DNA from: Crambe crambe
Taxonomy: Eukaryota; Porifera; Demospongiae; Poecilosclerida; Crambeidae
NCBI GenBank assembly: GCA_963924555.1
Contig: OZ004597.1
Span: 6,273,904 to 6,337,903 of the forward strand
Direction: 5' to 3'
Length of the DNA: 64,000 nt
Positions within the stretch are counted from its first letter, which is position 1. The number at the start of each line of letters is the position of its first letter. The notes under the pieces were generated by a model. It was not told the origin of the DNA and did not search any database. It saw only the letters and a list, made by a program, of their open reading frames with translations. A program made the translations under genes and the position numbers. Shown piece by piece: positions 1 through 64,000 of this stretch.

Positions 1-1015
1 TGTTATAGCTAAAACAGTCAAGTATGAACCTCCCATTCAAACCTGGTGTCTATAAAAGAAAGGCTACTCTTCATTTTCTGAGGAAAGTATTCCCAGACGC
101 AGACAATGCTGTCACTGGCAATTTGGAGGAAACAAAATCAAATTTGAGGGCAATTCACTTATTTCTCTCACGTATCAATCTGTGATTTGAATACACCCCC
201 CAACTGTCCTAGTACAGAATCGTAGGCATCAGTAATGTTAGTCAAGCAGCCTCATCGCATGCGCCTATCACAAGAGACGGGGCCTACCTCAAAGTTGCCC
301 ACTACTTTATAAGGTTAAGGAACATGTACAGTGTGTCCGCTAGTAGTATATGATTTGTTAATACTGTTCCTACTTGGCATCTAAAGCAGGCATGGCAGTT
401 AAGCATGCACCTATCGCAAGAGATGGTGCCTACCCCAAAATTGCCCACTACTTTATAAGGTTCAGGAACACGCCACTTGTACCACTGGACAGCATTCCAC
501 ACACTAATTAATTATATCAATCCTCACCAGAAGGAGACATAAAAATAGCATCCATCATAGTAGCCGGTAGCACTCCAGTTCGAATCTTGCCTGCAAGGGG
601 GATAAACTTACTTGGCATCGAGATTAGGGTCAAAGGTCAGGCCCAAATTAGCATCTTCTAGCAGACTGTCACGAAATACTGTATGTGATCCCCCACCTGT
701 GCCACTAGTTTACAAGGTCCTGCAACAAACAACTTGGCATTACATTACACCACGTCTCATCTACAGTCCAAATGTAAAGCACAAATTGATAAAATAAAAA
801 ACTGAGAAACATCTCTCATTGGACAACCGACTTGCAATCCTCACAACTCACAATCATCCTTGCAATCTTGCAATCCTCTCCTAACTATGGGTTCCTGAAG
901 GAGAGCAACAATGTGGGTCAAGGGTCAGGTCCAAATTAATCTACGTCACGTCTAGCCTCTACGTCACGTCAAGCCATAATGATGTGATGTAATTATGACG
1001 CGTATCTACGGTTTA
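1..1015 (+). other. Non-coding flank of the kinase unit, no gene seen
   Basis: Contains two related stretches (about 240-310 and 400-480) sharing a phrase about a transition from 'cctatc' through 'gcccactactttataagg'. No coding signal is visible. The same sequence recurs at 29649-30660 and, inverted and more diverged, at about 23100-23850. Confidence 0.6.
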
Positions 1016-1019
1016 GAGG

Positions 1020-2160
1020 CCTTTGGTAGAGAAGCCTATTCGTCTGCCTGCTGCTGGACTTCGGCTCGTTGCTGTCAATCTTTGTTAGTTCTTCTGCAGT
1101 CTCGGCCTTCTTCCCGTTAACTGGTAAGTGTATTGGTAAGGTCTGTTCCTTGGGTGAACTACGAATAATGGCCTAAACTCGGTAGTTAAGCGAGAGCTAT
1201 GTTCTTCTTGACAATTACTTGCTACTCGCCTGCATTTCTATATCAAATTTTTCATTGCGCAGGCAGAGCTGTTGGCCTTCTTTTTATCTGGACTGTTTCC
1301 TCGTCCTGTTGTCAATCTCCTGAGCCGTAAGCACTCCCTCGACTGTAGCTAGATACGAGCTAAAAACCGCAACTAACAGGCAAAACCTGTCACAATTGCT
1401 AGATACTTATATATTTCATCGTGTGGTAGCTGTCACAGAGTCTCCCTCTCGCTTCTGCCTGCTGCTGGACTGTATCCTCTTCAGCTCGTTACTGTCAGTA
1501 TCTGTGTCTTCTGCTCTCGGCCTTCTTCCCGTTAACTGGTAAGTCTACTTGTAAAGTCTGTTCCTCGGGTGGTAGTCGAGCGAGAGCTATGACCAATGGC
1601 CTAAATTGTTACAATTAATTGCCAATAGTCTGCATTTATCTATCAAATTTTTTTTCACAGTTGGAGCTGTTTGCTGGCGTTCTTCTGCTCGAGAAAACAA
1701 TTGGTTTGCCTGCTGCGGTGACTGTTCCCTCTTTGGCTAGTTCCTGTCAGTCAGTCTCTATTTTGTCTGCTCTCACCCTTCTTCCCGTTCACTGGTAAGT
1801 CTACTTGTAAGTCTGTTCCTCGGGTGGTAGTCGAGCGAGAGCTATGACCGATGGCCTAAATTGTTACAATTACTTGCTAATCGCCTGCATTTCTCTATCA
1901 AATTTTTCACAGTCGGCTTGGGGCTCTCTGGCCTGCAGCTCTGTAGCTGGGCCTGTCTGCCTTGGCATTGTTTTTGGTGAGTATTGACAGATTGTTGACA
2001 GATAGTCTATGTGTTGCCTTTGTTATGGCTAGTGAGCACCATCAATACTGGCATTTGCTAGCTAAGCTTACTCTTTGATTGAAATATTTTATTGTGTAAT
2101 AGCTGTCGGTACTCTCTCCCGCTCCTGTTTGCCTGCTGCCCGCTGTGAGACTGTTCCTTC
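1020..2160 (+). repeat. Tandem leader array with splice-like signals upstream of kinase gene
   Basis: Three diverged copies of a module of roughly 250-400 bp. Each has a C/T-rich exon-like stretch ending in 'cttcttcccgttaactg' followed by a GTAAG donor (at about 1132, 1539, 1795), then 'cgagcgagagctatgacc', then a T-run and an AG acceptor (about 1262, 1661, 1911). A further GTGAGT lies at about 1977. The last acceptor before the kinase start is 'ttacttgcag' ending at 2568. I infer a set of small, probably untranslated, alternative 5' exons; joined reading frames soon hit stops. Related arrays lie at 30668-31830 and, inverted, at 20480-21120. Confidence 0.55.
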
Positions 2161-2570
2161 TTACCCGTAAATCCGTCAATTGTGGGAGGTGTCAACGGAG
2201 TGGTTGAATTACAGCCCTCGTACTACTAAGTAAGGTCAACTGAGGAATACTCTGCTCTACTTGACCTCTCACGCGGTTGTGGCCTTCTTGGGTGTTTCTC
2301 TGGCACCTTTCTAGCCGGTTGGCCTCCGTGTCCATTAGCTGTCCCCCAAAGTGTGAGAAAGAGCCCAAGCGGGAGAAAGGGGGAGGAGGCTTTCAGTGGT
2401 CATTGACCTCGAATGAGCTAATTGTGGGTGCAGTGTCCAAAGGAACGCTCTAATTAAAAGAGCTAACCAAAATGTGACCCAGTAAAAATGACCCACCCAC
2501 CCCCCTCCATATAGTTGAAAACTCGTTATGTATGTATTGTCTTGTTACTCCTCGATTATTACTTGCAGAA

Positions 2571-4018
2571 ATGGAAGACTTTCACAGTTTTCTGAGGAGT
2601 ATACCTAGTGGCCCTGAAGCGTGGACATCGTGGACAAAGTCCTCGTTTGCATCCGTCCGCCCGAAACCTAATGCCATGGACTCCTCAGTCTCACAGCGTA
2701 CTGCTGACACCCTGAATTTACTCAACATCTTCATGCCGTATAGCTACCCATGTGCATATCGCCTGTCAAACGTCATTGGCAGTGTCGACGACGGGCACGG
2801 GGACTCGTGTGAAGCATTGAAAACGTGGATAAAGAGAAAGGCCAGAATCCGTAACGACCTAGAGATACGAACTGGAAGAGGCCTGGGAGAACCTACATCT
2901 GACGATCCTCTTTGGATCTCATCGTTAAAGTATCCGGATGTGGCTTGGTACGAAAATGAAGTTTTTTTACAGTTTGAAGTAGTTTCCAACTACAACTTGG
3001 AAAAGACGATCAACAAGATGTGCCTGGGGCTAGTTGATCAGCTTCGTTCGTGGAAGAACCGTCTGTCCAGTGTTTATTCCGTTACGGGATTTGTATTTCC
3101 TGTCCATAAAAGCGACAAGACCGTCGAGGCGTGTGGACAATGTGTCCACAGGGTGGATTTGTGTTGGAACGACAGTAAATTTCTGTATACTGTTCATGTG
3201 ACCCCACTCGAATCGTCACAAGTTTGGGATAACGTTATCCGAGTAGCGGGTGATCAGAAGACACAGCTGAGCAACCTACCAGACACAAACAACCACTTTA
3301 CGTTGCCAATGACCGAACAATACATCAAGGACAATTTCGGCTTTAGGGCAATGCAGGTCAAGTCTGGTGAATCTGTGGTTATATTGGACGACGAACGTGC
3401 ATACAAACGCCCCCTTAACTCTAGAGCGAACTTCAGGTTGAATGATCTGAAAGAGATGCAGATATCATTTTCATCGTACAAGGCTTGTGCACTTCCATGC
3501 AGTTATGGATCCGGCTTCTATGCGTTTGAGAAGTACAACCGGCCATTGACCGTCAAGGAGATTAAACGCAATAAACACGCTTTCATAACGTCTGTGATCA
3601 AGTCCCTGAAAGTTCTGCACGACGAGGCTCGTATTGCCCACCTGGACATCAGAATCGAAAACATATGCTGGGACAACGATCAGCATGCCGTCTTTGTAGA
3701 CCTGGACCGAAGCGAACCCATTGACTGTCCGGCAGAGGAATGTTGTGTCGGTATGTACGGGAAATCTCTGATGTATCGACTTTCCAAAGCCGATTGGACA
3801 GTAGAAAATCTCGATTACTGCCAAATCGCTATAATGATCGGTAGGATCGAAGGGAACGTGGATCCTCACGTTGTTCCACCAAACCTGGCTCATCCATTCA
3901 TGAAAAAGTTGTACGTCGAAGGTAAGTCGACACTCTGTTTGGAATTATCGTTGACACTCCTTTACGTACAGGTAAATATGACGAAGATTTACACGAACAG
4001 TGGAAATCAGAAATATGA
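2571..4018 (+). CDS. REase-like plus protein-kinase-like protein (Crinkler-type architecture), copy 1
   Basis: Start chosen at the ATG (MEDFHSF) two bases after a 'ttacttgcag' acceptor; the frame is open further upstream but that part looks intronic. One 50-bp intron (3922-3971, GTAAGT...TACAG) gives a product of about 465 residues. Residues about 115-165 carry PD (122-123) then FEV (135-137) and a Q-L helix, resembling a PD-(D/E)XK nuclease core but without a clear catalytic Lys. Residues about 265-450 look like a kinase C-lobe: HLDIRIEN (357-364) replaces HRDxKxxN, and VDLD (376-379) stands where DFG is expected. A 37-bp tandem duplication after the intron means spliced and intron-retained forms end in nearly the same residues. 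Nuclease-kinase fusions are known among Crinkler-like proteins; assignment here is inference. No signal peptide seen. Near-identical relatives lie at 18495-19948 and 32239-33696. Confidence 0.72.
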
Positions 4019-4670
4019 CGAAGATTTACACGAACAGTGGAAATCAGAATGAGATGCCAGAGGTTCTTCTCCAATCACCAAAGTCATTAAGTAATCTTGT
4101 GTTTGTCGTTTTTTTGTGTTTTTTGTTGTTTTTTTTGTTCTGGAGATATTTTCCCTTATTTGAAAGTTTAATTCGAGACCGCAGAAGTCTCATAATGCTC
4201 TATTTGAATCTTTATTGTCACTAAGTTTAAGTCGATAACTGACTGAACTGCTTAAAAGGGAGGATCATCCATATTTCTATTAAAAAAAAAGATTACCACA
4301 TACTTGAGATATGTTCGGATACACGAGTTGACTCTAATGGAAGAAATTGAAACTTGTCAACTTTTGATGATAATTTTTTCCTGTACTAGTTTTACTTTGT
4401 GTTGTGCAAGTGCACTTCTTACACAGTGAGTGTGGTGGCAAAACAAGATCACTTGACTCTAAATTATGAGATCAGTGGTAAACTCTGACTGTAGGACGGT
4501 GTGCAGGTAGAAGAGAATTTCCGATTAATCTCTCAGAGAATAACCAAAATGAGGGTCCAAAGTCTTCAATTACTTCCTTTAGATGCCCATGCAGGTGCAT
4601 GTTGGGTGTTACGGCATCTGGACCAAAGAGCTCTAATTTTTTTTGGAAATGGACATCTTGGAGTTTCAGG
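4019..4670 (+). other. 3' flank of kinase gene, no gene seen
   Basis: T-rich stretch after the stop (about 4110-4150), then sequence shared with copy 2 (33700-34360). Contains an AATAAA-like signal only in the inverted relative ('caataaag' on the other strand). No independent ORF is supported. Confidence 0.45.
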
Positions 4671-5092
4671 GTCCGTAAGTAGTAACAGTTACCACCCTGT
4701 GCTTGTCCAGAACACTCTCCTAGGGTAGTAACAGTTACCACCTGCACCCTGGCCTTATGCTTGTCCAGAACACTTTCAGAAGCTGCAATCCGACCGATAT
4801 TCAGCGCGCGCGCTACTGGCAATATAATTATGAACTTTTCAGATCAGAATGCATTGAAGGAACTGTCTACTGATATTCAGCGCGCGCGCTACTGGCAACT
4901 CCGTAATATAATAGTTACCACCCTGTAGCTAGCTGTGCTCGTAATTGTCCAGAACACTTCAATGAATCATAATTATATTGCCAGGCGCGCGCGCTGAATA
5001 TCATAGTAGACTGCCGGATTGCAGCTTTAATAGAGGAGATTCATTGTGGATGATTATGAAAGTGTTCTGGACAATTACTACTTACGGAGTCA
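4671..5092. mobile_element. MITE-like inverted repeat element with nested GC-alternating motifs
   Basis: The left end ('ccgtaagtagtaa' through 'gtccagaacact', 4671-4712) is the reverse complement of the right end ('agtgttctggacaa' through 'cttacgga', 5058-5092). Between them the motif 'gatattcagcgcgcgcgct' recurs in both orientations (about 4795, 4872, 4985). There is no ORF of note, and the target-site duplication is not resolved. In copy 2 this element has been invaded by the block at about 34440-39370 and by the transposon at 39621. Confidence 0.5.
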
Positions 5093-5140
5093 GAAAATCA
5101 AGGAAAGCAAGATCTGGAACAAGTCACCATGGTCATCACT

Positions 5141-5425
5141 ATTTAATGTAAGGCCAGTGTTAATGATATTCATGTTTCTGGTCAACCGCCCGCATTGGAA
5201 AATTGGCACCGCTCCAGAAGCCATTATTGTATTATTTATACTGCTACTCTGCTGAGTAGCTGCAGCTTGTACTTGTGATGATTTTGTGGCTAGAAAATGG
5301 ACATTTTTGACATTGATAATAATGGTATAATGGATAATAACTACAGCCCGGCCTGCATGATTGTGAGAAAAAATCCTGACCAGAAACATGAATGTCATTA
5401 ACACTGGCCTAATGTTCATTTGTAG
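5141..5425. mobile_element. Second short inverted-repeat element (MITE-like)
   Basis: About 40 bp at 5148-5186 ('aggccagtgttaatgatatt' and following) is repeated in reverse complement at 5381-5420, with one or two mismatches. No coding capacity. Also present at about 41950-42225. Confidence 0.5.
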
Positions 5426-5429
5426 TCCA

Positions 5430-5800
5430 TGCTAGAGCCCATTAGACTCGTGGGGCCAGCCTCGTGTAAAAGCAGAGTCTGGGGACGTGCCTGTTCTTGA
5501 CCCGTTCTGCTGAAATGTGTATCAAAGTAGGCATGATCAGACTTGTCATTAGGCTTGAGACCTTATCGGGTTTAGGGGATCTCTTACGGTCGAGTGACGT
5601 GTTCACTGGAATGATGTTAATATAATTTGTAGTCCTGACGTTAGTCCGTTTATCACCTACCCACCCTCGATTTAGTGGGCAGCCTCGTTTTTTTGGTGAC
5701 CAGGTTGGAATTGACACTAGGGGCCGAATCCAAAAATCACAAAGAGCTAGAAACTCCAACAGTGTTTGTGGAAGCTGCTATATCGAGTATGAAAAGTATC
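5430..5800 (+). other. Non-coding stretch, no gene seen
   Basis: Single-copy within each duplication unit. No convincing ORF, splice pattern or repeat structure. Confidence 0.4.
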
Positions 5801-8800
5801 GTTCTACCTACCTAGGCCCAGAGAGACGGAAGCGCCAGGAGATCGGCCTCGAGAAAGCCTCTTCCAGGAAGATGGAGATAAATCCTACGTAAGTTGACCA
5901 GTTTGTTAAACGGCAGTCTAAATAGCTATAGCTGATGTTTCCATTTCTGATAGGCCAGTTTGCAGTTTGTTGATGAGGAAATGGAATTTTTAGCTCTAGC
6001 TATAGCTACGCACCATCTTACCTTTGTAGCTGAAGCAAACCCAACTCTCGTTCGGCCTTGCCGATTAGCCATCGGCAGAATCTAAACATTCGGCATGATC
6101 GCTTTTTCGACTTTATGATCCAAATCGGTCACGAAAATTATTTTCCTACCAATTCTATGTCAATCTGAGCCTAGATTCGCTTTTGACTGTTAAAACCCAA
6201 ATCGGTCGTAATGATTTTATGAAGCTAAATGTCGATTTCGACTGTTTCAAACCAAAATCGGTCGAGAGTTGGAATGACCTTGTAATGTGCTTGCAGATCA
6301 CCCAATCGGTGTGCTGCAAATAATTGTTTACATAAAGGGCAATGCTATTATATAGAAATCTTTTTATATTTCAAAGTAATTGTGTTATAGGTGGTATCAT
6401 ATATTTTTCGAAATTATCGATATCCACAAATTAAACATGTGATCAGAAAGTACACACAGAGAGCAATGTATTGATATCGAAATTATCTGTATAGACTTGA
6501 TAACAAAAACGTTATGAGTGAAAAGAGAATTTCTATATTATACAGGTACAACTCCTATATCATACAGGTACAAAACTTCGTTCAAGCCACCTTAGTGAAA
6601 CTTTCCGCCTATGAAGATGGAAGCGCCTGGAGAGCAGCCTCGAGTGGATAAAACCTCTTCGCAACCCCAACTGTAGGTTTATCTATTGCCAGTTTGGTCT
6701 AAATAGCGGCTTGTTTTGATCCAACCATAGGTACAGTGATATGCTTCCATAGCTGATGTTTCCATTTCTGATAGTCCTTCTGTAGGTACCAAATGGCAGT
6801 CTAAATGGTATTTCCATGGCTGATGTTTCAGTAGGTACATTGGCTATAGCCAGTTTGTTAATGGCTATAGCCAGATTGTTCAATGGTTATACCCTTTTTG
6901 TTGAATGGCAGTCTAAATTGTTGATTTCCCAGTTTATCAGTCTAAATAGTTGTGTTTCCATAGCCATTCAAACTGTAGGTACACTCATGTTTCCCCAACC
7001 TCAGTAAGAGTTAGCAAAAACCACCTTATATTTTTATTGTGTGTATTATTTCCATTCCTTCTAGCTGGATGGCCCTACCACACTACCACAATCGTCAACT
7101 CAATCTTCTGGCTGGATATGAATCTTCAAGCTTTCCTATCCGAATATCAATTGTGCAGACCCTCAGTTTCAATTCGCATCTCGTCTTTGAATGCAGTAGG
7201 CCCATGTGAGCTCCCTCGAAATAAGCTCCATTGTGATTCTGAAAATCTGTCTGAAGATCGTATCCCTGCTACATCAGGAGATGAGCCGCTAAATCTTCTT
7301 TCCGACCCAGAAGTTCATTGCTATAACCAGTTTGCTAAATGGCAGTCTAAATAGCTATAGCTGATGTTTCCATTCGTGATAGTCCAACCGTAAGGTAAGT
7401 TACACCGACTATAGCCATTTGTTAAAATGGCTATAGCCAGTTTGTTGATTCAAGTTTGACATTGATGGTCTTCCATTGGCTATAGCCAGTTGCTATGGCA
7501 GTCTAAATAGCTATAGCTTTAGCTGATGTTTCTATTTCTGATGGTTCTACCTACCATGCCAAATGGCAGTATATATAGCTATATCTGGTATTTCTTTGGC
7601 TGATGTTGAATGGTCCAACCGTAGGTTCGTGGCTATAGCTATACAGTCTAAATAGCTGTAGCTGTTATGTTTCAATAGCCATTCCAACTGTAGGTGCACT
7701 GATGTTTCCTGTCCTACCTTAGTAAGAGTTAGCAAAACCACCTTATTTTTTTGTTGTATATCTCCACTAGCCACTCCCAGCCCATTTTGGTCTGGAGCCA
7801 TTGACTCGGCTACCAAGTGAAAGTGCCAGGAGATCAGCCTCGAGAAAGCCTCTTCTAAAGGGCCTAGGAAGATGGAAGCACCATGAGATAAATCCTGATA
7901 CCCCTATGTAAGTTCATGGTTTGTTGAATGGCAGTCTAAATAGCATCTACTGAAGTGTGTGTATCAGCTATAATAGCTGATACACACACTTCAGTAGATG
8001 ATAGCAAACCCAACTCTTCTGATACATAATCAGCCTTGCCAATTAGCCATCAGCAGAAATCGGGTGCATTGCCTTCAGCTTCTTGTCCATTCACACATGG
8101 TGCCTAGATATTTAATTTACCAAGGCTATATGCAATTTTTTGCTGAATCCATATTGAACCTTCAGCTTCTTGTCCATTCACACGTGGTGCCTAGAAATAA
8201 TTATAGATGTGAAGCTAAATGACGAGCACGATGCATAGATGCACTTTTGACTGTTTCGGACCCAAATTGGTTATGGCTTTTACCGAGGCTTGAGAAATAA
8301 TGTCGGAATGACCTTGTAATGTGCTTGCAAATCACCAATAGGAGTTCTCTGTAATCTGGAAAATTGTCTCCCAAGTTGGTGGGACCTGGTCCCATCGGTT
8401 CCAAGTTGATGTTGAGACCTGGTCCCACTATTCAAAAGTTGTTGGAATCTAACTCCCTGCAAATGATTGGTTACCTTATTGAAACTCTTGTAGCAATCAC
8501 TTTAGTGGAGAGAGCTAACCTGACTCTTCTGGTATGTCTCAACTGTTACGTCAGTGAATTGCAAGTGGGTTGTCCAATGCTAAAAGACTTCAACTCTAGG
8601 GCTATGTGAGGTTCAGCTATTGTTATTTGGAAAATCTGATATAATTATCATAACCCTCCCATTTTGGTGGGTTAGTAATGAGCCATTGACTGCAAGAGCC
8701 AGTTTGTTAAAATGTCTATAACCAGTTTGTTGATTAAGATGGACACAAGGTTGGAAATGAAATTTTAGCTTTAGCTTACTATAGCTACACACACAGTGTA

Positions 8801-11800
8801 GCTGATCACACACTTCAGTAGATGATGATAGCAAACCCAACTCTTCTGATACGTAATCAGTCTTGCCAATTAGCTGTCAGCTGAATTCAGCTTCTTGTCC
8901 ATTCACGCATGATGCCTAGGTTATATACTTGCAATTTTTTGCAAGACGGATAACACTCAAAATAGAATCTAAACATTCGACATGATGCCTAGCCTCACTT
9001 TGACATCCACACTAATTTTTTTTTTCCTACCAATGCTATAGACTCTGTGTTTCCATAGCCATTCCAACTGTAAGTACACTGATGTTTCCAGTCTTAGCAA
9101 AAACCACCTTATAATTAATTTTTGTTGTGTGTATAGTCCTTCTAGCTGGATGACCCTATCACACTACCACAGATGTCCAGGGAGATGGAGATCAGCCTCG
9201 AATCGAGCAACCGAGTAGAAAGCCTCTACTTCAGGGCCCAGGAAGATGGAGATAAGCTCTTCCCGACCTGGCACCCGTACAGAAGTTCAGCAGTTTGTTA
9301 AATGGCATTCTAATATAGCTGATGTTTCCATTTGTGATAGTCCAACCGTAAGGTAAGTTACATTGGCTATAGCCATTTGTTAAAATGTCTATAGCCAGTT
9401 TGTTGATTCAGGTTTGGCTCGTGTTTCCATTGATTGTCCTCATTGGCTGTAGCTAGTGGATGTTTCTGATGGTCCTACCATACCGTAGATACCAAATGGG
9501 CAGTCTAAATAGCTCTATCTGGTATTTCCGTGGCTGATGTTGAATGGTCCAACCGTAGGTTCGTGGCTCTATAGCTGCCTTGGAAGATGGAAGCACCAGG
9601 AGAGCAGCCTCAAGTGGAGAAGACCTGTTCAAGACTCAAATTGTAAGTTTATCTATAGCCTGTTTGGTCTAAATAGTTATAATATCGTGGCTTGTTTCCA
9701 TTTTCGATGGTCCAACTGTAGGTACAGGTAGCTATAGCTGATATGTTTCCATAGCTGATGTTTCCATTTCTGATGGTCGGCTATAGCTAGATTGAAAAGT
9801 GGTTATGGCCATTTGTTGAAATTAATGTCAGTCTAAATATGCCACATAGCTCACGTTGATGGTCCAACTGTAGGTACGTCAACTATAGCCAGTTTGTTGA
9901 TGGATTGGTTATAGCCTTTTTGTTGAATGGCTATAGCTGATGTTTCCATTTAGCCATAGCCATTAGGTACACTCTACCATAGTTCTACCACAGCTTTCCT
10001 ATAAGATTGTCACCCTCGACTCTCACTGTTTCGGTCCAATTTGCATCTCGTCTTTGAATGCAGTAGGCCTATGTGAGCTCCCTCAAAATCAGCTCCATCA
10101 TGATTTGGAAAATCTATCTGAAGACGTAACCCCTTTTCATAGCCCACCACGAGATAAATCCTCTTTCCATGGCTATAGCCAGTGTGTTAAAATGGCAGTC
10201 TAAATAGCTATAGCCAATGTTTCCAATTGCCAGTTTGTTAAAATATCTTTATGCAGAAGGTGGACACAAGGTTGGAAATGAAATTTTTAACTCAATCTTA
10301 CCTTTGTAGCTGATTCGAGCTGATCACACACTTCAGTAGATGATGATAGCAAACCCAACTCTTCTGATACGTAATCAGCCTTGCCGATTAGCCATCAGCA
10401 GAAATTGGGTGCATTGCCTTCAGCTTCTTGTCCGTTCACACGTGGTGCCTAGATATTTAATTTACCAAGGCTATATATAGACTTGCAATTTTTTGCAAGA
10501 GGGTACATTGTGAATCCATATCGAACCTTCAGCTTCTTGTCCATTCACACGTGGTGCCCAGAAATTTACCAAGGCTATAGACTTGCAATTTAAACATTCG
10601 GCATGATGCCTGACCTCATCACTTTTTTGAACATTATAATCCAATTTGGTTCAAAAAATTGTTTTCCTACCAATGCTACACCAAATAAGCAGGCTGCCAT
10701 ATTATGGCTACTCCTTGCAGCAAGGATTGTATAAATAGTGATCCCTGAAATGAGGCAACCCCCGTATTCAGGAAGTCTCAATTTATACTTCATAAGGTGC
10801 TTTGCAAGTTGGTTGGCAGAGTTCGCGTCTCAACTGTCATGTCAGTGAATTGCAAGTTGGTTGTCCAATGCTAAAAGACTTTGACTCGGTCCAATTTGCA
10901 TCTTTTTTTTGAATGCTGTGAGGTTCTCTAGCTCCCAGCTATTGTTATTTGGAAAGCTGGCCGAAGACAATATAATTTTTCCTATATATCTATCTCTTTA
11001 GCTATTTGACTGGAAGAGCCAGGAGATCAGCCTTGAATCTAGAAAAGCCTCTTCTCGAGGAGATGGAGATCAAGCTAAATCCTCTTTCCAACCTGGTACC
11101 CCTATGTAGGTTCATTTCTGATAGTCCAACCGTTGGTGATTTATATTGGCAGTTTATTAAAATATCCGTAGCCAATTTGTTAATGTTATGCAACTGTACT
11201 GAAGGCGGAGAAAAGTTGCATTAGTCACACACAATCTTACCTTCGTAGCTGATATGAGTCGATCACAAACTTCAGTAGATGATGACAGAAAACCCCGATA
11301 CATGATCAGCCTTGCCGATTAGCAATTAGCACAAGTAGGGTGCATTGCATTCTTGTCCATTCACACGTGGTGCCTAGATAGAAATTTGCCAAGGCTATAA
11401 TATATAGACTTGCAATTTTTTACAAGCATGATGCCTAGCCTCACTTCTGACTGTTAAAATCCAAATTGGAAATTTCAAAAAAAAAATCAATTTTTTTACG
11501 AGACCAATAGCATTCTAATGTGAATCTAGATTCACTTTTCGACTGTTAAAACCCATTAATGATTTTTTGAAATTTACCAAGGCTATAGACTTGTGATTTT
11601 TTACGAGATCAATAGCACTCAAATATGAAGCTAAATGTCCAGCATGATGCCTAGATTCACTTTCGATCGTTGAAATCCGGATTGGGAAGTAATGTCAAGA
11701 GTTAATGCTTGCAAACCACCAATAAGAGTTCTTTGTAATCTGGGAAACTCGTCACAAAGGTGAGTGCATACATGGTTGAGCCTGGCACGAATGCTAGTTG

Positions 11801-12420
11801 GACTAAATTTCAGCACATCGTGTCGCCAACAAATTTTCTCACCGAGATGACTTATATGCCTCTACATTAGATAATATAACAGATGTTGTGGCACACAAAT
11901 CAGCATCGTTAAGGAACGGTGCATTAAGTTCGGTATTGGTTTTTTGCTCTCTGCACAAAAATGGAAGGGGAAGGAACCTCCACTTTTCACGTGGAGAGCC
12001 TGGGGATGAGGCTAGACAGTGCTTTGCAAGTTGGTTGGCAGATTTATATTACTGGCTTCTTAACATAAATATCGCTTGGACCTCAGGCCCTGAAATGAGG
12101 CATTCAGGTAGTCGCTTCATATATCCACCATGCATGAGGGTGGCAGCCCAGATTAGTTTACACCACCCAGGTTTTGTGACCACTCCCTGTTCTAGCAGAG
12201 CTCCTATTCGTATGCCTTCTAGCTTAGCCAGAGCTCATATTAATATAGTAAGTTTGATAAAGCTGCATGAATATACAGTTCCTGTTGAGTTTATGGTGTA
12301 GTTGCAGTGTGAGGGTATGCTAAAAGTTGTCTTGTTTACTGGGTCTTTGCTGGGTCAGCTAATCCAAAGATCCCGTACGTTATAGTTGTCGTATTGAGCT
12401 GGAATGTGTATTGCAGTGAA
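5800..12420 (+). repeat. Degenerate tandem repeat domain (B region), copy 1
   Basis: Built from shuffled, diverged modules. One is an exon-like block around 'ccaggagatcagcctcgag' (about 5830, 6620, 7825, 9180, 9590, 11010), often followed by GTAAGT or GTAGGT. A second is a T/A block around 'ggcagtctaaatagctatag' with 'gctgatgtttccatttctga'. A third is around 'cacacttcagtagatgat' with 'tcttgtccattcacacgtgg' (about 7985, 8808, 10320, 11260). Spacing is about 0.8-1.5 kb. No open gene survives. I infer an old amplified unit, perhaps from a gene with small exons; the origin is not recognised. Confidence 0.6.
7944..8000. repeat. Perfect 57-nt palindrome (28-bp arms, 1-nt centre)
   Basis: The sequence from 'catctactgaagtgtgtgta' to its exact reverse complement forms a 28-bp perfect stem. 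The right half belongs to the recurrent 'cacacttcagtagatgat' module, so the left half is an inverted copy joined to it. Preserved at 44751-44807. Confidence 0.9.
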
Positions 12421-12679
12421 AACTAAGTAGCATCTTTAAAAACAGTATTATCTGTGTAACGTAGATGATGACTGTGTGTGTTGAGTCAACTCTTTCAAAC
12501 CGGCAATTCCTGCATGTTTGTATGTTTCTCCTACATTATCTTGTCATCAGTATAATGTGTCACCATGTCGTAATGGCCAGTTAACTCATGACATGTCATC
12601 CTCACTAGTCCTTCAGGTCAGAGGTCAAGTAAACCTTTTGTACAATTGAGGGCTTCCTGCTATGGCGGGGTATAAGCAT

Positions 12680-12935
12680 CTTAAACTCTGGGCGAATGTC
12701 CCAGTAATCGCCCGGACATATGTCCGGGCAAATGCCCGGGCAGTTGCCTGGGCACGGCACAAAAAAGGGGCGTGACGACTACACCTTACCTAAAAAGGGC
12801 GGGGCAGATCACAAGTGGGCGTAGCTGGACTGCAGACAGATGCCCAGGCACTGCCCGGGCAGATGTCTGGGCGAATGCTGGCGTTCAGTAAAGGGTTCAA
12901 GCCAGTCTAGCTTTATGCCCAGGCAGAATCGGAAT
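12680..12935. repeat. Cluster of CCCGGG-type palindromes
   Basis: Several short inverted motifs of the form 'tgcccgggca' and 'gcccggacatatgtccgggc' lie within about 250 bp just before the integrase-like gene, on a GC-rich patch unlike its surroundings. Could be a MITE or the promoter region of the downstream gene; no terminal repeats were resolved. Also at 49517-49770. Confidence 0.5.
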
Positions 12936-12970
12936 CAGACTTTGTGTGCCCGTGTGTCTCTAGCACATAA

Positions 12971-13943
12971 ATGGCAAGAAGAAGTAGGGCTGCTGTTTCA
13001 TTCAGCTCTATAGAAGTTCTAGAGGGCGTAGGAAGACTTTTATCAGAGGTACAGCATTCTTGCAGGGATGGTAGCATCTTCCATGATAGAATTCATGGAT
13101 TTCAACTGAGTCTAAGAGATTCCTTGAGGAATGTAGAACGTCTATCTCACTTGTTAGGAAGGGAGAACCATCAAAACATTATTTTGCATGAAGTGTTGAG
13201 ATCTTTGGGACAAAGAGGAAGAAGAATAGGTTCCAATGATGATGCTTACATATCTCATCAGGATTTTGATGGTAAACATACCAATAGTAGCTACTTGGCA
13301 ACATAGATATTAAATCAGGGTTCTTTATGGTACAGGTCAGCAGGGAAGGCCTCCTTTCTCCATACCACAAAATCAACTCGAGTACCTGGTTGGAATTAAT
13401 TTTACTGTTCCTGAAATTGCAACTCTACTCGGTGTGTCTCAGGCAACAGTTCGAAGAAGAATGCAACTGTATGGACTGTCCATTCGACAGACATACGCTC
13501 CCTTACCTGACACAGAGCTTGATGATTTAGTGGCAGAAATTGTAAGCGAACATCCCAATTCTGGATATAGAATGATCCGTAGCCACCTGCTTAATAGAGG
13601 ACTCAGAATTCAGGAAAGAAGAGTCAGAGAATCACTTGCTCGCACTGATCCATTATCAGTAGCATACAGATGGAGTCGAAATGGCAGGATACATCGAAGA
13701 CAATATTCGGTACCATATCCCAATGCCATTTGGCACATTGATGGCAACATGAGCCTGAACAGGTGGAGCTTTACTGTTCATGGGGCAGTGGATGGATACA
13801 GCCGCCTTGTGACTTACCTGCATTGTTCAACCTATAACAATCCTGAAACTGTTTTGGCTCAGTTTGTTAGAGGTGGTGAGAGATATGGTTTCCCATCTCG
13901 AGTGAGATCAGACTTTGGAGGAGAGAACATTTCCAAAAGATAA
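12971..13943 (+). CDS. HTH plus integrase-core (DDE-like) protein, 3'-truncated
   Basis: Two exons, 12971-13271 and 13336-13943, joined in frame across a 64-bp GT-AG intron, giving 302 residues. The N-terminal ~100 residues are not recognised. Residues about 123-143 form a helix-turn-helix (PEIATLLGVSQATVRRR). About 175-205 resemble the second HTH of IS3-type integrases (GYRMIRSHL...RRVRESL). The integrase core starts near 225 with WHIDGN (D236), then DGYSRL and RSDFGGEN (D293). The frame stops nine residues later, so the expected third acidic residue and C-terminal half are missing, either through truncation or an unseen exon. Known animal relatives are domesticated or transposon-derived integrase-like genes. 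Only the first 14 codons remain in copy 2 (to 49839), so this copy is the only one in the window. Confidence 0.7.
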
Positions 13944-14315
13944 TTTCATCTAATTATGAATTTCGTTACAATACATAAATTGTTTGGGTATGAGCTGATT
14001 TTGAAGGGAGATGTGACTGTCATGTCGAAATGTTGATGATAGTCTGGTGATGAATGTTCACTATATTCGATAGTATCAAGTACACACACAAAAGTATACT
14101 TTTCCATCAATGATGTATATATCTTTTATTTGACCAAATGAAGGGTCTTCAAAGTCGTTTTATGGCAAGTATTGAAGATGGTTTATACTCACTGCCACCA
14201 ACTTTAACTGAAGGAGTGCTAATATAATATATATATATATAGATATATATATAGGTGAGTACTCAGTCTACTAAATAAAAGCTGTATATAGTTGACCCTT
14301 GATCTTTGAATTGAG
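13944..14315 (+). other. Flank with (AT)n, no gene seen
   Basis: AT-rich sequence following the truncated integrase gene. A short (AT)n/(ATAG) tract lies at about 14223-14252. Nothing coding recognised. Confidence 0.4.
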
Positions 14316-14319
14316 ATGG

Positions 14320-14398
14320 GGGAAAAATCATTTCGTGAAATGAAAAAAAGATGTAGGGATGACACATCTTTTTTTCATTTCACGAAATGATTTTTCCC
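14320..14398. repeat. Perfect 35-bp inverted repeat with 9-nt loop
   Basis: Arms 14320-14354 and 14364-14398 ('gggaaaaatcatttcgtgaa' onward and its reverse complement) are perfectly complementary around 'agggatgac'. A transcript would form a long uninterrupted hairpin. Could be a tiny foldback MITE or a small-RNA precursor. Not present in copy 2, which lacks this region. Confidence 0.9.
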
Positions 14399-14862
14399 TT
14401 ACTTGTTCCTGGTCTTTTTTCCTCTCTTTTATGGTTTTAGCTATGCATAGAGTTCATTCTTCTATGCAGGGGACAGATGGAAGGAGCATAGCAACGAGTC
14501 AAGGTGTTGTGTTATTGTTGAGCAATACTTGATGCTGAAGTAGAGTCTACCGGTAGCTGGATTGGTGAATCTAAAATCCCCGAGTCGATAGTGCAGTCCT
14601 GGACTGTCCATTATCTAGAGTTAGCTAGCTAGAGAGATGGCTGAGTAATATTATAATAGATATCAGATACACACGCATGCGTATTATAGAAAAGATGGCT
14701 TCCTAATTAAATTAGTCGAGTGCTGCGCTCCATAGTGTCTCCTTTTTCATCGACTCTTTCGAGGATCAACGAGTAGAAAAGATCGTAGTTTGTAGAATTT
14801 GGAGTGGATTTATCCAGAAATCATAGCTGTAGCTTGAGTGGTTTGAGAGATATGGTTGTCTA

Positions 14863-14863
14863 A

Positions 14864-14911
<48 letters not shown>
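14863..14911 (+). repeat. (AAT)n microsatellite
   Basis: About 16 uninterrupted AAT/ATA units. It produces a poly-isoleucine ORF on the other strand that is not a gene. Confidence 0.95.
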
Positions 14912-14912
<1 letters not shown>

Positions 14913-15890
14913 TTCTGAAACGGTAAGCTCCCTGGTCCTGAAACTTGGTCTGCACATTGTAGTAGGCTCTAGTAGGCTGGATAATCATTCACAGTAGCTT
15001 TTGTTAGGTCTAAGTGGGGAAACTAGAATTTCACTTTTGTATTAGTATTGTATTAGTCATCCCTACATAGAGAGTGCTACCGCACTCTCTGATAAAAATG
15101 GCAGGTTTGAGCAGTTCATGCTGATTACTATATAGACAATATCAATAGCCCATCTCATCATATGGTATCAATGGTCGATTGTCTATGGCTGATTAATTTG
15201 AACAGATCAGTGCTCAAAATTTGGGAATTAATTCTGGAAAGCATCATGTGTCCAAATATAGAAGTATCAAGTAGCTGCACTGTTTTTAGGGCATCATTTC
15301 AGGTAAATTATGTAAATTATATTTGTGTAGGTAACACCTCGGCCAATTGCAGTTTCTTCTATTCAGGTTAATTTAAGAATCCTCACTTTTTATGATTTAT
15401 GACTAATTCAGATTCAGAAGATGTAGCAATTCCTCAGGTAACCCTGCATCTTATATAGTTTTTATATATCTTTTGTGTGTTTTAGATGGAATCAGTTGAT
15501 GAGCTCCCACCCCTTCAAGGGAGCCGTAATAAATCATTTATCTCTTCAGGTCAGGTTTCGTGTATCAAATTTCCCTTTTCACCGTCCCCTCTCCACTTCT
15601 CATTGTCCCCTCTTTCTCGTCTTCTCTCAATCTCACGTACTTTCGTCTTGCTGTGTCTGTATACCGTATTCATCTAGACCATCATCCAGTTCATCTGTTC
15701 AGGTTTCTATCACGGTAAACTATTTCGACCGTGCCCTCCTCCCACTTTTATTGACACTCTCTAAGTATCCCTCCTTCATTTCGTCTCTCCCATTCTCGCC
15801 CTTTGTTCTCCTTTACACTTCCATCCTCCTATAATTTCACTCCAATTTTCAATCACCTTTCTTTTCTTTATCACCCCTTTTGCTTACCTA
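14912..15890 (+). other. Non-coding; small hairpin and pyrimidine-rich tract
   Basis: A 9-bp perfect hairpin (agagagtgc, loop tacc, 15068-15089) is followed by a C/T-rich stretch (about 15540-15900) that ends in 'ctatttctag'. That pattern suits the intron and acceptor of the decayed gene beginning near 15900. Confidence 0.4.
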
Positions 15891-15897
15891 TTTCTAG

Positions 15898-16420
15898 GAC
15901 AATGGCTGGATTCGAAACTTTAAGGTACCAATGCAGTTCTCTGCAAGAACCACGGTTGCCATCAACAGCAACAAAAAAATCGATGAGTGATGCCGTTCGA
16001 TGTGAAATTGTTTCGGCTACAGTGACTTTGGCTATGGTGCACCCCAAGAGTATACCATCCTTGCTGAAAAAATCGTTTCGGAATTTCCAGTATTAGCAGA
16101 CACTTGTGGTTGTGGTCTTGTAAGTTGATCATGTCACATACTGAGATGTACACTCATACATCTTTTGAAATTTTTTCTTCCTTGTTCTTTAATTTTCTTT
16201 AGTCAATTTGGAGGAAACGAATAAGAATCTTAGAAGATCTGGTGTGTCTTAGTCCCAGATTGTGATGATGTTGATGATGACCAATCGGTTAGAGAGCTGG
16301 AAAAATCAAAGAATTAATGGACAAGACGGATCAAAACTTCCAAACCATCATCTTTGGAGCTTATAGAAATGTTTCCTTTCCTTCGTGTGGAGAAGTGGGT
16401 GAGTGTCATTAATTCTATGA
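15898..16420 (+). pseudogene. Decayed multi-exon gene of unrecognised family
   Basis: Exon-like pieces with consistent character: after an acceptor at about 15898, a frame reading GWIRNFKVPMQF; then HPKSIPSLLKK and FPVLADTCGCG-like codons in shifted frames (about 16040-16110); a GTAAGT donor at about 16120; and after 'ttctttag' (about 16201) a SIWRKRIRILR reading. The succession (basic segment, P-x-L-x-D, then W-x-x-R/K-I/L) resembles a widespread uncharacterised animal family that accompanies transposons. I recall the pattern only loosely. Stops and frameshifts between the parts argue for a pseudogene. Confidence 0.35.
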
Positions 16421-17110
16421 AGGTTCTTACAGTAAATATAATTTTTCCATTTAATGCACATCTATTGAGATGGGTAATGGGGAAATAGAGATCCCGTCGA
16501 GATTATAATACAATTAATTATATGATGTATAATTAATTATAATTATTATTATTAACTGCAGAAGAAATTATTAGGTGAGTATGGCTATAATATATTGTAT
16601 TAATGAGAAATTTTATTGCGCTGTTAGAAGTTTAAAATGAGTGCAACGCAGCAAAGGCTTTGGTGATCCTCTCTATGCCAGAGCAACAAAGAATAAGAAG
16701 AAGATAGTTCATTACCATGACCAGGTAATCCACCCCCTACATCTTTTTTCATTTACGAAGGTGAGATCGAGTGTGACGAATGTAGCATTTCCAACTCGTC
16801 TCCACCTTCAGTAACTCACCTACGGTTCGACTATCAGAAATGAACCTACGTAGGGGTACCGGGTAGTAAGCTTGATCTCCATCTTGAAGAGGCTTTCTCC
16901 TCCATGGTTTGATTCAAGGCTAGTGGCTAAGAATAGGGGTTATAATAATTATATTTTATAATAATAGCTGATTTCGAGGGAGCTACAGCATTCAAATTGG
17001 ACTGAAACAGTGAGAGTCCAAGTCTTTGGACAACCAACTTGCACTTCACTGACATAACAGTTAACTCTGCCAACCAACTTGCAAAGCACTGCATGAAGTA
17101 TACCGATACA
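16421..17110 (+). other. AT-rich spacer with an inverted copy of the B-region block
   Basis: About 16800-16930 is the reverse complement of the exon-like block seen at about 11000-11130 (including 'tcagaaatgaacctacgtag'). 16500-16560 is an AT palindrome-like stretch. No gene. Confidence 0.5.
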
Positions 17111-17760
17111 GGGGTTGCCTCCACTTTAGTGGACTGAATGGCGAATGAAAACCACCTCTATGGCACTTTACTCTCTTTCAATGCCTGGGGTCAATGTTAA
17201 GAAGTAGTAGAACAATATAACTCTGTATTCTGCAAGCTTAGACTAACACCTGATTGCTGCTGATGCCTAATTGGCCTTGCCAGTTAGGTACCAGAAGAGT
17301 CAGGTTTGCTCTCTCTCCACTAAAGTCATCATACGAGGTAACTTGCAGCACACTGATTGCCAATTAAAGCATTTCTTTTTTTTCTATATATCCAGACTAG
17401 CTGACTAGTGGTGCGTAATCGGATCCAAGCTGGCAGTTCCACTGTCTAGAGATTACCCCCTCCATAGCTTCGACATCATCTGGTAACTATACTTTTGCAA
17501 CCTGTAGCATAATAGAACAACTATGCCCAGCAATAACCCACCCTACTTACAAGAGCTTGAAACTAGCAATATTGCATACAGCTACATAGCTATCGAGAAA
17601 ACTACATACAGACAAACTTACTAGAGCAACAATTGACCTGTATCGAAGAGACAAATCAGTGTTAACAATATGAACAGGAGCTCTGGCTAAAATGCCTGAC
17701 CAGTCCAGTCCCCTTATAGCCGATAAAACAGGGCACTCGTTTTTAATGTAGTGCATAGCA
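17110..17760. repeat. Segment inverted relative to 27690-28240
   Basis: For example 17401-17495 ('cggatccaagctggcagttc' region) is the reverse complement of about 28005-28085, and 17512-17700 of about 27700-27950. Part (about 17120-17350) also occurs in direct orientation at about 26430-26650. No gene is supported. Confidence 0.75.
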
Positions 17761-17761
17761 A

Positions 17762-18260
17762 TACATAGTCCCCTCTATAGCGGAGGTGCTTATCATGTGT
17801 GTTCGCACTAACCATAGTCTCACCACTTATCGTGTGTGTTCGCACTAACCATACCAACTACTAGGTCTCCTGCTCACAATCGATATCCAGGGTTTCAGGC
17901 ATAGCCTAATTAGGGTCACTATGTGATAGATATATCTCGTACTAAAAGAGGTCCAACATAGTCCCCCCTATAGCGGCCAGTAGAGGAGGTGTGGTCTCAC
18001 CACTCAACATGTGGCTTCGCACTAACCATACCAACTAGGTCTCCTGCTCACACTCGATATCCAGTGTTCCAGGCATAGCCTACTTAGGGTTAGATATCTA
18101 ATAAATTCTTGTACTAAAAGAGGTCCAACATAGTCCCCACTATAGCGGCCACATACTTGAGATATACAGGAAGCCTTCATACAGGGTGCGTAGGAGACCT
18201 AGTTGATGTGGTTAGTGTGAAGCCACATGTCATGTCAAGTGGTGAGACCACACCTCCTCC
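17762..18260 (+). repeat. About 190-bp tandem repeat at the palindrome edge
   Basis: Two direct copies of a unit running from 'catagtcccc-ctatagcgg' through 'ttcgcactaaccataccaac' to 'ctaaaagaggtccaac', then a partial inverted copy ('gaagccacatgtcatgtcaa' to 'cctccgctgg'). A shortened version is at 49840-50030, between the B region and the kinase fragment of copy 2. Confidence 0.75.
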
Positions 18261-18494
18261 GCTGGTAATTTTTTTTTTTTTTAATAGAAATATGGATGAT
18301 CCTCCCTTTTAAGCAGTTCAGTTATCAACTTAAACTTGGTGACAATAAAGATTCAAATAGAGCATTATGAGACTTCTGCGGTCTCGAATTAAACTTTCAA
18401 ATAAGGGAAATATCTCCAGACCCAAAAAAACAAAAAAACGACAAACACAAGACTACTTAATGACTTTGGTGATTGGAGAAGAACCTCTGGCATC

Positions 18495-19948
18495 TCATTC
18501 TGATTTCCACTGTTCGTGTAAATCTTCGTCATATTTACCTGTACGTAAAGGAGTGTCAACGATAATTCCAAACAGAGTGTCGACTTACCTTCGACGTACA
18601 ACTTTTTCACGAATGGATGAGCCAGGTCTGGTGGAACAACGTGAGGATCCGCGTTCCCTTCGATCCTACCGATCATTATAGCGATTTGGCAGTAATCGAG
18701 ATTTTCTGCTGTCCAATCGGCTTTGGGAAGTTGATACATCAGAGATTTCCTGTACTTACCTACACATTCCATTGCCAGGTGGTCAACAGGTTCGCTTCGG
18801 TCCAGGTCTACAAAGACGGCATGGTGATCGTTGTCCCAGCATACGTTTTCGATTCTGATGTCCAGGTGGGCAATACGAGCCTCGTCGTGCAGAACTTTCA
18901 GGGACTTGATCACAGACGTTATGAAAGCGTGTTTATTGCTTCTGCTGCGTTTAATCTCATTGATGGTCAATGGCCGGTTGTACCTCTCAAACACAAAGAA
19001 GCCGGATCTATAATAACTGCATGGAAGTGCACAAGCCTTGTACGATGAAAATGATATCTGCATCTCTTTCAGACAACTCAACCTGTGGATCGCTCTAGAG
19101 TTAAGGATGCGTTTGTATGCATGTTCGTCGTCCAATATAACCACAGATTCACCTGACTTGACCTGCATTGCCCTAAGGCCGAAATTGTCCCTGATGTATT
19201 GTTCGGTCATTGGCAACGTAAAGTGGTTGTTTGTGTCTGGTAGGTTCCTCAGCTGTGTCCTCTGATCACCCGCTACTCGGTTAACGTTATTCCAAACTTG
19301 TGACGATTCGAGTGGGGTCACAACAACAGTATACTGAAATTCACTGTCGTTCCAACGCAAATCCACCTTGTGGACACATCGTCCACACGCCTCGACGGTC
19401 TTGTCGCTTTTATGGACAGGAAATACAAATCCCGTAACGGAATAAACACTGGACAGACGGTTCTTCCACGAACGAAGCTGATCAACTAGGCCCAGGCACA
19501 TCTTGTTGATCGTCTTGTCCAAGTTGTAGTTGGAAACTACTTCAAACTGTAAAAAAACTTCATTTTCGTACCAAGCCACATCCGGATACTTTAACGACGA
19601 GATCCAAAGAGGATCGTCAGATGTAGGTTCTCCCAGGCCTCTTCCGGTTCGTATCTCTAGGTCGTTGCGGATTCTGGCCTTTCCCTTTATCCACGTTTTC
19701 AATGCTTCACACGAGTCCCGGTGCCCGTCGTCGACACTGCCAATGACGTTTGACAGGCGATATGCAAATGGGTAGCTATACGGCATTACGATGTTGAGTA
19801 AATTCAGGGTGTCAGCAGTACGCTGTGAGACTGAGGAGTCCGTGGCATTAGGTTTCGGGCGGACGGATGCAAACGAGGACTTTGTCCACGATGTCCACGC
19901 TTCGAGGCCACTAGGTATAGTGCTCAGAAAACTGTGAAAGTCTTCCAT
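18495..19948 (-). CDS. REase-like plus protein-kinase-like protein (Crinkler-type architecture), inverted copy
   Basis: Same design as the gene at 2571: start MEDFHSF just after a TTGCAG acceptor, one 50-bp intron (18539-18588), and stop at 18495-18497. It lacks the 37-bp duplication, so this is the likely ancestral 3' end (...EQWKSE). The product is about 466 residues with PDVAW, FEVVS, HLDIRIEN and VDLDRS conserved. The kinase part has small in-frame differences from copy 1 (for example an extra Tyr in the SYYRSG segment and Arg-Ser insertion before NKHAF), i.e. indels in multiples of three, which suggests the frame has been kept. Whether it is an active nuclease or kinase is unknown. It sits in the palindrome left arm with its own inverted leader array. 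Confidence 0.7.
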
Positions 19949-20014
19949 TTCTGCAAGTAATATTCGAGGAGTAACATGCTGCGTCAAGACAATATATACA
20001 TGACGAGTTTTCAA

Positions 20015-20480
20015 CTATATGGAGGGGGGGTGGGTGGGTCATTTTTACTGGGTCACATTTTGGTTAGCCCACTGAAAGCCTCCTCCCCCTTGGGCTCTTT
20101 CTCACACTTTGGGGGACAGCTAATGGACACGGAGGCCAACCGGCTAGAAAGGTGCCAGAGAAACACCCAAGAAGGCCACAACCCCGTGAGAGGTCAAGTA
20201 GAGCAGAGTATTCCTCAGTTGACCTTACTTAGTACGAGGGCTGGAATTCAACCACTCCGTTGGCACCTCCCACAATTGACGGATTTACGGGTAAGAAGGA
20301 ACAGAAACAAGCAGACGAGGGAACAGTCTCACAGCGGGCAAACAGGAGCGGGAGAGAGTACCGACAGCTATTACACAATAAAATATTTCAATAAAAGAGT
20401 AAGCTTAGCTAGCAAATGTCAGTATTGATGGTGCTCACTAGCCATAACAAAGGCAACACATAGACTATCTGTCAACAATC
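20015..20480 (-). other. Promoter-proximal flank of inverted kinase gene, no gene seen
   Basis: Inverted counterpart of 2160-2520, including a G-run at about 20024-20036 (C-run in copies 1 and 3). No coding signal. Confidence 0.4.
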
Positions 20481-20482
20481 TG

Positions 20483-21290
20483 TCAATACTCACCAAAAAC
20501 AATGACAAGGCAGACAGGCCCAGCTACAGAGCTGCAGGCCAGAGAGCCCCAAGCCGACTGTGAAAATTTTGATGGAGAAATGCAGGCGATTAGCAAGTAA
20601 TTGTAACAATTTAGGCCATCGGTCATAGCTCTCGCTCGACTACCACCCGAGGAACAGACTTTACAAGTAGACTTACCAGTGAACGGGAAGAAGGGCGAGA
20701 GCAGACAAAATAGAGACTGACAGGAACTAGCCAAAGAGGGAACAGCAGGCAAACGAATCGTTTTCTCAAGCAGAACGCCAGCAAACAGCTCCAACTGTGA
20801 AAAAAAATTTGATAGATAAATGCAGACTATTGGCAATTAATTGTAACAATTTAGGCCATTGGTCATAGCTCTCGCTCGACTACCACCCGAGGAACAGACT
20901 TTACAAGTAGACTTACCAGTGAACCGGAAGAAGGCCGAGAGCAGAAGACACAGATACTGACAGTAACGAGCTGAAGAGGATACAGTCCAGCAGCAGGCAG
21001 AAGCGAGAGGGAGACTCTGTGACAGCTACCACACAATGAAATACATAAATTCAAGAGTATCTAGCAATTGTGACAGGTCTTGCCTGTTAGTTGCGGTTTT
21101 TAGCTCGTATCTAGCTACAGTCGAGTGCTTACGGCTCAGGAGACTGACAACAGGACTAGGGAACAGTCCCACGCAGGCAAACAGGAGCCACAGCAGGCAG
21201 TAGATTCACGACGAGGCAACAGTCCCACAGCAGGCAGTAGATTCACGACGAGGCAACAGTCCCACAGCAGGCAAACAGGAGTGGGAGGGA
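20483..21290 (-). repeat. Inverted leader array with splice-like signals, left of the Merlin insertion
   Basis: Reverse-strand counterpart of 1380-2160, with the same TTCACAG acceptors and ACTGGTAAG donors. At 21150-21270 it has an extra short direct repeat (unit with 'cccacagcaggcagtagatt'), not seen in copies 1 and 3, and it continues at 22616-22990 beyond the Merlin element. Confidence 0.55.
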
Positions 21291-21294
21291 GACC

Positions 21295-22607
21295 GGATCA
21301 ACTATAATATACGGACACGCGCGTGCGTGCAATTATACGCGCAAATTGAGATAACCACACCCCCATGAAAGAGGTGACTGACTTATACGGCACCACGAGG
21401 CTAGGGCTCCTGCAAGGGAGCGAGCATTAGGTGTATGGGACGTACTATTCACGCACTGTTGTGACTCCAAGGCTAGGCAACACTAAGTAAGCAAGAGTAA
21501 TCATATTGTATGAGAGATACTTAAAGTAGGAGATATAAAGTAGGGTGGGTATGAGTAGGGTGTCTGTTATCAAAATGTTATTTATACAGGATAAATGGTC
21601 GCAATATCACTATAGATAGAGCCCAAAACGTCATCATTGATCCTTCCGTATCTTTCTCGCCACATGAATTCATCAAGATAAGAAGGAAGCATGGAGCGAT
21701 GGCAGCCTCTCATTCTCTTTAGTTTGATCTTTGCCCTATTCCAGTAGGATTCGATATGATTGGTATGAACCCCAGTAGGACTAACGAATTCTACAGAATG
21801 ATTGACAGTGCTGTAGCCCGAAATAGCAGGTGTAGTGGCCAAACTGTTGTACGCTGCCCAACCATCTGACCAGATGGTGGTTCCTGGCTGTACGTGTGCC
21901 AGGATTATGGGTAGAAGGGTAGCAGCATCCCTGTGGTCAACTAGTTCCATATACCCAAGGGCTGGGGTCACACTCGTATCACACATTCCAAAGACCCATG
22001 CTTCTTTATCTGCAGGCCGCCCTCTATTGTACTGGAAATAAAGTTATATAAATACCCATGCTTCTTCACTTACATCTAATTATACCTTTGGTTTGTGTGA
22101 AAATAACGATTCATCGATCGATACGATACAATCTTCCCAGGACCACCCAATTTAATTTCGGGATCGAGGTTGCAGAGTCTGTAACTGCACACATCTCTCA
22201 ACCATGAGTATACCTGGATTGCTGTGGCCTCTGTGACACCAATTTCCTCTTTGGCGTCTGTGACTGGATACTGCCTGGCCCACCAATGCACACTACCCTT
22301 CCTGATGCGAATGCATTTGTGACAATCAGGACAACGCCATCGGCAGCCATCACTTATATCCTGCCTGCTCTGGAGTACCATCATAGTGCTGCATGGGCAC
22401 TTTTTCTGGCTGGCAAGAACATGTTTACCCTGCAAGAAGGTGATAATACCAGGAGTGCCTCCAAAGGCTACAGGTCCAAGCTCAAGAAGAGACATTTCCC
22501 GCTTCTTTCCCGCCAAAACTTTAAATTACAATAGTAATGATGTCATCACGTTTAATTTCGCGCGTATAATTGCACGCACGCGCGTGTCCATATATTATAG
22601 TTGATCC
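21295..22607 (-). mobile_element. Merlin (IS1595/ISXO2-like) DNA transposon
   Basis: 1313 bp bounded by terminal inverted repeats of about 53 bp starting 'ggatcaactataata', nearly perfect (one substitution and one indel). An 8-bp target duplication 'gggagacc' flanks it at 21287-21294 and 22608-22615. TSD length, GG termini and encoded transposase type all match the Merlin superfamily. It sits in the leader array of the inverted kinase unit; the corresponding place in the other copies is empty. Confidence 0.92.
21582..22516 (-). pseudogene. Merlin transposase, frameshifted at the first catalytic motif
   Basis: Exon 1 (22516-22086) encodes a Cys-rich zinc-ribbon-like segment (CPC...CRWRCPDCHKC) and the family's LGGPGKIV motif. 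Exon 2 (22031-21582) encodes RGRPADKEAWVFG, SDGW (second Asp) and HIESYW (third acidic position). A 54-bp intron (22032-22085, GTATAA...TTTCCAG) separates them. The IDES motif with the first catalytic Asp is readable only after a one-base frame change: 8 nt (22119-22126) lie where a multiple of three is expected. I infer a -1 (or +2) lesion, so this copy is probably dead, unless the exon structure differs from this reading. Confidence 0.8.
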
Positions 22608-22615
22608 GGGAGACC

Positions 22616-23100
22616 AACAGCTACACGATAAAATATTTCAGTAGCTAGCCAGTAGTCTCGTGAACAAGACTTGCGGTTTTTAGCTTGTATCTAGCTACAG
22701 TCGAGTGCTTACGGCTCAGGAGACTGACAACAGGACGAGGGAACGGTCCAGATAAAAAGAAGGCCAACAGCTCTGCCTGCACAATGAAAAATTTGATAGA
22801 GAAATGCAGGCGAGTAGCAAGTAATTGTAACGATTTACGGCCATTTCTCAAACTACCAGCCAGGGAACAGACTTTATCGGTAGACTTACCAGTTAACGGG
22901 AAGAAGGCAGAGAGCAGACGAAACGGCAACGAGACGAATAGGGAACAGTCCCGCAGCAGGCAAATAAATGGTTCTCTCCAGCGGAAGCGGAGAAGGCCTT
23001 TTATAGCTCTGCTCTATACGCGTCAGCATTACGGTCTGACCTTTGACCTGACATTTGACCCTCATGGATCCAGCCTACGTACCTCTACCGTGTCTCCTTC
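22616..23100 (-). repeat. Continuation of the inverted leader array
   Basis: Inverted counterpart of about 1010-1390, separated from the rest of the array by the Merlin insertion. Contains 'cagttaacgggaagaaggc', the complement of the exon-donor motif. Confidence 0.5.
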
Positions 23101-24903
23101 TGTGAACCCATAGTTAGGAGAGGATTGCAAGATTTCAAGTAAGTTGTGAGGATTGCAAGTTGGTTGTCCAATGAAAGATGCAAAATCTGTGTAAACTAGG
23201 CTGTTCCCGAATAGATGTTCGATAGGGTTCAATTTGTGCTTTACAACAACAACTTGCAGTAAACTAGTGGCACGGGTGGGGGATCACATACAGTATTTCA
23301 TGACATGTCTGCTTCTTCCTCGAAATGGTAGTCTGGTGGAGAACTCGTTGGCTATGCCACTAGAATAGCAGCCTAGCCTACCTTTAATTTGGGCCTGGCC
23401 TTTGACCTTCACTGTTGCCAAATAGTAAATTTATCCCCTCACAGGCGAGCCAGCTTAAGGACTGAACAGCTTCGTTTGAACTGGAGCGCTGCCAGCTACT
23501 AGGACGGATGCTATTTTTGATGTCTCCTTGGGGGTACCCACGGTGAAGATTGTATTGATGATAAATTTGGTACAAGTGGCGTGTTCCCGAACCTTATAAA
23601 GTAGTGGCACAGATGGCAACTTTGAGGTATCTCTTGTGATGGGCGCATGTGATGAGGCTGCTTAACTCATTACTTGGGGAAATGTGGTTAGAATCTAAAT
23701 CACAGATTAATATGAATTACCATGATGGTAATCTCAATTTGATTTCGGTTCCTCTAAATTGGCATTGGCAGACATGTCTGCATCTGGGAATACTTGTCTT
23801 AGAGTAGCCTTTCTTTTGATAGACACCAGGTTTGAATGGGAGGTTGATAATTGACCTCTAACACAGGTCTGAATACAGATACAACAATACAAAAGCTAAC
23901 CAACAGGAATCCACCAATGAAGGAGCTAGCTACATCAAAGACAATAACCATTGTCACAAACATGGCAAACTTTACATTTAGAGACCAGACAGGCAACATG
24001 TCTGCCAATGCTGTCCCTGCCAATCGTAAAATTTATTGTGCCTCGTCACCTTTATTACTAAAGTATTTGATTTCTCATGTTGTTGGAAATGGCATAGTAG
24101 AGGTCAGCACACTAGCAACCCCAACAGCTCGTCAACAGGTGGTTGACTGTTCAACGTAGTGTTGATGCTGTTGATAAGACAGTGCTTTGACTAGAAGCCT
24201 CAGGGTTGGGTAATCTAGTGATAACTGACCAGTGTGCTGGCTATGCCAGTATACTTGGTCTAACTATGTCACTGCTAGCTGTCTCAGAAGGGTTAAAGTG
24301 TCAGTTCTCCATGGTGTGATATAATTACAACCCACTTTAGTGGACTGAATGGCAAATGAAAACCACCCAACACCTGGCTGTACCATGACATGTATATTCC
24401 CTGAGGAAACCAAAGAGCTCGAGGTCAAAGGTTTAGTCAGATATCCCGATTTGTAATTGCAATATGGGTAGCCAATAGCATATCAATTCAGGGTTCAATA
24501 CCACTCTGATGGGGCCCATTGTATTTGAATAGCCACGTGCAATATCAAAGTCCTTTAATGTGGCATTCAAGCACCTTTTAATTCTTTGATGTGAATTTTA
24601 GTTTGGTTGGTAATAAATTAGGTATGATAAGCATGTCTACCCATAGTGAGGATAAGATTGTGATCACAAGTCGGTTGTCCAATCAAAATCTATGTAAACT
24701 TGAGGCCTTGCAGGTTTTTATTGCAGTTAATTTGTGCTTTACATTTGGACAACCGACTTGCAGACGAGACTGACCTGTGGTAACCACAACCTTAAATTAG
24801 TGTGTGGAATGCCAAGTTGTGTGTTCAGGCACAGGTGGGGCATCACATACCTTATAATTATGAGCTAGAGCCAAATCAAAATAATGGTGGCCCGAACCCA
24901 TCC
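23101..24903 (-). other. Inner part of palindrome left arm, no intact gene
   Basis: Inverted relative of 28447-30670. 23850-24120 can be read as RDQTGNMSANAV and NRKIYCASSP in one frame, and the same words occur at 29398-29688 on the other strand, so this may be a remnant of an old coding sequence. No family recognised. Confidence 0.45.
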
Positions 24904-26768
24904 ATTATGTCACCCTTATGGGCAAACCCACCAGCATGGATGGAATATTGGTGACATAATGGACGAGTTCAGGCCACATTATTAAGTTCTTGCCTATATC
25001 TGATATTATCACATAATTGGTAGTGGTAAATATTATTGCTGCTTTTCTTTACTAAAATTAATGTTCCAGCAAACTAACTTGAAGGAAGACTAAATGAGGC
25101 TGCAATTTATTAACTAGGGCAATGCAGAAGATTTGGATGTGAGTTTTATATGTAAGTGGCAGGCAGCTGCATACACCTCAAAGTACAATCCGCTGTAGAA
25201 ACTGATAGTTGATTTATGCTTTGCTGTTGAGTTATGCAAGTGGCAGGCAGCTGCATGCAAGTACTTACCACAAAGCATGTCTAGTGCCTACAATCCTACA
25301 AAGCAATGTACAAAGCAATTACAAACATATGTATGTACGCCTGGGGCATTTTGGAGTGTAGACATAGGCATTTTGGTTAGCATAATAGGGCAGGGGTTCT
25401 GGCATTCAAGCATAGCATAATAGGAAAAAAAAAAGAAAAAAAGCATATCTCTACATATTGGCATAAATGTAGACCCATAGACTGTTGCTGCAATAAGAAT
25501 GATAAAAAAATCCATTAGCAAAAACTAAACGAAGCACACTACCACTTTCACAGAGACCGCTTCTCCATAAGAGACAGCCTTGTGATCGCCTCAAGTCGAT
25601 GTAGAGGAACTCGTGGATTCAATGATATATTAATTATTTACCTGCTGAACTAAAGGCCACATAACAGACATTTGCCATGGTCTGTTGACGGTTGGCATGC
25701 CACACCTTCACTATTAAGTGACATAGTTACAACAAGCCTTCTACTCTAGGGATGGCACGGATGCTGGCTATGCAAGATTACTTTATTTGCCGCTAAGGTT
25801 TAAGGATTAAGACCCGAGAGGTATACCACCCGTCCACATCATGTCCTAATCATTACGCCCACGTAAATACAATAAGACTTTGATGTTTATTCAATCTACC
25901 CTTTGTTCATAACCATTTGTCCAGGAGTCCAAAGGAATCCACAGAAGAAACTCGGTAGGAAGGTGCAAGGGACTGGATATCTAGAGACCAGGCAATTCGA
26001 CCTACATGTCTGCCAATGGTAAAATTTATCTTGCCTTGTCACCTTTATTACCGTCACCTTCTAAAGTATAGGCCCACACTTGATTTGACCATCTTATGTT
26101 GTTGGCTAATCACAGAAATGGCAGAAGGTCAGCACACTAGCAACCCCAACAGCTCGTCAACAGGTGGTTGACTGTTCCCTTGAGGTCAACCTCACTCTGA
26201 GATAGTGTCGATTAGCTGTATGCTGTTGACAAGACAGTGCTTTGAATAGAAGCCCCAGGGTTGGGTAATGAGTGATAACTGACCAGTGTGCTGAATAGTA
26301 AGGCTATGGTTTGCCAATGATAGATCTTAATCTGGGAACAAACCAACAACAACAACACAGTTGTTGCTATGTCACTGCTAGCTGTCTCAGAAGGGGGGAA
26401 AGTGTTAAAAGTGTTAGTTCTCCATGGTGTGATGGACTGAATGGCAACCTCTATGGCACTTTACTCTCTTTTAATGCCTGGGGTCAATGTTAAGAAGTAG
26501 TGCATAGCTGTAGAACAATAGAAATTTGTATTCCAGCTTAGACTAACACCTGATTGCTGCTGATGCCTAATTGGCCTTGCCAGTTAGGTATCAGAAGAGT
26601 CAGGTTTGCTCTCTCCACTAAAGTGATCACTCGATAACGATACGAGGTAAACATTTTTTTTTTTTACCCAACAGTTGAAGCAAGGTGTAGAGAAGACACG
26701 GGAGATATCGTTCAGACTAGCTGACTAGTGGTGCATGAGTTGTGTTACTTTTGCAACAAAATCATTTT
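24904..26768. other. Palindrome spacer, no gene seen
   Basis: Includes a short inverted repeat ('tccattatgtcaccc' versus its complement, about 24900-24965), a repeated 'gtggcaggcagctgcat' (about 25157 and 25229), and a diverged direct copy of 24090-24350 at about 26110-26430. No supported coding region. Confidence 0.45.
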
Positions 26769-26772
26769 TTAA

Positions 26773-27363
26773 GGGTGCAGGCACACTCCGCCCACGCATG
26801 GTTGCTAGGGAAAATTAACTTAAAAACTATTCATGATAGAAATTTCTAACTTGCACCATGTTATTAAGTATCAGAATAGTACCACATACACAAAAAATAA
26901 AGGAGGACCAATCAAAATGACTGATGTTATGACTGATTCTATTCTCAAGGTAAACTGCGTTACATCTCAATGACCACTTGGAATCAATGGCTGATTTTTG
27001 ATATACAACTTCTTATACTTATTGCCATAAAAATTACATTTAGTTTTTATCAATTCATATTCTACTTTTTAATTTATCCATATAGGATCTAGTGTCCTGC
27101 ACATTCTGTACTAGCTATAAACTAAAGCAAAATGTAACTTTTTAGACCTTATCAAGTAGTTGCCATATGCAAAATATTGGCTCATTCCCATGCATAGTTC
27201 CTGAGTTGCAATGACTTGTTCATTATTCATGCTAGCATGGATTTTATATGTGCCAAAGCAGCAGCTGCTATTGTGTTTACTATCTGTTATTTTAGCGCGG
27301 TAGTGTTTGTGGTTAATTAGTGCTAGTACTAGCGCATGCCTTGGTTACTATGTGCCTGCACCC
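26773..27363. mobile_element. MITE with TTAA target duplication
   Basis: 591 bp with 13-bp perfect terminal inverted repeats 'gggtgcaggcaca'. TTAA flanks both ends (26769-26772, 27364-27367). TTAA sites are used by piggyBac and Kolobok elements; the GGG start favours Kolobok, but no transposase is present to decide. Confidence 0.75.
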
Positions 27364-27367
27364 TTAA

Positions 27368-27953
27368 AACAACTATGCCCAGCATGGAAAAGACAACTTA
27401 CAACAGCTGCAGTCTGATGTCCACTGCAAATGGACAACACAATCATCACAGCAAGTGTAGTCATAAACTCAATGGGAACGTAGTAACACCTAGCTCTCGA
27501 GAAAGCTGCAGCTTCAATCCAAGTTGGTATTCATTGTTTGTTCTTTCGAAACTGTACACCCAGCCCAAGAAATACAAATATGACTGCCACAGCCAGACAG
27601 TTATTGCATTAAGAGGACACAATCATTGCATAGGCCCATATGGTTTACACAGCTGCATATTCTCTATAAGATCAGGTTTGGTAAACCACTACAATTTAGC
27701 CAGAGCTCCTGTTCATAATAATATTATAGTTAACACTGTTTTGTCTCTTCAATACAGGTCAACTGTTGCTCGTCCTTGCAGCCACTTCTTTTGCTAGCTT
27801 CCAATGAATTCATTACAAGCATTCCTAGCAGCAGAATTAGTTAGTCACTACGTTCCCATTGGGTTTACGACTACACTTGCTGTGTTGTCTATTTGCAGTG
27901 TGAGGCTTGTACTCAGCTGTTGTAATTATTGCTGGGCATAGTTGTTCTATTAT
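27368..27953. mobile_element. Inverted-repeat element abutting the TTAA MITE
   Basis: Ends 'aacaactatgcccagca' (27368) and its complement (about 27930-27946). Longer sub-terminal inverted segments run around 27420-27485 and 27838-27905 ('actacgttcccattg'). No transposase. Half of it recurs inverted at 17512-17760. The right boundary is approximate. Confidence 0.5.
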
Positions 27954-28708
27954 GCTAAAAAGTGTTGTAAAATAACTCATAGTATGATCTTACCAGATGA
28001 TGTAGAAGCTATGGAGGGGGTAATCTCTAGACAGTGGAACTGCCAGCTTGGATCCGATTACACACCACTAGTCAGCTAGTCTGGATATAAAAAAAAGAAA
28101 TGCTTTAATTGGCAATCAGTGTGCTGCAAGTTACCTCGTATGATGACTTTAGTGGAGAGAGAGCAAACCTGACTCTTCTGGTACCTAACTGGCAAGGCCA
28201 ATTAGGCATCAGCAGCAATCAGGTGTCAGTCCCGGACCAGATCATAATTATGCAGTACTACAATCACTGATCACACGAAGAATACCAAATATTTTCCTAT
28301 CCAGTATTCATTACACAATTATTTTTAACCTCGCGTTAACGGTCCTCATTGGTAGGTTCTCTCCGACACATTATAATCGACATAATTATACATTGCATGT
28401 TCGTCTTCTGTCGAACTCTGCTCCTATATCCATGCTCTAGATCGATACCGCGGATGGGTTCAGGCCACGTTATTTCGATTTGGCTCTAGCTTGTAATTAC
28501 AATGGTATGTGATGCCCCACCTGTGCCGGAACACACAACTTAGCATTCCACACACTAATACAAGTTTCTGAAATGGTCAGATAGCACATGGTTACCACAG
28601 GTCAGTCTCAGTAAAGCACAAATTGACTGCAATAAAATCTTGCATCTATTCAGAAACGGCCTCAAGGACAACCAACTTGCAATCCTCACAATCTCATCCT
28701 CACTATGG

Positions 28709-28737
28709 GTCCCCCCCCCCCCCCCCCCCCCCCCCCC
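28709..28737 (+). repeat. Poly-C homopolymer
   Basis: An uninterrupted run of about 29 C; it creates a spurious poly-Gly/poly-Pro ORF. The same position in the left arm (around 24640) lacks it. Exact length may be unreliable. Confidence 0.9.
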
Positions 28738-30667
28738 GAAGGAGACATATGATACCAAATTTCAATAATCACACCCATATTACCAAACTACTTCACTCGG
28801 GGGCCCATAAGGTGTATTAAAATTCAGGTCAAAGAATTATTCCTGCCAGCCAGTGAAAAAGGTGCTCGAATGCCACATTAAAGGATTTCCATGTGGCTAT
28901 TCAAATACGATGGGCTCCATCAGAGTGGTATTGAACCCTGAATTGATATGCTATTGGCTACCCATATTGCATCTAAGAAGATTACGAATCGGGATACCTG
29001 ACTAAACCTTTGACCTCGAGCTCTTTGGTTTCCTTAGTGATCCCCTGCACTGCAAGCTGTGTGAGTCGGATGATATGCCTATAGTGACGAGAATATACGT
29101 GTCATGGTACAGAGCTTGTTTCAGATAACATTAACCCCAGGCATTAAAAGTGCCATAGAGGTGGTTTTCGTTTGCGATTCAGTCCACTAAAGTGGCTGGA
29201 GGGTTGTAACCACCGAGAACTGACACTTTAAACTTTACCAGTTGGCAGCACACTGGTCAGTTATCACTCGATCACCCAACCCTGAGGCTTCTAGTCAAAG
29301 CACCGTCTTATCAACAGCATCAACACTATGTTGACCTCGAGGGAACAGTCAACCACCTGTTGACGAGCTGTTGGGGTTGCTAGTGTGCTGACCTCTACTA
29401 TGCCATTTCCAACAACACAAATACTTTAGAAGGTGACAGTAATAAAGGTGACGAGGCACAATAAATTTTACGATTGGCAGTGACAGCATTGGCAGACATG
29501 TTGCCCGTCTGGTCTCTACATATAAAGTTTGCTACCTTTGTGACAATGGTTATTGTCTTTGAATTCCTGTAGGTTAGTCTTACTTGCAAATTTGTAATTT
29601 TTATGTGACCAAGAACATAATTATTTCTTTGCCTCATTTCAGACCCTGTGTTATAGCTAAAACAGTCAAGTATGAACCTCCCATTCAAACCTGGTGTCTA
29701 TAAAAGAAAGGCTACTCTCCATTTTCTGAGGAAAGTATTCCCAGACGCAGACAATGCTGTCACTGGCAATTTGGAGGAAACAAAATCAAATTTGAGGGTA
29801 ATTCACTTATTTCTCTCACGTATCAATCTGTGATTTGAATACACCCCCCAACTGTCCTAGTACAGAATCGTAGGCATCAGTAATGTTAGTCAAGCAGCCT
29901 CATCGCATGCGCCTATCACAAGAGACGGGGCCTACCTCAAAGTTGCCCACTACTTTATAAGGTTAAGGAACATGTACAGTGTGTCCGCTAGTAGTATATG
30001 ATTTGTTAATACTGTTCCTACTTGGCATCTAAAGCAGGCATGGCAGTTAAGCATGCACCTATCGCAAGAGATGGTGCCTACCCCAAAATTGCCCACTACT
30101 TTATAAGGTTCAGGAACACGCCACTTGTACCACTGGACAGCATTCCACACACTAATTAATTATATCAATCCTCACCAGAAGGAGACATAAAAATAGCATC
30201 CATCATAGTAGCCGGTAGCACTCCAGTTCGAATCAGTCCTTAAGCTGGCTTGCCTGCAAGGGGGATAAACTTACTTGGCATTGAGATTAGGGTCAAAGGT
30301 CAGGCCCAAATTAGCATCTTCTAGCAGACTGTCACGAAATACTGTATGTGATCCCCCACCTGTGCCACTAGTTTACAAGGTCCTGCAACAAACAACTTGG
30401 CATTACATTACACCACGTCTCATCTACAGTCCAAATGTAAAGCACAAATTGATAAAATAAAAAACTGAGAAACATCTCTCATTGGACAACCGACTTGCAA
30501 TCCTCACAACTCACAATCATCCTTGCAATCTTGCAATCCTCTCCTAACTATGGGTTCCTGAAGGAGAGCAACAATGTGGGTCAAGGGTCAGGTCCAAATT
30601 AATCTACGTCACGTCTAGCCTCTACGTCACGTACGTCAAGCCATAATGATGTGATGTAATTATGACG

Positions 30668-31830
30668 CGTATCTACGGTTTAGAGGCCTTTGGTAGAGAA
30701 GCCTATTCGTCTGCCTGCTGCTGGACTTCGGCTCGTTGCTGTCAATCTTTGTTAGTTCTTCTGCAGTCTCGGCCTTCTTCCCGTTAACTGGTAAGTGTAC
30801 TGGTAAGGTCTGTTCCTTGGGTGAACTACGAATAATGGCCTAAACTCGGTAGTTAAGCGAGAGCTATGTTCTTCTTGACAATTACTTGCTACTCGCCTGC
30901 ATTTCTATATCAAATTTTTCATTGCGCAGGCAGAGCTGTTGGCCTTCTTTTTATCTGGACTGTTTCCTCGTCCTGTTGTCAATCTCCTGAGCCGTAAGCA
31001 CTCCCTCGACTGTAGCTAGATACGAGCTAAAAACCGCAACTAACAGGCAAAACCTGTCACAATTGCTAGATACTTATATATTTCATCGTGTGGTAGCTGT
31101 CACAGAGTCTCCCTCTCGCTTCTGCCTGCTGCTGGACTGTATCCTCTTCAGCTCGTTACTGTCAGTATCTGTGTCTTCTGCTCTCGGCCTTCTTCCCGTT
31201 AACTGGTAAGTCTACTTGTAAAGTCTGTTCCTCGGGTGGTAGTCGAGCGAGAGCTATGACCAATGGCCTAAATTGTTACAATTAATTGCCAATAGTCTGC
31301 ATTTATCTATCAAATTTTTTTTCACAGTTGGAGCTGTTTGCTGGCCTTCTTCTGCTCGAGAAAACGATTGGTTTGCCTGCTGCGGTGACTGTTCCCTCTT
31401 TGGCTAGTTCCTGTCAGTCAGTCTCTATTTTGTCTGCTCTCACCCTTCTTCCCGTTCACTGGTAAGTCTACTTGTAAAGTCTGTTCCTCGGGTGGTAGTC
31501 GAGCGAGAGCTATGACCGATGGCCTAAATTGTTACAATTACTTGCTAATCGCCTGCATTTCTCTATCAAATTTTTCACAGTCGGCTTGGGGCTCTCTGGC
31601 CTGCAGCTCTGTAGCTGGGCCTGTCTGCCTTGGCATTGTTTTTGGTGAGTATTGACAGATTGTTGACAGATAGTCTATGTGTTGCCTTTGTTATGGCTAG
31701 TGAGCACCATCAATACTGACATTTGCTAGCTAAGCTTACTCTTTGATTGAAATATTTTATTGTGTAATAGCTGTCAGTACTCTCTCCCGCTCCTGTTTGC
31801 CTGCTGCCCGCTGTGAGACTGTTCCTTCTT
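30668..31830 (+). repeat. Leader array with splice-like signals, copy 2
   Basis: Same modules, donors and acceptors as 1020-2160, with only scattered substitutions, so the splice signals are kept upstream of a gene that is itself frameshifted. Confidence 0.55.
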
Positions 31831-32238
31831 ACCCGTAAATCCGTCAATTGTGGGAGGTGTCAACGGAGTGGTTGAATTACAGCCCTCGTACTACTAAGTA
31901 AGGTCAACTGAGGAATACTCTGCTCTACTTGACCTCTCACGCGGTTGTGGCCTTCTTGGGTGTTTCTCTGGCACCTTTCTAGCCGGTTGGCCTCCGTGTC
32001 CATTAGCTGTCCCCCAAAGTGTGAGAAAGAGCCCAAGCGGGAGAAAGGGGGAGGAGGCTTTCAGTGGTCATTGACCTCGAATGAGCTAATTGTGGGTGCA
32101 GTGTCCAAAGGAACGCTCTAATTAAAAGAGCTAACCAAAATGTGACCCAGTAAAAATGACCCACCCACCCCCCTCCATATAGTTGAAAACTCGTTATGTA
32201 TGTATTGTCTTGTTACTCCTCGATTATTACTTGCAGAA

Positions 32239-33696
32239 ATGGAAGACTTTCACAGTTTTCTGAGCAGTATACCTAGTGGCCTCGAAGCGTGGACATCGTG
32301 GACAAAGTCCTCGTTTGCATCCGTCCGCCCGAAACCTAATGCCATGGACTCCTCAGTCTCACAGCGTACTGCTGACACCCTGAATTTACTCAACATCTTA
32401 ATGCCGTATAGCTACCCATGTGCATATCGCCTGTCAAACGTCATTGGCAGTGTCGACGACGGGCACAGGGACTCGTGTGAAGCATTGAAAAACGTGGATA
32501 AAGAGAAAGGCCAGAATCCGCAACGACCTAGAGATACGAACTGGAAGAGGCCTGGGAGAACCTACATCTGATGATCCTCTTTGGATCTCATCGTTAAAGT
32601 ATCCGGATGTGGCTTGGTACAGCAATGAAGTTTTTTTACAGTTTGAAGTAGTTTCCAACTACAACTTGGAAAAGACGATCAACAAGATGTGCCTGGGGCT
32701 AGTTGATCAGCTTCGTTCGTGGAAGAACCGTCTGTCCAGTGTTTATTCCGTTACGGGATTTGTATTTCCTGTCCATAAAAGCGACAAGACCGTCGAGGCG
32801 TGTGGACGATGTGTCCACAGGGTGGATTTGTGTTGGAACGACAGTAAATTTCTGTATACTGTTCATGTGACCCCACTCGAATCGTCACAAGTTTGGGATA
32901 ACGTTATCCGAGTAGCGGATGATCAGAGGACACAGCTGAGCAACCTACCAGACACAAACAACCACTTTACGTTGCCAATGACCGAACAATACATCAAGGA
33001 CAATTTCGGCTTTAGGGCAATGCAGGTCAAGTCGGGTGAATCTGTGGTTATATTGGACGACGAACGTGCATGCAAACGCCCCTTTAACTCTAGAGCGGAA
33101 GTCAGGTTGCATGAGCTGAAAGAGATGCAGATATCATTTTCATCATACAAGGCTTGTGCACTTCCATGCAGTTATGAATCCCGCTTCTATACGTTTGAGA
33201 GGTACAACCGGCCATTGACCGTCGATGAGATTACACGCAGCAGCAGCAATAAACACGCTTTCATAACGTCTGTGATCAAGTCCCTGAAAGTTCTGCACGA
33301 CGAGGCTCGTATTGCCCACCTGGACATCAGAATCGAAAACATATGCTGGGACAATGATCACCATGCCGTCTTTGTAGACCTGGACCGAAGCGAACCCATT
33401 GACTGTCCGGCAGAGGCATGTTGTGTCGGTATGTACGGGAAATCTCTGATGTATCGACTTCCCAAAGCCGATTGGACAGCAGAAAATCTCGATTACTGCC
33501 AAATCGCTATAATGATCGGTAGGATCGAAGGGAACGTGGATCCTCACGTTGTTCCACCAAACCTGGCTCATCCATTCATGAAAACGTTGTACGTCGAAGG
33601 TAAGTTGACACTCTGTTTGGAATTATCGTTGACACTCCTTTACGTACAGGTAAATATGACGAAGATTTACACGAACAGTGGAAATCAGAAATATGA
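32239..33696 (+). pseudogene. REase-like plus kinase-like gene, frameshifted copy
   Basis: Aligns throughout with the gene at 2571-4018, including the 50-bp intron (33600-33649) and the 37-bp 3' duplication. One extra A in the A-run at about 32487-32492 (five A where copy 1 has four) shifts the frame after about residue 83. The rest, including PDVAW, FEVVS, HLDIRIEN and VDLDRS, is intact in the shifted frame. A sequencing error in the A-run is possible; if real, it is a recent pseudogene. Confidence 0.8.
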
Positions 33697-34439
33697 CGAA
33701 GATTTACATGAACAGTGGAAATCAGAATGAGATGCCAGAGGTTCTTCTCCAATCACCAAAGTCATTAAGTAATCTTGTGTTTGTCGTTTGTTTTTTTTTT
33801 GTTTTTTTTTGTTCTGGAGATATTTTCCCTTATTTGAAAGTTTAATTCGAGACCGCAGAAGTCTCATAATGCTCTATTTGAATCTTTATTGTCACTAAGT
33901 TTAAGTCGATAACTGACTGAACTGCTTAAAAGGGAGGATCATCCATATTTCTATTTTAAAAAAATATTACCACATACTTGAGATATGCTGGAATATTTTC
34001 GGATACACGAGTTGACTCTAATGGAAGAAATTGAAACTTGTCAACTTTTGATGATAATTTTTTCCTGTACTAGTTTTACTTTGTGTTGTGCAAGTGCACT
34101 TCTTACACAGTGAGTGTGGTGGCAAAACAAGATCACTTGACTCTAAATTATGAGATCAGTGGTAAACTCTGACTGTAGGACGGTGTGCAAGTAGAAGAGA
34201 ATTTCCGATTAATCTCTCAGAGAATAACCAAAATGAGGGTCCAAAGTCTTCAATTACTTCCTTTAGATGCCCATGCAGGTGCATGTTGGGTGTTACGGCA
34301 TCTGGACCAAAGAGCTCTAATTTGTTTTGGAAATGGACATCTTGGAGTTTCAGGGTCCGTAAGTAGTAACAGTTACCACCCTGTGCTTGTCCAGAACACT
34401 CCTCTATTAAAGCTGCAATCCTGCAGTCGACTAGTCTCA

Positions 34440-34519
34440 TCAACTGATATTCAGCGCGCGCGCTACTGGCACTTTTCAGACATTGGGCCTGGCCGGCCGG
34501 CCGGCCGGGTGAATGATAT
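34440..34519. other. Junction of copy 2 with inserted block
   Basis: 'gatattcagcgcgcgcgct' (34446-34464) is followed by a run of GGCC units (about 34490-34508), after which the retrotransposon tail begins. The matching sequence resumes at about 39370. Confidence 0.5.
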
Positions 34520-34587
34520 TTTATTTTATTTTATTTTTTTAAATTTTTTGGAATTAGATTATACACAGACAAACAAACAAGTCCAAG

Positions 34588-37500
34588 TCATGGCACTCCG
34601 TCTAGAGAGGGGGGGAGAGTTGGGAGGCGATGTAGCCATAAACAGGTGTTGCCACGCCACAGGGCGATGGCTAGTCGACCAAAGAGGTGCTTGGAAGAGT
34701 TGGAGGAATCTGTAGTACCCACTCTGTCTGCGATGGCCTTGCCGATGGAGCGAACAGTTTGAATTGTGTCGTCAGCAAGGCCCCCTAATGTTTCTGTTAC
34801 CAGAGGAATGAAGTGCAAGCCTGCCGAGCGGCATGCTGATAAAGAGGATGCTAGCTTGCGGTTCACTCCCACCTGAAGGGCATGGCCTGGGGTGAAGGAG
34901 GCTTCATTTAGAGTTTGCTGCTGCAGGGGGCTGATTACATGGACATCCAGAGCTGCAGGACGGCCCCCTTTCCAATTGGGTAGAAGGATATCAGCTGGGC
35001 GAGAGAGGGAGCTGGCAAGGAGGCCAGGGGTCTCCTTGGAAGGAGCCAAGGCTGCAGACTGGGCTGCAGAGAAGACCACGTCACGTATGGCATTATGCCG
35101 GGAAATGCGGTCACCGTTTCCACTACACCCAACCTGGTGATCACCAAAGATGTCAGCAGTGTCCCGGCATTCTGGGCAAGGAAGTGGATTACTTTGGAGA
35201 GGAATTCCCAGCCAGTACCGCAGGCAGCATTGGAATTCTCTGTCTTGAAGGTGAAGACCCAGTGATGTTGATGGCACCACATTAAGCCAGTCCCCTGCAT
35301 GAGGCAGACTTGAAGAGTATGCCAGAGCTCGTGAGCGGATGGTGGGGGCAGAAGAGAGTAAGTTCTGGAAGGAGGCCTCATCAATGCTGTGGGAAAGAGA
35401 GCGTTGCCGTAGAGGGACATCAATATCATCAATATTTTGCCAGTCAGAACGGGCTGCTGTGGTGGCAAGGGCCTTCACGGCAGGGATGGTGTGGAGTGTG
35501 GAGCTAGGCGGGTGACCAAGGATGCGCTCCACCAGATGCTTGGAGGCTGTGCTAGAGGCCAAAAAAGCAGCTGGAGCATGTCACTGCGAAGATTAAGGCC
35601 ACCATGACTGCTGGGGAGGCTTGCCTTAAGCCATGACCAATCAGACAACGGACCACCCACGATAGATTCCAGGGTGTCACGGATGGCTTGGTCGAAATCA
35701 CACGAGGATTGCTGTATATGGCTGGGAGGACAGGCTCGGAGGACAAAAGAGACCTTGGGGAGTGAGAGACAGGAACGTAGGAGAGTAATCTCTGCTTGGG
35801 AGTCACCTAAGTCTCGCAGAGCACCCAGGGAAGTCCTCACTTTCGTCAGCCTAGCCTGAAAGATTTCCTCACAGAAATCAGGTGGTCCAATGGGGCAGCC
35901 AAGGAGGGAGAAGCCCCGTCGTGTGATGGGAATGTCGGCTGGTAGTGGAGATTGCGAATGATCCGCTTCCTTGGGAATGAAGAGAAGAGACTTTCCTCTG
36001 TTAAGGTGGAGGCCCAAGAGGGGGCCCTCTCTCTCAACGATTTGGAGGGCAGCAGCCAGGTCCTCAGGGTGACCCATGAGGGTGCCGTCATCGAGGTACC
36101 AAGCATTGAGGGAGAGGCCAGGGACTTCATCCCTGATCTTCTCTATCAGAGGGTGGAGAGATAAGGCAAACCCCAATGGACCTAGGGGGTCCCCTTGCTG
36201 CACACCACAGGAGCTGCGGATGGTTTCTTTGCCCATGAAGAGGAAAGGTTGGCAGGAATAGCATGCTTCAATCCAGGCAGAAAGGGTGGGGATGCGGTTA
36301 CGAGTCTCCACAAACATGGCCTCCCGGTTAATGCAGTTGAAGGCATTACTGAAGTCAAGGAGGAGCGTCCATCGATGTCTTGGGAGGGAGGAAGACATTA
36401 GGTTGGAAGCAGCATGGATGATTGCTTCGCACCCGCCTTTGACACACACACCTAGTTGGAGGGGGGTGAGAGTGGAGAGGGCTGATTGGCGAGCGACATT
36501 AACAAGACACTTCGAGGTCAGCCGGCGTAATACTTCACCAACTGCTATGGGGCACAAGCCTCCATTCTTTTTCCTGATCGCAAGGAGGACAGCACTGCAA
36601 AGGTGAGGTAGAATGGAGGGAGGGAGTTTGCCGGAGGCGAGGAGGTTAATGAAGTGAGTCAAGGAGGAGAGGGCAAGGGTGGCACAGTCAGCAGTGGCGT
36701 ATCTAGCGAGGTGCTCAGGGTGCTCGAGCACCCCCCTCAGCTGCTAGCTAGCTTTTTCAGTAGGCTCGCTTCTATAGTTATCTATCCAATTATTTAAAGC
36801 TGATCATCTAGCAAGAGTTTAATATTAACTTACAGAAAGAGCAGCATTGGGTCAGAGTTCAATAATCACATCGGCGAGGCGCATGCGCCCGGCACGTTTT
36901 ACCCTAAATAATGCACATCTCGATCTAAAATTTCTGTGCTTCTTTATTCAGTCTGCACCAGTGTCTTCTCACTTCTGATCCTGTACGCTGGTAAAGTAGG
37001 GTAGCTAATACTTAGGCCATCATCTGGGTATAATAAAGAGGGTGTGGTTAATCAAAAGTGGGCGTGGTTCGCAAAAATTTCGCGCGCGCTTATGCGCGCA
37101 TTATCTAGCTAGCAAGCACCCTCCTAGCTCAAACTCTAGATACGCCACTGGTCAGGGGATGGACATCCAACCGCTTCTCGAAGGTGGCTTGGGCGCAGAC
37201 CAGATGGACCTGGGGCCGAGCCATTGGGAAATGATTTCACTCCTTGTAGGATGACTGATTCCGTAAGAGTTGGAGACGAAGGTACAGGGCCAGGAGGTGG
37301 AACAGGGGGAGGGGCCTGTGGGTGCTTATTGTTCATCTCTTTTATCACCTCTGCTGATGGGTTAGCCAGACCCTCAGATGTTAATGCTTTGATGGCCTTG
37401 CTGTATAGACCGTCCTGCACAGCTTGTCGAGCCCTCTTGATATTACTGGAGGAAGAGGCTGATGCGGACCGCTCCCTACGTTTGGAAAGGGATTGGGCAT

Positions 37501-38089
37501 TCGTCACAGCCTCTGATCACAAGGTGTTCAAGTCCCCATCTGACCATTGTTGGAGGCGTGTTTTCACTGTACGCAAGATCTCCCGCCATCGTAGAAGGTG
37601 TCCAGCTGCAGGGCTGGATAACACACATTTTGCCAGCATAAAAAGTCTGGACCAGTTGGAGAGGTCATTGGGGGAATTTGCCGTGGAGGAGAGGCAGTCA
37701 CTGAGGGTGTGGGCCCACTTGTCCCTAGCTCCTTTTGGGACATGGTGAAGGGTGGGGATGTGAGTCTGGAGGATGACAGAGAGAGGAGGTAGGTTTGGAG
37801 AGGAGGAAGTCACAGAGGGGGCTGGCTCACTGCTTGAGGCAACAGAGGTAGATGTGGTCTGTGAGGATGTCGTGGAGCTGAAGGGGGAGTGGGGTGCCAA
37901 GGAGGCAGTTGAAGATTTAGAGGTTAGAGTTGAGGGGCCACTTGGGAGGGTGTTTCGGCATTTCCCCGACTCTCCAGGTAGGCACCGTGAACAGGGAACA
38001 CCACTCCTGGCACAAGAGCACCTTAGGCATTTGGCAGTGCCATTGCAGCGGCAACAGCGAGTGGAAACTGTACGAGTGGATGAAGGCAT
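34588..38089 (-). pseudogene. Reverse transcriptase / RLE polyprotein, disrupted
   Basis: Part 1 (38089-37517) has CCRCNGTAKCLRCSC, a Cys-rich zinc-finger-like start. An in-frame TGA at about 37515 separates it from part 2 (37507-37156), which has SFPNGSAPGPSGL before the RT fingers. After the MITE (36692-37150) the frame resumes at 36686 and continues to about 35570 with RT motifs LLLDFSNAFN (A), QQGDPLGPLGFAL (B) and YLDDG (C). A T-run at about 35567-35572 marks a frameshift into part 3 (35562-34588), which carries CPEC...GDHQVGC, RHNAIRDV, and RPADILLPN...AALDV (the nuclease core). All key residues are present, so decay is recent; the copy cannot make one full protein. Confidence 0.8.
36692..37150. 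mobile_element. 459-bp MITE inserted in the RT gene (hAT-like ends)
   Basis: 15-bp perfect terminal inverted repeats 'cagtggcgtatctag' with a 5-bp duplication 'gtcag' (36687-36691, 37151-37155). Removing the element and one TSD copy restores a continuous RT reading frame (...CPSPD|CATLAL...). CAGTGGCG ends are typical of hAT-related elements, some of which make 5-bp duplications. No transposase inside. Confidence 0.85.
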
Positions 38090-38399
38090 CGTTCAGTGGT
38101 GGAAAAGAGTTCTAAATGGAGCACACCTCGCCTGCTGGACGACTATAAATACGCCTGCGTTAGGGAGTGGGTTTTCAAGTCCCAGGCACACCCTGCAGTA
38201 GCAGGGTAGCCGGACTGTTCCCCCTGAGGCGGACTACTGAACTGAAGAAGACGACACACGAATCTGTTTACTTATCACACGAAGAACGAGTTTGATATAC
38301 GCGTGACACCAGACCCTCCGATTTTATTTTGGAAGACTATCCATTTTCCTCCCCTCCCTCAGGTTCATAGTGGCTGTTTGGCAGCATCAAGATTTGGGA

Positions 38400-39160
38400 A
38401 TCACCATAGCCAAGTTCAGCCAATTTGGTCAACCATACTGAATACAACTCCAGTCTTGTGCGTACTGTACCAGTGATGAGGAACCTGTTACTGAACGGCT
38501 CGGAGTCCACCTCCTGCATTGTGGAGTATATCCTCTCTGGGCTGGAGCAGGGAACCACTTACGTGGTGAAACCCCCTGTAATGAAGTTCCAAATGAATCT
38601 ACTATCCCTAGTAACGGGGGTATAACTGAGTCCGTGCCCCCTTGTAATGGGGGCCTAATTGGATCTATGCACCCCTGTGATACGAATCTGACTGGGTCCT
38701 CTAATCCTGTGGACAGAGTCAGCCATGAGGTGTTACATTCCAAAGACAAGAATGTTGACTCTACAGTCATCCCTGCCATCCCCGCGCTAGTCATCCCGTG
38801 CCTCCTCCTCCTGCTCTCCCAGACTCCTCCATAGCAACACTAGCGTGGGAAGTCGAGTCCACACCCCCTTCCTTTGCCCCCTCCTCCCCCCATCCTGCCA
38901 TGGAGAGAGAAGTGGTCTCTGGTATGACAGCGTTCATCCGAAGCAAGCTGCTGTTTGAGAAGAGTTCATTGACACTAGCTGTGGTGTAGTTATTGGTGTT
39001 ATCCGAAAGTGTATTCGAGTGGACAGAAATGGAAACCACATCGGGAGTTATTGCAACATTACGTCGGCTATCTGTCTCGCTGGTCAGTTGCGACTGCAGC
39101 TCAGGGTTCAAAGGTGGACCTCCACTGTTCCCTACACTAGCTCCAGTGTCATGGTGTCAT
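38400..39160 (+). pseudogene. Fragment of FN3-like, possibly membrane-anchored receptor gene
   Basis: 38425-38575 reads YNSSLVRTVPV...VEYILSGLEQGTTY, the style of the last strands of a fibronectin type III domain. In a shifted frame 38573-38820 reads a Thr/Pro/Cys/Gly-rich linker followed by VIPAIPALVIPCLLLLL, a plausible membrane segment, then a stop. The frame break and the flanking repeat 'agccaagttcagccaatttg' (38408, 39258, 39287) argue for a captured fragment or a decayed gene. Family identity is only suggestive. Confidence 0.4.
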
Positions 39161-39257
39161 GATCTATGTCTCCTTCACCGAAATCTGGAGGAAGTCGCGA
39201 GAAAATTTTTGCTGTGTGACATCAGACCACTTTGACCTTGCATGGTACAAGTGTACA

Positions 39258-39610
39258 AGTTCAGCCAATTTGGTCAACCATAGCCAAGTTCAGCCAATTT
39301 GGTCAGGTGAGATATGGATGATCTGCAGTGCATCATCCATATCTGAATGATATTCAGCGCGCGCGCTACTGGCAACTGACTCCGTAAGTAGTAACAGTTA
39401 CCACCTGCACCCTGGCCTTATGCTTGTCCAGAACACTTTCAGAAGCTGCAATCCGACCGATATTCAGCGCGCGCTACTGGCAATATAATTATGAACTTTT
39501 TAGAATGAAGGAACTGTACTGATATTCAGCGCGCGCGCTACTGGCAACTCCGTAATATAATAGTTACCACCCTAGCCCTAGCCCTGTAGCTGTGCTCGTA
39601 ATTGTCCAGA
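39258..39610. repeat. Short repeats plus (CG)n-containing motif cluster
   Basis: Direct repeats of 'agccaagttcagccaatttg', then three copies of 'gatattcagcgcgcgc' + 'ctactggcaa' (about 39351, 39461, 39519). From about 39370 the sequence is collinear with 4720-4957 of copy 1. Confidence 0.7.
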
Positions 39611-39620
39611 ACACTTCAAT

Positions 39621-41765
39621 CTTAGATAATTAGACTACGTACACAGGATTGGAAACAATTATTCGCGCGCGGACCATGCGCGTTGCGCCAAATTATTGCA
39701 GCTGTTTACAGTGTGTGGTTTGTTTCTCTAAGTGTGTGGCTTGTTAGTGCTTGTATAGCTGGAGAAAACCTGGTAAAATTGTGTTGTTATTGGCTAGCCA
39801 GTGCTAAGAGACCTAGCTATGATCTAGCTAGCTCTATCAGCTAGCTGGCTACTGCTAATTTACAGTGCTAGAGACCTAGCTAGCTAGCTATTAACTGAAG
39901 CTTACATGACCACTTCATTGAGCTTAATTGCTTTAACTATAGATCCTAGTGGAATTATTGTCCAAGTTTTGCAACAAATTGTGAAGACTAAGATGTTCTC
40001 TCATCCACACAATATTGCTGTTCGAGAAATTGCTACTGCAGCTCTTGAGTGGTGCACAAATCCTTCAAGCTATGAAATGTTGAATTGCTTCTAATAAAAT
40101 TACTTGACCCTCATCCCTTAGAGAAAACACAACAAATTATGTGGGGGCAGTACCATAAAATTAGAACCACCACAGAGTTTCAGAAAATCTGAAAAGACTG
40201 TCAAGCTGGTATAGCAATCACCCCTCCTGTACTAGAAAATTACAGATGTGTTAGCTATTTGAACGAGTAATTCCTAATAACTGCCCCATTTCAAGTGACC
40301 TCAGCTCCGCCTCCCAGCATAGTGTGTAATTACTTACGAAGAGAGTAATGCATTGCAGTATGCAGCAGGGTACATCCCAAGGGCTCTGCACAAGAGATTA
40401 AAAAGTTCCTCTCACCCTTGAAAGAAAATTTGATGTTATATTGATGATTTGTTACTATGATGATGATGAAGAATCAGAGGATTGGATATAGACTTGGTCG
40501 ATAGGAGATTACTCCACATTTCAAACTCCATGTATAGTTTCATGGTGGAGATGGAGAAAGAAGTTCAGAATCATTTGATAAAGCCCATTGATAACATCAA
40601 GAAAAGTATTAAAGAAGGAATGTACAAAAATAGTCTGAAATTTCTGAGGATTGGGATGAAGAGGAGAGCAAGGTGATTGAAATGATAGTGGACCTTTGGA
40701 TCACCACACGAGGCTTTGCTTTTGCTAGCTCAAAATGGCAAGTAGCTAAGAAATTGACCCAGAAAACCAAGGGCATAAGGAAGACTACTAAGACCCTCAA
40801 TAGATTATCATAAAATTAATTATTATGTAGGTATTATAATTTTATAATTATAAAGTTTCTACTGCTGATATACTAGCTTAATTTTGATGATAATTATGGT
40901 AACACTAAAGAGTGAACAAACTGCTGTGGAATTTGGGCATTTTGAGAGTTTCACCAAGGTGAGGTTGGGCTCTTTCAATCTGACCCATTTAGATGGAAGT
41001 CTGTCCAGGATGATTGAAAGATCACTGATAGCTACTAGAAGCAGGACTTGAAGATAATGGCACCTTGAGAATGTTCTTACTTCCATGTTTTTTGACACAC
41101 AGTTTGTTTTTTTCCCTCCTTGGCATAGCTGTAACTAATAAATCAACGTGGATAAGTTAGCATGTACATTAGCTATAATTTTGGTCACTGCAGCTTATGG
41201 GATTGATGCTATTCCAAACTGCAGCACTAACTTTATCAGTTAGCAAAATTTCATTGCTCATGCAACAGTGCCTTTTGTGTGAAAGAAAGCAAAAATATAC
41301 ACCTCCAAATACAGAAAAAGCCAGAAAGCATCAAAGATTCAGGACAAAAACATATATTATGCACACCATTCCGTATGGCAAGCATCACTCAATAACATAA
41401 ACTTCATTAAAAGGACACAGGAATTATACCTTTGCAATGAAAGAAGAAAAAAACTTTATCCGTTGCTATGGTGATAAAAATCTTCATGGAAAACTATTTT
41501 ATGAGCAAACTAACTATACTTAAGAAACACATTTCACATCCCTGGAACATACTCTGTAAAGTAGCCCTTTATTTGATGCTAAAACTCACCAGTTTATTCT
41601 CCTTTCATGAAAAGTATACTCGAGAAACAAGGAATAAATTTCCAATTTTCCTTCGCGCATAGCAACACGGATCGTCCGCGACGATTTGTATTAGCATAAT
41701 GGGCGCACGTGAGCTGTTTCCAATCCTGTACCTGTCTGTGTACGTACGTAGTCTAATTATCTAAG
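39621..41765. mobile_element. 2145-bp DNA transposon with TIRs and 7-bp TSD, no recognisable transposase
   Basis: Terminal inverted repeats start 'cttagataattagactacgt' at both ends, 22 bp perfect, with further matched sequence ('aggattggaaaca') after a gap. Target duplication 'cttcaat' at 39614-39620 and 41766-41772. The empty site is present in copy 1 at 4957-4963, which proves insertion after the duplication (or excision there). The interior has only short ORFs: about 39906-40094 reads SHPHNIAVREIATAALEW, and about 40482-40676 a charged helix. None is recognised. Superfamily not assigned. Confidence 0.85.
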
Positions 41766-42600
41766 CTTCAATGAATCATAATTATATTGCCAGGCGCGCG
41801 CGCTGAATATCATAGTAGACTGCCGGATTGCAGCTTTAATAGAGGAGATTCATTGTGGATGATTATGAAAGTGTTCTGGACAATTACTACTTACGGAGTC
41901 AGAAAATCAAGGAAAGCAAGATCTGGAACAAGTCACCATTGTCATCACTATTTAATGTAAGGCCAGTGTTAATGATATTCATGTTTCTGGTCAACCGCCC
42001 GCATTGGAAAATTGGCACCGCTCCAGAAGCCATTATTGTATTATTTATACAGCTACTCTGCTGAGTAGCTGCAGCTTGTACTTGTGATGATTTTGTGGCT
42101 AGAAAATGGACATTTTTGACATTGATAATAATGGTATAATGGATAATAACTACCGCCCGCCTGCATGATTGTGAGGAAAAATCCTGACCAGAAACATGAA
42201 TGTCATTAACACTGGCCTAATGTTCATTTGTAGTCCATGCTAGAGCCCATTAGACTCGTGGGGCCAGCCTCGTGTAAAAGCAGAGTCTGGGGACGTGCCT
42301 GTTCTTGACCCGTTCTGCTGAAATGTGTATCAAAGTAGGCATGATCAGACTTGTCATTAGGCTTGAGACCTTATCGGGTTAGGGGATCTCTTACGGTCGA
42401 GTGACGTGTTCACTGGAATGATGTAAATATAATTTGTAGTCCTGACGTTAGTCCCTTTATCACCTACCCACCCTCGATTTAGTGGGCAGCCTCGTTTTTT
42501 TGGTGACCAGGTTGGAATTGACACTAGGGGCCGAATCCAAAAATCACAAAGAGCTAGAAACTCCAACAGTGTTTGTGGAAGCTGCTATATCGAGTATGAA
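41766..42600 (+). other. Copy 2 of the MITE and flank region, no gene
   Basis: Matches 4957-5800, including the right end of the 4671-5092 element and the 5141-5425 inverted repeat. Confidence 0.8.
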
Positions 42601-45600
42601 AAGTATCGTTCTACCTACCTAGGCCCAGAGAGACGGAAGCGCCAGGAGATCGGCCTCGAGAAAGCCTCTTCCAGGAAGATGGAGATAAATCCTACGTAAG
42701 TTGACCAGTTTGTTAAACGGCAGTCTAAATAGCTATAGCTGATGTTTCCATTTCTGATAGGCCAGTTTGCAGTTTGTTGATGAGGAAATGGAATTTTTAG
42801 CTCTAGCTATAGCTACGCACCATCTTACCTTTGTAGCTGAAGCAAACCCAACTCTCGTTCGGCCTTGCCGATTAGCCATCGGCAGAATCTAAACATTCGG
42901 CATGATCGCTTTTTCGACTTTATGATCCAAATCGGTCACGAAAATTATTTTCCTACCAATTCTATGTCAATCTGAGCCTAGATTCGCTTTTGACTGTTAA
43001 AACCCAAATCGGTCTTAATGATTTTATGAAGCTAAATGTCGATTTCGACTGTTTCAAACCAAAATCGGTCGAGAGTTGGAATGACCTTGTAATGTGCTTG
43101 CAGATCACCCAATCGGTGTGCTGCAAATAATTGTTTACATAAAGGGCAATGCTATTATATAGAAATCTTTTTATATTTCAAAGTAATTGTGTTATAGGTG
43201 GTATCATATATTTTTCGAAATTATCGATATCCACAAATTAAACATGTGATCAGAAAGTACACACAGAGAGCAATGTATTGATATCGAAATTATCTGTATA
43301 GACTTGATAACAAAAACGTTATGAGTGAAAAGAGAATTTCTATATTATACAGGTACAACTCCTATATCATACAGGTACAAAACTTCGTTCAAGCCACCTT
43401 AGTGAAACTTTCCGCCTATGAAGATGGAAGCGCCTGGAGAGCAGCCTCGAGTGGATAAAACCTCTTCGCAACCCCAACTGTAGGTTTATCTATTGCCAGT
43501 TTGGTCTAAATAGCGGCTTGTTTTGATCCAACCATAGGTACAGTGATATGCTTCCATAGCTGATGTTTCCATTTCTGATAGTCCTTCTGTAGGTACCAAA
43601 TGGCAGTCTAAATGGTATTTCCATGGCTGATGTTTCAGTAGGTACATTGGCTATAGCCAGTTTGTTAATGGCTATAGCCAGATTGTTCAATGGTTATACC
43701 CTTTTTGTTGAATGGCAGTCTAAATTGTTGATTTCCCAGTTTATCAGTCTAAATAGTTGTGTTTCCATAGCCATTCAAACTGTAGGTACACTCATGTTTC
43801 CCCAACCTCAGTAAGAGTTAGCAAAAACCACCTTATATTTTTATTGTGTGTATTATTTCCATTCCTTCTAGCTGGATGGCCCTACCACACTACCACAATC
43901 GTCAACTCAATCTTCTGGCTGGATATGAATCTTCAAGCTTTCCTATTCGAATATCAATTGTGCAGACCCTCAGTTTCAATTTGCATCTCGTCTTTGAATG
44001 CAGTAGGCCCATGTGAGCTCCCTCGAAATAAGCTCCATTGTGATTCTGAAAATCTGTCTGAAGATCGTATCCCTGCTACATCAGGAGATGAGCCGCTAAA
44101 TCTTCTTTCCGACCCAGAAGTTCATTGCTATAACCAGTTTGCTAAATGGCAGTCTAAATAGCTATAGCTGATGTTTCCATTCGTGATAGTCCAACCGTAA
44201 GGTAAGTTACACCGACTATAGCCATTTGTTAAAATGGCTATAGCCAGTTTGTTGATTCAAGTTTGACATTGATGGTCTTCCATTGGCTATAGCCAGTTGC
44301 TATGGCAGTCTAAATAGCTATAGCTTTAGCTGATGTTTCTATTTCTGATGGTTCTACCTACCATGCCAAATGGCAGTATATATAGCTATATCTGGTATTT
44401 CTTTGGCTGATGTTGAATGGTCCAACCGTAGGTTCGTGGCTATAGCTATACAGTCTAAATAGCTGTAGCTGTTATGTTTCAATAGCCATTCCAACTGTAG
44501 GTGCACTGATGTTTCCTGTCCTACCTTAGTAAGAGTTAGCAAAACCACCTTATTTTTTTGTTGTATATCCCCACTAGCCACTCCCAGCCCATTTTGGTCT
44601 GGAGCCATTGACTCGGCTACCAAGTGAAAGTGCCAGGAGATCAGCCTCGAGAAAGCCTCTTCTAAAGGGCCTAGGAAGATGGAAGCACCATGAGATAAAT
44701 CCTGATACCCCTATGTAAGTTCATGGTTTGTTGAATGGCAGTCTAAATAGCATCTACTGAAGTGTGTGTATCAGCTATAATAGCTGATACACACACTTCA
44801 GTAGATGATAGCAAACCCAACTCTTCTGATACATAATCAGCCTTGCCAATTAGCCATCAGCAGAAATCGGGTGCATTGCCTTCAGCTTCTTGTCCATTCA
44901 CACATGGTGCCTAGATATTTAATTTACCAAGGCTATATGCAATTTTTTGCTGAATCCATATTGAACCTTCAGCTTCTTGTCCATTCACACGTGGTGCCTA
45001 GAAATAATTATAGATGTGAAGCTAAATGACGAGCACGATGCATAGATGCACTTTTGACTGTTTCGGACCCAAATTGGTTATGGCTTTTACCGAGGCTTGA
45101 GAAATAATGTCGGAATGACCTTGTAATGTGCTTGCAAATCACCAATAGGAGTTCTCTGTAATCTGGAAAATTGTCTCCCAAGTTGGTGGGACCTGGTCCC
45201 ATCGGTTCCAAGTTGATGTTGAGACCTGGTCCCACTATTCAAAAGTTGTTGGATAAAAAAGAAATCTAACTCCCTGCAAATGATTGGTTACCTTATTGAA
45301 ACTCTTGTAGCAATCACTTTAGTGGAGAGAGCTAACCTGACGCTTCTGGTATGTCTCAACTGTTACGTCAGTGAATTGCAAGTGGGTTGTCCAATGCTAA
45401 AAGACTTCAACTCTAGGGCTATGTGAGGTTCAGCTATTGTTATTTGGAAAATCTGATATAATTATCATAACCCTCCCATTTTGGTGGGTTAGTAATGAGC
45501 CATTGACTGCAAGAGCCAGTTTGTTAAAATGTCTATAACCAGTTTGTTGATTAAGATGGACACAAGGTTGGAAATGAAATTTTAGCTTTAGCTTACTATA

Positions 45601-48600
45601 GCTACACACACAGTGTAGCTGATCACACACTTCAGTAGATGATGATAGCAAACCCAACTCTTCTGATACGTAATCAGTCTTGCCAATTAGCTGTCAGCTG
45701 AATTCAGCTTCTTGTCCATTCACGCATGATGCCTAGGTTATATACTTGCAATTTTTTGCAAGACGGATAACACTCAAAATAGAATCTAAACATTCGACAT
45801 GATGCCTAGCCTCACTTTGACATCCACACTAATTTTTTTTTTCCTACCAATGCTATAGACTCTGTGTTTCCATAGCCATTCCAACTGTAAGTACACTGAT
45901 GTTTCCAGTCTTAGCAAAAACCACCTTATAATTAATTTTTGTTGTGTGTATAGTCCTTCTAGCTGGATGACCCTATCACACTACCACAGATGTCCAGGGA
46001 GATGGAGATCAGCCTCGAATCGAGCAACCGAGTAGAAAGCCTCTACTTCAGGGCCCAGGAAGATGGAGATAAGCTCTTCCCGACCTGGCACCCGTACAGA
46101 AGTTCAGCAGTTTGTTAAATGGCATTCTAATATAGCTGATGTTTCCATTTGTGATAGTCCAACCGTAAGGTAAGTTACATTGGCTATAGCCATTTGTTAA
46201 AATGTCTATAGCCAGTTTGTTGATTCAGGTTTGGCTCGTGTTTCCATTGATTGTCCTACATTGGCTGTAGCTAGTGGATGTTTCTGATGGTCCTACCATA
46301 CCGTAGATACCAAATGGGCAGTCTAAATAGCTCTATCTGGTATTTCCGTGGCTGATGTTGAATGGTCCAACCGTAGGTTCGTGGCTCTATAGCTGCCTTG
46401 GAAGATGGAAGCACCAGGAGAGCAGCCTCAAGTGGAGAAGACCTGTTCAAGACTCAAATTGTAAGTTTATCTATAGCCTGTTTGGTCTAAATAGTTATAA
46501 TATCGTGGCTTGTTTCCATTTTCGATGGTCCAACTGTAGGTACAGGTAGCTATAGCTGATATGTTTCCATAGCTGATGTTTCCATTTCTGATGGTCGGCT
46601 ATAGCTAGATTGAAAAGTGGTTATGGCCATTTGTTGAAATTAATGTCAGTCTAAATATGCCACATAGCTCACGTTGATGGTCCAACTGTAGGTACGTCAA
46701 CTATAGCCAGTTTGTTGATGGATTGGTTATAGCCTTTTTGTTGAATGGCTATAGCTGATGTTTCCATTTAGCCATAGCCATTAGGTACACTCTACCATAG
46801 TTCTACCACAGCTTTCCTATAAGATTGTCACCCTCGACTCTCACTGTTTCGGTCCAATTTGCATCTCGTCTTTGAATGCAGTAGGCCTATGTGAGCTCCC
46901 TCAAAATCAGCTCCATCATGATTTGGAAAATCTATCTGAAGACGTAACCCCTTTTCATAGCCCACCACGAGATAAATCCTCTTTCCATGGCTATAGCCAG
47001 TGTGTTAAAATGGCAGTCTAAATAGCTATAGCCAATGTTTCCAATTGCCAGTTTGTTAAAATATCTTTATGCAGAAGGTGGACACAAGGTTGGAAATGAA
47101 ATTTTTAACTCAATCTTACCTTTGTAGCTGATTCGAGCTGATCACACACTTCAGTAGATGATGATAGCAAACCCAACTCTTCTGATACGTAATCAGCCTT
47201 GCCGATTAGCCATCAGCAGAAATTGGGTGCATTGCCTTCAGCTTCTTGTCCGTTCACACGTGGTGCCTAGATATTTAATTTACCAAGGCTATATATAGAC
47301 TTGCAATTTTTTGCAAGAGGGTACATTGTGAATCCATATCGAACCTTCAGCTTCTTGTCCATTCACACGTGGTGCCCAGAAATTTACCAAGGCTATAGAC
47401 TTGCAATTTTTTGTGAATCTAAACATTCGGCATGATGCCTGACCTCATCACTTTTTTGAACATTATAATCCAATTTGGTCACAAAAATTGTTTTCCTACC
47501 AATGCTACACCAAATAAGCAGGCTGCCATATTATGGCTACTCCTTGCAGCAAGGATTGTATAAATAGTGATCCCTGAAATGAGGCAACCCCCATATTCAG
47601 GAAGTCTCAATTTATACTTCATAAGGTGCTTTGCAAGTTGGTTGGCAGAGTTCGCGTCTCAACTGTCATGTCAGTGAATTGCAAGTTGGTTGTCCAATGC
47701 TAAAAGACTTTGACTCGGTCCAATTTGCATCTTTTTTTTGAATGCTGTGAGGTTCTCTAGCTCCCAGCTATTGTTATTTGGAAAGCTGGCCGAAGACAAT
47801 ATAATTTTTCCTATATCTATCTCTTTAGCTATTTGACTGGAAGAGCCAGGAGATCAGCCTTGAATCTAGAAAAGCCTCTTCTCGAGGAGATGGAGATCAA
47901 GCTAAATCCTCTTTCCAACCTGGTACCCCTATGTAGGTTCATTTCTGATAGTCCAACCGTTGGTGATTTATATTGGCAGTTTATTAAAATATCCGTAGCC
48001 AATTTGTTAATGTTATGCAACTGTACTGAAGGCGGAGAAAAGTTGCATTAGTCACACACAATCTTACCTTCGTAGCTGATATGAGTCGATCACAAACTTC
48101 AGTAGATGATGACAGAAAACCCCGATACATGATCAGCCTTGCCGATTAGCAATTAGCACAAGTAGGGTGCATTGCATTCTTGTCCATTCACACGTGGTGC
48201 CTAGATAGAAATTTGCCAAGGCTATAATATATAGACTTGCAATTTTTTACAAGCATGATGCCTAGCCTCACTTCTGACTGTTAAAATCCAAATTGGAAAT
48301 TTCAAAAAAAAATCAATTGTTTTACGAGACCAATAGCATTCTAATGTGAATCTAGATTCACTTTTCGACTGTTAAAACCCATTAATGATTTTTTGAAATT
48401 TACCAAGGCTATAGACTTGTGATTTTTTACGAGATCAACAGCACTCAAATATGAAGCTAAATGTCCAGCATGATGCCTAGATTCACTTTTGATCGTTGAA
48501 ATCCGGATTGGGAAGTAATGTCAAGAGTTAATGCTTGCAAACCACCAATAAGAGTTCTTTGTAATCTGGGAAACTCGTCACAAAGGTGAGTGCATACATG

Positions 48601-49250
48601 GTTGAGCCTGGCACGAATGCTAGTTGGACTAAATTTCAGCACATCGTGTCGCCAACAAATTTTCTCACCGAGATGACTTATATGCCTCTACATTAGATAA
48701 TATAACAGATGTTGTGGCACACAAATCAGCATCGTTAAGGAACGGTGCATTAAGTTCGGTATTGGTTTTTTGCTCTCTGCACAAAAATGGAAGGGGAAGG
48801 AACCTCCACTTTTCACGTGGAGAGCCTGGGGATGAGGCTAGACAGTGCTTTGCAAGTTGGTTGGCAGATTTATATTACTGGCTTCTTAACATAAATATCG
48901 CTTGGACCTCAGGCCCTGAAATGAGGCATTCAGGTAGTCGCTTCATATATCCACCATGCATGAGGGTGGCAGCCCAGATTAGTTTACACCACCCAGGTTT
49001 TGTGACCACTCCCTGTTCTAGCAGAGCTCCTATTCGTATGCCTTCTAGCTTAGCCAGAGCTCATATTAATATAGTAAGTTTGATAAAGCTGCATGAATAT
49101 ACAGTTCCTGTTGAGTTTATGGTGTTGTTGCAGTGTGAGGGTATGCTAAAAGTTGTCTTGTTTACTGGGTCTTTGCTGGGTCAGCTAATCCAAAGATCCC
49201 GTACGTTATAGTTGTCGTATTGAGCTGGAATGTGTATTGCAGTGAAAACT
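42600..49250 (+). repeat. Degenerate tandem repeat domain (B region), copy 2
   Basis: Collinear with 5800-12420 with scattered substitutions and small indels (for example 10 extra bases near 45253, and a difference near 47405). One substitution turns the stop at about 12300 of copy 1 into a sense codon (49126-49128), extending an ORF, which shows that reading frames here are not conserved features. Confidence 0.85.
44751..44807. repeat. Perfect 57-nt palindrome, copy 2
   Basis: Identical to 7944-8000; the perfect arms have survived in both copies of the duplication. Confidence 0.9.
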
Positions 49251-49839
49251 AAGTAGCATCTTTAAAAACAGTATTATCTGTGTAACGTAGATGATGACTG
49301 TGTGTGTTGAGTCAACTCTTTCAAACCGGCAATTCCTGCATGTTTGTATGTTTCTCCTACATTATCTTGTCATCAGTATAATGTGTCACCATGTCGTAAT
49401 GGCCAGTTAACTCATGACATGTCATCCTCACTAGTCCTTCAGGTCAGAGGTCAAGTAAACCTTTTGTACAATTGAGGGCTTCCTGCTATGGCGGGGTATA
49501 AGCGTCTTAAACTCTGGGCGAATGTCCCAGTAATCGCCCGGACATATATCCGGGCAAATGCCCGGGCAGTTGCCTGGGCACGGCACAAAAAAGGGGCGTG
49601 ACGACTACACCTTACCTAAAAAGGGCGGGGCAGATCACAAGTGGGCGTAGCTGGACTGCAGACAGATGCCCAGGCACTGCCCGGGCAGATGTCTGGGCGA
49701 ATGCTGGCGTTCAGTAAAGGGTTCAAGCCAGTCTAGCTTTATGCCCAGGCAGAATCGGAATCAGACTTTGTGTGCCCGTGTGTCTCTAGCACATAAATGG
49801 CAAGAAGAAGTAGGGCTGCTGTTTCATTCAGCTCTATAG
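49251..49839 (+). pseudogene. 5' flank and first 14 codons of the integrase-like gene
   Basis: Matches 12420-13013. The start codon at 49798 and the codons for MARRSRAAVSFSS remain, then the sequence jumps at TAG (49837-49839) to the repeat equivalent to 17914 onward. The CCCGGG palindrome cluster (49517-49770) is retained. Confidence 0.85.
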
Positions 49840-50253
49840 GGTCACTATGTGATAGATATCTAATAAATTCTTGTACTAAAAGAGGTCCAACATAGTCCCC
49901 ACTATAGCGGCCACATACTTGAGATATACAGGAAGCCTTCATACAGGGTGTGTAGGAGACCTAGTTGATGTGGTTGAAGCCACATGTCATGTCAAGTGGT
50001 GAGACCACACCTCCTCTGCTGGTAATTTTTTTTTTTTTTAATAGAAATACGGATGATCCTCCCTTTTAAGCAGTTCAGTTATCAACTTAAACTTGGTGAC
50101 AATAAAGATTCAAATAGAGCATTATGAGACTTCTGCGGTCTCGAATTAAACTTTCAAATAAGGGAAAATATCTCCAGAACAAAAAAAACAACAAAAAAAC
50201 GACAAACAAGACTACTTAATGACTTTGGTGATTGGAGAAGAACCTCTGGCATC

Positions 50254-50396
50254 TCATTCTGATTTCCACAGTTCGTGTAAATCTTCGTCATATTTACCTG
50301 TACGTAAAGGAGTGTCAACGATAATTCCAAACAGAGTGTCGACTTACCTTCGACGTACAACTTTTTCACGAATGGATGAGCCAGGTTTGGTGGAAC
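50254..50396 (-). pseudogene. 3' fragment of the kinase-like gene, cut at telomeric repeat
   Basis: Encodes PPNLAHPFVKKLYVEG, the 50-bp intron (50298-50347) and the last exon with stop at 50254-50256, without the 37-bp duplication. It is therefore related to the inverted gene at 18495. The coding sequence stops after 'gtggaac' and continues directly as 'tagggctaggg'. Confidence 0.9.
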
Positions 50397-50414
50397 TAGG
50401 GCTAGGGCTAGGGG
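50396..50414 (+). repeat. Interstitial telomeric repeat 1
   Basis: Three units of TAGGGC ending in an extra G, same orientation as the chromosome end, directly abutting the broken kinase gene. Confidence 0.9.
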
Positions 50415-50600
50415 CATGGAGAAGGATCCCTCACCATCCCTCATATATATAATATGATCCCTTATATTCATATACTTGAGTGTTTTATCCCTCAAATTCG
50501 CAAATTTGAGTCTTTTTTCCCCTTATGGTCATATACTTGGAGGATTTTACCCTTAAGTCAACCTCAACTTCATGGATAAATCTTATCTCGATTTAGGGGT
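50415..50600. other. Short unique stretch, no gene
   Basis: Contains loosely repeated 'tcatatacttgag' phrases (about 50468, 50528). Leads into the 52-bp array. Confidence 0.4.
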
Positions 50601-51020
50601 AAAATATCCATGAGGTTAGGTTTCTTTAACCTGGGTTGAGGTTTCCAGAGGTAAAATAGCCATGAGGTTATGTATTGTTAACCTGGGTTGAGGTTTCCAG
50701 AGGTAAAATAGCCATGAGGTTATGTCCTGTTAACCTGGGTTGAGGTTTCCAGAGGTAAAATAGCCATGAGGTTATGTCTTGTTAACCTGGGTTGAGGTTT
50801 CCAGAGGTAAAATAGCCATGAGGTTATGTCCTGTTAACCTGGGTTGAGGTTTCCAGAGGTAAAATAGCCATGAGGTTATGTCTTGTTAACCTGGGTTGAG
50901 GTTTCCAGAGGTAAAATAGCCATGAGGTTTTCCAACGTTAACCTGGGTTGAGGTTTCCAGAGGTAAAATAGCCATGAGGTTTTGTTTCGTTAACAGGGGT
51001 TGAGGTAAAGTATCCATGAG
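50600..51020 (+). repeat. 52-bp minisatellite, array 1
   Basis: About eight units of 52 bp with core 'aacctgggttgaggtttcca' followed by 'gaggtaaaatagccatgagg'. Variation is mostly in the linker (tgtcttgtt / tgtcctgtt / tccaacgtt). Confidence 0.95.
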
Positions 51021-51029
51021 GTTAGTTAA

Positions 51030-51290
51030 GTATTTATGAAGTCCCTCAAGTCACGGTAATGCACAGTAGATGTCCCTCAAGTCTATTCCTACACTTTGAA
51101 GTATTACCAAGTACACTTAAGTCCCTCAAGTATAGATAAAGACATTCAAAGTCCCTCAAGGCCAGATAGAGATTACGGAAGTCCCTCAAGTCATGGTAAT
51201 GCACAGTAGATGTCCCTCAAGTCTATTCCTACACTTTGAAGTATTACGAAGTACACTTAAGTCCCTCAAGTCCATGCATCCGTAGCGCAG
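51030..51290 (+). repeat. About 140-bp repeat rich in 'gtccctcaag', array 1
   Basis: Nearly two units, from 'gtccctcaagtcatggtaat' through 'ctattcctacactttgaagt'. Each unit contains several diverged copies of the 10-11-bp word. Related arrays at 52890-53045 and 56520-56940. Confidence 0.85.
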
Positions 51291-51348
51291 GCTGAAACCA
51301 CAGAAGGGGAAGTGCACGCCGTAGCCAGCCATATGACGCACTCAGTAG

Positions 51349-51736
51349 ATGTCCACCAGTCAACCTACCAACAGGCCGGCAACACTGAAAAGACTGTCAA
51401 AACGTAAGTCATTTACAGTCTGCACACACACTAGTTCAACTCACATTGTACCATTCAGATACAAGAAGTTGTGGCCACGCCTTCCCAAAGCACATCAAAC
51501 TCCACCCCCAGCAAAAAAGAAGACTCTATTCCGAAGAAGAATACTCAATCCTAAAGAGATATTTCGACATTGGCGGAGAGAGGTCTAAAGTGGCAAAACT
51601 TTCTGAGTGTGCAGATTTCCTTAGAGAGTACCAGAGAGATATGCAGTTTGAGGGGAAGGACACAGGACAAGATCAAAAACATGATAAAGCAGAGCAAGTG
51701 ACAGCAAACCAACAGTTCTTTTTATTTAAAATGTAA
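51349..51736 (+). CDS. Small spliced ORF, possibly SANT/Myb-like, function unknown
   Basis: ATG at 51349, exon 1 to 51403, 55-bp intron 51404-51458 (GTAAGT...CATTCAG), exon 2 to a stop at 51734-51736. The phases join in frame, giving 110 residues. The middle (RRLYSEEEYSILKRYF...LSECADFLREYQ) recalls a short helical motif with an acidic E-E-E-Y start, a Cys, and a following basic/amide-rich tail; similar C-terminal motifs occur in animal transposon-associated proteins. That resemblance is weak. A scrambled partial copy lies at 53050-53330, inverted in part. It is the only candidate gene between the kinase fragment and the telomere; it could be a captured 3' exon. Confidence 0.45.
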
Positions 51737-51849
51737 TCAATCATTCTCACAAAAAACAGTACTAATGTAATCAATCATTCTCACAATTTCTTTCTATTTC
51801 TAATCAAGTCTCACAATTCAAATTTTTCCTCTAGAAATTTAGATACTTT

Positions 51850-52200
51850 TTGCTGGACATCCCTCCTAGCTATACACTTATCTTTCCCTCCCGGCTTGCA
51901 CGTCTCGGTGAATATCCTTCATGGATCCTTCCTGGATATTCTGGGACTTTGAAATTTCAGATACTTCTAGGAGGACAATTGGTGGCCCCCATGGATTCTG
52001 AGAGGACAATTGGTGACCCCCATGGATTCTGGGAGGACAATTGGTGACCCCCATGGGCCAGATACATCATCCCTCCTAGCTATGACCTTACCTTTCCCTC
52101 CTGGCTTGCACATCTCAGTGAATATCCTTCATGGTTTCGTATTCGATCCTTCCTGGATATTCTGGGACTTTGAAATTTCAGCTCCTTCTTGGAGGATCCA
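51850..52200 (+). repeat. Composite unit of the 31-bp/250-bp satellite, isolated copies
   Basis: One full and one partial unit with 'ggcttgca' + 'tctcggtgaatatccttcat' and 'aggacaattggtgaccccca'. Same family as 53340-55127. Confidence 0.9.
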
Positions 52201-52875
52201 GAGGTAAAATAGCCATGAGGTTATGTCTTGTTAACCTGGGTTGAGGTTTCCAGAGGTAAAATAGCCATGAGGTTATCCATCGTTAACTTGGGTTGAGGTT
52301 TCCAGAGGTAAAATAGCCATGAGGTTATGTCTTGTTAACCTGGGTTGAGGTTTCCAGAGGTAAAATAGCCATGAGGTTATCCAACGTTAACCTGGGTTGA
52401 GGTTTCCAGAGGTAAAATAGCCATGAGGTTATGTCTTGTTAATCTGGGTTGAGGTTTCCAGAGGTAAAATAGCCATGAGGTTATGTCTTGTTAATCTGGG
52501 TTGAGGTTTCCAGAGGTAAAATAGCCATGAGGTTATCCAATGTTAACCTGGGTTGAGGTTTCCAGAGGTAAAATAGCCATGAGGTTATGTCTTGTTAACC
52601 TGGGTTGAGGTTTCCAGAGGTAAAATAGCCATGAGGTTATCCAACGTTAACCTGGGTTGAGGTTTCCAGAGGTAAAATAGCCATGAGGTTATGTCTTGTT
52701 AACCTGGGTTGAGGTAAAATAGCCATGAGGTTATCCAACGTTAACCTGGGTTGAGGTTTCCAGAGGTAAAATAGCCATGAGGTTATGTCTTATTAACCTG
52801 GGTTGAGGTTTTCAGAGGTAAAATAGCCATGAGGTTTTGTTTCGTTAACAGGGGTTGAGGTAAAGTATCCATGAG
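52195..52875 (+). repeat. 52-bp minisatellite, array 2
   Basis: About thirteen units, one of them shortened near 52710. Linkers tend to alternate between a 'tgtcttgtt' and a 'tccaacgtt' type, suggesting a two-unit higher-order repeat. Confidence 0.95.
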
Positions 52876-52889
52876 GTTAGTTAAGTATT

Positions 52890-53340
52890 TATGAAGTCCC
52901 TCAAGTCATGGTAATGCACAGTAGATGTCCCTCAAGTCTATTCCTACATTTGGAAGTATTACCAAGTACACTTAAGTCCCTCAAGTCCATGCAAAGTCCC
53001 TAAAGGCCTGATAGAGATTACAAAAGTCCCTCAAGTCATGGTAATGCACAAGAAGTTGTGGCCACGCCTTCCCAAAGCACATCAAACTCCACCCCTCAAC
53101 CACCAGCAAGTGTATAGCTAGGAGGGATGTCCAGCCAAAAGTATCTAAATTTCTAGTCCTAATCGAGAGGAAAAATTTTTTATAATTGAATTGTGAGACT
53201 TGATTTTAAATATAAAGAAATTGTGAGAATGATTGATTACATTAGAACTGTTTTTTGTGAGAATGATTGATTAGTCGAAATATCTCTTTAGGATTGAGTA
53301 TTCTTCTTCGGAATAGAGTCGTCTCTTTTTTATCTTTCCC
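52890..53340. repeat. Rearranged block: 'gtccctcaag' repeats plus scrambled copy of the 51.4-51.85-kb ORF region
   Basis: 52890-53045 repeats the about-140-bp family; 53050-53085 matches 51465-51500 directly; 53170-53330 matches 51530-51850 in reverse complement. No intact gene. Confidence 0.75.
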
Positions 53341-55127
53341 TCCCGGCTTGCACGTCTCGGTGAATATCCTTCATGGATCCTTCCTGGATATTCTGGGACC
53401 TTGAAATTTCAGATACTTCTAGGAGGACAATAGGTGGCCCCCATGGATTCTGAGAGGACAATTGGTGACCCCCATGGGCCAGATATATCATCCCTCCTAG
53501 CTATGACCTTACCTTGCACATCTCAGTGGATATCCTTCATGGTTTCGTATTCGATCCTTCCTGGATATTCTGGGACTTTGAAATTTCAGCTCCTTCTTGG
53601 AGGACAATTGGTGGCCCCCATGGATTCTTGGAGGACAATTGGTGGCCCCCATGGATCCTGAGAGGACAATTGGTGACCCCCATGGATTCTGGGAGGACAA
53701 TTGGTGACCCCCATGGGCCAGATATATCATCCCTCCTAGCTATGACCTTACCTTTCCCTCCTGGCTTGCACATCTCAGTGAATATCCTTCATGGTTTCGT
53801 ATTCGATCCTTCCTGGATATTCTGGGACTTTGAAATTTCAGCTCCTTCTTGGAGGACAATTGGTGGCCCCCATGGATTCTTGGAGGACAATTGGTGGCCC
53901 CCATGGATCCTGAGAGGACAATTGGTGACCCCCATGGATTCTGGGAGGACAATTGGTGACCCCCCATGGGCCAGATATATCATCCCTCCTAGCTATGACC
54001 TTACCTTTCCCTCCTGGCTTGCACATCTCAGTGAATATCCTTCATGGTTTCGTATTCGATCCTTCCTGGATATTCTGGGACTTTGAAATTTCAGCTCCTT
54101 CTTGGAGGACAATTGGTGGCCCCCATGGATTCTTGGAGGACAATTGGTGGCCCCCATGGATCCTGAGAGGACAATTGGTGACCCCCATCATCCCTCCTAG
54201 CTATGACCTTACCTTTCCCTCCTGGCTTGCACATCTCAGTGAATATCCTTCATGGTTTCATATTCGATCCTTCCTGGATATTCTGGGACTTTGAAATTTC
54301 AGCTCCTTCTTGGAGGACAATTGGTGGCCCCCATGGATTCTTGGAGGACAATTGGTGGCCCCCATGGATCCTGAGAGGACAATTGGTGACCCCCATGGAT
54401 TCTGGGAGGACAATTGGTGATCCCCCATGGGCCAGATATATCATCCCTCCTAGCTATGACCTTACCTTTCCCTCCTGGCTTGCACGTCTCAGTGAATATC
54501 CTTCATGGTTTCGTATTCGATCCTTCCTGGATATTCTGGGACTTTGAAATTTCAGATACTTCTAGGAGGACAATTGGTGGCCCCCATGGATTCTGAGAGG
54601 ACAATTGGTGACCAGATATATCATCCCTCCTAGCTATGACCTTACCTTTCCCTCCTGGCTTGCATATCTCAGTGAATATCCTTCATGGTTTCGTATTCGA
54701 TCCTTCCTGGATATTCTGGGACTTTGAAATTTCAGCTCCTTCTTGGAGGACAATTGGTGGCCCCCATGGATTCTTGGAGGACAATTGGTGGCCCCCATGG
54801 ATCCTGAGAGGACAATTGGTGACCCCCATGGATTCTGGGAGGACAATTGGTGACCCCCCATGGGCCAGATATATCATCCCTCCTAGCTATGACCTTACCT
54901 TTCCCTCCTGGCTTGCACATCTCAGTGAATATCCTTCATGGTTTCGTATTCGATCCTTCCTGGATATTCTGGGACTTTGAAATTTCAGATACTTCTAGGA
55001 GGACAATTGGTGGCCCCCATGGATTCTGAGAGGACAATTGGTGACCAGATATATCATCCCTCCTAGCTATGACCTTACCTTTCCCTCCTGGCTTGCACGT
55101 CTCAGTGAATATCCTTCATGGTTTCAT
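53340..55127 (+). repeat. Higher-order satellite with 31-bp subrepeats
   Basis: Units run from 'ttccctcctggcttgcac' through 'ggatattctgggactttgaa' to two to four 31-bp subunits ('aggacaattggtggccccca'). Distances between successive 'cttgca' marks are about 253, 208, 252, 181, 252 and 181 bp, depending on the number of 31-bp subunits. Long overlapping ORFs on both strands follow from the repetition and are not taken as genes. Confidence 0.95.
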
Positions 55128-55385
55128 AGAAGGGATGACTAGGGCTAGATGCAACTCGGAAGGGATGACTAGAGCTAGATTCAACTTGGAAGGGATGTCT
55201 AGGGCTAGATCCAACTTGGAAGGGATGTCTAGGGCTAAATGCAACTCAGAAGGGATGACTAGGGCTAGATGCAACTCGGAAGGGATGACTAGGGCTAGAT
55301 GCAACTCGGAAGGGATGACTAGGGCTAGATGCAACTTGGAAGGGATGATTAGGGCAAGATGCAACTCGGAAGGGCTAGATTTCAA
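55128..55385 (+). repeat. 30-bp minisatellite carrying an embedded telomere-like motif
   Basis: Eight or nine units of 30 bp, 'gaagggatgactagggctag' plus 'atgcaactcg'. Each includes CTAGGGCTAG, i.e. one and a half telomeric hexamers. Confidence 0.95.
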
Positions 55386-55529
55386 AGTATATAACCTACA
55401 TGGCTAAATTAGGTGCCCCGGGTTAATACAGGTTGAGGTTATAAACCTACATGGCTAAATTAGGTGCCCCCGGGTTAATACAGGTTGAGGTTATAAACCT
55501 ACATGGCTAAATTAGGTGCCCCCGGGTTA
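55386..55529 (+). repeat. About 53-bp repeat, three units
   Basis: Units 'cctacatggctaaattaggt' followed by 'gccccgggttaatacaggtt'; the end 'ggttgaggt' recalls the 52-bp family. Confidence 0.9.
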
Positions 55530-55551
55530 ATAGGGCTAGGGCTAGGGCCCT
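55530..55551 (+). repeat. Interstitial telomeric repeat 2
   Basis: 'tagggctagggctagggccc', about three units in the forward orientation, between two different repeat blocks. Confidence 0.85.
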
Positions 55552-56520
55552 AGAAAGTGTCCCTTTTTGTGTCCATTTAGGGTCATTTTGTGTCCATGAG
55601 ATTGACATTGTGTCTCTTTAAAACCTCTGTGTCCAATTTTGGAAGTCACTGTGTCCTTCATTTTCGAGGAATTTAGTAACCCCTTTTTGAAAAAATAATA
55701 AAGATGCGTCCTTCAACCTCTCCTTTGTGGCCTTCAATCTACATGGTGTCCTTTTTAAATCTCTGTCCCTTTTCTGTGTCCTTTCATCTCTAATGTGCCC
55801 CAGTTAAGAGTTATCGAGCTTAAACTTTGAGTACTTCTTTCTCAAGGAAGAAATGGTCTTAAAATTTCAAATACTACTTCATTATGAAGGGTATTCTTTC
55901 TATTACTTGTTCACAGGAACTAATATATCTCAAAGTATGGTCTACTATGCCAATCGTCCTCTCAAAATGAGCATCTCAATTATATACTCCAATAAAATTT
56001 ATTTTAAAGTTCCTATAAGGTGTCTCTATTTTATTTCTTGTTCCTTATGATCTATTTTTCTTACCATATTTATTTGTTTGCATATAGATAAAGACGAACA
56101 ATAAGGGATTGGAGGACACAAGTGTCCACTACATTTATTCACGTATCATCATTCTGTTAACTATCAATTGCTTTATCTAGTACTCTATTTCATTGAAAAA
56201 AATATTATTTCTATATTCATCACAAGTTGGACACAAGCGTCCCATTTCCTCTGTACATATCTGCACTACATCAATGAATAGTATAATCCTCCTTGTGGTA
56301 TATCTTCGGTGTAATAGATGTACTTCAAGTCTATTTCACGAATATGAAAATTTGGGACACAAAACCCCCCTTTTTTCAAATTTACATCTTGTATTGGGTA
56401 TTTGTCTCAAGATTTCCAATATAAAGTGTGTCTTCCTACTACTTGTGAACAGGAACTACTACTATGCCAACGGTCCTCTCGAAATGAACTCCTTGATTAT
56501 AATACTCCATTGTAAAGACA
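55552..56520 (+). other. Subtelomeric sequence with 'gtgtcc'-rich start and a partial duplication
   Basis: 55555-55800 is dominated by 'tgtgtcc' words. 55870-55975 is repeated in diverged form at about 56410-56510 (around 'ctacttgt-aacaggaact'). Short ORFs only; none is recognised. Confidence 0.5.
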
Positions 56521-56940
56521 TGCAAAGTCCCTCAAGGCCTGATAGAGACTACGGATGTGGTAATGCAAAGTCCACGTCCCTCAAGTCTATTCCGATATTT
56601 AGAGGTATTACCAAGTACACGTAAGTCCCCCAAGTCCAGATAAAGACATGCAAAGTCCCTCAAGGCCTGATAGAGACTACGGAAGTCCCTCATGGTAATG
56701 CACAGTAGATGTCCCTCAAGTCTATTCCGATATTTAGAAGTATTACTGAGTACACGTAATTCCCCCAAGTCCAGATAAAGACATACAAAGTCCCTCAAGG
56801 CCTGATAGAGTCTCTCAAGTCATGGTAATGCACAGTCCATGTCCCTCAAGTCTATCCAAGTACACGTAAGTCCCCCAAATCCAGATAAAGACATGCTCAA
56901 TGCCTGATAGAGACTACGGAAGTCTCTCAAGTCATGGTAA
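56520..56940 (+). repeat. 'gtccctcaag' repeat family, array 3
   Basis: About three diverged units of roughly 130 bp with 'cctgatagagactacgga' and 'agtccagataaagacatg', the same family as 51030 and 52890. Confidence 0.85.
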
Positions 56941-56941
56941 T

Positions 56942-57540
56942 GCTTTCAAAGAGTCTCATTTGATCATAAATAATTGCTTATCTACAGTGATACAAAGGCC
57001 ACAAAGAGTCATCAAAAGCCTAAAAATGTGGTATCGAGGAAGGGACACAAAAAGTTCATCTGCAAAAAATTACTCACACAGCCTAGACTTTCAAAGAGTC
57101 TCATTTGATCATAAATATTGCTTATCTACAGTGGTACAATAAAAGGGACACAAAAAGGCCACAAAGAGTCATCTGCTACAAAAGGCCATAAAATGCAGTA
57201 TCCAGGAAGGGACACAAAAAGTTCATCTGCAAAAAATCACTCACACAGTCTAGAGTCTCATTTGATCATAAATATTGCTTATCTACAGTGGTACAATAAA
57301 AGGGACACAAAAAGGCCACAAAGAGTCATCTGCTACAAAAGGCCATAAAATGCAGTATCCAGGAAGGGACACAAAAAGTTCATTTGCAAAAAATCACTCA
57401 CACAGCCTAGATTTTCAAACAGTCTCATTTTATCATAAATATTGCTTCTCTACAGTGGTACAATGAAAGGGACACAAAAAGGCCACAAAGAGTCATCTGC
57501 TACAAGAGGCCATAAAATGCAGTATCGAGGGAGAATTATA
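56942..57540 (+). repeat. About 157-bp tandem repeat, four units
   Basis: Units start 'gagtctcatttgatcataaa' at about 56951, 57096, 57253 and 57419, and include 'agggacacaaaaaggccaca'. Adjacent unit ORFs are similar because the units are. Confidence 0.9.
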
Positions 57541-57879
57541 AAGGACACAAAATTCCTCAAAATAACAACCAAAAGAGCGCATACACAGCCTAAACATTCC
57601 TAGAGTCTCTCAGTTCTTCACAAAGATCCATTCAAGTTAACGTAACGACAAAAGGGACACAAAAATGGCCACGATGCCCTGAAAAACCTGTCCAAAAAAC
57701 AAAATTTACTGAAAAAATAGCTTTTTTTGACTTAAAAATGGCGTAGAAAGCGTGGGCTGGTGATAGCCACGAAATTAGCAGGAAAAAACCACATCTACAG
57801 CTTTAGGACACAAAAATTTAGAAGGTCCCAATTCCACAAAAAAGGAGCCGCCTGTGGGGCTCACTGCCATACGAAATTA
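57541..57879 (+). other. Unique AT-rich stretch, no gene
   Basis: Repeated 'gggacacaaaaa' words fade into unique sequence. No coding signal. Confidence 0.4.
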
Positions 57880-58035
57880 GCGCACTTCCGTGACGTCCCC
57901 GTACCACTTCCTTCCGTTATTAGACAAATTTCAATTTTGCGGTAGCCCGGGGCTGCCGCGCGGCCACGGAAAGGACACACCCCCATCCGGTCGGGCATGC
58001 GCAGTAGTACTTCCTGTGTGAAACCCCGTCTAAAT
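57880..58035. promoter_or_regulatory. CpG-rich promoter-like patch next to a telomere tract
   Basis: GC-rich, CpG-dense island in AT-rich surroundings. Within it: 'cacttccg' followed by 'tgacgtcc' (57883-57898; ETS-like and CRE-like), 'cacttccttccg' (about 57905), 'ggcatgcgcag' (57994-58004; NRF1-like) and 'acttcctg' (58009-58016; ETS-like). These motifs typify metazoan housekeeping CpG promoters. It ends about 6 bp before the telomere tract at 58041. Direction and use are inference. Confidence 0.45.
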
Positions 58036-58040
58036 TTTTC

Positions 58041-58110
58041 CTAGGGCATGGGCTAGGGCTAGGGCTAGGGCTAGGGCTAGGGCTAGGGCTAGGGCTAGGG
58101 CTAGGGCTAG
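58041..58110 (+). repeat. Interstitial telomeric repeat 3
   Basis: About eleven TAGGGC units (first one imperfect, 'tagggcatgggc') in forward orientation, followed immediately by 'tgcatcaag'. Confidence 0.95.
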
Positions 58111-58670
58111 TGCATCAAGTTTTGTGTTGAGCGAACCCACGCCTGTGTTCTTCTTTGGGTAGTTCTTTTTGGCTGTTCTTGTTGCCATTGTTCTTGGTAC
58201 GTCTGGTGGTAGGAAAGTTCTGGTGAATGAAGTTCTGCGTCTGATAAAACAGAGCAGAGTGGTCTCTGCCACAGTTCGATAGCCGGTAGTAAATAGAGTA
58301 GAGAGATATAGCAGGTAAAAAATCTTTTTTTTGGAAAAAAGAAACACCAACGTTTCAACTAGTGGATCTAGTCTTCGTCAGGGTGAAATGAATAAAGCAC
58401 GTGGCGTGTGTCTTATATACCTAGCTATATGAGTGTTCTGATTGGTCAACGTTTGGTGAGTCTGATTGGTCGGCTATGACGTATTGGCAATGACGTATTG
58501 GCATTTTGCTTCGGCTCCGTCTGGTGGGTGTGGCCTTCACGATCTTTTTCTCGGTCTTGTGTTGGGAGGAGAACTTGCTTCTTTTCTGTCTCTGTTGGGT
58601 CTTTTTCTCTGTTGTTGAGGTGGGATCCTGCAAGTGGTAGTTAGGGATTGTCAGAGGGTGTCTGTTTGGT
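58111..58670 (-). mobile_element. Possible Penelope-like or retrozyme-like fragment between telomere tracts
   Basis: Read on the minus strand, it contains a hammerhead-like core (58381-58352), then an A/T stretch and a short open frame ending in telomere repeats. Telomere tracts bound both sides. No RT or GIY-YIG domain is recognisable, so the element would be truncated or non-autonomous. Called from the ribozyme-like motif and position only. Confidence 0.35.
58352..58381 (-). ncRNA. Hammerhead-ribozyme-like core
   Basis: Minus strand reads CTGACGA (58381-58375), a stem II with ACTAG paired to CTAGT, then GAAAC (58356-58352) followed by GTTGG. CUGANGA, stem II and GAAA are the conserved hammerhead core in the right order and spacing. 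The stem III/stem I partner strand and cleavage triplet were not located with confidence; a candidate 'aacgtt' lies at 58447-58452. The same words occur in the terminal repeats of Penelope-like elements. Confidence 0.45.
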
Positions 58671-58998
58671 AATTCTCCGTGTCGGAGGTGTCTCATTGGG
58701 TGTGGTGCTTGGTTCTGGTCTGGTGTTTGGGGCCAGGCCCGAACACAGCCTTGATAGTGTCCAGTGTTTGGGGCTGGACAGTTATCTCGGCTTTGTTTGT
58801 AGCAGGGAGACGAATGGGGGTTTTTATTGGGCCAGTTGGGTCTGTAGTGTTTAGTCAGTGGGTGTGGTTCTCCATGTCGGAGATGTCTCATTGGGTGTGG
58901 TGCTTGGTTCTGGTCTGGTGTTTGGGGCCAGACCCGAACACAGCCGTGATAGTGTCCAGTGTTTGGGGCTGGACAGTTATCTTGGCTTTGTTGGTAGC
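58670..58998 (+). repeat. About 195-bp tandem duplication
   Basis: 'ctcattgggtgtggtgcttg' and about 130 bp around it occur at 58691 and 58886 with few differences. Confidence 0.9.
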
Positions 58999-59470
58999 AA
59001 GGGCTAGGTTTGTACGGGAAGAGTTAGAGTGGGTGTGGTCTTGTGACCACTTCTAGGTGTATAGGGATGGTTTTCTCACAGTGTTATGACAACATCTGGA
59101 TGTATTTGTGTCGGTTTCTTGACTCCAAGGCTAGGTTTGTATGGCCAAAGGGCTTGGCTAGGGCCAGGGGAAGAACTAGAGGGGGTGTGGTCTTGTGACC
59201 GCTTCTAGGTGTGCAGGGGTGGTTTTCTCATAGTGTTGTGACAACATCTAGGTGTATGTGATGTACTTGTGTTGATTTCTTGACTTTAAGGCTAGGTTTG
59301 TATAGCCAAAGGGCTTAGCTAGGGCCAGGGGAAGAGCTAGAGAGGGTGTGGTCTTGTGACGACCTCTAGGTGTACAGGGGTCGTTTTCTGACAGTGTTGT
59401 GACAACATCTAGGTGTATGGGATGTACTCGTGTGGATTTCTTGACTCCGAGGCTAGGTTTGTATGGTCAA
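58999..59470 (+). repeat. About 155-bp subtelomeric tandem repeat, three units
   Basis: Units with 'gtggtcttgtgacc' (about 59035, 59188, 59348), 'tgttgtgacaacatctagg' and 'gactccaaggctaggtttgt'. Each ends in a degenerate telomere-like 'ggcttggctagggccagggg'. Confidence 0.9.
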
Positions 59471-62400
59471 GGGCTAGGGCTAGGGCTAGGGCTAGGGCTA
59501 GGGCTAGGGCTAGGGGCTAGGGCTAGGGCTAGGGCTAGGGCTAGGGCTAGGGCTAGGGCTAGGGCTAGGGCTAGGGCTAGGGCTAGGGCTAGGGCTAGGG
59601 CTAGGGCTAGGGCTAGGGCTAGGGCTAGGGCTAGGGCTAGGGCTAGGGCTAGGGCTAGGGCTAGGGCTAGGGCTAGGGCTAGGGCTAGGGCTAGGGCTAG
59701 GGCTAGGGCTAGGGCTAGGGCTAGGGCTAGGGCTAGGGCTAGGGCTAGGGCTAGGGCTAGGGCTAGGGCTAGGGCTAGGGCTAGGGCTAGGGCTAGGGCT
59801 AGGGCTAGGGCTAGGGCTAGGGCTAGGGCTAGGGCTAGGGCTAGGGCTAGGGCTAGGGCTAGGGCTAGGGCTAGGGCTAGGGCTAGGGCTAGGGCTAGGG
59901 CTAGGGCTAGGGCTAGGGCTAGGGCTAGGGCTAGGGCTAGGGCTAGGGCTAGGGCTAGGGCTAGGGCTAGGGCTAGGGCTAGGGCTAGGGCTAGGGCTAG
60001 GGCTAGGGCTAGGGCTAGGGCTAGGGCTAGGGCTAGGGCTAGGGCTAGGGCTAGGGCTAGGGCTAGGGCTAGGGCTAGGGCTAGGGCTAGGGCTAGGGCT
60101 AGGGCTAGGGCTAGGGCTAGGGCTAGGGCTAGGGCTAGGGCTAGGGCTAGGGCTAGGGCTAGGGCTAGGGCTAGGGCTAGGGCTAGGGCTAGGGCTAGGG
60201 CTAGGGCTAGGGCTAGGGCTAGGGCTAGGGCTAGGGCTAGGGCTAGGGCTAGGGCTAGGGCTAGGGCTAGGGCTAGGGCTAGGGCTAGGGCTAGGGCTAG
60301 GGCTAGGGCTAGGGCTAGGGCTAGGGCTAGGGCTAGGGCTAGGGCTAGGGCTAGGGCTAGGGCTAGGGCTAGGGCTAGGGCTAGGGCTAGGGCTAGGGCT
60401 AGGGCTAGGGCTAGGGCTAGGGCTAGGGCTAGGGCTAGGGCTAGGGCTAGGGCTAGGGCTAGGGCTAGGGCTAGGGCTAGGGCTAGGGCTAGGGCTAGGG
60501 CTAGGGCTAGGGCTAGGGCTAGGGCTAGGGCTAGGGCTAGGGCTAGGGCTAGGGCTAGGGCTAGGGCTAGGGCTAGGGCTAGGGCTAGGGCTAGGGCTAG
60601 GGCTAGGGCTAGGGCTAGGGCTAGGGCTAGGGCTAGGGCTAGGGCTAGGGCTAGGGCTAGGGCTAGGGCTAGGGCTAGGGCTAGGGCTAGGGCTAGGGCT
60701 AGGGCTAGGGCTAGGGCTAGGGCTAGGGCTAGGGCTAGGGCTAGGGCTAGGGCTAGGGCTAGGGCTAGGGCTAGGGCTAGGGCTAGGGCTAGGGCTAGGG
60801 CTAGGGCTAGGGCTAGGGCTAGGGCTAGGGCTAGGGCTAGGGCTAGGGCTAGGGCTAGGGCTAGGGCTAGGGCTAGGGCTAGGGCTAGGGCTAGGGCTAG
60901 GGCTAGGGCTAGGGCTAGGGCTAGGGCTAGGGCTAGGGCTAGGGCTAGGGCTAGGGCTAGGGCTAGGGCTAGGGCTAGGGCTAGGGCTAGGGCTAGGGCT
61001 AGGGCTAGGGCTAGGGCTAGGGCTAGGGCTAGGGCTAGGGCTAGGGCTAGGGCTAGGGCTAGGGCTAGGGCTAGGGCTAGGGCTAGGGCTAGGGCTAGGG
61101 CTAGGGCTAGGGCTAGGGCTAGGGCTAGGGCTAGGGCTAGGGCTAGGGCTAGGGCTAGGGCTAGGGCTAGGGCTAGGGCTAGGGCTAGGGCTAGGGCTAG
61201 GGCTAGGGCTAGGGCTAGGGCTAGGGCTAGGGCTAGGGCTAGGGCTAGGGCTAGGGCTAGGGCTAGGGCTAGGGCTAGGGCTAGGGCTAGGGCTAGGGCT
61301 AGGGCTAGGGCTAGGGCTAGGGCTAGGGCTAGGGCTAGGGCTAGGGCTAGGGCTAGGGCTAGGGCTAGGGCTAGGGCTAGGGCTAGGGCTAGGGCTAGGG
61401 CTAGGGCTAGGGCTAGGGCTAGGGCTAGGGCTAGGGCTAGGGCTAGGGCTAGGGCTAGGGCTAGGGCTAGGGCTAGGGCTAGGGCTAGGGCTAGGGCTAG
61501 GGCTAGGGCTAGGGCTAGGGCTAGGGCTAGGGCTAGGGCTAGGGCTAGGGCTAGGGCTAGGGCTAGGGCTAGGGCTAGGGCTAGGGCTAGGGCTAGGGCT
61601 AGGGCTAGGGCTAGGGCTAGGGCTAGGGCTAGGGCTAGGGCTAGGGCTAGGGCTAGGGCTAGGGCTAGGGCTAGGGCTAGGGCTAGGGCTAGGGCTAGGG
61701 CTAGGGCTAGGGCTAGGGCTAGGGCTAGGGCTAGGGCTAGGGCTAGGGCTAGGGCTAGGGCTAGGGCTAGGGCTAGGGCTAGGGCTAGGGCTAGGGCTAG
61801 GGCTAGGGCTAGGGCTAGGGCTAGGGCTAGGGCTAGGGCTAGGGCTAGGGCTAGGGCTAGGGCTAGGGCTAGGGCTAGGGCTAGGGCTAGGGCTAGGGCT
61901 AGGGCTAGGGCTAGGGCTAGGGCTAGGGCTAGGGCTAGGGCTAGGGCTAGGGCTAGGGCTAGGGCTAGGGCTAGGGCTAGGGCTAGGGCTAGGGCTAGGG
62001 CTAGGGCTAGGGCTAGGGCTAGGGCTAGGGCTAGGGCTAGGGCTAGGGCTAGGGCTAGGGCTAGGGCTAGGGCTAGGGCTAGGGCTAGGGCTAGGGCTAG
62101 GGCTAGGGCTAGGGCTAGGGCTAGGGCTAGGGCTAGGGCTAGGGCTAGGGCTAGGGCTAGGGCTAGGGCTAGGGCTAGGGCTAGGGCTAGGGCTAGGGCT
62201 AGGGCTAGGGCTAGGGCTAGGGCTAGGGCTAGGGCTAGGGCTAGGGCTAGGGCTAGGGCTAGGGCTAGGGCTAGGGCTAGGGCTAGGGCTAGGGCTAGGG
62301 CTAGGGCTAGGGCTAGGGCTAGGGCTAGGGCTAGGGCTAGGGCTAGGGCTAGGGCTAGGGCTAGGGCTAGGGCTAGGGCTAGGGCTAGGGCTAGGGCTAG

Positions 62401-64000
62401 GGCTAGGGCTAGGGCTAGGGCTAGGGCTAGGGCTAGGGCTAGGGCTAGGGCTAGGGCTAGGGCTAGGGCTAGGGCTAGGGCTAGGGCTAGGGCTAGGGCT
62501 AGGGCTAGGGCTAGGGCTAGGGCTAGGGCTAGGGCTAGGGCTAGGGCTAGGGCTAGGGCTAGGGCTAGGGCTAGGGCTAGGGCTAGGGCTAGGGCTAGGG
62601 CTAGGGCTAGGGCTAGGGCTAGGGCTAGGGCTAGGGCTAGGGCTAGGGCTAGGGCTAGGGCTAGGGCTAGGGCTAGGGCTAGGGCTAGGGCTAGGGCTAG
62701 GGCTAGGGCTAGGGCTAGGGCTAGGGCTAGGGCTAGGGCTAGGGCTAGGGCTAGGGCTAGGGCTAGGGCTAGGGCTAGGGCTAGGGCTAGGGCTAGGGCT
62801 AGGGCTAGGGCTAGGGCTAGGGCTAGGGCTAGGGCTAGGGCTAGGGCTAGGGCTAGGGCTAGGGCTAGGGCTAGGGCTAGGGCTAGGGCTAGGGCTAGGG
62901 CTAGGGCTAGGGCTAGGGCTAGGGCTAGGGCTAGGGCTAGGGCTAGGGCTAGGGCTAGGGCTAGGGCTAGGGCTAGGGCTAGGGCTAGGGCTAGGGCTAG
63001 GGCTAGGGCTAGGGCTAGGGCTAGGGCTAGGGCTAGGGCTAGGGCTAGGGCTAGGGCTAGGGCTAGGGCTAGGGCTAGGGCTAGGGCTAGGGCTAGGGCT
63101 AGGGCTAGGGCTAGGGCTAGGGCTAGGGCTAGGGCTAGGGCTAGGGCTAGGGCTAGGGCTAGGGCTAGGGCTAGGGCTAGGGCTAGGGCTAGGGCTAGGG
63201 CTAGGGCTAGGGCTAGGGCTAGGGCTAGGGCTAGGGCTAGGGCTAGGGCTAGGGCTAGGGCTAGGGCTAGGGCTAGGGCTAGGGCTAGGGCTAGGGCTAG
63301 GGCTAGGGCTAGGGCTAGGGCTAGGGCTAGGGCTAGGGCTAGGGCTAGGGCTAGGGCTAGGGCTAGGGCTAGGGCTAGGGCTAGGGCTAGGGCTAGGGCT
63401 AGGGCTAGGGCTAGGGCTAGGGCTAGGGCTAGGGCTAGGGCTAGGGCTAGGGCTAGGGCTAGGGCTAGGGCTAGGGCTAGGGCTAGGGCTAGGGCTAGGG
63501 CTAGGGCTAGGGCTAGGGCTAGGGCTAGGGCTAGGGCTAGGGCTAGGGCTAGGGCTAGGGCTAGGGCTAGGGCTAGGGCTAGGGCTAGGGCTAGGGCTAG
63601 GGCTAGGGCTAGGGCTAGGGCTAGGGCTAGGGCTAGGGCTAGGGCTAGGGCTAGGGCTAGGGCTAGGGCTAGGGCTAGGGCTAGGGCTAGGGCTAGGGCT
63701 AGGGCTAGGGCTAGGGCTAGGGCTAGGGCTAGGGCTAGGGCTAGGGCTAGGGCTAGGGCTAGGGCTAGGGCTAGGGCTAGGGCTAGGGCTAGGGCTAGGG
63801 CTAGGGCTAGGGCTAGGGCTAGGGCTAGGGCTAGGGCTAGGGCTAGGGCTAGGGCTAGGGCTAGGGCTAGGGCTAGGGCTAGGGCTAGGGCTAGGGCTAG
63901 GGCTAGGGCTAGGGCTAGGGCTAGGGCTAGGGCTAGGGCTAGGGCTAGGGCTAGGGCTAGGGCTAGGGCTAGGGCTAGGGCTAGGGCTAGGGCTAGGGCT
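59471..64000 (+). repeat. Telomere, (TAGGGC)n
   Basis: About 755 units of the hexamer TAGGGC/GGGCTA, essentially perfect; one unit near 59514 has an extra G. The G-rich strand runs 5'-3' toward the window end, the polarity of a true right-hand chromosome terminus. The hexamer differs from TTAGGG by one base. The tract continues to the last base of the window. Confidence 0.97.

Follow-up and report, generated by a model that had tools for sequence, protein, structure and literature searches.

The window analysed here comes from the sponge Crambe crambe and comprises 64,000 bases near the right end of chromosome 17 (contig OZ004597.1, positions 6,273,904 to 6,337,903), and its outermost part is occupied by a tandem array of the hexamer TAGGGC (Table 1). 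An earlier note, made from the letters alone, had described about 4.5 kb of nearly perfect TAGGGC with telomere polarity. This description was borne out: applied to the window, TRF reported a period of 6 with 755 copies and 99% matches, and 753 perfect units were counted within the 4,530 bases from 59,471 to 64,000 (99.7%). Exact TAGGGC runs extend from 59,475 to 59,510 and from 59,518 to 63,999, so that the array contains a single interruption, the unit TAGGGGC. Within the window, (TAGGGC)3 has 757 matches, and 100 dinucleotide shuffles yielded none. The G-rich strand is oriented 5′ to 3′ toward the right end. The edge of the window is not the end of the array, which continues to the last base of scaffold C20 (6,340,956 bases), listed as chromosome 17 with 6.34 Mb in the table of the assembly (PMC12166358). 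TAGGGC, CTAGGG and AGGGCT are one repeat read in different frames, and CTAGGG equals TTAGGG with the first T replaced by C.

Table 1. Repeat features at the outer end of the window, in positions of the 64,000-base stretch.
Feature	Position	Strand	Remarks
Terminal telomere array (TAGGGC)n	59470..64000	+	G-rich strand toward chromosome end; another 3,053 bases of array follow outside the window
7-base unit TAGGGGC, the one break in the array within the window	59511..59517	+	
161-bp tandem repeat in 3 copies, adjoining the telomere array on its inner side	59016..59491		TRF; last bases overlap the array
Telomere-adjoining stretch	58505..59470		99.5% identical to its counterpart beside the telomere at C9 right
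Internal TAGGGC tract, 11.7 copies	58041..58110	+	TRF; 9 perfect units at 58,054-58,107
Internal tract, 3 TAGGGC units	55531..55548	+	Outer edge of shared subtelomeric block
Subtelomeric satellite blocks	50396..55532		Parts recur, with up to 99.7% identity, at the right ends of C3, C5, C14, C15 and C16; 145 bases at C13 right
Internal tract, 2 TAGGGC units	50397..50408	+	

Shorter tracts of the same hexamer inside the chromosome end, likewise claimed in the earlier note, were recovered at three places (Table 1). In the comparison of the subtelomere, the stretch overlapping the window was left uncounted, and left ends consisting of array only (3 kb) were left out with the exception of C21 left. 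Seven of the 20 other end stretches match the region from 50,000 to 59,470 over at least 100 bases, C13 right over only 145 bases. Close to the chromosome end, the window also contains two large direct duplications of recent origin, one joining 4,957-13,013 with 41,766-49,839 (99.4% identity) and the other joining 1-4,717 with 29,649-34,401 (98.0% identity).

The terminal repeat across the genome

The assembly odCraCram1.1 comprises 18 chromosomes and 124 scaffolds with 143,197,480 bases (longest scaffold 9,683,886, N50 7,656,483, N90 6,535,638); it is based on PacBio HiFi reads at 459-fold coverage, reaches a QV of 58.1 and was scaffolded with Hi-C data (PMC12166358). Our genome searches covered 119 contigs with 143,139,886 bases, and all 36 ends of the 18 chromosome-scale contigs were examined over 2 to 9 kb each. 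A look at the other contig ends, as had been proposed earlier, revealed TAGGGC and not TTAGGG. At 27 of the 36 ends (left 15 of 18, right 12 of 18) a TAGGGC array with telomere polarity reaches the last base, which speaks against an internal satellite. These terminal arrays comprise 112,860 bases with 18,670 perfect units (99.3%), and the right-end arrays that are fully visible measure about 2.1 to 7.8 kb. A terminal, G-rich short repeat with the right polarity, being the same on different chromosomes, is what is expected of telomeres of the telomerase type.

Other telomere units were searched as well. The 112,860 bases of the 27 terminal arrays and their inner edges contain one TTAGGG string, and in none of the 27 terminal-array stretches does TTAGGG follow directly behind AGGGC or AGGG. 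Genome-wide (143 Mb), (TAGGGC)3 yielded 41,319 matches, overlapping ones counted, and (TTAGGG)3 yielded 5 matches at three internal sites (C12, C17 and C21) and none at the ends. The vertebrate-type unit is thus not the unit of these chromosome ends. The same applies to the nematode type: tandem TTAGGC of at least two units was not detected in the stretches examined, and TTAGGC as such is absent from those examined stretches that consist of array.

The nine other ends are of different kinds. In the case of C6 right, the array is present and its final 45 bases or so are degenerate. At C10 right the array turns head to head, from G strand to C strand, at about 1,860-1,950 of the end stretch; the turn contains no N and passes through a short palindromic CTAGGC stretch, and is either a fold-back artefact of the reads or a real end-to-end fusion. 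At C12 left (1-760), a 20-bp satellite precedes an array whose polarity is reversed; this is probably a misoriented end piece. No array with telomere polarity was found in the stretches examined at C1 left, C1 right, C13 right and C17 right (9 kb each), C15 left (3 kb) and C21 right (2 kb). C1 left has one 54-base tract of reversed polarity within the 9 kb; a longer array, likewise reversed, starts at about 10.2 kb. The last 2 kb of C21 right (chromosome 18; 5,669,325-5,671,324) are bacterial with a GC content of 56%. They encode PotB- and PotC-like polyamine transporter permeases with scores below the NCBIfam curated cut-offs, the PotC-like protein showing up to 83% identity to Gammaproteobacteria MAGs. 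This end is probably a symbiont misjoin in the assembly.

A preference was observed for the phase in which the 27 arrays stop. Fifteen end with ...GCTAG (left 9 of 15, right 6 of 12), and the remaining ones with ...CTAGG (5), ...AGGGC (3), ...GGCTA (2), ...GGGCT (1) and ...TAGGG (1). Compared with equal phases, this bias gives a chi-square p of 6e-6, in a test performed after the preference had been noticed. The inner array junctions at 13 right ends occur in four phases. If blunting during library preparation strips the 3′ overhang, the last assembled base corresponds to the 5′ end of the C strand, which would then read 5′-CTAG; human C strands end mostly with 5′-CTAA. We infer that the arrays stop at genuine chromosome termini trimmed by a common rule; assembly behaviour could contribute to the phase preference. 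The shared ...GCTAG stop fits natural rather than broken ends.

Units with a single substitution that lie between perfect units are few, and their counts are accordingly small: CAGGGC was found 19 times (C15 right), TAGGGA six times on six ends, and two others once each. C15 right carries the only terminal array rich in CAGGGC, with 19 occurrences of TAGGGCCAGGGC and 9 with two CAGGGC, which suggests a local amplification of the variant. TAGGGA alters position 1 in the TTAGGG frame. Positions 1 and 3 are those at which variants appear in telomerase-positive human cells (PMC3919612), and TAGGGA changes a hexamer position at which variants made by human telomerase occur as well.

Telomerase, end-binding genes and the origin of the repeat

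The earlier note expected an altered telomerase RNA template and matching end-binding proteins. TERT and POT1 genes were found; neither Rfam RF00024 nor pattern searches revealed a telomerase RNA carrying a CCCTAG template. A TERT gene, as expected for telomerase-type telomeres, is represented on C6 by exons of the RNA-binding domain: the stronger of two Telomerase_RBD matches (PF12009; E = 1e-13) has one TAG within its alignment, and the other reaches E = 1.9e-6. Four TERT sequences of solved structure are matched by one exon piece (E = 5e-4 to 2.5e-3); another piece has no PDB match. The locus contains readable motifs that we take to be motif 1 and the T motif; the 12 kb read revealed none of the catalytic motifs. 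POT1 is present as two diverged genes, each with a pair of N-terminal OB domains, one of them on the chromosome of the window itself (C20, 501,900-504,700; open frame of 623 amino acids, 556 of them read; PF02765 1.2e-25, PF16686 1.3e-13) and the other on C21 (149,900-152,400; 491 amino acids; PF02765 1.7e-12, PF16686 9.7e-7). Compared with those positions of human POT1 that we presume to be DNA contacts, POT1a has kept F62, Q94, Y161, Y223, D224 and others, and differs at R80, Y89, K90 and H266. A TRF-type protein (PF08558) was not matched in the genome, nor in the control genomes, and the telobox DNA pattern gave no match.

The search for the telomerase RNA with Rfam model RF00024 revealed no match at E <= 10 genome-wide, and 27 of 286 first-look candidates were scored. 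Sites with CTAGCCCTAGC followed by a base other than C numbered 286, and the reversed control gave 15. The pattern searches, in which template phase, length and spacing were guesses, led to no convincing locus. A template with a U-rich tract matched 221 times, overlaps counted (control 6), several of the matches listed lying in repeated families; among these listed matches are seven identical ones on C10. A template with a U-tract and an A-tract gave 11 rows at 7 places (control 0), and in a further search 1 row (control 0), which were unconvincing by eye. A vertebrate pseudoknot motif, 3 mismatches being allowed at most, was found at 10 sites (control 1), none of the 10 having a template of at least 8 repeat letters nearby. 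Interstitial CTAGCCCTAG-type sites, some of them in dispersed repeats, are in excess over the reversed control, as if telomere-like seeds had spread.

TAGGGC, or CTAGGG, as the telomere repeat of the C. crambe genome is strongly supported by homogeneous arrays that are terminal and oriented as telomeres at 27 of 36 ends, by the near absence of TTAGGG, and by the TERT exons and POT1 genes. We regard the array of the window as the right telomere of chromosome 17 and TAGGGC as the repeat of the genome, presumably made by an ordinary telomerase with an altered RNA template; we give this reading a probability of about 0.9. The change of the template is the expected cause of TAGGGC and an inferred step, since the telomerase RNA gene was not found. 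Such a template could read (C)UAGCCCUAG(C), with GGGCTA added per round, and would be of the CUAGCCCUAG type and not CUAACCCUAA. In the simplest mechanism, the exchange of T to C at position 1 of the repeat would correspond to an exchange of A to G in the template. Known templates comprise 1.5 to 2 repeats in vertebrates and 8 nucleotides in the apple snail (PMC8480181). A template of 8 to 9 nucleotides may copy the changed position only once, so that one point mutation would switch every new repeat. With 11 nucleotides, the alignment part would have to change as well, or a C-A mismatch would have to be tolerated. The retained TAGGG core may have eased continued protein binding. The C-rich strand might be trimmed to a preferred 5′ end, 5′-CTAG..., as the counterpart of the human 5′-CTAA..., and such trimming would explain the one favoured phase at the assembled ends.

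In the main alternative, ALT-like recombination maintains TAGGGC as a terminal or subtelomeric satellite after loss of telomerase, or a short canonical TTAGGG cap lies beyond the assembled ends. In its favour are the telomerase RNA that was not found, the internal TAGGGC tracts and the many interstitial CTAGCCCTAG sites (286 versus 15 in the reversed control), and the higher-order CAGGGC variants at C15 right, which are of a kind that recombination can spread. However, the TERT exons with the T and 1 motifs are present, the near-pure hexamer on different chromosomes is consistent with copying from one template, and the shared stop phase fits natural ends. A canonical cap is opposed by the five (TTAGGG)3 matches of the whole assembly, none of them terminal. 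We consider this alternative improbable.

Hardly any weight is left for an artefact of sequencing or assembly, or for contaminating telomeres of another organism: telomere repeats are mis-called on some platforms, C21 right ends in bacterial sequence and the assembly looks faulty at C10 right and C12 left, but HiFi depth and QV, Hi-C scaffolding and a hexamer that does not differ between left ends, right ends and the internal tracts beside blocks shared between chromosomes make a base-calling error unlikely. Base-calling artefact, internal satellite and contamination were rejected on the basis of read quality, the agreement of both orientations and the terminal position at 27 of 36 ends.

Beyond the identity of the repeat, we tentatively suggest, as a possible but doubtful scenario, that a sponge lineage has fixed genome-wide the CTAGGG that is unstable in humans. 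This may have happened by one mutation in a short template, with the C-strand rule kept and the end-binding proteins, including the two POT1, adjusted. If true, C. crambe would represent a natural experiment on the replacement of a telomere repeat without loss of chromosomes.

Comparison with known telomeres

The word stem 'telomer' does not occur in the main text of the C. crambe genome report (PMC12166358), and the literature searched, with partial coverage, named no species with TAGGGC in any frame as its own telomere, although unpublished tables may list one. In a 2022 paper, the diversity of telomeres and templates in non-insect animals was called 'monotonous' (PMC9841428), and TTAGGG was detected by FISH in three sponge species (Sakai 2007, as cited in PMC5793068). 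CTAGGG in a sponge contradicts this picture of TTAGGG sponges and monotonous animal telomeres. In practice, probes or searches for TTAGGG would miss the telomeres of this species.

The (TTAGGG)n telomeres of most animals and those of C. crambe are alike in the hexamer, the TAGGG core, the polarity, the kilobase terminal arrays and the TERT and POT1 genes. They differ in position 1, which is C and not T in C. crambe, and in the almost complete absence of (TTAGGG)3. In Hymenoptera, switches of the telomere repeat match the telomerase RNA template, and the RNA genes were identified (PMC9841428). A similar mechanism, in which the motif follows the RNA template, is expected for C. crambe, although its RNA escaped our searches. 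The joint change of telomerase RNA, POT1 and double-strand binders becomes testable in this sponge.

Nematode telomeres consist of (TTAGGC)n (PMC10767889). Both this unit and TAGGGC are animal hexamers in which one C replaces another base; in nematodes, however, the last G of TTAGGG is changed to C, whereas in C. crambe the first T is changed and GGG is kept. A counterpart in sequence is found in humans, where the identical hexamer in another frame, CTAGGG, is a minority variant inside TTAGGG telomeres and is associated with instability (PMC3919612, PMC3867476). It shows diminished binding of TRF1 and TRF2 in vitro and forms a quadruplex with one G-C-G-C tetrad. In C. crambe, this same hexamer makes up nearly the whole array. 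Since its repeat equals the human variant linked to instability, C. crambe would therefore be a natural system with CTAGGG as the whole telomere.
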